Translations under genes and position numbers: made by a program
Notes under the pieces: model-generated
Told to the model about the DNA's origin: nothing
The model's database searches: none
What the model saw: only the letters and a program-made list of their open reading frames with translations
Shown: in pieces, positions 1 through 41,121 of the stretch
Position numbering within the stretch: the stretch's first letter is position 1
Layout of the letters: every line of letters starts with the position of its first letter
IMG/VR virus record: IMGVR_UViG_3300007734_000687
Span: 1-41,121 of that record
Reading direction: 5' to 3' (one strand)
Source of the DNA: a virus
DNA: 41,121 bases

Positions 1-127
1 TTGAAGTCAAAGTATAATCTAAATCAATTAATTAAGTATGCAAGAAAAGAAATAAAAGAAGAGCCAACAATTGGAGAGATAACAGAAATACGATTCAATG
101 ATCTAGGTATAACTTATATTGTTTGTG
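1..127. repeat. Direct terminal repeat, left copy
   Basis: Bases 1-127 are identical to 40995-41121. An exact 127-base end overlap is what a de Bruijn assembler with k=127 leaves on a circular contig, so it most likely marks circular closure and not a biological terminal repeat. The unique molecule is 40994 bp. Confidence 0.95.
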
Positions 128-264
128 GGTATGCAGTATTTGAAAACGAAGTTATCGCAAGCTTTTCTCAAGACGTTGTTGTAGTTAAGAAAACTAGAGT
201 CAGAAAAAATAAGACCGCAGTAATAGCGATTGATTCAAAAGATATTGACACCGAATTAAAATAA
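1..264 (+). CDS. Small conserved-type hypothetical protein (5'-truncated by the contig cut)
   Basis: The reading frame is open from base 1, and the real start is the ATG at 40989, which adds Met-Glu before the TTG at base 1 and gives 89 residues. The ATG has a good Shine-Dalgarno (AAGGAG, 7 nt upstream), so TTG is not the start. The product has a charged, lysine-rich N-terminal helix followed by a beta-rich core (residues about 28-65). I do not recognise a family. It directly follows the Gp157-like gene and precedes the RusA-like gene, so it belongs to the recombination operon. Confidence 0.85.
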   Translation: MKSKYNLNQLIKYARKEIKEEPTIGEITEIRFNDLGITYIVCGYAVFENEVIASFSQDVVVVKKTRVRKNKTAVIAIDSKDIDTELK

Positions 265-279
265 TTAAAAGCTTGTTGG

Positions 280-756
280 ATGCTAATACTAAAAAGATTT
301 CCAATGCCGCCAACAAGCAATAGATTATTAATGCCAAGTAGAGGCAGACTTATTAAAACAAATGAGTATCGAATTTATGAACAGAAAGTAGTTTCGTTTC
401 ACATGAGAAATGTTATGAACCTAGCAGAAATTGAACGCGCTTTTAAAGGCAATAAGTACTTGCGAATTGATACATTATTCGTGTTTGCTCAAAAAAGGCT
501 TATCTCTAAAAAGAATGAAGTGAAGAGCCTTGATGCAAGCAATAGAATAAAGATCGTTCATGATGTGATATCAAAGCTTATTCATATTGACGATAAGTAT
601 TTCACTTGTGGTTATTTTGAAAAAGCTTTTTGCGAGAATGAAAACGAAGAGCAAGTCATAATTAAATTTAGTGAAGTTGCTGATATATTTAACTACAAAG
701 TTTTAGATTGGGATACCGTTGGAAACAAAGCTATTAACTACAAACATCAAGCTTAA
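280..756 (+). CDS. RusA-like Holliday junction resolvase
   Basis: This 158-residue protein opens with a P-M-P-P-T-S-N-R segment, as RusA proteins do (strand followed by P.P..N). The family core is visible at residues about 85-115: an acidic residue with SLDASNRIKIVHD (D..N..K...D) and then the paired aspartates IDDKYF, which in RusA coordinate the catalytic metal. RusA-family endonucleases cut Holliday junctions symmetrically and in phages resolve recombination or replication intermediates. The neighbours fit: a Sak4-like ATPase and a Gp157-like protein lie upstream across the circular junction. Sequence is divergent, so the assignment rests on the motif order. Confidence 0.75.
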   Translation: MLILKRFPMPPTSNRLLMPSRGRLIKTNEYRIYEQKVVSFHMRNVMNLAEIERAFKGNKYLRIDTLFVFAQKRLISKKNEVKSLDASNRIKIVHDVISKLIHIDDKYFTCGYFEKAFCENENEEQVIIKFSEVADIFNYKVLDWDTVGNKAINYKHQA

Positions 757-916
757 AGAAACCGTGATTTTAAAGATCGACGGCACTGACTCGTACTGTG
801 AATTTAGGATATCGCATGTGAATGAGTATGATCAGTTGGTATTTAACTTCAAGCTAAGCGAGAACATAACTTTAATAAAGCAAAAGAAGACGATAACTAG
901 GAAGGCGGTATTATGA
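719..916 (+). CDS. Small beta-rich hypothetical protein, paralogue of the gene at 40247
   Basis: A 65-residue ORF overlapping the 3' end of the RusA-like gene by 38 bases. The only usable start is TTG at 719. Its core (V-I-L-K-I-D-G-T-D-S-Y-C-E-F, then Q-L-V-F-N-F, then a K-K-T-I end) matches in order the 67-residue protein at 40247 (V-I-V-D-G-S-C-E-F, then Q-I-E-F-S-F, then K-K-I), so the two look like diverged duplicates. Function unknown. The stop overlaps the next start as ATGA, which suggests translational coupling. Confidence 0.65.
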   Translation: METKLLTTNIKLKETVILKIDGTDSYCEFRISHVNEYDQLVFNFKLSENITLIKQKKTITRKAVL

Positions 917-1122
917 CTAAAGTACAAGAGCAATTAATACACGACTTAAATATGCTATGTGAGACTACTATTCTTATCAAAGATAGAGCTATAGAATTGC
1001 GTGATCTAGTGAAAGAAGTTGATTTTTACGGTAATACAGAAATCGAACAACTTAAGAAACTACTAGTCGAGAAAGATTTGATCATCAAGCGATACCTAGA
1101 AAAGGAAGGTGAGAAGTGCTAA
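913..1122 (+). CDS. Small helical/coiled-coil hypothetical protein
   Basis: 69 residues, almost entirely heptad-patterned charged helix (I-H-D-L-N-M-L, then I-E-Q-L-K-K-L-L-V-E-K-D). The ATG overlaps the upstream stop (ATGA) and is preceded by AAGGCGG. No catalytic motif or membrane segment is visible. It is one of a run of tightly packed small early genes; no function can be assigned. Confidence 0.7.
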   Translation: MTKVQEQLIHDLNMLCETTILIKDRAIELRDLVKEVDFYGNTEIEQLKKLLVEKDLIIKRYLEKEGEKC

Positions 1123-1163
1123 ATGAAAACGACGATAAGTGTATCGTAGAAACGTGGGTTTAA
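1116..1163 (+). CDS. Possible 15-residue coupled mini-ORF
   Basis: GTG at 1116 opens a 15-codon frame (acidic, Asn/Asp-rich, ending Glu-Thr-Trp-Val) that overlaps the previous gene's stop and ends one base before the ATG at 1165. A purine-rich AAGGAAGGTG lies just upstream. It exactly fills the 42-base gap, so it may be a real peptide or a coupling device that carries ribosomes to the next gene. Too short to judge by content. Confidence 0.3.
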   Translation: MLNENDDKCIVETWV

Positions 1164-1164
1164 T

Positions 1165-1374
1165 ATGTTTGTAATAACTAAAAATCGGATTATTAATTTA
1201 GATTTGGTTTTGTATATAAGTAAAAATACTGAGAATAAGGCTTTGTATTTTTATTTTGGATCTAGTGATTGTATAGTATTTAGAAGTTCTAGATTAGAAA
1301 ATGCTTTTCTAACTATACAAAACTGTATTTTATATAATAACCCAAGCGTATCAATTGCAGAATTTGAGGCTTAA
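1165..1374 (+). CDS. Small hypothetical protein
   Basis: 69 residues with alternating hydrophobic beta-type segments (I-I-N-L-D-L-V-L-Y-I, A-L-Y-F-Y-F-G) and a C-terminal helix. There is no signal peptide, no clear membrane segment and no recognisable family. The start has no strong Shine-Dalgarno and may depend on ribosomes arriving from the mini-ORF that stops just before it. The stop is followed one base later by the next start. Confidence 0.6.
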   Translation: MFVITKNRIINLDLVLYISKNTENKALYFYFGSSDCIVFRSSRLENAFLTIQNCILYNNPSVSIAEFEA

Positions 1375-1375
1375 T

Positions 1376-1465
1376 ATGATCAAGATTTACAGAGGCATTA
1401 TACTCTCAGCTTGCGTTCTTGGCTTTGTTTATTTGCTAGTGTGCGGAATGGTGGCTAGTTTATGA
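1376..1465 (+). CDS. 29-residue single-span membrane peptide
   Basis: ATG at 1376 opens a 29-codon frame: basic N-terminus (M-I-K-I-Y-R-G), then about 20 hydrophobic residues (I-I-L-S-A-C-V-L-G-F-V-Y-L-L-V-C-G-M-V) and a short tail. The stop overlaps the next gene's ATG as ATGA, and the start follows the upstream stop by one base, so it fills the gap exactly. The layout (positive N-end, one span) is typical of small phage membrane proteins such as lysis or superinfection-exclusion peptides; the exact role is unknown. Confidence 0.6.
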   Translation: MIKIYRGIILSACVLGFVYLLVCGMVASL

Positions 1466-1866
1466 AAGAAAATAATCCAATAAAAGATTTGTACGAAGCT
1501 TGTCTTGAAAAAGATAAGCAAATAATTTTAGTTATGGAAGGTAAAATTTCTCTTTTAACCGAAGAGAACAAAGCTCTTAAAGCTGAAAACGAAAGGATAG
1601 ATTATTTTCAAGCCATAATAGATGAGCTTAAAGATGAGATAAATGCGCTTAAACGAATAATAGCAAAAGAGTTAACAGAAAATGATGAGTTAGGTCGGGA
1701 ATATACTTATGTGACTTGCTTGAAAGATAAATTTGCTCAGCTCAAATCTGAGCTGAGCAAAAAAGACAGTGATATTAAAGAAATTATAGCTATCGTTCAT
1801 GAACATGCAGAAGCTGGCAATATTCTTTATACTGATTTTCTATTTGAAAAATTAGAGAGGTTTTAA
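1462..1866 (+). CDS. Coiled-coil hypothetical protein
   Basis: 134 residues, dominated by a long coiled coil (residues about 20-115, with repeated L..E.K.L and I..L.DEI heptads), lacking a signal peptide or membrane anchor. Inside the gene (1735-1758) is a perfect 9-bp inverted repeat, GCTCAGCTC/GAGCTGAGC, with a 6-base loop; it is not followed by a T run on either strand, so it is not an obvious terminator. The gene is coupled to the upstream membrane peptide by ATGA. Function unknown. Confidence 0.7.
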   Translation: MKENNPIKDLYEACLEKDKQIILVMEGKISLLTEENKALKAENERIDYFQAIIDELKDEINALKRIIAKELTENDELGREYTYVTCLKDKFAQLKSELSKKDSDIKEIIAIVHEHAEAGNILYTDFLFEKLERF

Positions 1867-1879
1867 GGTTGGCATATAT

Positions 1880-2077
1880 ATGATGATATTTTATTTTTTA
1901 TCGAAATTTTTAACTGGTTGTTTAGTACTTGCTTTTATTGTGGCAATTTTAGGTTTTTTATATTGGTATCATGAAAGATTTGAAGTGAGACGTACTATAC
2001 TAGTAGTTATAGCGTTAGTTTTATCAGTGTTTTCAGTTTATTATTTAGGTGATTTTACAATAAGGTTATTGTTTTGA
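1880..2077 (+). CDS. Two-span small membrane protein
   Basis: 65 residues with two hydrophobic segments (about 3-29 and 38-60) joined by a charged loop W-Y-H-E-R-F-E-V-R-R. The second Met (1883) is an equally possible start. Two-span proteins of this size near endolysin genes are often holins or antiholins; here the endolysin is about 500 bases downstream, so a lysis role is plausible. No specific family signature is visible. Confidence 0.65.
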   Translation: MMIFYFLSKFLTGCLVLAFIVAILGFLYWYHERFEVRRTILVVIALVLSVFSVYYLGDFTIRLLF

Positions 2078-2095
2078 TAAGCGAAGAGGTTACTA

Positions 2096-2257
2096 ATGGT
2101 TGAAATGAAACTAAAGTCTGACAGAACAATTCAAGTTATCATGAACTGGATAATATTGCTTATCTCTCCGGTTATTATCTTACCTTGGCTTTTGTACGAT
2201 CTGTACAAAACACGACAATTTGTTAGAATAATGATTAAGGGCGAAACAAGTCTCTAA
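2096..2257 (+). CDS. 53-residue single-span membrane protein
   Basis: The ATG at 2096 follows a GAAGAGG Shine-Dalgarno. The 53-residue product has a polar N-terminus, one strongly hydrophobic span (W-I-I-L-L-I-S-P-V-I-I-L-P-W-L-L, about residues 18-33) and a basic tail (K-T-R-Q-F-V-R-I-M-I-K). Its stop overlaps the next start as TAATG. It is one of four small membrane proteins upstream of the CHAP-like endolysin, so a holin or lysis-regulator role is possible but unproven. Confidence 0.65.
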   Translation: MVEMKLKSDRTIQVIMNWIILLISPVIILPWLLYDLYKTRQFVRIMIKGETSL

Positions 2258-2496
2258 TGGCCAAGCGAATAAGATCACAAGCAGAAATAGACTACGATGA
2301 ATATGAGCGAATTACTATTGCTAAGGTTATCGTAGATGTTAATAAGATGCGCGAATCTATGGGTATGCAGTTAGTCACTCAAGTTGAGAAAAACTGCTTA
2401 CGATGCGATAAACAGTTCTTAGCACTTAAAAACTCAGCAAATTTTCTTTGCGTTAGGTGTCGCTCATTAAGAGACGATCAAAGCTTTGATATTTGA
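2257..2496 (+). CDS. Small zinc-ribbon protein
   Basis: 79 residues: a basic, charged N-terminal helix region, then a four-cysteine zinc ribbon C47-L-R-C50 ... C65-V-R-C68 with a short hairpin between. Such ribbons usually bind nucleic acid or protein partners; in phages they occur in small regulators and in HNH-like proteins. There is no HNH residue set here. The start overlaps the previous stop by one base, so it is translationally coupled. Exact role unknown. Confidence 0.7.
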   Translation: MAKRIRSQAEIDYDEYERITIAKVIVDVNKMRESMGMQLVTQVEKNCLRCDKQFLALKNSANFLCVRCRSLRDDQSFDI

Positions 2497-2500
2497 CGAC

Positions 2501-2581
2501 GTGGTTTTCTATTGCTTATTCTTTGTGTATCCAATTATGATGATTACGTTTTACGTATGGGTTTGCTTAGATGAGGAGTAA
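2501..2581 (+). CDS. 26-residue hydrophobic peptide upstream of the endolysin
   Basis: GTG at 2501 opens 26 codons that are nearly all hydrophobic (V-F-Y-C-L-F-F-V-Y-P-I-M-M-I-T-F-Y-V-W-V-C-L) and end in Asp-Glu-Glu. A TTG at 2486 in the same frame would add five residues and overlap the preceding gene. The stop lies three bases before the endolysin ATG, and its last codons (GAG GAG TAA) form the endolysin's Shine-Dalgarno. Position and character suit a tiny holin or a translational coupler, but a chance ORF cannot be excluded. Confidence 0.45.
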   Translation: MVFYCLFFVYPIMMITFYVWVCLDEE

Positions 2582-2584
2582 TTA

Positions 2585-3184
2585 ATGGCAACAAGAAAAA
2601 TTGAACAAGAATTATTTGATAAAATTAAATCAACTTTATTAAGATATAAACCAATTGAGTATCAACATGCTCATGATTTAAAAGACGGTAATGAGTTAGT
2701 ATATCTTGCAAATAAAGCTTTAGATTTAATGCAAATAAGGGAAGTGCCTCTAAACTCAAATGCTGGGCGTGACGTTTCACTTATTCAAGATACTGTAGGC
2801 GGTCCAGATCATTCAGCTTGGTGCGTAAGTCAGCAACAATCTTGTGTAGCTTTTGCAGAAAAAGATTTAGGTATTACTTCAAAGCTTTACGCAACAGAAT
2901 CTTGCGCTGATCTAAGAGCACATGAAAATGGAATGAAAATACCTTTTGAACAATCTAAACGGGGCGATTTGTGGGTTTTTAAACATCAAGCTACAGGTTT
3001 AGGTCATATTGCGAATTTTGTACGTTGGATTGATATGATGAAATCAGCGGTAACACTTGAAGGCAATACTACTAGTGGAAAAGTTGGTGATAAAATCATA
3101 AGAGAGGGTGGTGGCTCTTATCAGTGCGAAAGGTTGATGACTACTTCTGATCTTAAATTAGCTATGGTTATAAGGGCTTTTTAA
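2585..3184 (+). CDS. CHAP/NlpC-like cysteine peptidase (endolysin 1)
   Basis: The 199-residue product shows the order of a CHAP-type papain-fold hydrolase: A-W-C80 (nucleophile), then R-G-D-L-W-V-F (about 126-132), G-H141-I (general base) and L-E-G-N-T (159-162, third polar residue). This is the arrangement of phage peptidoglycan amidase/endopeptidases of the TIGR02594 type. It would cut peptide cross-links or the amide bond in host peptidoglycan. There is no signal peptide, so release would need a holin, and small membrane ORFs lie directly upstream. A second endolysin of different chemistry (GH108) is two genes downstream. Confidence 0.7.
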   Translation: MATRKIEQELFDKIKSTLLRYKPIEYQHAHDLKDGNELVYLANKALDLMQIREVPLNSNAGRDVSLIQDTVGGPDHSAWCVSQQQSCVAFAEKDLGITSKLYATESCADLRAHENGMKIPFEQSKRGDLWVFKHQATGLGHIANFVRWIDMMKSAVTLEGNTTSGKVGDKIIREGGGSYQCERLMTTSDLKLAMVIRAF

Positions 3185-3648
3185 TGTCTGGAAAATTGGT
3201 AGATATAACTGGACAGAAATTTAATATGTTAACTGCTATTAAATTTATTGAAATTAAAAATAAACAAACAATTTGGGAATATAAATGTGATTGTGGAGTT
3301 ATAAAGCATATAATAAAAGCTTCGGTTTGTAATGCAAATACACAATCTTGCGGCTGTCTTTATGAAAAAAATTTAAAAACCATGTCTAAAACTCATGGGC
3401 AAACTAAACGAAAAGAATATAAAATCTATCACAACATGATTAACAAGTGTTATAATAAAAATGTACCCTCTTATAAATATTATGGCGCACGTGGAATAAC
3501 AGTACAAGATTCTTGGATTGATAATCCAAAAGCTTTTTTAGACTATATTCGTACACGACCTTCTAAATTATATAGGTTGGAACGCATAGATAAAACCGGT
3601 AATTTTGAAGAGGCTAATATTAAGTGGATTAAAAGGATTAAGAGATGA
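3184..3648 (+). CDS. HNH-like zinc-ribbon protein between the two endolysin genes
   Basis: 154 residues. The N-terminus has the phage HNH-associated pattern G-Q-K-F..L..I followed by a zinc site C35-D-C37 ... C56-G-C58. The C-terminal half carries the Y-Y-G-A-R-G-I-T-V signature (99-107), a W at 111 and L-E-R-I-D-K-T-G-N-F-E-E-A-N-I-K-W (132-148), as in free-standing phage HNH-type homing nucleases, where this block is the beta-beta-alpha core. The catalytic histidine of classical HNH is not obvious. It starts on the stop of endolysin 1 and overlaps endolysin 2, so it looks inserted into a two-endolysin lysis cassette. Confidence 0.65.
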   Translation: MSGKLVDITGQKFNMLTAIKFIEIKNKQTIWEYKCDCGVIKHIIKASVCNANTQSCGCLYEKNLKTMSKTHGQTKRKEYKIYHNMINKCYNKNVPSYKYYGARGITVQDSWIDNPKAFLDYIRTRPSKLYRLERIDKTGNFEEANIKWIKRIKR

Positions 3649-4181
3649 GCAAACAATTCGATCACGCCTTTGATTTAATTATTGGAGTTGAAGGCGGCTA
3701 TGTGAACAATAAGGACGATCACGGAAAAAGTACTAAGTTTGGAATTACGCAAGCAACTCTAAGCGCAGTTCTTGGCAGGTCAGCATCTGAAAATGATGTT
3801 CGATCACTTACACTTGAGGCAGCAAAAAGAATTTACTTAGAAAAATTCTGGTCTAAGATGTCTTTAGACCTTGTTGCATCTGAATTACTTCAACAACTAA
3901 TTTTTGATCAGTGTGTAAACTTTGGATGCGGTAAGATTGTCTCTCGATTACAAGATATTTTGAAAATACCAAAGACCATATTGATTGATCAAGCTACTAT
4001 TAAAGCAATTAATGAAGGCGACAGACTAAAGCTTGCATTTGATTTTGTTAAAGCTACTCAAAAAGCTTATATAGATATTGTTAAGCATGATCAAACTCAG
4101 ATCGTCTTCTTAAGTGGTTGGTTAAATAGATCGTTTAAGCTGATAGATTTAATTGAGAAAAATGTTGAATTTAGAAATTAA
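3645..4181 (+). CDS. GH108 N-acetylmuramidase (endolysin 2)
   Basis: 178 residues matching the glycosyl hydrolase 108 family (old DUF847): the catalytic Glu16 in V-E-G-G-Y, then K-F-G-I-T-Q-A-T (residues about 31-38) and the later F-D-Q-C-V-N-F-G element (about 88-95). GH108 enzymes cleave the glycan strand of peptidoglycan. Length is normal for the catalytic domain plus the predicted C-terminal binding region. No signal peptide or membrane segment is visible. It complements the peptidase encoded two genes upstream. Confidence 0.85.
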   Translation: MSKQFDHAFDLIIGVEGGYVNNKDDHGKSTKFGITQATLSAVLGRSASENDVRSLTLEAAKRIYLEKFWSKMSLDLVASELLQQLIFDQCVNFGCGKIVSRLQDILKIPKTILIDQATIKAINEGDRLKLAFDFVKATQKAYIDIVKHDQTQIVFLSGWLNRSFKLIDLIEKNVEFRN

Positions 4182-4686
4182 TGATTATGAAAAAACGCGA
4201 AAATCCATTGAGTATGTACTCAGAAAATTCAATCTTTCCATTGAAGCTACAGATCTTACTCAAGAATATTTTCTTAGAAAACTTGAAGGAAAATCGAGAT
4301 CTCAATCCATTGAAAACTTTGTTATTGATTATTTACGGAAATACTCAGGTCGCAAAGGGACAGCTTCATATGATACGAGAAAGTCTTTGCTCTTTGGAGA
4401 CACAGAACAAATTGAAAATATTAGAACAGAATTATCAAGCACAAATTGCGATCACGAATATACAGATCATAATTCAAAATTTAGAAGATATGTTAAAAAT
4501 GAAAGAATAATTCATTTGCTGGATATGGGTTATTCTAAAAAAGAAATTTCAATTGAATTAAATATTTCAAGCTCACGTGTTTCTCAGTTAGTAAAAAAAA
4601 TAAAGTTTAGATATGAAATTTTTAATTTTTTATCTATGTTAAATCTTAATAAAAACACAATGGATATTATAATAAATGAATTTTAA
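4162..4686 (+). CDS. Sigma-70-like (ECF-type) transcription factor
   Basis: 174 residues from the ATG at 4162; a TTG at 4153 would add three residues. The N-terminal half resembles sigma region 2 (A-T-D-L-T-Q-E-Y-F-L-R-K-L, then a helix ending Y-L-R-K-Y and a basic stretch). The C-terminal half has a region-4-type helix-turn-helix (M-G-Y-S-K-K-E-I-S-I-E-L, then I-S-S-S-R-V-S-Q-L-V). The size fits an ECF-like factor. It could redirect host RNA polymerase to late phage promoters. It overlaps the GH108 gene by 20 bases. Divergent; it could be a sigma-derived DNA-binding protein without promoter-melting activity. Confidence 0.6.
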   Translation: MLNLEINDYEKTRKSIEYVLRKFNLSIEATDLTQEYFLRKLEGKSRSQSIENFVIDYLRKYSGRKGTASYDTRKSLLFGDTEQIENIRTELSSTNCDHEYTDHNSKFRRYVKNERIIHLLDMGYSKKEISIELNISSSRVSQLVKKIKFRYEIFNFLSMLNLNKNTMDIIINEF

Positions 4687-5173
4687 TCTATCAAGGCAAG
4701 AACAATTAGTTTGCAATTACTTAAAAACAAGTATGACTAACAAAGAAATTGCAGATAAGTTGTGTGTTTGCGAAAAAACTGTTAAATTTCATTTGACTAG
4801 TATTTATAAAAAACTTTCTGTAAGAAATAGATCAGGCGCTTTAATAAAACTTTGTACTATTAGTTTTGAATTTGATGAAATATTAACATATCCAATGGAG
4901 AATAAAATGCAGGATGAAAAATCTTTGCCAAGTAAATTTAATCAAGTAATTGTAAAAGAAAAACAAAATATGTCTCAAGTCGAAAAAGTCAATTTTATTG
5001 ATAAGCAATTCATGATCTCAGAAACGATGAATCATTTAGGATTTTTGATGAAAGAAATTACTAAAGAAAAAATTGACACTAATACAGTAAATGCAGCTTG
5101 CAATTGTATTGCAAGAATGAATGAGACTATCAATACAAGTATACAAGCTGCTCGATTTTTAAACGATAGATGA
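4676..5173 (+). CDS. LuxR/GerE-type helix-turn-helix regulator
   Basis: 165 residues. Residues 5-60 are a clear GerE domain: L-S-R-Q-E-Q-L-V-C-N-Y-L, then T-N-K-E-I-A-D-K-L-C-V (first HTH helix), then E-K-T-V-K-F-H-L-T-S-I-Y-K-K-L (recognition helix), with V-R-N-R after it. The remaining 100 residues are helical and unrecognised; there is no receiver or autoinducer domain, unlike most host LuxR proteins where the HTH is C-terminal. It overlaps the sigma-like gene and likely acts with it in control of phage transcription. Confidence 0.75.
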   Translation: MNFNLSRQEQLVCNYLKTSMTNKEIADKLCVCEKTVKFHLTSIYKKLSVRNRSGALIKLCTISFEFDEILTYPMENKMQDEKSLPSKFNQVIVKEKQNMSQVEKVNFIDKQFMISETMNHLGFLMKEITKEKIDTNTVNAACNCIARMNETINTSIQAARFLNDR

Positions 5174-5958
5174 CTAGATTAAGTTGGGACAATGAAAAAT
5201 TAATGTACGTTAGTTTTTTAATTGAGTCAGGGATGACTAATCCCGACATTGCTAAATTGCTAAATACAACAAGCCACGCGATTAATAATATTACTTGTAA
5301 AAAATTAAATGGTAATAATAATTATTATAAATCTAATATTAAACATAAGCATCTAAGAAAAGAAGTTTTAAATTATTTTCTTAACCATACTATGGAGCAA
5401 ACTGCTAAACATTTTAATCTTTCACTATCTGAATTAAAATCATGTTTAACTTATGCCTATAAAGAAAAAAGATATTTACATCTTAGAAAAGACAAAAGAA
5501 GACATGATTCATGGTCAACAAAAGAATTGATTATTGCTTTAAAGCTATCAGGTTTAGTTGATAGATCTTTAATTGCAAAGATTTTAAAACGAGGGACTTA
5601 TCAATCAGTGAAAGAATGCTATTCTAGATTAAATATTAATAGTAAGTCTATGAACGGTATTACATATTCAAAATACAAAAGTTTGTTTTCTAAGGGACCT
5701 TCTAAATTTTTAAAAACTACAGCCGGACCATGTGGTGGTTTTATTCGCGATTCTAATTACAAAATTATTCCATGGACTATCCTGAGAGACGAAATAGAAT
5801 CAGGATACATAAAGCCATCTATTTTTTTCTGTAATTACGTAGAAAGTATGTGTTTGTTTTACGACTGGATATATGAAGGACAATATTCTTTAGATAGTAT
5901 TAGCAATTTTTTAGTTGAAACTTTTAAAAATTCTCCTTCACAACTTAACCAATCCTGA
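5170..5958 (+). CDS. Multi-HTH DNA-binding protein
   Basis: 262 residues with at least three helix-turn-helix-like units: residues 5-40 (L-I-E-S-G-M-T-N-P-D-I-A-K-L-L), 62-90 (M-E-Q-T-A-K-H-F-N-L-S-L-S-E-L) and a SANT/Myb-like unit at about 112-150 (S-W-S-T-K-E-L-I-I-A-L-K, then Y-Q-S-V-K-E-C). The C-terminal 80 residues are unrecognised. The ATGA overlap couples it to the GerE-type gene. Tandem HTH units suggest binding to a long or repeated operator; possibly a late-gene activator. Confidence 0.6.
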   Translation: MTRLSWDNEKLMYVSFLIESGMTNPDIAKLLNTTSHAINNITCKKLNGNNNYYKSNIKHKHLRKEVLNYFLNHTMEQTAKHFNLSLSELKSCLTYAYKEKRYLHLRKDKRRHDSWSTKELIIALKLSGLVDRSLIAKILKRGTYQSVKECYSRLNINSKSMNGITYSKYKSLFSKGPSKFLKTTAGPCGGFIRDSNYKIIPWTILRDEIESGYIKPSIFFCNYVESMCLFYDWIYEGQYSLDSISNFLVETFKNSPSQLNQS

Positions 5959-5971
5959 TTAGCATTTAACC

Positions 5972-6283
5972 ATGGTAAATCTAATTACGAATCAAGATCT
6001 AGATACTCTGACGGACTATGAAGTCTTAATCTTTAATTACGTACTACAAAACATAAAGTACAAAGAAATAGCTTGTAAGCTTGATCTTGAGTACTACGTA
6101 GTGGCTGAGACTGTAAGAGATGTATACCGTAAATTTCGTATATATAAGCATTCTAACGAGTATCTAAGAGAAGTTTGGAAACGATCAGTAGAGCATAACC
6201 AAAAAGAGCTTAAGAAAAAACGTGATTTATTGCTACCTGTTTCACTTAGTGAGTATCTACAAAAACAAACGGCCTCTAACTAG
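5972..6283 (+). CDS. Small GerE-like HTH protein
   Basis: 103 residues; residues 11-60 follow the GerE pattern (L-T-D-Y-E-V-L-I-F-N-Y-V, then Y-K-E-I-A-C-K-L, then V-V-A-E-T-V-R-D-V-Y-R-K-F). A basic helical tail follows (K-K-K-R-D). It resembles the N-terminal part of the protein at 4676, so it may be a shortened paralogue acting as partner or antagonist. It is the last of four consecutive regulator genes and ends in a hairpin overlapping its stop codon. Confidence 0.6.
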   Translation: MVNLITNQDLDTLTDYEVLIFNYVLQNIKYKEIACKLDLEYYVVAETVRDVYRKFRIYKHSNEYLREVWKRSVEHNQKELKKKRDLLLPVSLSEYLQKQTASN

Positions 6284-6294
6284 ATTAGAAGCCG
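6270..6294 (+). other. Hairpin overlapping a stop codon
   Basis: CGGC-C-TCTAA pairs with TTAGA-A-GCCG (9 pairs, one mismatch) around a 5-base loop that contains the TAG stop of the HTH gene. There is no T run after it, so it is more likely an mRNA 3'-end stabiliser or partial terminator than a classical intrinsic terminator. Confidence 0.35.
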
Positions 6295-6350
6295 CTTGAG
6301 TGTGAAATTAAAGAAACATATAACAACTTATTTAGTACATCAAATTTAAA

Positions 6351-6379
6351 TTGCAAAATCAAACAGTAATTGCTCAAAT
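6351..6379 (+). promoter_or_regulatory. Possible sigma-70-type promoter giving a leaderless mRNA
   Basis: TTGCAA, a 17-base spacer and TCAAAT (each 4 of 6 consensus bases). The predicted start would fall at about 6386, exactly the ATG of the next gene, which has no Shine-Dalgarno. Weak by itself; the same geometry recurs at 34558. Confidence 0.3.
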
Positions 6380-6385
6380 CTTTTT

Positions 6386-6604
6386 ATGGCTCTATACAGT
6401 ATTGAAACCGACATAGGTAAACTTCATATTAACGATCTTAGTAAACAAGATATGCAGGATATTAGTGTTATTACTCAAGATCTGATTAATCGAAAAGAAT
6501 TCGACTGTAATAAAAAAGCCCTAATTGCAGGCTTCATTTGTTGGCTTAATATTCTGATCGAGACTGAAAACACAATACGACGGCCATCGGATGGAATACA
6601 TTAA
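6386..6604 (+). CDS. Small hypothetical protein at the convergent junction
   Basis: 72 residues, no recognised family, mixed helix with a short hydrophobic patch (A-L-I-A-G-F-I-C-W-L-N-I-L-I, about 44-57) that is marginal for a membrane span. There is no Shine-Dalgarno before the ATG. Its stop overlaps the stop of the leftward spanin-like gene (6601-6604). A leftward intrinsic terminator is embedded in its coding sequence at 6512-6534. It may be expressed separately from the regulator operon upstream. Confidence 0.55.
   Translation: MALYSIETDIGKLHINDLSKQDMQDISVITQDLINRKEFDCNKKALIAGFICWLNILIETENTIRRPSDGIH
6512..6534 (-). terminator. Intrinsic terminator of the leftward late operon
   Basis: Read on the minus strand: AAGCCT pairs with GGGCTT (one T-G pair) around a 7-base loop, followed at once by a run of T. 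It lies about 70 bases past the last leftward stop codon and inside the opposing gene 6386-6604. On the plus strand the same hairpin lacks a T tract, so it should work only leftward. Confidence 0.5.
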
Positions 6605-6942
6605 TTCAAGTTCAGATCTTTAAACTTAGCTTGTGCGTCTCGAATCCAATCAAATACCTCGGAAACATCTTGATAGTGAAATCCTGATATTGAGCGTGGG
6701 CAATGAGCTTCATCTAAATCAGTACCACCATCAACAGTAATAGGATTTTCTCGAACGACTTTATAAACTGTACAGCCTTTCTGTCCTCTAATTACTTCAT
6801 ATATTTCATGAGTAGGGAAAGGTCTTAGTTGATCAGACTTACAGCCAACAAAACTACTTATTATTACGACGATCAGTGCCGTTAATAAGATCTTGCTGCC
6901 TCTGTCTACGCTCTTCAGATGATAAACTATTGTCGAGAGCAT
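6601..6942 (-). CDS. Candidate outer-membrane lipoprotein spanin (Rz1-like)
   Basis: 113 residues: basic N-terminus, hydrophobic core I-L-L-T-A-L-I-V-V-I-I-S-S, then F-V-G-C34, a plausible though not ideal lipobox (Phe at -3). The mature part would be about 80 residues with two further cysteines. It starts inside the upstream membrane protein gene and overlaps it by 89 bases in another frame, the arrangement of Rz/Rz1 spanin pairs that fuse inner and outer membranes during lysis of Gram-negative hosts. It is not proline-rich as many Rz1 proteins are, so the call is from architecture. Confidence 0.5.
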   Translation of the reverse strand: MLSTIVYHLKSVDRGSKILLTALIVVIISSFVGCKSDQLRPFPTHEIYEVIRGQKGCTVYKVVRENPITVDGGTDLDEAHCPRSISGFHYQDVSEVFDWIRDAQAKFKDLNLN

Positions 6943-7087
6943 CTTTGTACCTCTTTAAATTGTCTTCTCTAATTTTTTTCTTATCGTGGTCCGCAATTAT
7001 TTTGTTAACTTTTTCATATAAAAAACGGCCGCCTGTTTCAAGCAGCCACTTTAAAATTGGTACTAATAAAGCGATTAAGAAATTCAC
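6854..7087 (-). CDS. Candidate inner-membrane spanin (Rz-like)
   Basis: 77 residues with an N-terminal hydrophobic segment (N-F-L-I-A-L-L-V-P-I-L-K-W-L-L, 2-16) followed by a highly charged helical tail (K-K-K-I-R-E-D-N-L-K-R-Y, then S-S-E-E-R-R-Q-R-Q-Q). That is the topology of an i-spanin, although shorter than usual. The start is GTG at 7087, overlapping the upstream stop as TAGTG. The lipoprotein candidate is embedded in its 3' half. An alternative is an unrelated small membrane-anchored protein. Confidence 0.45.
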   Translation of the reverse strand: MNFLIALLVPILKWLLETGGRFLYEKVNKIIADHDKKKIREDNLKRYKDALDNSLSSEERRQRQQDLINGTDRRNNK

Positions 7088-7236
7088 TATACGTTTTTCT
7101 CAGCCCATTCTTTAAACCAGACAATAAGTTTATCATCATAAGGGTTGGCAGTATCTTTTACAAAAGCTTCTAAATATGGGATAAGTAGATCAACTAAGAT
7201 CGCTTTTATATTTACGTACTTTAAAATTTTGTCCAT
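7087..7236 (-). CDS. 49-residue amphipathic phage peptide
   Basis: The ATG at 7236 follows an AAGGAG Shine-Dalgarno. The product (M-D-K-I-L-K-Y-V-N-I-K-A-I-L-V-D-L-L, then D-T-A-N-P-Y-D-D-K-L-I-V) has an amphipathic N-terminal helix and an N-P-Y-D-D turn, the look of small proteins often seen next to holin and endolysin genes in phages. The stop overlaps the next GTG by one base (TAGTG), so it is coupled to the spanin-like pair. Function unknown. Confidence 0.65.
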   Translation of the reverse strand: MDKILKYVNIKAILVDLLIPYLEAFVKDTANPYDDKLIVWFKEWAEKNV

Positions 7237-7247
7237 TAAATACTCCT

Positions 7248-7430
7248 TTATTTAATTTTCTTTTTTTCGTTCTCTTCTGTTTTAGGCTCTTCTATCTTTG
7301 GTTTTTTTTGCTCTCTATACATAAAATCTAATTTATTGATTAAGTTTAAAGAAGTCTTTGCTGGTAATTCTGCAAGACCGTTAATCATTAAAATATATTC
7401 TTCTTCAGTTAATTCAAGTTGTACTTTCAT
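7248..7430 (-). CDS. Small conserved-type phage protein
   Basis: 60 residues: L-T-E-E-E-Y-I-L-M-I-N-G-L-A-E-L-P-A-K-T-S (residues 7-27) and a Lys/Glu-rich tail. The N-terminal pattern (L.E.E...I..GL.ELP.K.S) recalls short proteins common in siphovirus lysis regions, but I cannot name a characterised function. It lies between the single-span coiled-coil protein and the spanin-like cluster in the same leftward operon. Confidence 0.6.
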   Translation of the reverse strand: MKVQLELTEEEYILMINGLAELPAKTSLNLINKLDFMYREQKKPKIEEPKTEENEKKKIK

Positions 7431-7446
7431 TTTAAATAATCCTTTT

Positions 7447-7692
7447 TTATTTTTCTTTTGGCTCTAGTCTACCACGTATATATGAAATATCTGACCCAAT
7501 TTGCGCAAGTGAATTTCTTAAAAGTGTTACATCGGTTTCAACTTTTTCAACTCTTAATTTTAAAGCCACACCTTCTGTTACTGATACGAAATTATTTGTT
7601 ATAAAATAAACAAACACCGCTATTGTAATTCCAAAAGATAGAGTCTCAGCAAGTGTTAATTGCCACTTAAGCAAACTACCTTTTTGTTCCAT
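7447..7692 (-). CDS. Membrane-anchored coiled-coil protein, holin or lysis-accessory candidate
   Basis: 81 residues: a cytoplasmic-type N-terminus, one span (L-S-F-G-I-T-I-A-V-F-V-Y-F-I, about 18-31) and a C-terminal coiled coil (V-E-K-V-E-T-D-V-T-L-L-R-N-S-L, then I-R-G-R-L-E-P-K). One span plus coil resembles single-pass phage lysis-accessory proteins. It sits between the sugar-enzyme cassette and the small lysis genes. No direct evidence separates holin from another membrane role. Confidence 0.5.
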   Translation of the reverse strand: MEQKGSLLKWQLTLAETLSFGITIAVFVYFITNNFVSVTEGVALKLRVEKVETDVTLLRNSLAQIGSDISYIRGRLEPKEK

Positions 7693-7702
7693 TACTAAAA
7701 CC

Positions 7703-8974
7703 TCATACTATTGGCAAATGAGACATAAATAAAAAACTCATATCAATAGCATAACCGATATGCTGGACTGATATATGTTTTAAATGCTGCGTCACTTTTA
7801 ATGCTTCACTGAAGTATAAAGTTTTTAATTTCTCATCGGTATTTTTAATCGCTAACTCGCGATATATATTTATAAGTTGTAAAAAGGTTTGCAAATTATT
7901 CGGTTTAATCTTTAAAATCTCTTCGCATATTTTTAAAGCAATATCAAATTTACTAGCCCTCATGGCAAGATCAACAGCAAAGTTTAAAACTTCACTAGAG
8001 TTAGGACAACACTTAATTGCAAAATCAATATATTCTTTCTTAACAAAGTCCCATCCTTGTTTAAAAGCTTGCTTACGTTGATGTTCAAATCGTGTAATAT
8101 GAGCTAGAGGAAAATCTTGATATGTTCTAATAGCATTTTCATAATCATTTTCTTGCATAAAATCGTTAGCTTTTTTAATGTTTGCCATTCTATTTTTAAT
8201 ATCTTCAATATTTTCTTTAACTATTTCAATTCCCAATTCTGGTAATACTGAACAAAGGTATGTTGAGTCATAAATAAAATGATCTTGCTTTTCTATTTTA
8301 AAACCAGCTTTAGTAAGCATCCCTTCAAATATATTCCTAGTCCAAACATTTATATGGTTAGTGTCGTAGTAATATTCTAAATCAAATCCTGCCATTCCAA
8401 AATTAGTCATAGAATCAAACCACGTCGGTACTGAAATATAAAGTCTACCGTTTTCTGAAAGACATTTACGATAACGAAGTAATTCTTTGTCGAAGTCTAG
8501 TTGATGCTCTGCTACTTTATAGCTCATGATTAAATCATATTTTTTAGTATCATCAAACTCATCGTCTAAATTAATTTTAAATTCGTGGTAGCAAACTCTC
8601 TTAAAAGACTCGGTCAATTCAGTACCAAAAATTTCACAGCCTTTAACTACCATTCTAAACCAATTTAATACCATACCAAATGCTGCACCGATTTCTAATA
8701 TCTTTGGCTTAAGGTCTTTATCATTTTGCTCTTTAATCCAGTCTTTTAAAAAAGCCTCGTGATAGTATAATTTCTTTTGACCTGTAAAAATATTATTTGA
8801 AGTTGGCGCAGGTCTATAGTCTTTTTTATAGTGCTCTAGAATTTCAGATTTTTCTTTCCATAAAGAGGGATAAGAAACAAAGCCGCAATTTTTGCATATA
8901 GACATCTGTTTAGGTTTTAAACGATATTGGTCTACTACTTCCCAGTCGTTACTATGACAATTAATACATTCCAT
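7703..8974 (-). CDS. Zinc-ribbon SAM methyltransferase with TPR-like tail
   Basis: 423 residues in three parts. Residues 1-35 form a zinc ribbon (C3-C6, C27-C30). Residues about 88-250 are a class I SAM-dependent methyltransferase: motif I I-L-E-I-G-A-A-F-G (92-100), then the acidic motif II region G-T-E-L and the post-II segment Y-D-L-I-M-S-Y-K-V-A-E-H. Residues about 260-420 look like helical TPR-type repeats. Zinc-ribbon methyltransferases of this layout often act on nucleotide-linked sugars. It starts on the stop of the DAHP-synthase-like gene (TAATG), so it likely works in the same sugar cassette; the substrate is unknown. Confidence 0.7.
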   Translation of the reverse strand: MECINCHSNDWEVVDQYRLKPKQMSICKNCGFVSYPSLWKEKSEILEHYKKDYRPAPTSNNIFTGQKKLYYHEAFLKDWIKEQNDKDLKPKILEIGAAFGMVLNWFRMVVKGCEIFGTELTESFKRVCYHEFKINLDDEFDDTKKYDLIMSYKVAEHQLDFDKELLRYRKCLSENGRLYISVPTWFDSMTNFGMAGFDLEYYYDTNHINVWTRNIFEGMLTKAGFKIEKQDHFIYDSTYLCSVLPELGIEIVKENIEDIKNRMANIKKANDFMQENDYENAIRTYQDFPLAHITRFEHQRKQAFKQGWDFVKKEYIDFAIKCCPNSSEVLNFAVDLAMRASKFDIALKICEEILKIKPNNLQTFLQLINIYRELAIKNTDEKLKTLYFSEALKVTQHLKHISVQHIGYAIDMSFLFMSHLPIV

Positions 8975-9795
8975 TATTCCAAAGCCTTTCGTATTTTATT
9001 TATTTTTTTCATCGTAGATTTAAATTGCTCAAAACTTAATGCTTGATCTTTGTCTGATAAACTATTGTCTGGATCGTTATGAAATTCGATTAGAACACCA
9101 TCGGCTCCAGCGGCAACACCTGCACAGTTCATAGACTCTACTAAATCACTTCTACCGGTGCCATGACTAGCATCGCAAATAATTGGTATATTAGTAATCA
9201 ATTTAACTGCCGGAATAATACTAACTGAAAGATCCCATCTAGTATGATCTAGGAAACTAGAGCTACCTCGCTCTATTAATACGACGTTAGCTTTTTTATT
9301 TCTAAGTAAGTATTCAGCAGAGCCAAGCCATTCGTCGATTGTAGAGCCTTGGTTACGCTTTAAAAAGACAGTACGTTTTAAAATAGATAGACGATCTAGT
9401 AGTGAGTAATTCTGCATTTGTCTTGAACCGACTTGAAAGCAAGTAGAGTATTTCATAATCAAATCTAAAGAGGGTTGAGTATAGTCTAAGACTTCTATTA
9501 TATTTTCTAAGTCATATTTTTGAGCGGCTTCATAATAATTACCGAGCAAAGAGTCATCAATAAAACCAAAATTCTTTGATGGATAAGTACCTGCACGAAA
9601 GACACCGCCACGTAAATGCGTAGCTCCTTCACTAGCTGCTATATTTGCTATTTCAAAAATTTGTTCTTTAGACTCCACAGAGCAAGGCCCAGCGATAACT
9701 ATAAATTTCTTTTCAGGCGGTTTATAATTTATAACATTCATATAACTAGGAGTTGGCCCCCATTGCCTTTGAAATTTAAATTCATCTCTATTCAT
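8974..9795 (-). CDS. DAHP-synthase-fold (class I beta) enzyme with altered sugar-phosphate motif
   Basis: 273 residues, full length for the TIM-barrel core of type I-beta 3-deoxy-7-phosphoheptulonate synthases. Metal ligands are present: Cys38 (G-P-C-S-V-E-S), His211 (D-A-S-H-G-T-G-R), Glu237 (L-I-E-F-H) and Asp248 (S-D-K-D-Q). Residues that hold phosphoenolpyruvate in the family are also kept: Arg62 (L-R-G-G), Arg125, Lys146, Arg176. The erythrose-4-phosphate motif K-P-R-T/S reads R-A-G-T (67-70), so the aldehyde substrate may differ. The enzyme would condense PEP with a sugar to a 3-deoxy-ulosonate. It is surrounded by methyltransferase, cytidylyltransferase-GT2 and radical SAM genes, not aromatic amino acid genes. 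Confidence 0.85.
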   Translation of the reverse strand: MNRDEFKFQRQWGPTPSYMNVINYKPPEKKFIVIAGPCSVESKEQIFEIANIAASEGATHLRGGVFRAGTYPSKNFGFIDDSLLGNYYEAAQKYDLENIIEVLDYTQPSLDLIMKYSTCFQVGSRQMQNYSLLDRLSILKRTVFLKRNQGSTIDEWLGSAEYLLRNKKANVVLIERGSSSFLDHTRWDLSVSIIPAVKLITNIPIICDASHGTGRSDLVESMNCAGVAAGADGVLIEFHNDPDNSLSDKDQALSFEQFKSTMKKINKIRKALE

Positions 9796-9802
9796 TTTTC
9801 CT

Positions 9803-10162
9803 CTAATATGATTTTTTTCTTAGATATGCTTCAAACTCTGCTTCTAATTTTTTCTTATCGTTTTTAAATTTGCTAAATTGTTTAGCAATAAGAGGATCGT
9901 TACAAGGATTATTTACTTTAATCTTAAGAATATTTTTTGCTGTTTTTTCAAGCGAATGGATAAGCCGAAAATACCATATATTAATTTCTTCAGTATTTAA
10001 TTTCTTTTTTGATAACTCGGACATGCCCAACTGAAGTCTATATCTAGTTCTTACTAACTCTTCGATATTTAATTTACTCATTTGTAAAGTTAAGTAATTA
10101 TTCCATCGCTTAGTATCACCGCTTGCATAGAGCTGCATTAAATCAATAGAATCATATTTCAT
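9803..10162 (-). CDS. Hypothetical helical protein in the sugar cassette
   Basis: 119 residues, basic and helical, with a Tyr/Arg-rich middle (L-V-R-T-R-Y-R-L-Q-L-G) and a coiled-coil-like C-terminus (K-K-K-L-E-A-E-F-E-A-Y-L-R-K-K). No catalytic motif or membrane segment is visible. It overlaps the 3' end of the cytidylyltransferase-GT2 gene by 11 bases and precedes the DAHP-synthase-like gene by 7 bases, so it is co-translated with them. It could be an adaptor or assembly factor; this is guesswork. Confidence 0.6.
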   Translation of the reverse strand: MKYDSIDLMQLYASGDTKRWNNYLTLQMSKLNIEELVRTRYRLQLGMSELSKKKLNTEEINIWYFRLIHSLEKTAKNILKIKVNNPCNDPLIAKQFSKFKNDKKKLEAEFEAYLRKKSY

Positions 10163-11453
10163 TTAAAATATTCTTTCTGATCTCTTCTCTTTTTTCAAGA
10201 TTATTCTTGCTTAGGCTAAGTGGATGCTGTCGATAAAAGAAAATTGGTTCTTCATAATAACCAACTTTAAGTTTATCATATGCTCTTAAGAATAAATCTA
10301 AGCCCTCAAAACCCCTTAAACCATCTGTAAACTTCAAAAAGTTTAAAGCTTTTTTATAGAATAATGCTCCACCTACATGATGAGAAACCATACCTGATTG
10401 AATCTTATCTAAATCACCAAAGAAATTTGAAGGATAAACAACTTCTGAATTTGTCTCATCCATAAAAGACTTTACTTTTTTAATCGCATAATTGCTTGTA
10501 AACATATCATCGGCATCAAGCCGAATAATATACTTACCCTCTGATTTATTTAAAGCAATATTTGATGAACTCGCTAGACCTAAATTTTCAGAATTTCTAA
10601 TTACTTTAATGAAAGAATATTGAAGAGCGTAGTCAGTAATTATTTTAAAAGTACTATCGCTTGAAAAATCATCGACTATTATATATTCAAAATCAATGTC
10701 CTTTTGATTTATAATACTCTTAATACACTCTTCTATATATTTTTCACCATTATATACGCAGGTATAAATAGTGATTTCTGGTAGCTTATTAATTACTTTT
10801 AAATAACGACTATTATTTATATACTCGACGATGGCTTTTAATCCTACGTCATTACCAAGCTGCGAGAAGAGATATTCGAAGAGAGTTAGATCTTTAGTAT
10901 AGTCGATAAGAAATCTTAAATTAGATTTTGAAGTAATAATAGGAGTATAATTAAATTGATTAACAGCGACTAATTTAATTGCATAACTTATAAATTCAAC
11001 TTCTCTAAAACGTCTTTTTGCTAAAGTTAAAGCGCGATCTGATATTATTTCAAAACCACACCCATCAATAAATTTAGTACTATATAAATAATCTATAATG
11101 ATTTTTTCTTCGACTAATTTAATGGCATTAAGTAATTCATCTGGATCAATTAAAATCTTGTCGTGAGTTATTCTTACGACATAGTCTAGGTTATTTTCAT
11201 TTGCACATTCTTCCATTCGCGCAAGTGGATCGTTATCATATTTTGAAGGGTGGAGTCTTACGTTTTGAAATTTAGTAAGATAAGAATAATCATTAAATTG
11301 CTCTCTAGGGAATGCTAAATATATTGGCAAATTAACTTTAGATATTCTATTTATTAAATGTTCGATTAAAGGAATACCATTGATTTTCTTAAAAACTTTT
11401 CGAGGTATTCTTTCGGAATTTGTCCTCGTACAAATAACTATACCTATTTTCAT
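10152..11453 (-). CDS. Cytidylyltransferase fused to a GT2 glycosyltransferase
   Basis: 433 residues, two enzymes in one chain. Residues 1-220 resemble the SpsF/CMP-sugar synthetase family (CTP_transf_3): R10-T-N-S-E-R-I-P-R-K near the start is the nucleotide-binding loop, and D-P-L-A-R-M (75-80) with Y-V-V-R-I-T-H-D (91-98) follow the SpsF pattern. Residues about 226-420 are a GT-A family 2 glycosyltransferase: I-Y-T-C-V-Y-N-G, V-D-D-F-S-S-D (260-266), and the DXD-type R-L-D-A-D-D (311-316). The first half would activate a sugar acid with CTP and the second transfer a sugar. The fusion argues that the two steps are consecutive. Confidence 0.8.
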   Translation of the reverse strand: MKIGIVICTRTNSERIPRKVFKKINGIPLIEHLINRISKVNLPIYLAFPREQFNDYSYLTKFQNVRLHPSKYDNDPLARMEECANENNLDYVVRITHDKILIDPDELLNAIKLVEEKIIIDYLYSTKFIDGCGFEIISDRALTLAKRRFREVEFISYAIKLVAVNQFNYTPIITSKSNLRFLIDYTKDLTLFEYLFSQLGNDVGLKAIVEYINNSRYLKVINKLPEITIYTCVYNGEKYIEECIKSIINQKDIDFEYIIVDDFSSDSTFKIITDYALQYSFIKVIRNSENLGLASSSNIALNKSEGKYIIRLDADDMFTSNYAIKKVKSFMDETNSEVVYPSNFFGDLDKIQSGMVSHHVGGALFYKKALNFLKFTDGLRGFEGLDLFLRAYDKLKVGYYEEPIFFYRQHPLSLSKNNLEKREEIRKNILNEI

Positions 11454-11465
11454 TTACTACTCTTT

Positions 11466-12416
11466 CTAACTATCAATGCTTGGTTTAAATCCACTATAAG
11501 ACTCATAGCTAGAACACGATTTGCAAGGATCTTTGTCAAATGCTTTTTTGCTTAAAAGATCAGATCTTAATTTTTTTGCTTTGTCTGAATTGAAAATATC
11601 ATAAATTGATTCGGTATTAGTGTTACCTAAATAATGCTGACCTTTAATATCAGGACAGCATGCACCTACTTTACCGTCGTGATGAATGATAAGTCTCGCG
11701 TGCGCCTGTATACAAGACTGTCTTTCTTCTGATCTATTACGATGCTCTAGCTCTGATAAGTCTTTGTCTACACGACCTATCACCATATCTCGAATAGAAA
11801 TTAAAGCTGTTGGCCACCGTCTTTTAATTTCGCTTTCAAGATCCTCATCTTTATTTAAAAGTGTTCTTACTGCCTGAATAACGATCTTAGTTTCGCTTCT
11901 AATTCTAGATTTATGATTATAAAATAAGTCTATATTTTCAGAAACTAAATCGAAATTTGCACCTGTTCTTTGTTTGTTAAATACTTCTGGAATAAATGAA
12001 TCAAAAGATACTTTAACTTTAGTAAGATTCGATAGGCCTTCGAAAATAGACTCTCGCCTGGAAGGATGAAAAAAGAAATTAGAGTTTGCGAGACGATCTA
12101 TAAAAGTTGAATTATAAGAAAGATTTTTACAGTGTTTAGTAATTAAAGAATAGTTAGGGTTAAGAGTACTTTCGCCTCTGTAATTAAATTTTATTGAATG
12201 CACGTTTAAAATTGCTGCCTGATCTATTATTGACTTTGCTAAATCCAAAGACATAAAACCTTTTTTAAAAGGCAATGTCGATTGATCTGAATGATAGCAG
12301 TAAGAGCATTGTAAACTGCAAGCCGATGATAGCTCTAAACTTATATCGACTGGTACTTTTAAATCTAAAGTCTGTGCATTTAAATATTTGTAGCGATATA
12401 GTTCATAGTTATTCAT
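11466..12416 (-). CDS. Radical SAM enzyme with SPASM-type C-terminus
   Basis: 316 residues. The radical SAM 4Fe-4S motif is C33-X3-C37-X2-C40 followed by Y-H-S-D. A later G-E-S-T-L-N-P (81-87) corresponds to the SAM-binding GE region. The C-terminal cysteines C235, C253-C254, C298 and C301, with H-H-D-G-K-V-G-A-C-C, fit an auxiliary-cluster SPASM/twitch domain. Such enzymes modify sugars, peptides or small molecules by radical chemistry. It lies between a fibre gene and the cytidylyltransferase-GT2 gene in one operon; the start overlaps the fibre stop (TAATG). The substrate could be a nucleotide sugar or a virion peptide. Confidence 0.8.
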   Translation of the reverse strand: MNNYELYRYKYLNAQTLDLKVPVDISLELSSACSLQCSYCYHSDQSTLPFKKGFMSLDLAKSIIDQAAILNVHSIKFNYRGESTLNPNYSLITKHCKNLSYNSTFIDRLANSNFFFHPSRRESIFEGLSNLTKVKVSFDSFIPEVFNKQRTGANFDLVSENIDLFYNHKSRIRSETKIVIQAVRTLLNKDEDLESEIKRRWPTALISIRDMVIGRVDKDLSELEHRNRSEERQSCIQAHARLIIHHDGKVGACCPDIKGQHYLGNTNTESIYDIFNSDKAKKLRSDLLSKKAFDKDPCKSCSSYESYSGFKPSIDS

Positions 12417-13372
12417 TAATTTAAAATTTCTCTTGCTGAAAAATAAATATCACCTAATGAAAGAGAAGCTGTTGTTGTTACTCCGCCATTAGTATATCTT
12501 GTATAGGCAAGACTAAAATTATATGTTCCCGCAACTTGAGCAGAATAAAATTTATAACCACAGCCTACAGTAAAATTAAATGCTCCAGATGTTGGAGCTT
12601 TTATAATAGATTCGGTATAGTCTAAATCAACGCCATTTAATGTAAAAATAATACGACCATATTGATCTTTATTCGCACTAGAATTACTATCTACTAATAT
12701 AAGACCTCTTGCTGCTAAACATACTTCAATTGGATTGCCAAGTGTCGTAATTGTAATTGTTGTGCTAGCAATTTGTGTGCTTGATGTAGTACATCCTAGA
12801 TTATTAATACTTGAATAGCGTTGTGCAATGCCTCCTGCTGAGGCTACGCTAGAAACTGAGATAGGTGTAAATCTTTGGAATAAAATAGATTTTAATTCTG
12901 TAGAACTAACTGAAGTTGTAGTAATGCCTCCAACAACTGTATTGAAAATTGTATTCGCATAAACGCCACCTACTTTAAGTGAACTTATAGTAGTACCGTT
13001 TATTATATGATCGAAATAACCTGTAGTCGTAGGGATACTAAAAGAACACTTATCAAGTCCAAATCTATATCTTTCGACTGAATCAATATCTAAAACTAAA
13101 GCTTTATTTGATGCAGAAGTATCACCTCGTAGTAACAACTGAGCCGCTGTAGTAGTAGAACCTCTAAAGTCTATATCTCTACAATAAATAGAGCGCCATC
13201 TATATTCGCTAGAGCCAAGATCGTAAGACAAATTATTTGCAGTTATAGTGAGTGGCTCTATAGGTACTATATGACCACGATAGTTCGAGAAGTTTGTGTT
13301 AACGTAGCTTGCTCTCGCTTTAGTATTTGCTGCGAAAGTATAATAACTTGTAATCGTCGCTGTAGCTGGCAT
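12416..13372 (-). CDS. Tail fibre / receptor-binding structural protein
   Basis: 318 residues, Ser/Thr/Asn-rich and beta-structured. The N-terminus (Y-T-F-A-A-N-T-K-A, then V-N-T-N-F-S-N, then D-L-G-S-S-E-Y-R-W-R-S-I-Y) is the familiar phage fibre pattern of a virion-attachment head followed by a D-L-G-S...W..I-Y unit. The C-terminal half (about 200-318) is a distinct beta domain that ends the distal fibre. The first residues resemble the fibre at 14303, suggesting a shared attachment site. It lies directly upstream of the sugar-enzyme cassette. Confidence 0.7.
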   Translation of the reverse strand: MPATATITSYYTFAANTKARASYVNTNFSNYRGHIVPIEPLTITANNLSYDLGSSEYRWRSIYCRDIDFRGSTTTAAQLLLRGDTSASNKALVLDIDSVERYRFGLDKCSFSIPTTTGYFDHIINGTTISSLKVGGVYANTIFNTVVGGITTTSVSSTELKSILFQRFTPISVSSVASAGGIAQRYSSINNLGCTTSSTQIASTTITITTLGNPIEVCLAARGLILVDSNSSANKDQYGRIIFTLNGVDLDYTESIIKAPTSGAFNFTVGCGYKFYSAQVAGTYNFSLAYTRYTNGGVTTTASLSLGDIYFSAREILN

Positions 13373-13381
13373 TTTTAATCC

Positions 13382-13724
13382 TTACTTGTTTTCAAGTTTA
13401 TCAACTTTACTAGATAGTTCTTTAATTGCTGCAATTATTAGCGGAATAACATCTGTATATCCTAATCCTAAAGTCTTATCTTTATCAGTATTAACCTCAA
13501 TTGCTTCTGGTAATACTTTTTGTACATCTTGGGCAATAAGCATAACTCTTCTCTTATCTTTATCATCGTATTTATAACGTCCGATAACAGTGCGAAGAGT
13601 ATTTAGTTTTTTAAGTCCATCCTCTATCGGCTCTATAATAATTTTTCTTCTCTCATCTGAAGTCGTAACCCATACTATCCATAAGTTCTTGAAGTACTTT
13701 TGACTTTATATCATTTACGTTCAT
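13382..13724 (-). pseudogene. S74/endosialidase-type chaperone domain ORF without an in-frame start (frameshift)
   Basis: Two frames are needed. ATG at 13724 (after the upstream fibre gene) opens a 23-residue frame ending at TGA 13653-13655. The frame +1 to it, open from 13705 to the TAA at 13382, encodes a peptidase S74 intramolecular chaperone domain: T-T-S-D-E-R-R-K-I-I-I, then M-L-I-A-Q-D-V-Q-K-V-L-P-E-A, then I-I-A-A-I-K-E-L. That frame has no ATG, GTG or TTG before the domain. Either one base has been gained or lost, or a +1 shift joins the halves. S74 domains trimerise fibres and then cleave themselves off; the fibre at 14303 carries its own copy. Confidence 0.65.
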
Positions 13725-13727
13725 AAA

Positions 13728-14303
13728 TTATTCCTTTACCAAAGTTGTGACTACATAAGCTATTTGACCTGTAGTAACTGCCCAAACTAATCTTACAAAA
13801 CTAAATTGTGGGTCTACTTTCTCATGCATAAAATCTGCTGTTACTGTTACGTTGTTAGTGATTGAAGCTAAGTCAAACCACAAAATATCATCAGGACTTA
13901 CTTGAACCTTATAGCTTCCACCTGAAATTGAAGCAGGAGTAACAGTATGAACACCTGTGCCAGTGTCCGTAATATCTACGGCTGTTCCTGCTAGTGCATT
14001 AACTGCTGATGTAGCTAGCTTAAAAGTGTCTGCATCAATTTTTATAATCCAATAGTTTGTGGCAGATAAGCCAGCTGGTAATGTCGTAGTAGTGGAAGCT
14101 GCTACTTTTAATCCTGTTGCATACCCATGAGCTGCTGCGGTACATACGTCTGTAACTGCCGCTGTAAATGTTTTTGCTGCTGGGGTAGCTACAGTAGTAT
14201 TAATATAAATACCGTAACCCTTTGCTGATTTAACGTTTATAGAGCTAAGATTTAATGCTGCTGCTACATTTCCACTTTGCGTATTTAAGTTTGATACATT
14301 CAT
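13728..14303 (-). CDS. Virion/fibre-associated beta-domain protein
   Basis: 191 residues. Residues about 45-125 match a common phage structural module: F-T-A-A-V-T-D-V-C-T-A-A-A-H-G, then L-P-A-G-L-S-A-T-N-Y-W-I-I, D-A-D-T-F-K-L-A-T-S and I-T-D-T-G-T-G-V-H-T-V, a small beta-sandwich seen as a decoration of tail and fibre proteins. The remaining C-terminal part is another beta unit. It starts on the stop of the fibre gene upstream. Probably a fibre-bound or tail-tip accessory protein. Confidence 0.6.
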   Translation of the reverse strand: MNVSNLNTQSGNVAAALNLSSINVKSAKGYGIYINTTVATPAAKTFTAAVTDVCTAAAHGYATGLKVAASTTTTLPAGLSATNYWIIKIDADTFKLATSAVNALAGTAVDITDTGTGVHTVTPASISGGSYKVQVSPDDILWFDLASITNNVTVTADFMHEKVDPQFSFVRLVWAVTTGQIAYVVTTLVKE

Positions 14304-15856
14304 TATTTATTCTCCAAATTTTGTATTCTAGTTAGTAATTCTTGATTTTGTTGTGATAGTTTTTGAATGGCTCCCCACATAGTTTTGTAAAGTTGGTCAA
14401 CTTGTAAATCTAAACAGTCCTCAATAATAGAGCCATCTAGTAATGTTACAGGATTAATTGTTACAGCTTTAGGAAATACTTTTTGAACATCTTGTGCAAT
14501 CCAACCTAAACTATTTCTATCATTTATTTGATTGTCCGAATATACCTCATTTTTCCATTGGTAATGTTTTAAAGGAATAGTATTTACCATTTCTAAACAT
14601 CTATCCAAATTTGCTGGAACTACATTAGTTTTGATTCTCTCATCTGAAGTAATAGTCCAAGTGTTAGTGGTAGGTTTTTTAGCACTATCTGTATTTAATT
14701 GTAGTAATGATGTTGGAGTTATGCCTAGCCCAAGCTGGCCGCTTGTATCGATATTTATAGCAGATGATGGGCCTGAAAATTGAAATTGAGTTGCCCTAAG
14801 TTCCATAGGAATATTTGCGCCTTTAGCATCATTATAAGCTTGCAAACAAATTGCTCCACTAAGGGCAACAGCTGCACCAACTCCAAAATTTATATTTGAG
14901 GATGACTTTACTTGTAATGGGTCTTGTGGAGTAGCTATTCCAATTCCAACTTTTCCTGAAGTCAAAATTCGCATTGCCTCTATTGCACCATTGTTACCAA
15001 CATTAAAAGAAATGAAATCTGAAGTGCCGACTCCAGAAGTAGATACTAAAATTAATGAACTACTAGCAGCCACTCCTCCATGAATTTGAGGAGAGGTTAA
15101 TTTTGTAGTAAAAGTAGGACTTGTATTAAACACTAAACTCCCAGAACCAGTCTCGTCCGAAATTACTCCTGCAAGTTCTGCTGAAGTTGTTGCAGCGAAA
15201 ACTGAAAGTTTATCAGCAGTGACAGTCAAGGTTTTTGAAGTTGGGATAGTTGTGCCGTTAAAGGTTCCTGCACTTGTAATATTACCAGCTGTACTAATTG
15301 CAAAAGGTGCAGTAGGACCAGTAAAAGCAAACTCTGTAGCTCTTAATTCAAAAGGAATATTTGCGCCACCTGTATCATTAATTGCAGATAGAGCAACAGA
15401 TCCAGTTAGCGCCACAGCATCTGAAACTAATATGTTTTTATTTGTTGCTGCTTTAACTTGTAGAATATTTGTTGGCGCAGCGATACCAACCCCAACATAA
15501 CCGCCACTCTCGCAGAATGTAATATTACGATAACCAGTGCCTTGCTCAATAACACTAAAAGCAAGTCTTCTACTTGATGCTGTTGCGCTAGTAAATAAAA
15601 CCATACTAGCTTGTAATTGAGAAGCCGCAGCATCATTTGAGTAAATAGCTATAGTGCCTTCGCCACCACTCCCAGCCGTTGCCTTTGCTGCTGTACCTAA
15701 AACGAAGCCATTATGAGAAGCGATATTGCTATGATATTTAACATCTAAAGATCCAGTTGATGAATTATTTTTATTAGTCAATAAGCATAGAGCAAAATTT
15801 GCATTTACTTCTGCTGATTTAATCGTCGTATTAGGCGAAAAAGTAGTAACTGGCAT
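14303..15856 (-). CDS. Tail fibre with C-terminal S74 intramolecular chaperone
   Basis: 517 residues. A short N-terminal attachment segment (T-T-F-S-P-N-T-T-I, then V-N-A-N-F) is followed by a long Gly/Ala/Ser/Thr-rich repetitive shaft, in which two blocks containing V-A-L-(S/T)-G and G-A-N-I-P-(F/M)-E-L-R-A-T are internal repeats. The last 120 residues are a peptidase S74 domain: I-T-S-D-E-R-I-K-T-N-V, then L-G-W-I-A-Q-D-V-Q-K-V-F-P-K-A, and a C-terminal coiled coil. S74 domains fold trimeric fibres and self-cleave at the Ser of the S-D-E-R region. This is likely the main host-recognition fibre. Confidence 0.8.
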   Translation of the reverse strand: MPVTTFSPNTTIKSAEVNANFALCLLTNKNNSSTGSLDVKYHSNIASHNGFVLGTAAKATAGSGGEGTIAIYSNDAAASQLQASMVLFTSATASSRRLAFSVIEQGTGYRNITFCESGGYVGVGIAAPTNILQVKAATNKNILVSDAVALTGSVALSAINDTGGANIPFELRATEFAFTGPTAPFAISTAGNITSAGTFNGTTIPTSKTLTVTADKLSVFAATTSAELAGVISDETGSGSLVFNTSPTFTTKLTSPQIHGGVAASSSLILVSTSGVGTSDFISFNVGNNGAIEAMRILTSGKVGIGIATPQDPLQVKSSSNINFGVGAAVALSGAICLQAYNDAKGANIPMELRATQFQFSGPSSAINIDTSGQLGLGITPTSLLQLNTDSAKKPTTNTWTITSDERIKTNVVPANLDRCLEMVNTIPLKHYQWKNEVYSDNQINDRNSLGWIAQDVQKVFPKAVTINPVTLLDGSIIEDCLDLQVDQLYKTMWGAIQKLSQQNQELLTRIQNLENK

Positions 15857-17268
15857 TAAATCTCCCTCGCTAAATATTTACATTCAAAATTATCAAGATC
15901 AATTTCAATCGAAAGAAATTTAAATTCATCACCGTCTAATTTAATTGCATCACCTCGTGAAGCATCAAAAATTAAATCTAAAGATGTTGCTACGGTATCA
16001 TGAGCCCAATCGTTTTGATCCCAAAGATTTCTTACGTCAACTTCGGAAGGATCATAATAGATTGCGATTCGATCTAGTAAATTTAAGTGTGGTATAAAGC
16101 TTGTTGTAAATTCTATCTCGTTTTTAAGAGCTGAGTACTCTGTAAATAAATTATTTGAAATTGATAAAGCTGTCGCTGTATTCGGTATAAAAAAGTTTTC
16201 AACTTGTAGTGTTCTTACTCCCAATACCCAAGATGAGGAAGCAGGGCTTACAGTGAAAGATCCTTCTGATACTACATAGCTCGTAGTCGTATCAGCATTA
16301 ATAAATTTAACTTCTACTCTAGAATAATATTTAGATTGCTTACTTGCAAAACTGCTAATTTTTTTTATTGTATGACCATATGTTCCACTATAGCTTCCGG
16401 CCCCGTGAAATTCAAAAGCAACAGTTGTTGTTATTGATGTACGAGAAATAAATTTAAAAATACCACCACGATTAATATAAGGAATAAAATTTTCTGCTTC
16501 GGCTAGCTTTTCTATTACTTCCCAAACTGTTTTATCAAGCACGCCAACTGCACCACTGGTATTAAGATTAGAATAAATATTAGTCGTAGTACCAATATCA
16601 TAACCTGAAGTAGTATTCCCAAAAAAAGGTAGAAAAATATAATTAGAAGAACCATCTGTTTGATTCATTACCATTTGTATAAATTGACTTGCAGTCATCC
16701 CAGTCGTAGTCCATCCAGAAAGATTTCTTGCTGGATAATCTTGAAATACAGAAGACAAAGGTCTTATGTTAAAAGTTACTTCATTATTATCACCTAGCGG
16801 AATATCACCTGAAACAACTCCAAAATAAATAGAGCTACCAAGACCATCCCAAATAGCTTGAGAAGTATCCCATTGAACCATGTCCCAAACGCCGCCGGCA
16901 TACCATTCAGTGTTTGACCAAACTCCATTAGTATTTTGAGTACGCTCAATAAGTCCGCATTCAAATTTAACTAAAGTCCTTTGCTGATTTATATATCCAT
17001 TCCACAAACTTGATTCATCTGTATGAGGATTAAATAAACCCTGTTCGTTATCGCATACAAGTTTAGCATTACTAAAAGTAAACTTGTTGATTTTCATATC
17101 ATCGGCTTTTATCGAAATCTTACCGTACTTCTTTACGTTATCTGAAATATCATACCAATTAGATTCAAATAAAGCAGTCGAAGCATTACGACGCTTAATA
17201 GATGCTCGCCTAAATACTTCTGATTTATTTGCTTTAATTATTTGATTAATTGATGTTAGGGCGCTCAT
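15856..17268 (-). CDS. Tail tip / baseplate hub-type protein
   Basis: 470 residues, beta-rich with many Trp and Tyr residues (A-G-G-V-W-D-M-V-Q-W-D, V-W-E-V-I-E-K-L-A-E-A-E). There is no lysozyme motif. Its place after the tape measure and the 258-residue tail protein is that of the tip/hub protein. The gene overlaps both neighbours by 1-4 bases, so the tail-tip genes are translated as one block. Domain-level identity would need structure prediction. Confidence 0.6.
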   Translation of the reverse strand: MSALTSINQIIKANKSEVFRRASIKRRNASTALFESNWYDISDNVKKYGKISIKADDMKINKFTFSNAKLVCDNEQGLFNPHTDESSLWNGYINQQRTLVKFECGLIERTQNTNGVWSNTEWYAGGVWDMVQWDTSQAIWDGLGSSIYFGVVSGDIPLGDNNEVTFNIRPLSSVFQDYPARNLSGWTTTGMTASQFIQMVMNQTDGSSNYIFLPFFGNTTSGYDIGTTTNIYSNLNTSGAVGVLDKTVWEVIEKLAEAENFIPYINRGGIFKFISRTSITTTVAFEFHGAGSYSGTYGHTIKKISSFASKQSKYYSRVEVKFINADTTTSYVVSEGSFTVSPASSSWVLGVRTLQVENFFIPNTATALSISNNLFTEYSALKNEIEFTTSFIPHLNLLDRIAIYYDPSEVDVRNLWDQNDWAHDTVATSLDLIFDASRGDAIKLDGDEFKFLSIEIDLDNFECKYLAREI

Positions 17269-18041
17269 GAAGGAGTTTCCCTTAAACTTATTTTTCCAGA
17301 AAATCCGCTTGATACTGCATTAGAACTATAATTATAAAAATCAAAATCACCTGTCCATAAGCAATCAAAAAGAATTCCATCCCAAGCTGTAGTTGTTCCA
17401 AATGGACAAAACATAAAAGATGATTGTAAATCATAAATAGTTTTTAAATTTGTTCTTTGTGCAAGATCGACATATTCAAGTTTTAAATCTACAGACCATT
17501 TTTTTCTTACATTATGAACTCGAATACCACCGTCTGAAAGAGTATGTATTATTTGTTTAGGATTTATTTGAGGCATATATCCACTTGAATTTGGTATTAA
17601 AGTTAATGCTGAATAAATATCTGAAAGCGTAAATAAACCAACTCGCTTTTCTTGATCAGCAGTCTGTGTTTTTTTAATATCGAGAGTAAGACTAGTTACG
17701 TATACAGGAGTTGTTCTAAGATAAAGACTAGTCTCGCTATTCGAAGTCCAATAGCTAGTGGTAGTAGATCCACTAGAAGTTAGAGCAAACGTATTAGCAG
17801 TCGCACCATTATAAAATAATCTTAATTCTTTTGCATTTGTATCTTGAATTGCAATACGAGATATTAAAGTTGTCTCTGCAAAAGAAATTAAAATACTAGT
17901 CGTAGTAAGATCGTTATTCATACCATCGGTATAGTATTGATAAAATGGATCTGTATTTATTAGATTTGAAATAGTACTTGTGTTTGAATTAACAGTAATT
18001 TGTGTAGTCGTATTAATATAATTTGATTTAATAAATTCCAT
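17265..18041 (-). CDS. Distal tail-type structural protein
   Basis: 258 residues, Ser/Thr-rich and beta-structured, with a likely jelly-roll N-terminal half (residues about 40-130) and a C-terminal half containing V-R-K-K-W-S-V-D-L-K-L-E-Y. Coming immediately after the tape measure and before the hub-type gene, it occupies the distal-tail-protein position of siphoviruses. ATGA-type overlaps on both sides. No enzyme motifs are visible. Confidence 0.55.
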   Translation of the reverse strand: MEFIKSNYINTTTQITVNSNTSTISNLINTDPFYQYYTDGMNNDLTTTSILISFAETTLISRIAIQDTNAKELRLFYNGATANTFALTSSGSTTTSYWTSNSETSLYLRTTPVYVTSLTLDIKKTQTADQEKRVGLFTLSDIYSALTLIPNSSGYMPQINPKQIIHTLSDGGIRVHNVRKKWSVDLKLEYVDLAQRTNLKTIYDLQSSFMFCPFGTTTAWDGILFDCLWTGDFDFYNYSSNAVSSGFSGKISLRETPS

Positions 18042-19903
18042 TAAACAACTCCAGAATCAAAAGCGTGCGATTCATTATTCTGCCTTAATTTTAACAACTC
18101 TCTATCAACAGCTTTGGCGAATTCATAAGCACTAGATTGATCACCGAGTAAGCCACCATATACATTTAGAGTTATACTTCCTCCACTACCACCACCGCTT
18201 AAAAGATTTGGAAACTTATCTAGAGGTATCACGGCCTCGGCACTCCCAGCCTCACCGATAGTCGCTTGTGTCCCTCCTGAACGAGGCATTACAACTCCAC
18301 CTTGAGCTAATTGCACACCTGCAATATTTGCCGCTTGAGAAGCCATTGCCGCACCTACTAGAGCAGCAAGCCCAAAATTGAAAGGCGGTGGAGCTGAGGC
18401 TAAAGCTTTAGCAATAGCAACAGGTGTGTCCATTGCAATTTGAGAAATCGCAAAAGCTTTACCAATACCAGAAAGAACAGAATTATTAGAATTAGACATT
18501 GTTGCTATAGTAGAAAAAGTATCTTTTCTATTAGCGATTCTTTGTTCATCAACCTTTTTTTCAAATTCTAATCTATTTTTAGCATTAGTTTGATCTCTAA
18601 GATCTTTCTCTAAATTAGCTTTTGTTTCCATAAGAGCTAATTTTTGTTGTGCTGTTGTAGCCGTCGCAATACGCTTGTCATAAAAACCTATTAAAGCAGT
18701 AAGTCTTGCCTCTTCAGCCGTAGCAATAGCAATATTTTTTTCTTCTTCATTTGTTGTTAATTTTGCCATGTCTTCTTGATGATTTATATCATCAAGCTGG
18801 ACTTGTAGTTCTCTAGCTGTAGTACTTTGCTCTAATTCTTTTGTACGATCAGCAATTATTTGAGTTTGCTTTAAGTCACTACGACGTTGAAGTGTAGTAA
18901 CAAGTTTATTAGTTTCATCTTCATCTTGCTTTTCTTTTTGATCCTGATAAGCCTTATCTATCATTAAAAGATTATTATTTAATTGCTCGCCTCTAGCCTC
19001 TGCGGCGGCTGTTAATTCAGCACCACCTTGAGCCATTATATCTTTAACCTTACTGAAATTTAATTGTACAGCGGCACTTGTTGCTTCTACTGCAACAGCA
19101 AGTCCGATACCAATCGAGTCAGCTAAGGCTTGAAAACCAGAAACTAGATAAGTACTTACAGTAATCAAAAATTTGAAAGTATTTGCTAAGCCATCTAATA
19201 TCATACCAGTATTGTTTGAATCAGAGGCAAATGCTGTTAATGCTTGAGATACAATAGTAATTACTGGGGCTAGTCTTTCGCCAAGATCCTCGAATAAATC
19301 ACCAACTGCGACTTTTAATTGTTCTATTGATCCAAGACCTTGAGCTGCTGCCTCAGCTTGACCGCCAAATTTTTTATTTAGACCGGCAATTGCAAGTGCT
19401 GTTTTTTCAGACTGTGAAGCGGTAGCGCTTATTTCAATACCATAACGACCTAAAGCATTAGTTGTTGTGCCAATACTTTTACCGACAACTTCAGCGGCAC
19501 TTGCAAGATCCATTTTTTGAGCCGTTGCAAAATCAAGAATAGACTTAGTTAAATCTTTAGTAATTTTCTGAGATCCAATTTGTTGCTGAAGACTAGCTTG
19601 AGCAGACATAATTTGCTCATCACCATAAGTCGTAAGCTTCTGAAGTGCTTTTGCTTGAGCAGAATAATCATCTAATAGAGCCTTAGAATAGACTCCATTA
19701 TTAATCATTGATTGAGTTAATGCTCTAGTAGCATCCTCTTGTTCTTTGAAAGCAGAGATAGCTTTAGTAGCTATAGCTGTAAGTGCTCCAAAAGCAACAG
19801 CTCCAATTTTGCCTATCTCAGAAATTAAAGAACCAACTTTAGAGAGGTTTTCCTCCCCCATGGTTTTAATCTTAAGTAGTAACTCTGCTGCCTTGCTTGC
19901 CAT
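18041..19903 (-). CDS. Tape measure protein
   Basis: 620 residues with the expected plan: helical N-terminal region (residues 1-240) rich in Ala/Gln/Ser, a hydrophobic segment near 235-275 (T-F-K-F-L-I-T-V-S-T-Y-L-V-S-G), a long charged coiled coil (about 310-460) and a Gly/Ala hydrophobic stretch near 500-530. At about 1.5 angstrom per residue, the family rule, it predicts a tail near 90 nm. It follows the chaperone frameshift pair, and its ATG lies inside the frameshift extension. Confidence 0.85.
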   Translation of the reverse strand: MASKAAELLLKIKTMGEENLSKVGSLISEIGKIGAVAFGALTAIATKAISAFKEQEDATRALTQSMINNGVYSKALLDDYSAQAKALQKLTTYGDEQIMSAQASLQQQIGSQKITKDLTKSILDFATAQKMDLASAAEVVGKSIGTTTNALGRYGIEISATASQSEKTALAIAGLNKKFGGQAEAAAQGLGSIEQLKVAVGDLFEDLGERLAPVITIVSQALTAFASDSNNTGMILDGLANTFKFLITVSTYLVSGFQALADSIGIGLAVAVEATSAAVQLNFSKVKDIMAQGGAELTAAAEARGEQLNNNLLMIDKAYQDQKEKQDEDETNKLVTTLQRRSDLKQTQIIADRTKELEQSTTARELQVQLDDINHQEDMAKLTTNEEEKNIAIATAEEARLTALIGFYDKRIATATTAQQKLALMETKANLEKDLRDQTNAKNRLEFEKKVDEQRIANRKDTFSTIATMSNSNNSVLSGIGKAFAISQIAMDTPVAIAKALASAPPPFNFGLAALVGAAMASQAANIAGVQLAQGGVVMPRSGGTQATIGEAGSAEAVIPLDKFPNLLSGGGSGGSITLNVYGGLLGDQSSAYEFAKAVDRELLKLRQNNESHAFDSGVV

Positions 19904-20440
19904 TTATATTGCCTTTTTTTTGTTCTTTGCTATCTGACTCAATTCCTACCCTAGTGACTAATAAATTAAATTGAAACTTATCGGCATCTAATTTTAAAAA
20001 CTCAGAAGGAGCCGTGTTATATCTACGAGCAATAATATCTAGCTCGTATAATTTCTCACGACTTAGATAAGTTATTTCACTTTTTTTTTTCCGTAAGTGA
20101 AAAACATAATCTCTTCATAAAGTTTCGTTACCATATCCCAATCAACAAAAAGTCTTTCGATTAAAATTTTATCTGGCTCTTCTTTTAAGCTAAGCTTTGG
20201 ACTTACTACACCTGCGTATAAAACATGTGAGAAATGTTCTTTAACTTTTTTATCAGTTAATTCATCTTGAGTACCCTTTCCAACGCGATAAGTTTCAAAA
20301 ACTTGAAGCATTGATTTTGATCCATCAAGATAGTTAAGAGCATTAATTTTTTTAATCCTAAACTTAACTCCTTTTATTTTAACGGTCTTAGTAGCCTCTA
20401 AAACCGTCTCTAATTTTTTATCAAAAAACCAATTAAGCAT
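19872..20440 (-). CDS. Tail assembly chaperone, -1 frameshift product (GT type)
   Basis: The zero-frame chaperone (20440 leftward) runs into a ten-A stretch. A -1 slip there carries translation past the TAA at 20072 into a frame open for 69 more codons to TAA at 19872-19874, giving a 189-residue fusion. The extension is a helical segment (Y-L-S-R-E-K-L-Y-E-L-D-I-I-A-R-R-Y) ending in a charged tail. This is the conserved gpG/gpGT arrangement upstream of the tape measure gene. In lambda the fusion binds tape measure and recruits tube subunits. The extension overlaps the tape measure start by 32 bases. Confidence 0.85.
20072..20440 (-). CDS. Tail assembly chaperone, zero-frame product (G type)
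   Basis: 122 residues, mixed alpha/beta with a basic N-terminal half (K-I-K-G-V-K-F-R-I-K-K-I) and helical C-terminal half ending Y-G-K-K-K-V-K. Size and position, between the major tail protein and the tape measure, are those of gpG-type chaperones. The ATG overlaps the tail tube stop by 8 bases. The ratio of this form to the frameshifted form is normally critical for tail assembly. Confidence 0.8.
   Translation of the reverse strand: MLNWFFDKKLETVLEATKTVKIKGVKFRIKKINALNYLDGSKSMLQVFETYRVGKGTQDELTDKKVKEHFSHVLYAGVVSPKLSLKEEPDKILIERLFVDWDMVTKLYEEIMFFTYGKKKVK
20081..20092 (-). other. Slippery site for -1 ribosomal frameshift
   Basis: On the minus strand GG followed by ten A and then GTG: the frame reads GGA AAA AAA AAA GTG. 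A-site and P-site lysine tRNAs can re-pair one base back on such a run. The -1 frame is open for 69 codons, and this gene pair is known to use -1 frameshifting in most siphoviruses. No strong downstream stem was identified by eye. Confidence 0.8.
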
Positions 20441-21479
20441 AAGTCGACGTATTATTCGTTACGATAGCTTTAACCATATAACCACTAGTTGTCGGATCTC
20501 TTAGAATTTTAAAAGATACTTCGCTAGTAAGAATATCACTTGGACCTCCAACCTCTGGATCTCCCGCCTCTGAAATAACCACGAAAGGCATAGTAAGTTT
20601 TAAGCCCTCGCGCGCGGCTGAAGAAGCCATTGTATTACCTAAGAATTCAAACTCAGCAGCAAATCTCGTACCTGCTATCATAGCATCGTAGGCTGTAGTC
20701 GTATCGAATCTAATAGTACATTTTAATTCAGTTGTAGCTAAGCCTGGAGGCAATACTTGAATTGTATCTGTTCCAATTCTACGAGAGCCAGTATCACTCT
20801 TTAAATCATTTGCTAATTTAAATTCGAAAGATTGGACATGCCAAAATGAAGTAGTTGTAAGTCCTGCTGTAGTCGTTTCTATAGAAAATCTACCGTTAAC
20901 AAAACTTAATGGATTCTGAGTAAGTGTTGTAAGAACAGAAGAAACATCCGAACCAGCCGTAGCATCTTGGCCTATAAGAGATGCTGAGCATTTTAAAGCA
21001 TCGTCAATTTCAGCAGAAAAAGTTAATTCGTTAACTCTTAATCCTTGATACTGAAAAACTTTACCAGCCGTTGCATCGCCTTTTCGCATATTTATGCAAA
21101 GACTTGAGTAAGTTGTTAAGAAATTATTGATATCAATAGTATGCTTAAAACCTAAACCGCCTACCGTCTCACCCGTTGCTGTTGCTGTAGTAACGGCACC
21201 ACCACCGAAAGCATTTTGTAAAATATAATTACAAGCTGCATTTATTGGCGAGAAATAAAATTCCATATCTCCAGACAATGACTTTCCTAATTGAACATAA
21301 TTCGAATTAGTTCTAGAAGTCTGCACCTCTTCTAAGATTTTAACGTCTTTAGTAATTTTCAAACTAGCAGATAGAAAATTTAAACCAGCGGTACAAGTGT
21401 TATATGTCCCGTATGTTAACTCCCTACCAATTGCTAGATACGATAACGATGCGATCGCTGCGCCTTGACCTACTGCCAT
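20433..21479 (-). CDS. Major tail tube protein
   Basis: 348 residues, beta-rich, with the tube-protein look: A-I-G-R-E-L-T-Y-G-T-Y near the start, repeated S-G-D-M-E-F-Y-F, V-N-E-L-T-F-S-A-E-I-D and F-E-F-K-L-A-N-D-L segments, and a C-terminal V-S-F-K-I-L-R-D. It is preceded by a strong AAGGAG and directly followed by the chaperone pair and the tape measure. As the single tube gene with no sheath gene beside it, it argues for a non-contractile tail. The DUF115-like gene lies just upstream. Confidence 0.8.
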   Translation of the reverse strand: MAVGQGAAIASLSYLAIGRELTYGTYNTCTAGLNFLSASLKITKDVKILEEVQTSRTNSNYVQLGKSLSGDMEFYFSPINAACNYILQNAFGGGAVTTATATGETVGGLGFKHTIDINNFLTTYSSLCINMRKGDATAGKVFQYQGLRVNELTFSAEIDDALKCSASLIGQDATAGSDVSSVLTTLTQNPLSFVNGRFSIETTTAGLTTTSFWHVQSFEFKLANDLKSDTGSRRIGTDTIQVLPPGLATTELKCTIRFDTTTAYDAMIAGTRFAAEFEFLGNTMASSAAREGLKLTMPFVVISEAGDPEVGGPSDILTSEVSFKILRDPTTSGYMVKAIVTNNTSTYA

Positions 21480-21491
21480 AAATAATTCTCC

Positions 21492-22478
21492 TTACACAGT
21501 TTGATAGACAGTTCTCTGGTGATCTTTTTCTATCTCCAGTAAAGCTTTTTCTATTTTTAATTTTTCTTCAATAACTTTTTGTAATCGTGCTACTTGACTA
21601 ATAACTATACTTGAATCTTCAGTTTTATATTTATAAGTAATTTGATCTTTTAATTTACCAGTTTTAATTCTAGTAAGAATAGATCTATCTGTACAGTTTA
21701 CAATATTAAGTTTAAATGATTTTACATAAGTCTCAAGCCAAGAACTAGACATATATAAATTACCTGAAGTATATGCAAAATGATGTCCTGTAGTCATACA
21801 GTATTGATGTTTCATATAATCAGCTTTTAAATCACCATCTTTATTAAAAGCATAATACTTACCATCAGCACACCATGAATAATCATAACCAATTAAAGCA
21901 ATCTTATCATAACCAAAGAAATTTTGCTTACCTTGATTATCACATTGAGTAAGCATAATAACCATCGCATTAGAGACATTCGTTCCAGCCGGTATAATAT
22001 TATTACATCCAGAAATCTTTTGAAACTCTAACTCGGAATTTAAAATATCTTTATTGATGAAAAAATAGATCTTTTTCCAATTTCCATTCTTAGCCCATTT
22101 AGGATTCGCACAAACGTTTATTAAAGCAATTGTATCTTTTAACTGATCTTTATATTTCTCCATATAAAGCTCATAGTTCACATTAGCGTCGCATATAAGA
22201 CAATACTTAGGCTTAATTCCATGATCTAATAAATGACCTAAAGTTTTGTCACAACAAATAATATCTGTTTGATCTTTATAATCGATGAGAGTTTGAATAT
22301 TTTCTTCGAAAGAATAACCATTAGCAACAGCAACAATAACCTTACCTATCCCAGTTAACGCAAGATCTGATAAAGAATGTTGTTTAAATTTAGAATGCTC
22401 TAAAGCTTGCTCTCGCCATTGTACACACCATTGACCATAAGCTGCTTTAGATTGCTCGAGTATCTGTTGATCTGTCAT
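21492..22478 (-). CDS. DUF115/Maf-like protein (possible nonulosonate-type transferase)
   Basis: 328 residues. The DUF115 signature is recognisable: V-I-V-A-V-A-N-G-Y-S-F-E-E-N (47-60) in place of the usual G-x-G-P-S-L-D-x-N, then I-I-C-C-D-K-T-L-G-H-L-L-D-H-G-I-K-P (73-90) and C-L-I-C-D-A-N (93-99). The last 40 residues are a coiled coil. In flagellated bacteria, Maf proteins with this domain transfer pseudaminic or legionaminic acid from CMP-sugars to flagellin; MptE homologues are pyrophosphokinases. The canonical G-P-S is replaced by N-G-Y-S. It lies between the tail-completion genes and the tube gene, suggesting action on tail protein. Confidence 0.6.
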   Translation of the reverse strand: MTDQQILEQSKAAYGQWCVQWREQALEHSKFKQHSLSDLALTGIGKVIVAVANGYSFEENIQTLIDYKDQTDIICCDKTLGHLLDHGIKPKYCLICDANVNYELYMEKYKDQLKDTIALINVCANPKWAKNGNWKKIYFFINKDILNSELEFQKISGCNNIIPAGTNVSNAMVIMLTQCDNQGKQNFFGYDKIALIGYDYSWCADGKYYAFNKDGDLKADYMKHQYCMTTGHHFAYTSGNLYMSSSWLETYVKSFKLNIVNCTDRSILTRIKTGKLKDQITYKYKTEDSSIVISQVARLQKVIEEKLKIEKALLEIEKDHQRTVYQTV

Positions 22479-22485
22479 AATTCCC

Positions 22486-22986
22486 TTAATAAAAAATTGT
22501 TGCTTTTAAACTTAAAATTCCAGCTCTTAAATGAGCATTAGAATCAATATTTGCTGAATAATAATTAATTGCTAGAGGCCTTTGAAATAAAACTTTTGAA
22601 TTAATACTTTCATTTGCTCTTAAAATTAGCTCTATATTTTCCATTAAATAATTAATATCTCTAGTCGCAGGATCTTCATCTTGAGTTTTAAAGTTTTGAT
22701 TAAAAACTGCTCCAACAATATCTATCCCGATATCAGCTCTACGCTTACAGCTTAATTGATTTTTTGCTATATCATCACTTACGATAGTCTTAGATGTTAT
22801 ATAGCTTGAAACATAAGGATAAAGGCTTGCTTGAATTGGAAGCATTTCTGGATTAATAGCTAAGACTTTTTGAACTCTAGTAGTAAGATTATTTGAAAGA
22901 TCAGTTGAAGCCGTAGTAGTATTAGCAGTATTAAAAATACTAATTAGTTCGGTTAAAATTCCTCTAAGATCTACTACAGAAGCCAT
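22486..22986 (-). CDS. Tail completion/terminator-type protein
   Basis: 166 residues, mixed alpha/beta: N-terminal helix, a Thr/Asn-rich loop, a strand region with C-K-R-R-A-D-I-G-I-D-I-V-G-A-V, and a C-terminal A-G-I-L-S-L-K-A-T-I-F-Y strand. Length and order (after the gpG-like morphogenesis gene, before the tube region) fit a tail terminator or minor tail protein. Assigned mainly by position. Confidence 0.5.
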   Translation of the reverse strand: MASVVDLRGILTELISIFNTANTTTASTDLSNNLTTRVQKVLAINPEMLPIQASLYPYVSSYITSKTIVSDDIAKNQLSCKRRADIGIDIVGAVFNQNFKTQDEDPATRDINYLMENIELILRANESINSKVLFQRPLAINYYSANIDSNAHLRAGILSLKATIFY

Positions 22987-22988
22987 TA

Positions 22989-23486
22989 TTATTCCCTATC
23001 TGGTTCAACATAATCTAATGTTGCTTTTGCTATCGTTTCTAAAGCGCTATCAGATAACCACATAAAATCGCGCTTTGGTAATTTTCCTCCGCCTTCGTTA
23101 TGAGCGTAAGCATAAGGAAAACCTGATTTTGTTTTTGCATTATTAAACCAATAAATTCCTTTATCTGAAATTGAATAATTGCTTGGTATAAAAGATTGTC
23201 TTAATCTTCCAGAGTCTTGTAAAATCATTCCTGGCTGTCTTGGAGGCTTAGGCCCTGCAATTGCTTTTTTATAAGATTGCGACCACTCTTTCCATGGTCC
23301 TTCTGATCCTTCTTCACTAGCAAAATGCTTAAATACGTCGGCAAGAACAACTGCTGATATACTAGTAAAGAATTTTTTTTCTGATTTTCCACCCTTAATT
23401 GATTCTATCTTTTCTTTCATTTTAAGAATTTTTTTTTGTAAAACTTCTTTTATTTCTTTATCGTCAATAAAAATATAGTCTGCCAT
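22989..23486 (-). CDS. Mu gpG-like virion morphogenesis protein
   Basis: 165 residues. The pattern matches the Phage_tail_S/Mu gpG family of head-tail joining proteins: W-S-Q-S-Y-K-K-A, then M-I-L-Q-D-S-G-R-L-R-Q-S-F (about 85-97), F-P-Y-A-Y-A-H-N-E-G-G-G and P-K-R-D-F-M-W-L-S-D. It overlaps the DUF1320-like connector start by one base. The Mu-type portal and Mu-like protease nearby support this homology. Confidence 0.75.
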   Translation of the reverse strand: MADYIFIDDKEIKEVLQKKILKMKEKIESIKGGKSEKKFFTSISAVVLADVFKHFASEEGSEGPWKEWSQSYKKAIAGPKPPRQPGMILQDSGRLRQSFIPSNYSISDKGIYWFNNAKTKSGFPYAYAHNEGGGKLPKRDFMWLSDSALETIAKATLDYVEPDRE

Positions 23487-23938
23487 TAATCACGTCCAGC
23501 ATCTATATCGTTTAACTTATCGCTATCTAGTTTCCAATTTAACTCACTATCCTCGTCGAAGGTCGTAGTATAATCAGAAGTATTACAAAGTACTCTAAAT
23601 GCAGTCTGACTCATGTCAGATAGTGGAGCACCTGCGCTATTAACAAGATCTTCTTTGTAATCAGCAATTAATTTTAAGTTATCTATTGCTTGATTTATTA
23701 ATTCTTTACCTCGGCTTGTCCATTCCTTGTTTCCTCGACTCATACGTTGATACATATAACCTTCGGTTAAAGTTTCAGCGAGTGAGGTTACGAGAGGCGG
23801 TATAGAAGTCGATGTTAAAAAAGTTGAAGAACTAAGATCGTATCGTTTAGACAAAAATTTATTAACTTCATTTTCAGCATGAGTAATTAGTTTAGTACAT
23901 AATAAAGTTGTAGCAGTATCGAATTCTGTACCGATCAT
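23486..23938 (-). CDS. DUF1320/Mu gp36-like head-tail connector, start uncertain
   Basis: 150 residues from the ATG at 23938. The core E-V-N-K-F-L-S-K-R-Y-D-L (about 24-35) and following helices match DUF1320 connectors. Family members start earlier with M-x-Y-x-T...L; here the same frame upstream reads G-T-Y-C-T-T-T-S-L-Q-V-L directly before the annotated Met, but contains no ATG, GTG or TTG back to the upstream stop at 23987. An AGAGG lies 6 bases before an ATC at 23975-23977. The true start may therefore be non-AUG, while the ATG at 23938 has no Shine-Dalgarno. Confidence 0.65.
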   Translation of the reverse strand: MIGTEFDTATTLLCTKLITHAENEVNKFLSKRYDLSSSTFLTSTSIPPLVTSLAETLTEGYMYQRMSRGNKEWTSRGKELINQAIDNLKLIADYKEDLVNSAGAPLSDMSQTAFRVLCNTSDYTTTFDEDSELNWKLDSDKLNDIDAGRD

Positions 23939-23986
23939 TAAAACTTGTAATGAAGTTGTTGTGCAATAAGTGCCGATGATATACCT

Positions 23987-24313
23987 CTATTTTTGTTTTC
24001 TTAACTCTTCGATTTTATCTTTTATTGAATCTTCGCCGCACCAAATTTTTTTCTTCTTCCAATCCTCTATTTGAAGTTCTAACTGTAATTTATTTTTTCT
24101 AAGATTCCCAACATACTCTTGAAAACATCCGCCTTCAGTAACCGAAATCTTAACGATCTTATTAGTTCTTTTTGAATAGAAAAATGGATAAGTCTTTCGA
24201 CCTTTCTTTGCTTTAATCTTAGCAAGTTTCTTTGCTTGCTCTGTCGCAGGAGGCGCAGGCATATCAGCAAATTTTTCTATTTTTTTATTACCAATAATTT
24301 CAATTTCACTCAT
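23987..24313 (-). CDS. Hypothetical basic protein between capsid and connector
   Basis: 108 residues, strongly basic (A-K-I-K-A-K-K-G-R-K-T-Y), with a middle strand region (Y-S-K-R-T-N-K-I-V-K-I-S-V) and a C-terminal helix. No family recognised. Its TAG stop is in the same frame as the following connector, with 16 sense codons between it and the connector ATG. Position suggests a head-completion or capsid-associated role, but nothing in the sequence proves this. Confidence 0.6.
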   Translation of the reverse strand: MSEIEIIGNKKIEKFADMPAPPATEQAKKLAKIKAKKGRKTYPFFYSKRTNKIVKISVTEGGCFQEYVGNLRKNKLQLELQIEDWKKKKIWCGEDSIKDKIEELRKQK

Positions 24314-24326
24314 AAAACTCCCAATA

Positions 24327-24358
24327 GAAAATACGGACCTACAATCAAGTAAGTCCGT
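24327..24358 (-). terminator. Hairpin terminator after the major capsid gene
   Basis: On the minus strand ACGGACTTAC pairs with GTAGGTCCGT (10 pairs including one T-G) around a 6-base loop, followed by ATTTTC. It lies 7 bases past the capsid stop. It is probably a partial terminator that keeps capsid mRNA more abundant than the downstream tail genes. Confidence 0.55.
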
Positions 24359-24364
24359 TTTAAA

Positions 24365-25270
24365 TTAAACAACTGCTTTAATTAAATAACCAGTTAAAGA
24401 AGCAACAACTTTTGCTTCATATTTAACTTCTACTTCTACAGCATTTGCATTTCTTTCTTCGTCAAACCATGTACGTGTTCTAGGCATGCTACTAATAAAA
24501 GTATATGCACAAGATGGCTGTTTTATTCCAGCCGCAGGTGGTTTCCAACCTAAGAAAGCAATATCACCATAAAAATTTGAAAGTGAAGGCGTAAGACCTT
24601 GAAGAGCTGTATCTTGTACGGCTGTAGGGACTAACATTTCACTTAAACCTAAAAGTGATGCGACCATTGCTTGAGATACTTCAGAGCTAGTATATTTCAC
24701 GCGATCTAAAACAGATACGTGATTTTTTACAGCGATGTAAGCATTTCTTGGCAAGATACCAAAGTTTGGAGTCTTACCAGTGTTTGCAATAACTGTAGAC
24801 GCACCTGTATCAAATATTGGCACAGGATCTGAAACAGTAGTATTTTGCGAAAATGCATTTGCCGCGGCTAATGATACGTTTAAACTCCATGAAGTTGTTG
24901 TGAATAATTTAGCAACAGACAATTCAATTTTTCTATAAATTGCGTCAGTCAAATTTTCAGTAGCATCAACTTGAAGTGAACCAATATCATTATTCTGCTC
25001 TTCATCTACTCCAATATAATCTTTTAAAGCATGTTGCTCTAATAGATAACTTGAAGTTGAGAAGTCGAAACTAAATTCATTAGCAACGCCTTTAGGCGCT
25101 CTTTTAGTTTCAGGCATTTTGAAATTTCGCTCATAGACACGATATAGATCGCTATCTTTAGCAACAAGTACTTGTGGACAAACTTTATCCCAAATGTATT
25201 CAGAATTTTTGTACTGAACAGATACATTAGAGAGTAACTGATTTACGTGTAATTGACTCTTTTGTGGCAT
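24365..25270 (-). CDS. Major capsid protein
   Basis: 301 residues with the HK97-type course: N-terminal helix, a basic and flexible E-loop region (Y-R-V-Y-E-R-N-F-K-M-P-E-T-K-R-A), a long central helix (A-T-E-N-L-T-D-A-I-Y-R-K-I-E-L-S) and a C-terminal beta segment. It follows the decoration protein and protease/scaffold in standard order and has one of the strongest ribosome sites in the operon (AAGGAAGGAG) plus its own downstream hairpin, as expected for the most abundant protein. Confidence 0.8.
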   Translation of the reverse strand: MPQKSQLHVNQLLSNVSVQYKNSEYIWDKVCPQVLVAKDSDLYRVYERNFKMPETKRAPKGVANEFSFDFSTSSYLLEQHALKDYIGVDEEQNNDIGSLQVDATENLTDAIYRKIELSVAKLFTTTSWSLNVSLAAANAFSQNTTVSDPVPIFDTGASTVIANTGKTPNFGILPRNAYIAVKNHVSVLDRVKYTSSEVSQAMVASLLGLSEMLVPTAVQDTALQGLTPSLSNFYGDIAFLGWKPPAAGIKQPSCAYTFISSMPRTRTWFDEERNANAVEVEVKYEAKVVASLTGYLIKAVV

Positions 25271-25291
25271 AGTAAACTCCTTCCTTATCTG

Positions 25292-25672
25292 TTATGGGAT
25301 TGATTTAAATCCAGGTTGAATTAAAACTTTTGAAATAGTACCAGTCAATGCAACAGTAGCACTTAATAAAATACCGATCACATAGGAACCCGCTGTTGTA
25401 TTAACGTGAGGGACTCCACGACCGCTAGAATCAAGAGCAACCATTGCGCCGCTTGTAACTGTATCATTCATATAAAGATCAGCAACACCACCGATAGCAA
25501 CAGGAATAGAACTAGTAGTATCTAAAACTGTGTCGGTAGTAATACCAAAAGGTCTGTCTGTAGCCGCTGCTGGATACTGACAAGTCATTGCCGTACCAGT
25601 CACGCTCGTTACGCCTCTGTAGGCGGCAAGAGTCGCGGAAACTTTTAATGAAATTGGAACAATATGACTCAT
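25292..25672 (-). CDS. Capsid decoration/cement protein
   Basis: 126 residues of small-residue-rich beta structure: P-I-S-L-K-V-S-A-T, R-P-F-G-I-T-T-D-T, D-S-S-G-R-G-V-P and a final strand. It resembles DUF2190-type capsid stabilising proteins (R-P-F-G-I, then G-x-x-V-A-L pattern). It is preceded by a strong AAAGGAGGG and lies directly upstream of the major capsid gene, as such proteins do. It would bind the capsid surface after expansion. Confidence 0.65.
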   Translation of the reverse strand: MSHIVPISLKVSATLAAYRGVTSVTGTAMTCQYPAAATDRPFGITTDTVLDTTSSIPVAIGGVADLYMNDTVTSGAMVALDSSGRGVPHVNTTAGSYVIGILLSATVALTGTISKVLIQPGFKSIP

Positions 25673-25698
25673 ATATTATCCCTCCTTTAAGGGTAAAA

Positions 25699-26217
25699 TT
25701 ATTTTTGTTTTAAGACGATCTTAGCCGCAGCACCATAAGATAACTTATTTTCTGAAGCATATTTCTTAATCTTTTCGTCTTGCTCTTTTTCAGATACTTT
25801 AGAATCCTTTTCGCCGAGTGAAGAATTTTCGTCGAAATTAACTTCACATGCTGCTTTAAATAATTTTAAAGTCTCTTTAATTACTTCTTGTTTTGAAAGC
25901 TTTTTATCATTGAAAGAATATTCTTTTTTCTCAACATCAACTAGTTCCATTACATAGTTTTTCATTGCTGGAGAACAAAGTTTTTCTGAAACTAAAGCAT
26001 CAACAAACTTTTCTCTCTCTAGTTTTTCAGCTTTAAGAGCTAACTCGATTTGAGTTTTTTCTGCTTCGATTTTAAACTTTTTAAGTTCTTCATTTTCTTT
26101 TTTGATATCTTCATTTGCTTTTTCTAAAGCAAGTTTAGTATTTTCAAGCTCTACTTTTTTGGCTTGGACTTCAGATAAAGAAAACTCTAGTTTAATTTCG
26201 TTCTCGGTTTTGCTCAT
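25699..26217 (-). CDS. Nested scaffold protein (internal in-frame start)
   Basis: Within the protease gene, ATG at 26217 is preceded by AAAGGAGA with 8 bases of spacing, as good as any main start in this genome. It would make a 172-residue scaffold: M-S-K-T-E-N-E-I-K-L, a coiled coil of about 75 residues, then a charged tail. Nested protease/scaffold pairs are known from lambda (C/Nu3) and Mu (I/Z). The scaffold would be made in excess of the protease. Confidence 0.7.
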   Translation of the reverse strand: MSKTENEIKLEFSLSEVQAKKVELENTKLALEKANEDIKKENEELKKFKIEAEKTQIELALKAEKLEREKFVDALVSEKLCSPAMKNYVMELVDVEKKEYSFNDKKLSKQEVIKETLKLFKAACEVNFDENSSLGEKDSKVSEKEQDEKIKKYASENKLSYGAAAKIVLKQK

Positions 26218-26751
26218 TTTGGATTCTCCTTTAATATTTAAATTATAATCAATATTTTTTAAATCGTAAGCATTATTTGCATATATTTTTAAATCACCAA
26301 TATCTTTGTTAAGTTTGTACATACCTAAGATATCATTTAAATTCATTACTCCTGGCGTATCAGATCCAAGAAGAGCCACAGCAGCAAGAACCCTTTTATA
26401 TATCTTACCACCTATATTTAAATTCCAAAAAATTTCGCTAGATACTTTACGATAAGCCTTGCTCTCGATAAGATCATAAACTTTTTTTGGAATATCTATA
26501 AAGTCAGCAACTAGTTTTTCGCCTCTAATATAAATCTTGTCTATCCAGCCAGCCGAAGGAAGACCATCTGATTGTATTAGAGTTTGTTTTTCATCGTGAC
26601 CAAGTTTTATAAAAGGTCTTAACCCGACTTTAGTCTCCATAAATGATTCGACCATACTATTTAAATCATCCATGGTATAGTCATCACCGTTCCATTTACC
26701 AATAGAAAAAATTTCGACACCTTGTATTGAATAAGTTTGTTTCATTGGCAT
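25699..26751 (-). CDS. Prohead protease with C-terminal scaffold (Mu gpI-like)
   Basis: 350 residues. The N-terminal part (1-170) resembles the Mu gpI-type capsid maturation protease: I-K-L-G-H-D-E (about 47-53), G-L-P-S-A-G-W-I-D-K-I, and Y-R-K-V-S-S-E-I-F-W; His and Ser in these blocks are candidate catalytic residues. Residues about 180-270 form a long coiled coil, the scaffold part. The gene contains an in-frame internal start for the scaffold alone (see 25699-26217). The start has an AGGAGG 5 bases upstream. It would process capsid and scaffold during head maturation. Confidence 0.75.
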   Translation of the reverse strand: MPMKQTYSIQGVEIFSIGKWNGDDYTMDDLNSMVESFMETKVGLRPFIKLGHDEKQTLIQSDGLPSAGWIDKIYIRGEKLVADFIDIPKKVYDLIESKAYRKVSSEIFWNLNIGGKIYKRVLAAVALLGSDTPGVMNLNDILGMYKLNKDIGDLKIYANNAYDLKNIDYNLNIKGESKMSKTENEIKLEFSLSEVQAKKVELENTKLALEKANEDIKKENEELKKFKIEAEKTQIELALKAEKLEREKFVDALVSEKLCSPAMKNYVMELVDVEKKEYSFNDKKLSKQEVIKETLKLFKAACEVNFDENSSLGEKDSKVSEKEQDEKIKKYASENKLSYGAAAKIVLKQK

Positions 26752-26759
26752 ATATCCTC

Positions 26760-28364
26760 CTATTGATCTTCTCTAGTATTTAAAGATGCAATAACATAAG
26801 TAGCAGTCCCAGTTACACTTCTTGCAGCTACCGTTATTGTTTCTCCTGGCTCTAAAGTAATCTTATCTTCAAATGAAAATACTCCGCCATTAGATTGTCC
26901 TAAACAATATGCAAATATTATGTCACTTGCGCTTACTATCGTAGATGTAGTGGCCGCTACATCTAAATAAATACAACTATCTGTAGAAAATTTTGTAAAA
27001 TTTGGAGTTCCAATTAATGTAGCCGTTTTGATAATAAAAAATGTTACTGGAGTTGCGTCATCGTGCGAGCCAGATATTGAAATTAAATTTACTACCGATT
27101 GATTTGCTCTTTCTGTAATACTATGACCATGAATTAAATCATTTCTTATAGTGAATAATGGATAATAAGTAGATGCTGTACTGCCGACATAGCCGCTTGT
27201 CTCGCGGCTAAACGTCATTCGTGGACCGATATGAGAAACTAATCCTTCAATAAATCCAGCATAGGAAGCAGATGCGACCCATACATTTGTCGTACTACCA
27301 GCCGAGTATGCAGCTATTGTAAATGGAAATGCAGGTTGATTTACAGAAGTAGTATTCTGCGAGTTTGGAAAATTTAATGTATGTACTGTTGTAAATGTTG
27401 TATTATTATTATCTAAAGGAGTTTCAATATCAAATCGAATTGTACCAAATCCTAAATATTGTACGCCAATTTGAAATACATTTCCATATTGAGGATTTAA
27501 ATTAAAACCACTTAAATTTGATGCTCCTCCAGTACCGGAGCAATTGTCTTTATTCCACTGGGCTTGTGGTATCCATGAATCAGTAGTTGCAACGCCTGAG
27601 TTTATCTCACTAAATGATCCGACTGCTGGGGTACCTGCACCAGTTTGCGCTAATGTAAATGCACCTGTTTTTGAGCCTGCTGAATCAGCAAGAAATACAA
27701 CGGTTGATCCTCGTTGCTCTGCCTTCCAGCCTACATAGGTTCCTGATGCTATTTCATAAGCTGTCTTTAATGTAGATGAATTATTAGTCGCTTTTATATT
27801 AAAAATTACATCATTTAATGTTACAACATAATCATTAGTAGCAGTAGATGCCGTAGTAATTGTTAAAGTTTGTATTTCTCTTACTCCTCCAGTTACGTGA
27901 AGAATACCGAATGAAGTACCATTGTATCCAAAATAAAATCCAGATTCTGATGTACCTATTCCAGCTACTAAAATTGAATTTATAATCGGCGATGAAAATA
28001 AAGCTGTATATCTAGTAAGTATTCCTTGTCCTGGTCTATATCTAAGACGTTTTCTTGATTGTAATGAACTAAAAGAAAGCGCAGTCGTACCTGTAGAACA
28101 TTTATATAAATTAGACGTTCCTGTAATTGTTGCGGACGTAGATCCAGGACCATTTATACCAGTGGTTGAAATATTTTCTCTAGAATTAATTCCATATACT
28201 GCATCGGATTGAAAAATTGGCGTTAGATAATCAACTAGTACAGATCCAAATTGACTTGTGGGCGCATGAATTGCTATTTCCATATGACCTTCAGGAGTCA
28301 ATGCAAAAACCTTTTGATCTCCAGAAGTATTTTCTCCCATTATTACGGTCCTATCTGTTCCCAT
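26760..28364 (-). CDS. Head-associated structural protein (spike/fibre type)
   Basis: 534 residues, beta-rich and Ser/Thr/Gly-rich. Near the start are F-A-L-T-P-E-G-H-M-E-I-A-I-H-A-P and F-G-S-V-L-V, typical of a virion protein type found between portal and protease in some siphoviruses. Residues about 115-300 look like a lectin-type sandwich. The start has a very strong AGAAAGGAGG. It may form head fibres or spikes that bind surfaces. No catalytic motif is visible. Confidence 0.55.
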   Translation of the reverse strand: MGTDRTVIMGENTSGDQKVFALTPEGHMEIAIHAPTSQFGSVLVDYLTPIFQSDAVYGINSRENISTTGINGPGSTSATITGTSNLYKCSTGTTALSFSSLQSRKRLRYRPGQGILTRYTALFSSPIINSILVAGIGTSESGFYFGYNGTSFGILHVTGGVREIQTLTITTASTATNDYVVTLNDVIFNIKATNNSSTLKTAYEIASGTYVGWKAEQRGSTVVFLADSAGSKTGAFTLAQTGAGTPAVGSFSEINSGVATTDSWIPQAQWNKDNCSGTGGASNLSGFNLNPQYGNVFQIGVQYLGFGTIRFDIETPLDNNNTTFTTVHTLNFPNSQNTTSVNQPAFPFTIAAYSAGSTTNVWVASASYAGFIEGLVSHIGPRMTFSRETSGYVGSTASTYYPLFTIRNDLIHGHSITERANQSVVNLISISGSHDDATPVTFFIIKTATLIGTPNFTKFSTDSCIYLDVAATTSTIVSASDIIFAYCLGQSNGGVFSFEDKITLEPGETITVAARSVTGTATYVIASLNTREDQ

Positions 28365-28380
28365 TTTTTAATCCTCCTTT

Positions 28381-30633
28381 CTATTGAGTAGCAAAACCTG
28401 AACCTTTGTTCTCTTCTATAAAATCAGTTATATTCTGTTTTCCTACTGTTTCGGACGGAGTAAACTCTTCATAAATTGTAATTGGAATCAATACTGACCT
28501 GCAATAAAAATGGAGTGGAGGAACAGGCACTTCATTAGCAAGAAATTTCTTACCATCAAGACCACGACAAATATCAGAAGTTCTCTCATCTAGTATTGCA
28601 GAATATTGATAACCTGAAACAACTTTAGATTCTTTAAAAAATTGAAGGCGGCCTTTGTTAAACACTTCCGTATGTTTAGTACGAGCATATCGGTCTATTG
28701 AAGTCTGAGCCATTTTCTTACCCTCTTCATCGAGTAATGAAATTACACTAGACAATGGTCGGCCATCCTTAATCGCTGCAATCATTTCAAGTTTAACTTT
28801 TTTTGTAATATTATATTCCCACTCACCTATGAAATTATAATTTTCATTTTCTAAAATATCTAAAAATGATTGATCAACTTTAGGAGCTGCAAAATTTGAT
28901 TTAAATATTTCGCTAGCCGCGAGAGATTGACCGTCTTTATAGATTTGCTTAAACGACTCTTGTAATAAAAGTTTTAATTCTTTTAGATATCGAATTTTAA
29001 TAGTATCTAAGCGATCTACGTTCTCGGTATTAAGTACTTTTTTCTTCTTTAACTGATCGTATAGATCGGCGAAAACTTTATTAATTAATTTCTTAGCGTC
29101 GGTGTTAATCGAGTTATCATAATCATTTAATTTAGTCTCGATCTTTTTAAAATCTACTTTTTTATGATAATCACCGGAGGGATAATTATACTTCTCTCCG
29201 ATGAATGACTTTTTTTCGTCTACTATTTTTTCTTCATTGGTTTTTTGGCTGCTAATTTCTTCATTGGCATTTTCTTGTCCGCTACTGGACTGCAAGCCAT
29301 TTTCTTTTTCGCCATTTTGATTCTCCTTATTAAGACTATCGTTTTGTTGAATCTGTAGGCTATTATTATTTTGAGGAGTTTGTAAAGGATTAATTGACGC
29401 TGGTTGAGTAAATTCAACTTCGCCTTGAGGAAATTTTACAAGATCTCGAAAGTGATTTATCTCATCTTCGTTAGCTTGAAAAACTCTACCCTTAACAGCC
29501 TCAAGCCATATTTTAGCAAATTCAACTGCGACAGAATCATCAATAGGTTTAAATCTAAATTTTGGATAGTTGTCTATAAAACCATAGTTATAAACTACAA
29601 GAGGCCAAATAATTTGACGATTAATTAACTCTTCTAACTCTTCTTTTTTTCGCTTAATATGCATGAAGAAAACATTCATTTGCTCTCGACCTAAAGATTG
29701 AGAACCACCTGAAGTTTCAGAGCCAGTCATACCTAGTAAGTCTGGAATGAATAATGATCTACCTATAAACATATTAAATATATTAATTGCTTTAGAATAG
29801 ACCTCGCCATTGTTAGATGACTGAAGAAATTCTAACTCGATCTCTTTAGGTATAGTTAAAGCAGTCTTAGTCTGAAACTTTGTAATCGCTGCATGAATGT
29901 TAGCAATAGCAGCCGCTGGAGCATTCTTGTCATATCTTGCGACAGGTATAGGCCCCGCTGCCTTCTCTAAGAAAATTGCATAGTATCTAATAATTTGTCT
30001 TTTAGAAAACCAAGCTGCATAAGCCGCTCTTAAATCACTTGTACCATAAGGATTTTGAAACTTAGGGTTATTGATAAAATGAATAAGAGACTTTGGATTT
30101 AGATTTATATTTCCTACAGATGTTTGCTGTTCATACTTTTCAACATTGCCTTTAGCATCTTGATGTAAAAGAAATGAGTTTGGATGTCTTGTTACTAATT
30201 TTTTTAGACGTAGTCTGCCTTCGGCGTTAACATAAAAAACTTTTTCAGAAATAGAAAAGCCAAACTCTTGGTTACTTAAAACCTCTTCTATCTGTTTTAA
30301 AAAAGATGTTTCAGTGTCTTCACTTAAAGTATTAATTAACTCTTTAACTATTTCTTCATAATCATCGTCTTTAGATTCAAAGAAAAAACCTGAACCTAAT
30401 ATTAAATCTTTTGTTATCTTTAAACAAATTGAGACTTGATCGTCGTTAAGCATGTCTTCATAAATTGAATAACTACCTGTTTTTTTATAAAGATCATCTG
30501 AATTATATGGAGCTTGATATGAGTCTGGTACAAATGGAGATCTATAATAAGATTCTTCTGCCGTACCAGTATAAACGTCAGTAACAAGATTAATAGATGA
30601 GCTAGACTTTACGTCGAAGTTATCCTCTGACAT
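28381..30633 (-). CDS. Mu gp29-type portal fused to gpF-type head morphogenesis protein
   Basis: 750 residues. Residues 1-420 match the DUF935 portal of Mu-like phages (I-Y-E-D-M-L-N-D-D-Q-V-S-I-C-L, F-G-F-S-I-S-E-K-V-F, then G-R-S-L-F-I-P-D). Residues about 425-490 are a Gln/Asn/Glu/Lys-rich low-complexity linker. Residues about 560-725 are the SPP1 gp7/Mu gpF minor head domain, ending in Y-S-A-I-L-D-E-R-T-S-D-I-C and P-P-L-H-F-Y-C-R-S. In Mu these are two proteins, so this is a fusion. The linker DNA also carries a short frame with its own ribosome site (29223-29315). Confidence 0.85.
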   Translation of the reverse strand: MSEDNFDVKSSSSINLVTDVYTGTAEESYYRSPFVPDSYQAPYNSDDLYKKTGSYSIYEDMLNDDQVSICLKITKDLILGSGFFFESKDDDYEEIVKELINTLSEDTETSFLKQIEEVLSNQEFGFSISEKVFYVNAEGRLRLKKLVTRHPNSFLLHQDAKGNVEKYEQQTSVGNINLNPKSLIHFINNPKFQNPYGTSDLRAAYAAWFSKRQIIRYYAIFLEKAAGPIPVARYDKNAPAAAIANIHAAITKFQTKTALTIPKEIELEFLQSSNNGEVYSKAINIFNMFIGRSLFIPDLLGMTGSETSGGSQSLGREQMNVFFMHIKRKKEELEELINRQIIWPLVVYNYGFIDNYPKFRFKPIDDSVAVEFAKIWLEAVKGRVFQANEDEINHFRDLVKFPQGEVEFTQPASINPLQTPQNNNSLQIQQNDSLNKENQNGEKENGLQSSSGQENANEEISSQKTNEEKIVDEKKSFIGEKYNYPSGDYHKKVDFKKIETKLNDYDNSINTDAKKLINKVFADLYDQLKKKKVLNTENVDRLDTIKIRYLKELKLLLQESFKQIYKDGQSLAASEIFKSNFAAPKVDQSFLDILENENYNFIGEWEYNITKKVKLEMIAAIKDGRPLSSVISLLDEEGKKMAQTSIDRYARTKHTEVFNKGRLQFFKESKVVSGYQYSAILDERTSDICRGLDGKKFLANEVPVPPLHFYCRSVLIPITIYEEFTPSETVGKQNITDFIEENKGSGFATQ
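29223..29315 (-). CDS. 30-residue lysine-rich peptide overprinted in the portal linker
   Basis: ATG at 29315 has a perfect AAGGAG 7 bases upstream and opens a 30-codon frame, different from the portal frame, encoding a Lys/Met/Ala-rich peptide (M-A-K-K-K-M-A-C-S-P, then M-P-M-K-K-L-A-A-K-K-P-M-K-K-K). About half of its residues are lysine. It is read within the part of the portal that is low complexity, which suggests the DNA is constrained by this frame. It could be a DNA- or scaffold-binding peptide. The very regular composition could also come from A-rich DNA. Confidence 0.5.
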   Translation of the reverse strand: MAKKKMACSPVADKKMPMKKLAAKKPMKKK

Positions 30634-30645
30634 TTTTCCTCGATA

Positions 30646-32145
30646 TTATACAAATATTTTATTTTCTATATCCTCGTACAAATCAATTGTGCTAGATTTA
30701 AATAATAATTGCAAAGCAATTGAAGTGGCGATTATTAAATCATCATTTTTTCCGTCTGCTGCTTGGATTTTTCCACCACTATCTATAAGAGTCATACACT
30801 CATCGAGAATATTTTTATCATTTATAATTATATGCTTATATGTAATTGCATCTATAAAGGCGTTGATCATAATTGGTCGAGATACTTGATCGGTTCTCCA
30901 ACCTAATTTTTCATCTTTATCAAAGTAGAGATTTTCATACATAATATATTCATTAAGTTTTAAAAGTACAGCATGACCGTGATTATTTCTTTCTACTGCG
31001 AGCAATGGTCTCTTTGAAGAAGAGGAAAAAATAATACATAACTCGCTTAATTTATCTGCGAATGTAGACGGTCTCCATTTATTAGACCTAAGAGTAGCAA
31101 CAATAGATCTTTTTTTAACGTCGATCATAACCGCTGTAGAGTAGTCACCACCTAGACCCTCTGAAGTATCTGCGCCTATTACGTATTGAGTATCTTTATA
31201 TGGTAGCTCAAATATTTTCATAAACTCGAAGTCTTTAATAGGTGTTTTACAATTTTCAATCATAGCTTTTATTTCAAATAGATCGAAAATCGTTTCGCCT
31301 GAGCTTAAGAAGCAAGTTTGCTCATCCTCTGGATACTCCTGATCGAAAGTAATTTTTCTTTTATCTGTCTGACTTACTTTTAATTCTGATTTTTTAAATC
31401 TACGGTAACTTAACTGCTCTTTATTAATATTTATTTTAAAATGCTTTTTTGCTTTAAGCTTAAATTGCTCTTCATCATCTGTAGTTTTAAAATCTTTAGA
31501 AGTTGGCATTATATATTCATGGTGCATAAACCAAGGAAAGAATAATTTAGAATATGGCTGATCTTGATCTATCCACATATCGTAGAAATAATTTGCAATA
31601 CCGTTAGGCGTGGATTCAATAGTTATGTAGCCTCCCATCGGTACGGCTTGCAACGTAGATTTAAGTCTCGAGGAATCTTTCATAAATGCTGCTTCTGAAA
31701 CGTGAAGGTCTAAGATAGTGTCTGATCGTGACTCTAGATCGCAATAAATACGTGAGTTAATTTCGGGAAAAAATAAGTTATATTTAGAGCCGCCACCTCG
31801 GTCTAATCTTGGCCTTAAGTCTTCGTCCATAGTCTCGTACGCAAATCTTACTATTCTAAATAATTTTTCAATAGAGTCCTGCTCGTGTGCAATAATACAG
31901 CAAGTCCAATTTCTACTAAAAAGAGTACGATCTAATCTAACTAACAATTCGTGCGTAGATACTCCAAATTGACGAGCCTTTAGAATCATTTTTCTTTTAC
32001 GTATCTCTTCACCTATTTTTTTTTGGATTGAATTACGAGTAAATGGAGTCTCTCGACCTTCTTTGGTTTTAATGTGATAAAGGTTTTCTAAGCGCCACAT
32101 GGGATTTAAAAGTAGATGATTGATATCATGATCGTTTAAATCCAT
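30646..32145 (-). CDS. Terminase large subunit
   Basis: 499 residues. The ATPase has a Walker A-type loop K-A-R-Q-F-G-V-S-T (56-64) and Walker B with catalytic Glu151 (I-L-D-L-H-V-S-E-A), then the coupling motif T-I-E-S-T-P-N-G (175-182). The nuclease (RNase H fold) residues are Asp326 (V-I-G-A-D-T-S-E-G), Glu385 (L-L-A-V-E-R-N) and Asp468/469 near the end (K-N-D-D-L-I-I-A). Complete and intact. It packages DNA by docking on the portal encoded next. Confidence 0.9.
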   Translation of the reverse strand: MDLNDHDINHLLLNPMWRLENLYHIKTKEGRETPFTRNSIQKKIGEEIRKRKMILKARQFGVSTHELLVRLDRTLFSRNWTCCIIAHEQDSIEKLFRIVRFAYETMDEDLRPRLDRGGGSKYNLFFPEINSRIYCDLESRSDTILDLHVSEAAFMKDSSRLKSTLQAVPMGGYITIESTPNGIANYFYDMWIDQDQPYSKLFFPWFMHHEYIMPTSKDFKTTDDEEQFKLKAKKHFKININKEQLSYRRFKKSELKVSQTDKRKITFDQEYPEDEQTCFLSSGETIFDLFEIKAMIENCKTPIKDFEFMKIFELPYKDTQYVIGADTSEGLGGDYSTAVMIDVKKRSIVATLRSNKWRPSTFADKLSELCIIFSSSSKRPLLAVERNNHGHAVLLKLNEYIMYENLYFDKDEKLGWRTDQVSRPIMINAFIDAITYKHIIINDKNILDECMTLIDSGGKIQAADGKNDDLIIATSIALQLLFKSSTIDLYEDIENKIFV

Positions 32146-32153
32146 TTAATTAA

Positions 32154-32636
32154 TTATTCTTTGTTAAGAGGTTTTTTCTTTTTAACTGGAGTCACATCTA
32201 TAATACCAGCTTGCTCTCTTGCCTTTTTATTGTCCTCTATTAGATTTAATATCTTATCGTGTAATGTAACTTTAGTTTGTACTTCGACGGTTTCTTTTTG
32301 TTTGCCCAGAAGTCTATCGAATATAAAGCTTAGTCTTATTTGATCGCCCTTACGAGCTGCTTCGATAAGTATACGAGCTATTAGCATCTCTAAAACTGGA
32401 CTATCACCCTTTTTAGCAAATTCAATTAAGTCTTTAAACTTCCAGTCTAAGAATTTAGTAAGTACGCGTTCGCAATCCTCTGTAGTAAATTTCTTTGCAT
32501 CATTCACGTCGTAACATGGTGTTCTTCCTGGCGATGGCCAGAATGGACACTTTCCTTTCTCGAAATCTTTACCGCCAAATTTTTGAAGAGGAGATCTCCC
32601 ACCTGATCCCACATTAGTAAGTCTTATAAAATTCAA
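32154..32636 (-). CDS. Terminase small subunit-type protein
   Basis: 160 residues. Residues about 75-120 have the pattern D-S-P-V-L-E-M-L-I-A-R-I-L-I-E-A-A-R-K-G-D and F-I-F-D-R-L-L-G-K-Q-K-E-T-V-E-V, characteristic of small terminase subunits; the N-terminal K-C-P-F-W-P-S-P-G-R-T-P region contains two cysteines. A basic tail follows. The ATG overlaps the epimerase by 23 bases; GTG at 32612 is an alternative start. It would recognise packaging DNA and stimulate the large subunit, which follows. Confidence 0.7.
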   Translation of the reverse strand: MNFIRLTNVGSGGRSPLQKFGGKDFEKGKCPFWPSPGRTPCYDVNDAKKFTTEDCERVLTKFLDWKFKDLIEFAKKGDSPVLEMLIARILIEAARKGDQIRLSFIFDRLLGKQKETVEVQTKVTLHDKILNLIEDNKKAREQAGIIDVTPVKKKKPLNKE

Positions 32637-33552
32637 TTGTACGATCTAGACCTTCGTCTAGATTAACATTAACTTTATAACCAAGATCCTCTTCGGCTAG
32701 AGCAATTGAAGCATAGCTAACTTGAGTTTCATTTGCTCTAGCAGCTTGATAAGCAATTTTCTTATCTAGTTTTAATGAAATTTTTTCTGCCAAATCTTTT
32801 ATAGTAGTAGGTATTCCCGTGCCTAAATTATAAACAAGATTGTCTTGATGATTCTTTTCTAAAGCTAGAACTATTCCCGAAACTATATCAGAGACATATG
32901 TAAAGTCCCTGACTACAGATCCGTTACCATTAATAGTTATAATATCGTCGTTTATAAATGATGGTATTACTGCAGAGTACTGACTACTTGCTAACTGCAT
33001 CGGTCCATAGACATTAAAAAATCTTAAACCGATTGTTGAAATATTATTAACGCGTGCATAGATATCGCAAAATTGCTCATTACTAAACTTAGAAAGTGAG
33101 TAAGGAGAGTTTGGCTTTGGCTCTATTAATTCGTATCGCATCTCTTCTTTACAGTTACCATAAACGCTTGATGAGCTAGCATAGATAAATTTCTTTATCT
33201 CTAGTCTCTTAGCTATAGTCATAATATTTATAAATCCAGTTACATTATTTGAAAACGTATCAATAGGTAACTCGAAAGATCTAGTAACTGAACCCATTGC
33301 AGCAAGATGAATTATAGCATCTATTTTTTCATGATAAACAATAGCTGTTAAAACATCTAACGATCTAATATCAGCTCTAAAGAATTTAAAATTACGCCAA
33401 TTATTACCAACTTGTTTTTTAATTATGCTAAAAGTTTCTTTATGTGAGTTTGAAAGGTTGTCTATTCCTAGGACTTCATATCTATCATTTAAAAGCTTGA
33501 TAAGTAGGTTTGATCCGATGAAGCCAGCGCATCCAGTTAGTAGAATTCTCAT
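32614..33552 (-). CDS. NAD-dependent sugar epimerase/dehydratase
   Basis: 312 residues, a complete extended short-chain dehydrogenase: G7-C-A-G10-F-I-G13 nucleotide loop, D-I-R (61-63), H-L-A-A (82-85), S127-S-S-V (catalytic Ser region) and Y151-S-L-S-K155 catalytic pair. Closest in style to UDP-glucose/UDP-GlcNAc 4-epimerases or nucleotide-sugar dehydratases. It overlaps the dehydrogenase-like gene (4 bases) and the terminase small subunit, so it is translated with packaging genes. It would supply a nucleotide sugar, perhaps for virion or host-surface glycosylation. Confidence 0.85.
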   Translation of the reverse strand: MRILLTGCAGFIGSNLLIKLLNDRYEVLGIDNLSNSHKETFSIIKKQVGNNWRNFKFFRADIRSLDVLTAIVYHEKIDAIIHLAAMGSVTRSFELPIDTFSNNVTGFINIMTIAKRLEIKKFIYASSSSVYGNCKEEMRYELIEPKPNSPYSLSKFSNEQFCDIYARVNNISTIGLRFFNVYGPMQLASSQYSAVIPSFINDDIITINGNGSVVRDFTYVSDIVSGIVLALEKNHQDNLVYNLGTGIPTTIKDLAEKISLKLDKKIAYQAARANETQVSYASIALAEEDLGYKVNVNLDEGLDRTIEFYKTY

Positions 33553-34541
33553 TTATCAGTACCTCTATAAGATAGATTTAAATCGATGATTAATTTTATA
33601 AAGTCTGCTTCACTTTGAAAATCATTACTGTTTAAATAGCCTAGAAACGATTCCATATTTTGAGGAAAACATTTTCCACCATAACCTAATTTGCCATCGG
33701 GCCCAGGTACTTGCGTATGATTTTTTAAATCTATGTAGCCAGAAATTCCCATACCTTCCTTTATATTTTCAATATTAGCATCATGGTATTTTGCAATATT
33801 ATTAAGCATATTAAAATAAGTAACCTTAAGAGCTCCGAAACAGTTATGAGCATACTTAGATAACTCACATTCAAGATTGCTCATTTGAATAATGATTTTA
33901 TTTGGAAATAAATCGTTAAGGATTTTTGAATCACAAGGTCCACATAATATCGGAAGTCTCTTAGCATCTTCATCCGCAGTTCTTTGCGTGAAAAATTCAG
34001 GCATCGAGATCGTACCAAGTTTGTCATTTACACCCATTAGAACGGTTGATCTTATAAAAATATGCTCTGTAATACCTCTAAAACGGTTAACTATACCTTC
34101 AAGAGCAGCTATACTCTGGCCATCCATTGATGAAAATACTGGTATACATATAAAGATGGCATCGACGTCTTCGAAATCATCGTTAAAATCTAAAACTGGA
34201 TCCAAGCACTTAATTTCATGTATAGTATTAAGTTCAAACCATCTCTTTAAAGTAGAGCCAACGAAACCAAGACCTACTATACCAACTTTAAGTTTATTTA
34301 TTTCTTGCTTAACGTAATTTGTATTAAAATTTTTGTTACTATAGTCTACTCCACATTTTCTACATACTTGGGCTTGATGAGTAAACCAAGGAGCCTGACC
34401 TTGGTCTTGGTATATCTGATTTGTAGACATATAATCATTTTGAAATACGTCTTGGTTTATAACAAATAGTAAGTCATCGCAGTTTTTACAGAAAAATTGA
34501 GTATTTTTTTTATACAAAATTAAATTTAAAGTAGACGACAT
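33549..34541 (-). CDS. Zinc-ribbon protein with shortened UDP-sugar dehydrogenase domain
   Basis: 330 residues. Residues 15-65 hold a zinc ribbon (C18-K-N-C21 and C60-R-K-C63). Residues 83-300 are a UDP-glucose/GDP-mannose dehydrogenase-like domain: G-L-G-F-V-G (90-95), I-R-S-T-V (163-167), P-E-F-F-T-Q-R (181-187) and the catalytic-cysteine block G-Y-G-G-K-C291-F-P-Q. The protein ends about 40 residues after this Cys, so the C-terminal UDP-binding domain of normal family members is missing. It is the first gene of the leftward late operon. It may be a dehydrogenase using another partner or a derived regulator. Confidence 0.7.
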   Translation of the reverse strand: MSSTLNLILYKKNTQFFCKNCDDLLFVINQDVFQNDYMSTNQIYQDQGQAPWFTHQAQVCRKCGVDYSNKNFNTNYVKQEINKLKVGIVGLGFVGSTLKRWFELNTIHEIKCLDPVLDFNDDFEDVDAIFICIPVFSSMDGQSIAALEGIVNRFRGITEHIFIRSTVLMGVNDKLGTISMPEFFTQRTADEDAKRLPILCGPCDSKILNDLFPNKIIIQMSNLECELSKYAHNCFGALKVTYFNMLNNIAKYHDANIENIKEGMGISGYIDLKNHTQVPGPDGKLGYGGKCFPQNMESFLGYLNSNDFQSEADFIKLIIDLNLSYRGTDK

Positions 34542-34557
34542 TAATAAAACTCCAATA

Positions 34558-34586
34558 TTGACATTTATAGTTCTGATCTTAATTAT
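34558..34586 (+). promoter_or_regulatory. Sigma-70-type promoter, possibly for a leaderless gene
   Basis: TTGACA (perfect -35), a 17-base spacer and AATTAT as -10 (4 of 6). Transcription would begin at about 34593, two bases before the ATG at 34595, which has no Shine-Dalgarno. It lies in the 53-base gap between divergent operons. Confidence 0.5.
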
Positions 34587-34594
34587 GTTTAGAT

Positions 34595-34819
34595 ATGGAA
34601 ATCAATGATTTAAATTTTGAAGAAAAAGATACTATCTGTAAGGCTGTTTCGATTTGCTTAACCAATCGTGAGTTTGAAAGATGGCTCGTCGTTAAAAGAA
34701 AATTACTTTTGGTGAACAAAAAAGCCAGAATTCAAGAATACTCTCGTACTGCTATCAAAGAAATGCTTGATAAGTTAGAACAGCTTTTGTCTGAATATGA
34801 TTTTGGTAATAACCCTTGA
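34595..34819 (+). CDS. Small helical hypothetical protein
   Basis: 74 residues, charged helices (D-L-N-F-E-E-K-D-T-I-C-K-A, then E-F-E-R-W-L-V-V-K-R-K-L-L). No recognised family and no HTH that I can identify, although the size and basic-acidic pattern would suit a small regulator. A good promoter ends just before its ATG, so it may be made from a leaderless message early in infection, divergent from the late operon. Confidence 0.55.
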   Translation: MEINDLNFEEKDTICKAVSICLTNREFERWLVVKRKLLLVNKKARIQEYSRTAIKEMLDKLEQLLSEYDFGNNP

Positions 34820-34863
34820 ATTTACTTGACGCTGTAAGTCGCTTTTTAAATAGGCACTTTTTT

Positions 34864-34889
34864 AGAAATTTCTGTTTAATGATTAATCA
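34864..34889. promoter_or_regulatory. Two adjacent 10-bp palindromes upstream of the ParB-like gene
   Basis: AGAAATTTCT (34864-34873) and TGATTAATCA (34880-34889) are perfect palindromes 6 bases apart, 25 bases before the ParB-like ATG at 34914. An upstream TTGACG (34827) could be a -35 element. The pair may be an operator. AT-rich DNA gives such palindromes by chance fairly often. Confidence 0.3.
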
Positions 34890-34913
34890 CTATTTTAATT
34901 AAAGAGGCTTTTA

Positions 34914-35525
34914 ATGGATATTAATAAAGTAATTGTTAATAAAGTCGAGTCTAGAGAGACTTTAGATTTAAGTGAATTAAAGGTATTTCAGGGTAAACTT
35001 AAAGTTATTTCTAAAGAAAAAATCGATGATCTTAAAGCCTCTTTAGTCAAAAACGGTATAGATTTATGTTTTCATATTTGGAAGGATTCTAAAAACAATA
35101 ATCAGATACTCGATGGTACGCATAGATTTTATGCTCTTAATTTATTAAGAGACGAAGGCTATTTTATACCACCTTTATCAGTTGTTTATATTATAGCAAA
35201 AACTCGTAAAGAGGCAGCGCAAATAATTTTAATTATGAATTCTAGATATGCGAAAATGAATCTAGAGTCGATAAGTGATTTTATGATAGATAACGAGCTA
35301 ACTGTTTCTGATTTAGATTTTTTAGATATACCAGAATTAAATATGAAAGACTTTAATCTAGATATAGATGATATAAGTGATCTTGAAGATCTTGATTCTG
35401 TAGATGAAAACTTTAACTTTACGATTAAATGTAATTCGCATGACGAATTTAAACAAGTACAAGAATATTTCGAAACGTCTGCATCTAAAGTTAAATTTGC
35501 AACTATCGAAAGTCGAATTAAATGA
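34914..35525 (+). CDS. ParB/Srx-fold domain protein
   Basis: 203 residues. Residues about 18-110 are a ParB N-terminal-type domain: L-D-L-S-E-L-K-V-F, then I-D-D-L-K-A-S-L-V-K-N-G-I, and the core Q-I-L-D-G-T-H-R-F-Y-A-L (residues about 63-74), the D-G-x-x-R signature that in ParB binds CTP or DNA. There is no ParB central HTH domain; the C-terminal third is acidic (L-D-I-D-D-I-S-D-L-E-D-L-D). Preceded by AAAGAGG. The stop overlaps the next start (ATGA). Phage ParB-fold proteins occur beside DNA-modification genes; here the partner is a glycosyltransferase. Confidence 0.7.
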   Translation: MDINKVIVNKVESRETLDLSELKVFQGKLKVISKEKIDDLKASLVKNGIDLCFHIWKDSKNNNQILDGTHRFYALNLLRDEGYFIPPLSVVYIIAKTRKEAAQIILIMNSRYAKMNLESISDFMIDNELTVSDLDFLDIPELNMKDFNLDIDDISDLEDLDSVDENFNFTIKCNSHDEFKQVQEYFETSASKVKFATIESRIK

Positions 35526-36454
35526 AAATAGCTATCGTTGAGACTTCTCTTTTTGTAGAAAATCCAATAGATGCGCATAGTCGAAACTCTAAAGAGATTC
35601 ATCAGTATTTAAGTCAATTTTATAGTGTAGATTTAATGTGGGGAGATTCTGAGGTAAAGAATTATAAGTACGATATAGTTTTATTTAGTTATTCGAGTTT
35701 TTATTTTCAGTATCAGAGATTTGAAGAATTTATAGAAATTAATAAGAATAGTTTAGTCGGTTGGATAACGAATGAATATAATATAACGCCTAACGGATGT
35801 TTTGGTAAATATATTAAATTTATGATTAGTAATTTTGAAAAGCATGGCCACTCGTATGGTAAAAAAGTTGACTACTATTTAATGACTAACTTAAATACTC
35901 TCTTCGCTCGTAAACGAAATAAGATAGTAGATAAGAAGTACGATCTAATATACTACGGTACGTATCGCACCGATCGCGAGGTCTACTTCAAAAAGTACTT
36001 TAGAGACGATCTAATACTATCGACTAGTACTAAGAATAAAAAGAAATTTAAGATACTCGGCTCTAATTGTAAAGTTATAGATAAGCTTAGCTTTAAAAAG
36101 TATAGCGAGACTTTAAATCTATTTCGCGCGTCGTTATATATAGAAGACGAATTCACCCACGACTGTTTTAATAATTTAGCAAATCGTTTCTACGAGGCGG
36201 TGTTTACTAATACCGCGCTCTTCTACGATAAGAGCTGTAAGAGTACTATCGAGAAGAGCAATTACGTTATAGAAGATTTTTGGTTCGTCTCTAGCTATAA
36301 CGAAATTATAGATAAGATAAGATCTAAAGAATTCGATATAAAAAAAGAAGAGTTTTTAGTTTACGCAGAAAAACAGGCTCTTCTTGAAAAAGAGACCTGT
36401 CTTAGAGAACTATTAGATTTTTTCGAGTTATTAAAGTCTAATATATCTATATAA
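35522..36454 (+). CDS. GT-B-type glycosyltransferase
   Basis: 310 residues. Early M-K-I-A-I-V-E-T-S and V-G-W-I-T-N-E-Y-N form the N-terminal lobe; Y-D-L-I-Y-Y-G-T-Y-R-T-D-R-E begins the second lobe, and L-Y-I-E-D-E-F-T-H-D...A-N-R-F-Y-E-A-V-F-T-N is the donor-binding E-rich region seen in group 1 glycosyltransferases. It is coupled to the ParB-like gene by ATGA. From about 35880 onward its codon choice shifts (more CTA, CGA and C-ending codons). The acceptor is unknown: host surface, DNA base, or virion protein. It converges with a leftward gene, stops overlapping by 8 bases. Confidence 0.6.
   Translation: MKIAIVETSLFVENPIDAHSRNSKEIHQYLSQFYSVDLMWGDSEVKNYKYDIVLFSYSSFYFQYQRFEEFIEINKNSLVGWITNEYNITPNGCFGKYIKFMISNFEKHGHSYGKKVDYYLMTNLNTLFARKRNKIVDKKYDLIYYGTYRTDREVYFKKYFRDDLILSTSTKNKKKFKILGSNCKVIDKLSFKKYSETLNLFRASLYIEDEFTHDCFNNLANRFYEAVFTNTALFYDKSCKSTIEKSNYVIEDFWFVSSYNEIIDKIRSKEFDIKKEEFLVYAEKQALLEKETCLRELLDFFELLKSNISI
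36369..36400 (-). terminator. Intrinsic terminator of the leftward small-gene operon
   Basis: On the minus strand ACAGG-T-CTCTT pairs with AAGAG-CCTGT (10 pairs, one bulged base) around a 7-base loop and is followed by TTTT. It is 47 bases past the last leftward stop codon and inside the opposing glycosyltransferase gene. On the plus strand no T run follows. Confidence 0.55.
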
Positions 36455-36641
36455 CATCTACGTATTGGCTAATTAAAGATAGTACTTCTTGATAATCTTT
36501 CGACTCGAAGGCTCTTTTGGTAAATTCTAGAGACTTTATTAGTTCGTCGTTTGCTTTTAATTCTCTAGAGACGATAGCGATAAGATTAAAGACGTTAGCA
36601 TTTTCACCTAAAAGTTTAACTTTAATTTTTTCTTTAGACAT
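36447..36641 (-). CDS. Small conserved-type phage protein
   Basis: 64 residues: I-K-V-K-L-L-G-E-N-A-N-V-F-N-L-I-A-I-V (6-24) and a helical C-terminus ending Q-Y-V-D-V-I. The pattern V.L.G..(G/A)N.F......V...L is common in short early phage proteins of unknown function. It is the last gene of the leftward early-type operon and ends 8 bases inside the convergent glycosyltransferase gene. Confidence 0.6.
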   Translation of the reverse strand: MSKEKIKVKLLGENANVFNLIAIVSRELKANDELIKSLEFTKRAFESKDYQEVLSLISQYVDVI

Positions 36642-36642
36642 T

Positions 36643-36966
36643 TTAGCCTACCTTATTTTTAGATTTAAATTCTTGAACTAGAGGAGAGTTAGTTGGAATT
36701 AAGTCTGTCGAGCTACTACAATTCTTACAAAAATGTTTCTGTTTTTTATAACGATTAATAGTATATAGTACACCTGGAACTATTAAAAATATTCCCCATA
36801 TAAATTGCATAATGAAGGATCCAGCTAACTCCCGACGAGGCTTATCTATCGTACCACATCTTAGACAGAATTTTTCTTTCGACTTAAATTCTGGAGATAG
36901 CGCTGTTAAAGGTAGAAAAATTGTGAAGTAAATTAGTAGCAAGTAGAAATAAGTATCTGGTTGCAT
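36643..36966 (-). CDS. Two-span membrane protein with zinc-ribbon cysteines
   Basis: 107 residues. A hydrophobic N-terminal span (F-Y-L-L-L-I-Y-F-T-I-F-L-P-L), then C-L-R-C-G, a second span (I-M-Q-F-I-W-G-I-F-L-I-V-P-G-V-L-Y) and C-K-N-C. The two CxxC pairs lie on opposite sides of the second span in sequence, so they could form one zinc site only if both ends face the same side. The start follows CTAGAAAGGA. Possible roles include superinfection exclusion; unproven. Confidence 0.6.
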   Translation of the reverse strand: MQPDTYFYLLLIYFTIFLPLTALSPEFKSKEKFCLRCGTIDKPRRELAGSFIMQFIWGIFLIVPGVLYTINRYKKQKHFCKNCSSSTDLIPTNSPLVQEFKSKNKVG

Positions 36967-36969
36967 ATA

Positions 36970-37221
36970 TTAGTTCCTTTCTAGTTTAATTACTCTTATA
37001 GAATTAACTATAGAGAGTACTTCCATAATTATAGACCAATTTTTAGGCTTTTCTATTCTATCTATAAACATCCTATTAATTTTATACTCGAATAAATTCT
37101 TATCTAAATTTCTATTCTCTTGAAAGAACTCGATAACTATTAATTTTTCGTTAATAGTTAATCGAGCGAGTAATTTAAAATAATGCGGATGCTTCTCTAG
37201 AATATCTAGAGGATTTTTCAT
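36970..37221 (-). CDS. Small helical hypothetical protein
   Basis: 83 residues, mostly helix with aromatic and basic residues (H-P-H-Y-F-K-L-L-A-R-L-T). No family recognised. Its final codons, K-L-E-R-N-stop, encode the CTAGAAAGGA ribosome site of the next gene. The ATG lacks a Shine-Dalgarno and lies 3 bases after the upstream stop, suggesting re-initiation. Confidence 0.55.
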   Translation of the reverse strand: MKNPLDILEKHPHYFKLLARLTINEKLIVIEFFQENRNLDKNLFEYKINRMFIDRIEKPKNWSIIMEVLSIVNSIRVIKLERN

Positions 37222-37224
37222 AAA

Positions 37225-37719
37225 TTATACGGCTTTTTCGGCTAGAATTTTTGCTTTATTAATTTCGTCTTCTAGTTTTATTTTTGCGACTAGAATAGCC
37301 TCTTTTGCGTCTAGTCTTGCTTTCGCTTTAATTTCTTTTATAATTTTAGCCGCATTTTTCTTACTATTTTTTTCTAGATCTTTTGCTTTTTCTATAGCGA
37401 TCTCGGCCTCTTCTTTTAGACCTCGCTCCTTAGCTCCAGAAAGAGCCTTTTCGACTTCTTTTATATCGTCTTTAATTTTATTTAAAATACTATCTAATAG
37501 CTCTGGCGAGCTGGTAGCGCGCGCTAGATTTAATAGATCTAGCTGTAAGTACGAATAACTAGATCTTAAGTTTACGTTACGATGGTCTTTTAAATATGCT
37601 CTAATATAATTACGACGACCATTTTTTAGTTTTATCTCTTCTTTAGATAGATTTTTCGTTTCGATCTCTTTAGTTAGAGATACGAACTCTTTTAGATACT
37701 CGTTTGTAGATATATACAT
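37225..37719 (-). CDS. Basic protein with Lys/Ala/Glu-rich helical tail
   Basis: 164 residues. Residues 1-50 (N-E-Y-L-K-E-F..., then R-R-N-Y-I-R-A-Y-L-K-D-H-R-N-V-N-L) match the 51-residue protein at 37768. Residues about 70-160 are a long alternating Lys/Ala/Glu helix (E-I-A-I-E-K-A-K-D-L-E-K, A-A-K-I-I-K-E-I-K-A-K-A), like histone-H1-type or coiled-coil tails. Preceded by CTAGAAAGGA. Possibly a DNA-binding or host-interaction protein. Confidence 0.6.
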   Translation of the reverse strand: MYISTNEYLKEFVSLTKEIETKNLSKEEIKLKNGRRNYIRAYLKDHRNVNLRSSYSYLQLDLLNLARATSSPELLDSILNKIKDDIKEVEKALSGAKERGLKEEAEIAIEKAKDLEKNSKKNAAKIIKEIKAKARLDAKEAILVAKIKLEDEINKAKILAEKAV

Positions 37720-37767
37720 TTTATTGTCCTTTCTAGATATTAAGAATTATTTCTTAATAGTTTTTAA

Positions 37768-37923
37768 TTATAAATTTATATTTCTATGATCTTTTAAATA
37801 TTGTTTTATATAACTCTTACGAGAACTAAGTCTCGATCTAGTTCTTTTATTTAATTTCGACTTAGTTAAAGTTTTTAAGATTCCTAAAAACTCTTTTAAA
37901 TAAGTATAGTTCGTTATTTTCAT
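37768..37923 (-). CDS. 51-residue paralogue of the Lys/Ala-rich protein's N-terminus
   Basis: ATG at 37923 follows CTAGAAGGGA. The 51-residue product (Y-L-K-E-F-L-G-I-L, then S-Y-I-K-Q-Y-L-K-D-H-R-N-I-N-L) aligns end to end with residues 1-50 of the neighbouring 164-residue protein, and stops exactly where that protein's helical tail begins. A duplicated head domain, either truncated or the ancestral form. Function unknown. Confidence 0.65.
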   Translation of the reverse strand: MKITNYTYLKEFLGILKTLTKSKLNKRTRSRLSSRKSYIKQYLKDHRNINL

Positions 37924-37980
37924 ATAATTCTCCCTTCTAGTCTCTCTAGACTAATTTCTAGAGAGTATTATTTAATTTAA

Positions 37981-38211
37981 TTAACAAATTTCTTTTATGT
38001 CTTCTAACTCTATTTCTAAAATCTCTATTTTAGAGATAACTTTAATATATAGATTATTTATATTAATATTAAATTCTATTCTTGAATTAACGGAAGGACT
38101 TATATCGAAATCTTGCATATATTTTTCTAAACCTTTTAATAACTCTTTATTAGAATTTAATTCGTTTTCGATATCTCTTTTTAAGATTTGGTTTCTAGTT
38201 AATTCTTTCAT
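37981..38211 (-). CDS. Small helical hypothetical protein
   Basis: 76 residues, acidic and Asn-rich, with helices at both ends (R-D-I-E-N-E-L-N-S-N-K-E-L-L-K-G-L, and I-E-I-L-E-I-E-L-E-D-I-K). First gene of the leftward small operon. Its leader contains AATCTAAACTAGAAGGGA, the same 18 bases that precede the divergent Sak4-like gene. No family recognised. Confidence 0.6.
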   Translation of the reverse strand: MKELTRNQILKRDIENELNSNKELLKGLEKYMQDFDISPSVNSRIEFNININNLYIKVISKIEILEIELEDIKEIC

Positions 38212-38217
38212 TTTAAG

Positions 38218-38235
38218 TCCCTTCTAGTTTAGATT
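38218..38235 (-). repeat. Shared 18-base leader, leftward copy
   Basis: Minus-strand AATCTAAACTAGAAGGGA ends 6 bases before the ATG at 38211. The identical 18 bases lie before the rightward gene at 39210. CTAGAAGGGA or CTAGAAAGGA also precedes starts at 40475, 37923, 37719 and 36966. Confidence 0.75.
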
Positions 38236-38539
38236 TTCTTTTAAAACTTATTCGTTCGATCTATTAATAGAATACTATAGACCGAAATTATTGCTAGTTT
38301 TTTATACTTTATTTTAATTGTATCTCGTTTTAGTACGTAAATTTTATATAATTAATAGAATAGCTTTTAAAACGAATAGGTTAGCTATTAAAGACGTTTT
38401 ATTCTTGTCTATATATATAGTAGTAGAGCGAAGTACTTTTAAAACTATCGAGCTATTAGATAGCTTAAGACTATAGTAAACTAATATCTTAACTTTCCAT
38501 AAATATATATTTCCTTTTTTTATTTAATAAATAGAGGGA

Positions 38540-38870
38540 GTAAATTTTGAGTGAGCGGATTGGCATAGAAATGTCTACGTCTTTTTCATAGACATTTCTT
38601 AACTTAATAAACGTCGGTCGTTTATTTCTCGTTTCGCTATTAGTCTTTATTTAAAGTTTTCGACTAACTATTTCACTAGTTTAATTACGGCCTTGCGCTA
38701 AGCCCTTATTCCCTCGGTGCTTAGTAATGGGTTCCTTCGTGTTTTTTTCAACACTTTTGTCCGGTCTTATATTATTCCGGTCTCTTAATAAGTTTTAATC
38801 TTAAAAAGTGGGGCCATTCGTCTCGCTCTCAACTACTTTCACGCTCCGTAATTAATTAGTTCAACCGAAT
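38540..38870 (-). ncRNA. Candidate structured RNA
   Basis: Contains an 11-bp perfect hairpin (38567-38577 with 38589-38599), an 8-bp perfect hairpin (38606-38613 with 38619-38626), a 6-bp stem CTAAGC/GCTTAG (38698-38703 with 38719-38724) and a 5-bp stem at 38739-38754. Read on the minus strand, loops are A-rich (GAAAAA, TGAAAAAGACG) and two share ACCGA, which favours minus-strand transcription. No known RNA family is recognised. It could be a leader of the leftward operon or a separate RNA. Confidence 0.4.
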
Positions 38871-38881
38871 TATAAAATTTT

Positions 38882-39011
38882 CAGGGTTATAAAAAGAAAA
38901 TAAAAAAACTAGTAGACTTGACTTTAAAGTTGCTCTAGTAGAGCATTTAAGAAAAGTTAGTAGTGGTTTTACTAATATTTTTAGAACCCTGAAGAGTTCT
39001 CGCTCTTCGGG
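38882..39011 (+). promoter_or_regulatory. Structured leader with mutually exclusive hairpins
   Basis: A long stem pairs 38882-38895 (CAGGGTTATAAAAA) with 38978-38991 (13 of 14 pairs) and encloses hairpins at 38931-38945 and 38957-38975. The 3' side of that stem (CCCTG, 38987-38991) is also the 5' side of a second hairpin, CCC-T-GAAGAG with CTCTTC-GGG (38987-39011). Both cannot form at once, as in an attenuator or riboswitch. It lies 200 bases upstream of the Sak4-like gene. A T-rich but interrupted run follows. Confidence 0.4.
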
Positions 39012-39185
39012 TGTTTCGATCTTTAAATAAATATTATTTTTTATAAATAGAATTCTTATCTTTACGCTATAAGTTAAGCGAAATAAATCTGTAGCAATTT
39101 TTTTAGGCTTAGTTATAGTCGTTTTTTTAATAGATAAATAATACTAAAATTACTCTATTAAAAATAATAAGATCTTAAAAATTTA

Positions 39186-39203
39186 AATCTAAACTAGAAG
39201 GGA
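39186..39203 (+). repeat. Shared 18-base leader, rightward copy
   Basis: AATCTAAACTAGAAGGGA ends 6 bases before the ATG at 39210 and is identical to the leftward copy at 38218-38235. It contains the ribosome binding site, so the divergent operons share the same translation signal. Confidence 0.75.
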
Positions 39204-39209
39204 TTAATA

Positions 39210-40247
39210 ATGAGTACTTTTAAAAAAGCCGAAAAAAAGAAATCTAAACTAAGACTAGGAATATCAGGGCCATCGGGATCGGGTAAGACTTTTTCAGCCT
39301 TAAGAATGGCTAAAGGTATGTGCCTTAAGACCGCGGTTATAGATAGTGAAAAAGGTTCTGCTAGTCTATACGCTGATAAGTTTGATTTTGAGGTACTAGA
39401 AATATCACCGCCATATTCTACAGAGAAATATCAAGAAGCTTTAAAGCTAGCTGAAAAAGAGGGTTTCGAGTTAGTAATTATTGATTCGATATCGCATGCT
39501 TGGTCAGGAGAAGGTGGATTGCTTAATCAGAAAGAGCAGCTAGACGCCCGTGGTGGTAATTCTTTCGCTAACTGGGCTAAGATGACACCTAAGCAAGAAA
39601 AGTTTATTAACGCTATCGTATCGTCGCAATTACACGTTATTGTAACGATGCGATCTAAGCAGGATTATTCTATAAGTGATGATAACGGTAAAAAGAAAAT
39701 ACAAAAAGTTGGTCTCGCACCCGTGCAAAGAGAAGGCTTCGAGTATGAGTTAACAACTGTTTTCGACGTAGCTATGAATCACGAATGCGAAACATCGAAA
39801 GATAGAACTAGTTTATTCGTCGATAAGATTTTTAAAATCACCGAGAAAACAGGAGAGACATTAATCGAATGGCTTAATTCTGGAAAAGAATTAATTAATA
39901 ACGTTCCGCCTACGTTAGCGCCTATTATCAATAAAGAAATTATAGAGAATTTAAGTCCTGTAATTACCGAAGAGGAGATGAATTTAATAAAATTACCTGA
40001 AAAAGAAAATTCTTATATAGTTTATTATGAGGAAGATGATAGACAGCCAGCTGGCGATAAGTCTTTAGGTATTTATACTATGGTTGGTGGTAAATATGCA
40101 GGACTTACACTTAATAAACTTAAAGAATTAGATCTTAAAAAATATGTTCAACAATGTGAATTTCACGCCTCCGAAACTAAGAGACCTTTACCTCTAGAGG
40201 TACAAGAAAATATATTCACTATTAAAAAATATTTAGGAATTAATTAA
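39210..40247 (+). CDS. Sak4-like RecA-fold recombinase ATPase
   Basis: 345 residues. The RecA/AAA core is plain: Walker A G-P-S-G-S-G-K-T (20-27), a conserved Asp-Ser-E-K-G after strand 2 (V-I-D-S-E-K-G), Walker B L-V-I-I-D-S-I-S-H-A-W, and a sensor region V-I-V-T-M-R-S-K. This matches the Sak4 group of phage single-strand annealing/recombination ATPases. The C-terminal 80 residues carry G-G-K-Y-A-G-L-T-L, a small domain often attached to such proteins. First gene of the rightward operon, followed by a Gp157-like and then a RusA-like gene: a recombination set. Confidence 0.8.
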   Translation: MSTFKKAEKKKSKLRLGISGPSGSGKTFSALRMAKGMCLKTAVIDSEKGSASLYADKFDFEVLEISPPYSTEKYQEALKLAEKEGFELVIIDSISHAWSGEGGLLNQKEQLDARGGNSFANWAKMTPKQEKFINAIVSSQLHVIVTMRSKQDYSISDDNGKKKIQKVGLAPVQREGFEYELTTVFDVAMNHECETSKDRTSLFVDKIFKITEKTGETLIEWLNSGKELINNVPPTLAPIINKEIIENLSPVITEEEMNLIKLPEKENSYIVYYEEDDRQPAGDKSLGIYTMVGGKYAGLTLNKLKELDLKKYVQQCEFHASETKRPLPLEVQENIFTIKKYLGIN

Positions 40248-40450
40248 TGTATAATAGCGATGATAAGATTACTAAAAAATTTGTAACTAACTTATATCCT
40301 AATACAAAGGTTATAGTTGACGGTTCATGCGAGTTTATTATACAGAAAATAAATTCGCATGGACAAATAGAATTTTCATTTCTTATCAATCGCTCTACGA
40401 AAGTCGAGACTTATAAACTTAAAAAAATAGATATAGATGGAAATAAATAA
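40247..40450 (+). CDS. Small beta-rich hypothetical protein, paralogue of 719-916
   Basis: 67 residues with V-I-V-D-G-S-C-E-F-I-I-Q-K-I-N-S, then Q-I-E-F-S-F-L and a Lys-rich end; it follows the same order as the 65-residue protein at 719. Its ATG overlaps the Sak4-like stop by one base (TAATG). The two copies bracket the Gp157-like and RusA-like genes. The short strand pattern suggests a small barrel, but no family is recognised. Confidence 0.65.
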   Translation: MYNSDDKITKKFVTNLYPNTKVIVDGSCEFIIQKINSHGQIEFSFLINRSTKVETYKLKKIDIDGNK

Positions 40451-40474
40451 CTAATAAAAACTAGAAGGGATAAT

Positions 40475-40987
40475 ATGGCTACTCTAAAAACAATACGAGC
40501 CGATATACTCGCGCTTGAATCTTTATTAATCGAAAACGATGCTGAAATTAATTCTACTCTCGAAGAGTGGATGAAAATTAACGAGCAAAATCTAGCTGAG
40601 AAAATTGATGGATATTATTTGCTAATTTCGCACTTAGAAACAAGTTGCGAGTTTTATAAAGAGCGTGAAAAAGAGGCTTATACTGTACGTAAGACTTATG
40701 AAAATCAAATTTCAAGAATGAAAGACAATATCAAATTTACTATGAGCGAACTAGATACTCTAGAATTAAAGGGTAATAACTATCGTTATAAACTCAGTCT
40801 TAGTAAACCAAAAGTCGTTATAAACGACGATAGTAAGATACCAAACGAGTATATCGTAGAGACTATAATACGTAACGTAGACAAAGATTTAGTAAAGCAC
40901 GCATTAGATTTAGGTATAGAGCTAGAAGGCGTATCGTTAGAGCAAACACAATCATTAAGATCTTATTTAAATAAAAAGGAGAATTAA
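40475..40987 (+). CDS. Gp157-family (siphovirus Gp157-like) protein
   Basis: 170 residues. A long coiled coil (residues about 20-95, K-I-D-G-Y-Y-L-L-I-S-H-L-E, then E-K-E-A-Y-T-V-R-K-T-Y-E-N-Q-I) is followed by the family's C-terminal part: Y-R-Y-K-L-S-L-S-K-P-K-V-V-I-N-D, I-P-N-E-Y and D-L-G-I-E-L-E-G-V-S-L-E-Q-T-Q-S-L-R. Gp157 proteins are common next to phage recombinase genes. The ATG follows CTAGAAGGGA. It lies between the Sak4-like and RusA-like genes. Confidence 0.75.
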   Translation: MATLKTIRADILALESLLIENDAEINSTLEEWMKINEQNLAEKIDGYYLLISHLETSCEFYKEREKEAYTVRKTYENQISRMKDNIKFTMSELDTLELKGNNYRYKLSLSKPKVVINDDSKIPNEYIVETIIRNVDKDLVKHALDLGIELEGVSLEQTQSLRSYLNKKEN

Positions 40988-40988
40988 A

Positions 40989-41121
40989 ATGGAGTTGAAG
41001 TCAAAGTATAATCTAAATCAATTAATTAAGTATGCAAGAAAAGAAATAAAAGAAGAGCCAACAATTGGAGAGATAACAGAAATACGATTCAATGATCTAG
41101 GTATAACTTATATTGTTTGTG
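40989..41121 (+). CDS. 5' part of the gene continued at base 1
   Basis: ATG at 40989, preceded by AAGGAG at 40977-40982, begins the 89-residue protein whose remainder is at 1-264. From 40995 to the end the sequence is the same as bases 1-127. The open frame runs off the window end, confirming that the molecule is circular. Confidence 0.9.
   Translation, partial: MELKSKYNLNQLIKYARKEIKEEPTIGEITEIRFNDLGITYIVC
40995..41121. repeat. Direct terminal repeat, right copy
   Basis: Exact copy of bases 1-127; one copy should be removed to obtain the 40994-bp circle. Confidence 0.95.

Follow-up and report, generated by a model that had tools for sequence, protein, structure and literature searches.

A candidate phage pathway for decorating the virion with an acidic 3-deoxy-ulosonic sugar

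Analysis of a 41,121-base IMG/VR virus contig, the whole of which is the window referred to below, suggests that an uncultured tailed phage carries a short pathway through which its own virion would probably acquire an acidic 3-deoxy-ulosonic sugar, activated with CTP and attached to a virion protein by a Maf-type enzyme. More tentatively, and with our confidence falling a little short of an even balance, we propose that the system is a tail-tube counterpart of flagellin glycosylation, in which a neofunctionalised DAHP synthase would produce a new ulosonic sugar and would have repeatedly traded places with a NeuB-type enzyme in the same gene slot. No phage Maf or ulosonate synthase system was found in the open-access literature searched, a body of work that most subscription journals lie outside.

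In the proposed pathway, the DAHPS-fold enzyme would condense PEP with an aldose that comes from the host and is not erythrose-4-phosphate, to give a 3-deoxy-ulosonate, and the N-terminal half of a fusion protein, judging from its family and fold, would use CTP to convert this product to a CMP-sugar. A Maf homologue would then transfer the CMP-sugar to Ser/Thr of a virion protein. The tail tube encoded next to it is the most likely acceptor, a role proposed from gene adjacency; transfer and acceptor alike are suggested by known Maf biochemistry together with the universal adjacency of the two genes. The GT2 half of the fusion may lengthen the glycan with a nucleotide sugar provided by an SDR and a dehydrogenase, the methyltransferase would cap the glycan, and the radical SAM enzyme is a putative modifier of the sugar or of the acceptor. 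Genes that would provide an aldose precursor were not recognised.

Family scans placed the terminase, portal, protease, head, tail-tube, tape-measure and fibre genes in a single leftward block, and the sugar cassette consists of five minus-strand genes (7703-12416) within this structural operon. The original prediction of a tightly spaced, five-gene leftward block following the fibre genes was borne out, with open reading frames on the minus strand at the positions given and with neighbouring genes that overlap by 1-11 bases or are separated by gaps of at most 12 bases. Three fibre-like genes (12416-15856) precede the cassette; the one that abuts it (12416..13372, minus strand) encodes, by its position, a possible alternative acceptor.

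The enzyme families originally called for the cassette were also recovered. The radical SAM/SPASM enzyme (11466..12416, minus strand) scored 45.7 bits for SPASM and 22.6 bits for Radical_SAM, the latter under the cut-off of 29.5, and its CxxxCxxC motif and SPASM cysteines are invariant in 16 sequences. The fusion protein, P0004 (10152..11453, minus strand), joins a cytidylyltransferase (residues 1-~222; CTP_transf_3, PF02348, 39.5 bits, cut-off 22.6) to a GT2 glycosyltransferase (residues ~223-433; Glycos_transf_2, PF00535, 107.5 bits). In its structural model (pLDDT 90.3), the cytidylyltransferase half matches 6oew (Z 26.9, 2.2 A, 224 residues) and the GT2 half matches 6p61 (Z 28.1); both halves have matches in Leptospira, to proteins of the corresponding families. 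The small protein encoded next (9803..10162, minus strand) had no match in family databases, yet it is conserved alongside both synthase variants described below, with 29-48% identity across 13 relatives. It is followed by the predicted DAHPS-fold 3-deoxy-ulosonate synthase, P0002 (8974..9795, minus strand), and by a class I SAM methyltransferase (7703..8974, minus strand; Methyltransf_23, 49.4 bits), presumably acting on the sugar, which has an N-terminal CxxC..CxxC zinc ribbon whose cysteines are invariant in 15 sequences and a weak, TPR-like C-terminal part.

Two probable accessory genes precede the terminase in the source contig: a SDR nucleotide-sugar epimerase (32614..33552, minus strand; phrog_540, 241.7 bits; Epimerase) and a UDP-glucose/GDP-mannose dehydrogenase-like protein (33549..34541, minus strand; UDPG_MGDP_dh, 51 bits) with an extra N-terminal zinc-ribbon-like part. 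Because one relative (G024) has the SDR inside the cassette and another (G026) a complete dehydrogenase, these two enzymes probably supply the substrate of the GT2 domain.

Relatives of the cassette were found among viral contigs by using mixed alignments as queries; single proteins were insufficient, and scans with P0002, P0004 or the major head protein singly gave no match. The cassette order described in the original prediction recurs in diverged uncultured viral contigs: most contigs covering the region have the order fibre, radical SAM enzyme, cytidylyltransferase-GT2, small protein, synthase and methyltransferase, and a relative of the fibre gene precedes the radical SAM gene in most related contigs. 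Retention of this order in contigs at 30-60% protein identity rules out a chance neighbourhood of five genes. In a remote group (L018, L020, L021 and G031), the radical SAM enzyme, fusion, synthase and methyltransferase are kept and the small protein is not recognisable, and a few relatives (G021, G030 and G032) have stops or broken frames. Searches for Rfam matches and tRNAs found none, and a promoter scan gave a result at chance level. The annotated phage collection contained no relative of the radical SAM or Maf proteins; its only DAHPS-like matches, in unannotated Listeria, Staphylococcus, Enterococcus and faecal records, are probably host DNA, and plasmid matches were mostly aroF or shikimate genes by annotation.

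Judged from its sequence, P0002 is a divergent DAHPS paralogue that lacks the erythrose-4-phosphate motif and is neither KdsA nor NeuB. It scored 158.4 bits for DAHP_synth_1 (PF00793, cut-off 25.5) and 242.7 bits for the curated DAHPS equivalog TIGR01361, under the cut-off of 267.75, and its closest PDB relatives are DAHP synthases. It also falls under the cut-offs for the two other families, with 59.5 bits for KdsA (Kdo8P synthase; TIGR01362, cut-off 314) and 20.3 bits for NeuB (PF03102, cut-off 22.1). Searching viral contigs with P0002 plus six DAHP synthases from bacteria yielded 80 loci, and P0002 belongs to a clade of 15 sequences whose other members are 46-59% identical to it. The KPR(T/S) motif of DAHP synthases binds erythrose-4-phosphate; it is replaced by RAGTYP in all 15 clade members, whereas each of the 35 bacterial sequences checked retains KPR. 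TRNTLD is likewise replaced by H-x-RWD in the 15 members (HTRWDLS in P0002 itself). Invariant across the clade (n=15) are C38, H211, E237 and D248, the residues established as metal-binding in this family, as well as the other residues of the PEP site.

In the synthase tree, a single branch of 27 sequences (SH-aLRT 95) unites the RAGTYP sequences with a marine YGTYP group, a KPCTYP group and the locus L081, and all of its members come from viral contigs. A profile of the clade gave 223-258 bits for ordinary bacterial DAHP synthases and at least 328 bits for complete clade members. With a threshold set between these two ranges, no clade member was detected in 993 sampled bacterial genomes of three phyla, a result that describes a sample and is not proof of absence, and the best 80 among the matches listed by an earlier genome scan were ordinary DAHP synthases. 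The synthase clade so far appears to be restricted to viruses.

Several relatives that carry Maf lack a DAHPS-type gene while keeping the radical SAM enzyme, fusion and methyltransferase. In these phages the slot before the methyltransferase holds a NeuB-family protein of 222-254 residues that exceeds the PF03102 cut-off (47-77 bits for five, 23 bits for a decayed copy) and whose PDB kin are sialic acid, pseudaminic acid and SpsE synthases. These proteins end with the barrel, NeuB is the only domain detected in them, and neither their length nor the domain search indicated a C-terminal SAF domain; because they are short and lack this domain, their activity is not assured. Among the 32 contigs with the methyltransferase, the synthase is DAHPS-type only in 20, NeuB-type only in 10 and of both types in 2, and none has neither; where neither synthase is present the methyltransferase is missing too, meaning that the contig does not cover the slot, and such contigs fall outside the 32. 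For the 17 of these contigs that were found via Maf or the tube, independently of the synthase, the corresponding counts are 6, 10, 1 and 0. On the Maf tree the two synthase types are interspersed, with 6 changes of which at least 3 are forced by well-supported branches, and a tree built from the remaining cassette genes likewise mixes them, with 4 changes. This indicates that exchange occurred more than once, although recombination between adjacent genes could have inflated the number of changes. The exchange thus appears to have been repeated, and either type may have replaced the other. This alternation in a single slot gives strong comparative support to the core of the original prediction, that a 3-deoxy-ulosonate is built, activated and attached.

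Two contigs, G019 and G008, carry both synthase genes near each other in the slot, separated in G019 by an HNH-like reading frame. Eight NeuB-only phages share 35 invariant residues. Of these, 15 are changed in the NeuB copy of G019, where both presumed metal histidines are replaced (H164K, H186N), and 9 in the NeuB copy of G008, which retains both histidines; leave-one-out controls lost 0-6 of 35-41 invariant residues. We regard the NeuB copy of G019 as clearly decayed, and for that of G008 the signs of decay are no more than suggestive, since a NeuB-only phage (G034) itself shows 5 differences and the NeuB frame of G030 is broken.

The likely transferase for the CMP-sugar lies outside the region of the original prediction. 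In place of the GT2 half of the fusion, the favoured candidate is a Maf/MptE-like protein (21492..22478, minus strand), a presumed CMP-ulosonate:protein O-glycosyltransferase whose gene lies 12 bases from that of the tail tube protein (20433..21479, minus strand; Phage_tube_2, 100 bits), the presumed acceptor. The Maf homologue scored 58.2 bits for PF01973 (cut-off 34.6), and the best PDB match of its model (pLDDT 93.8) is the Maf structure 5mu5 (Z 22.1, 2.8 A, 236 residues). Residues 8-283 of the model align with residues 237-513 of 5mu5, its central part; the phage protein is a single 328-residue unit that does not share the three-domain, ~630-residue architecture of flagellar Maf. Flagellar Maf enzymes O-link nonulosonic acids to Ser/Thr of flagellin, and both CMP-Neu5Ac and CMP-Kdo are substrates of CbMaf (PMC11339370); this biochemistry, taken with the Maf fold, points to a likely user of CMP-ulosonates within the tail operon. 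All 13 related cassette contigs with enough sequence contain Maf, directly upstream of the tube in each. In a larger set assembled from two further scans, Maf precedes every tube gene having at least 700 bases upstream, and two flagged exceptions proved to be split tube frames behind the Maf gene. Of the two targets originally considered, a virion protein is favoured and the host surface disfavoured by this location of Maf in the tail operon next to the tube gene.

A marine group of phages encodes the cytidylyltransferase and GT2 as separate genes, accompanied by genes for a radical SAM enzyme, a methyltransferase, a DAHPS-type synthase and a protein that scores 100 bits for PF01973, all in the vicinity of a different major head protein. 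This group appears to represent the same six predicted activities in an unrelated phage module. No tail-tube homologue was recognised beside the marine Maf, so in that group the acceptor may be a fibre.

For the phage studied here, glycosylation by the same pathway of the fibre proteins encoded upstream of the cassette, in place of the tail tube, is a credible minority view that we regard as somewhat unlikely: the cassette directly follows fibre-like genes here and in most relatives, but Maf always adjoins the tube gene, ~9 kb away, and not the fibre genes. Less probable still is that the pathway acts on the host surface (O-antigen or capsule), bringing about a late receptor change or a block to superinfection. 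Such a role would fit with CMP-ulosonates, GT2 and SDR genes being typical of surface polysaccharide loci and with the Leptospira matches of both fusion halves. However, the cassette sits in a structural operon, the transferase that is conserved is a protein glycosyltransferase of the Maf type, encoded next to the tail tube, and family scans of the window recognised no flippase, polymerase or lipid-carrier enzyme.

Two other explanations concern single enzymes. The Maf/MptE-like protein could be a pyrophosphokinase or a non-catalytic tail-assembly factor, leaving the GT2 domain to use the CMP-sugar, since PF01973 includes an archaeal pterin kinase and the modelled fold is shared with M. jannaschii HPPK (Z 15.9) and thiamine pyrophosphokinases (Z ~9). 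We think this improbable, as the Maf glycosyltransferase matches clearly better than any other structure, sialyltransferases match too (Z ~10), the Maf homologue accompanies the cassette in every testable contig of the group, and the usual donors of GT2 enzymes are UDP-, dTDP- or GDP-sugars. Finally, we give very little credence to the view that the DAHPS-fold enzyme is an ordinary shikimate auxiliary gene that boosts aromatic amino acids and is unrelated to its neighbours. Its DAHP_synth_1 score and the DAHP synthases among its PDB kin agree with such a function, but it scores under the curated DAHPS cut-off, its clade has lost a motif that the bacterial enzymes checked keep, and NeuB takes the same slot in sister phages; on motif loss and slot exchange together we reject a simple auxiliary shikimate gene.

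If the preferred reading of a Maf-attached ulosonic sugar is correct, tailed phages make an acidic sugar and add it to their own virions; this level of particle chemistry, which is not described in the open-access literature searched, could bear on adsorption, stability or evasion of host recognition. The synthases would then form a new branch of PEP-aldose synthases, with a shikimate enzyme turned glycan enzyme, and G019 and G008 would apparently show its replacements midway.

Several known systems share features with the proposed pathway. In phages such as mycobacteriophage Maravista, phage-encoded putative glycosyltransferases have been proposed to act on virion proteins, and the abstract of that study describes no ulosonate synthesis, CMP activation or Maf (PMC11256854). 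The Bacillus sps locus has a NeuB-family SpsE, and the phage GT2 half resembles SpsA (Z ~24); its product is a spore surface polysaccharide, in contrast to the Maf-linked protein glycan proposed here. P0002 resembles type I-beta DAHP synthases (AroA-beta; 1zco, 1rzm) in fold and in metal- and PEP-binding residues, with ~40% identity, and differs in the loss of KPR(T/S), the change of TRNTLD to H-x-RWDLS and the setting in a sugar cassette. The NeuB, PseI and SpsE nonulosonate synthases, to which the enzymes in the same slot of sister phages are related, belong to another family of the PEP-aldose synthase superfamily. In Maf-type flagellin O-glycosylation (Campylobacter, Aeromonas and the CbMaf system of Clostridium botulinum), as in the phages, ulosonate synthase, cytidylyltransferase and Maf occur together, the Maf gene adjoins that of a helical tube subunit and, in part of the phages, the PEP-dependent synthase is likewise of the NeuB family. 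The phage system differs in its tail-operon location, shorter Maf, possible DAHPS-fold synthase, lack of recognisable precursor genes and additional radical SAM, GT2 and methyltransferase functions. By this analogy, it would work like Maf-type flagellin glycosylation moved to phage virions, with an alternative synthase fold.

The DAHPS-like gene of the KPCTYP type in L062, a 60-kb viral contig, represents another branch of this synthase family in viruses, the third. It is one of three consecutive genes (L062:6352-8519), together with a cytidylyltransferase-like gene and one that appears KdsA-like by eye. In the phage contig L016, a DAHPS-type gene lies in tandem with a NeuB-type gene, the two overlapping by 14 bases (L016:6322-7810). 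The 57-kb viral contig L081 carries a radical SAM gene, a RAGTYP synthase (named for the residues found where DAHPS has KPR(T/S)), a cytidylyltransferase and a GT2 at L081:5941-9126, with several SDR genes around them; the cytidylyltransferase and GT2 are separate genes, and Maf was not found in this record.

Within the window, the tail-tube protein (20433-21479, minus strand) showed good conservation. Downstream of the last leftward genes, a 15-bp stem followed by a T-run (6298-6266, minus strand) is a plausible candidate for the late-operon terminator. Adjoining helix-turn-helix-like ORFs occupy 4676-6283 on the plus strand, one of them LuxR-like by eye, and relatives also contain matches to this LuxR-like ORF. 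Next to a ParB-like gene, an ORF of 310 residues (35522-36454, plus strand) had no family match; judged by eye, its product is similar to CgeB-like proteins, which are sugar-related.
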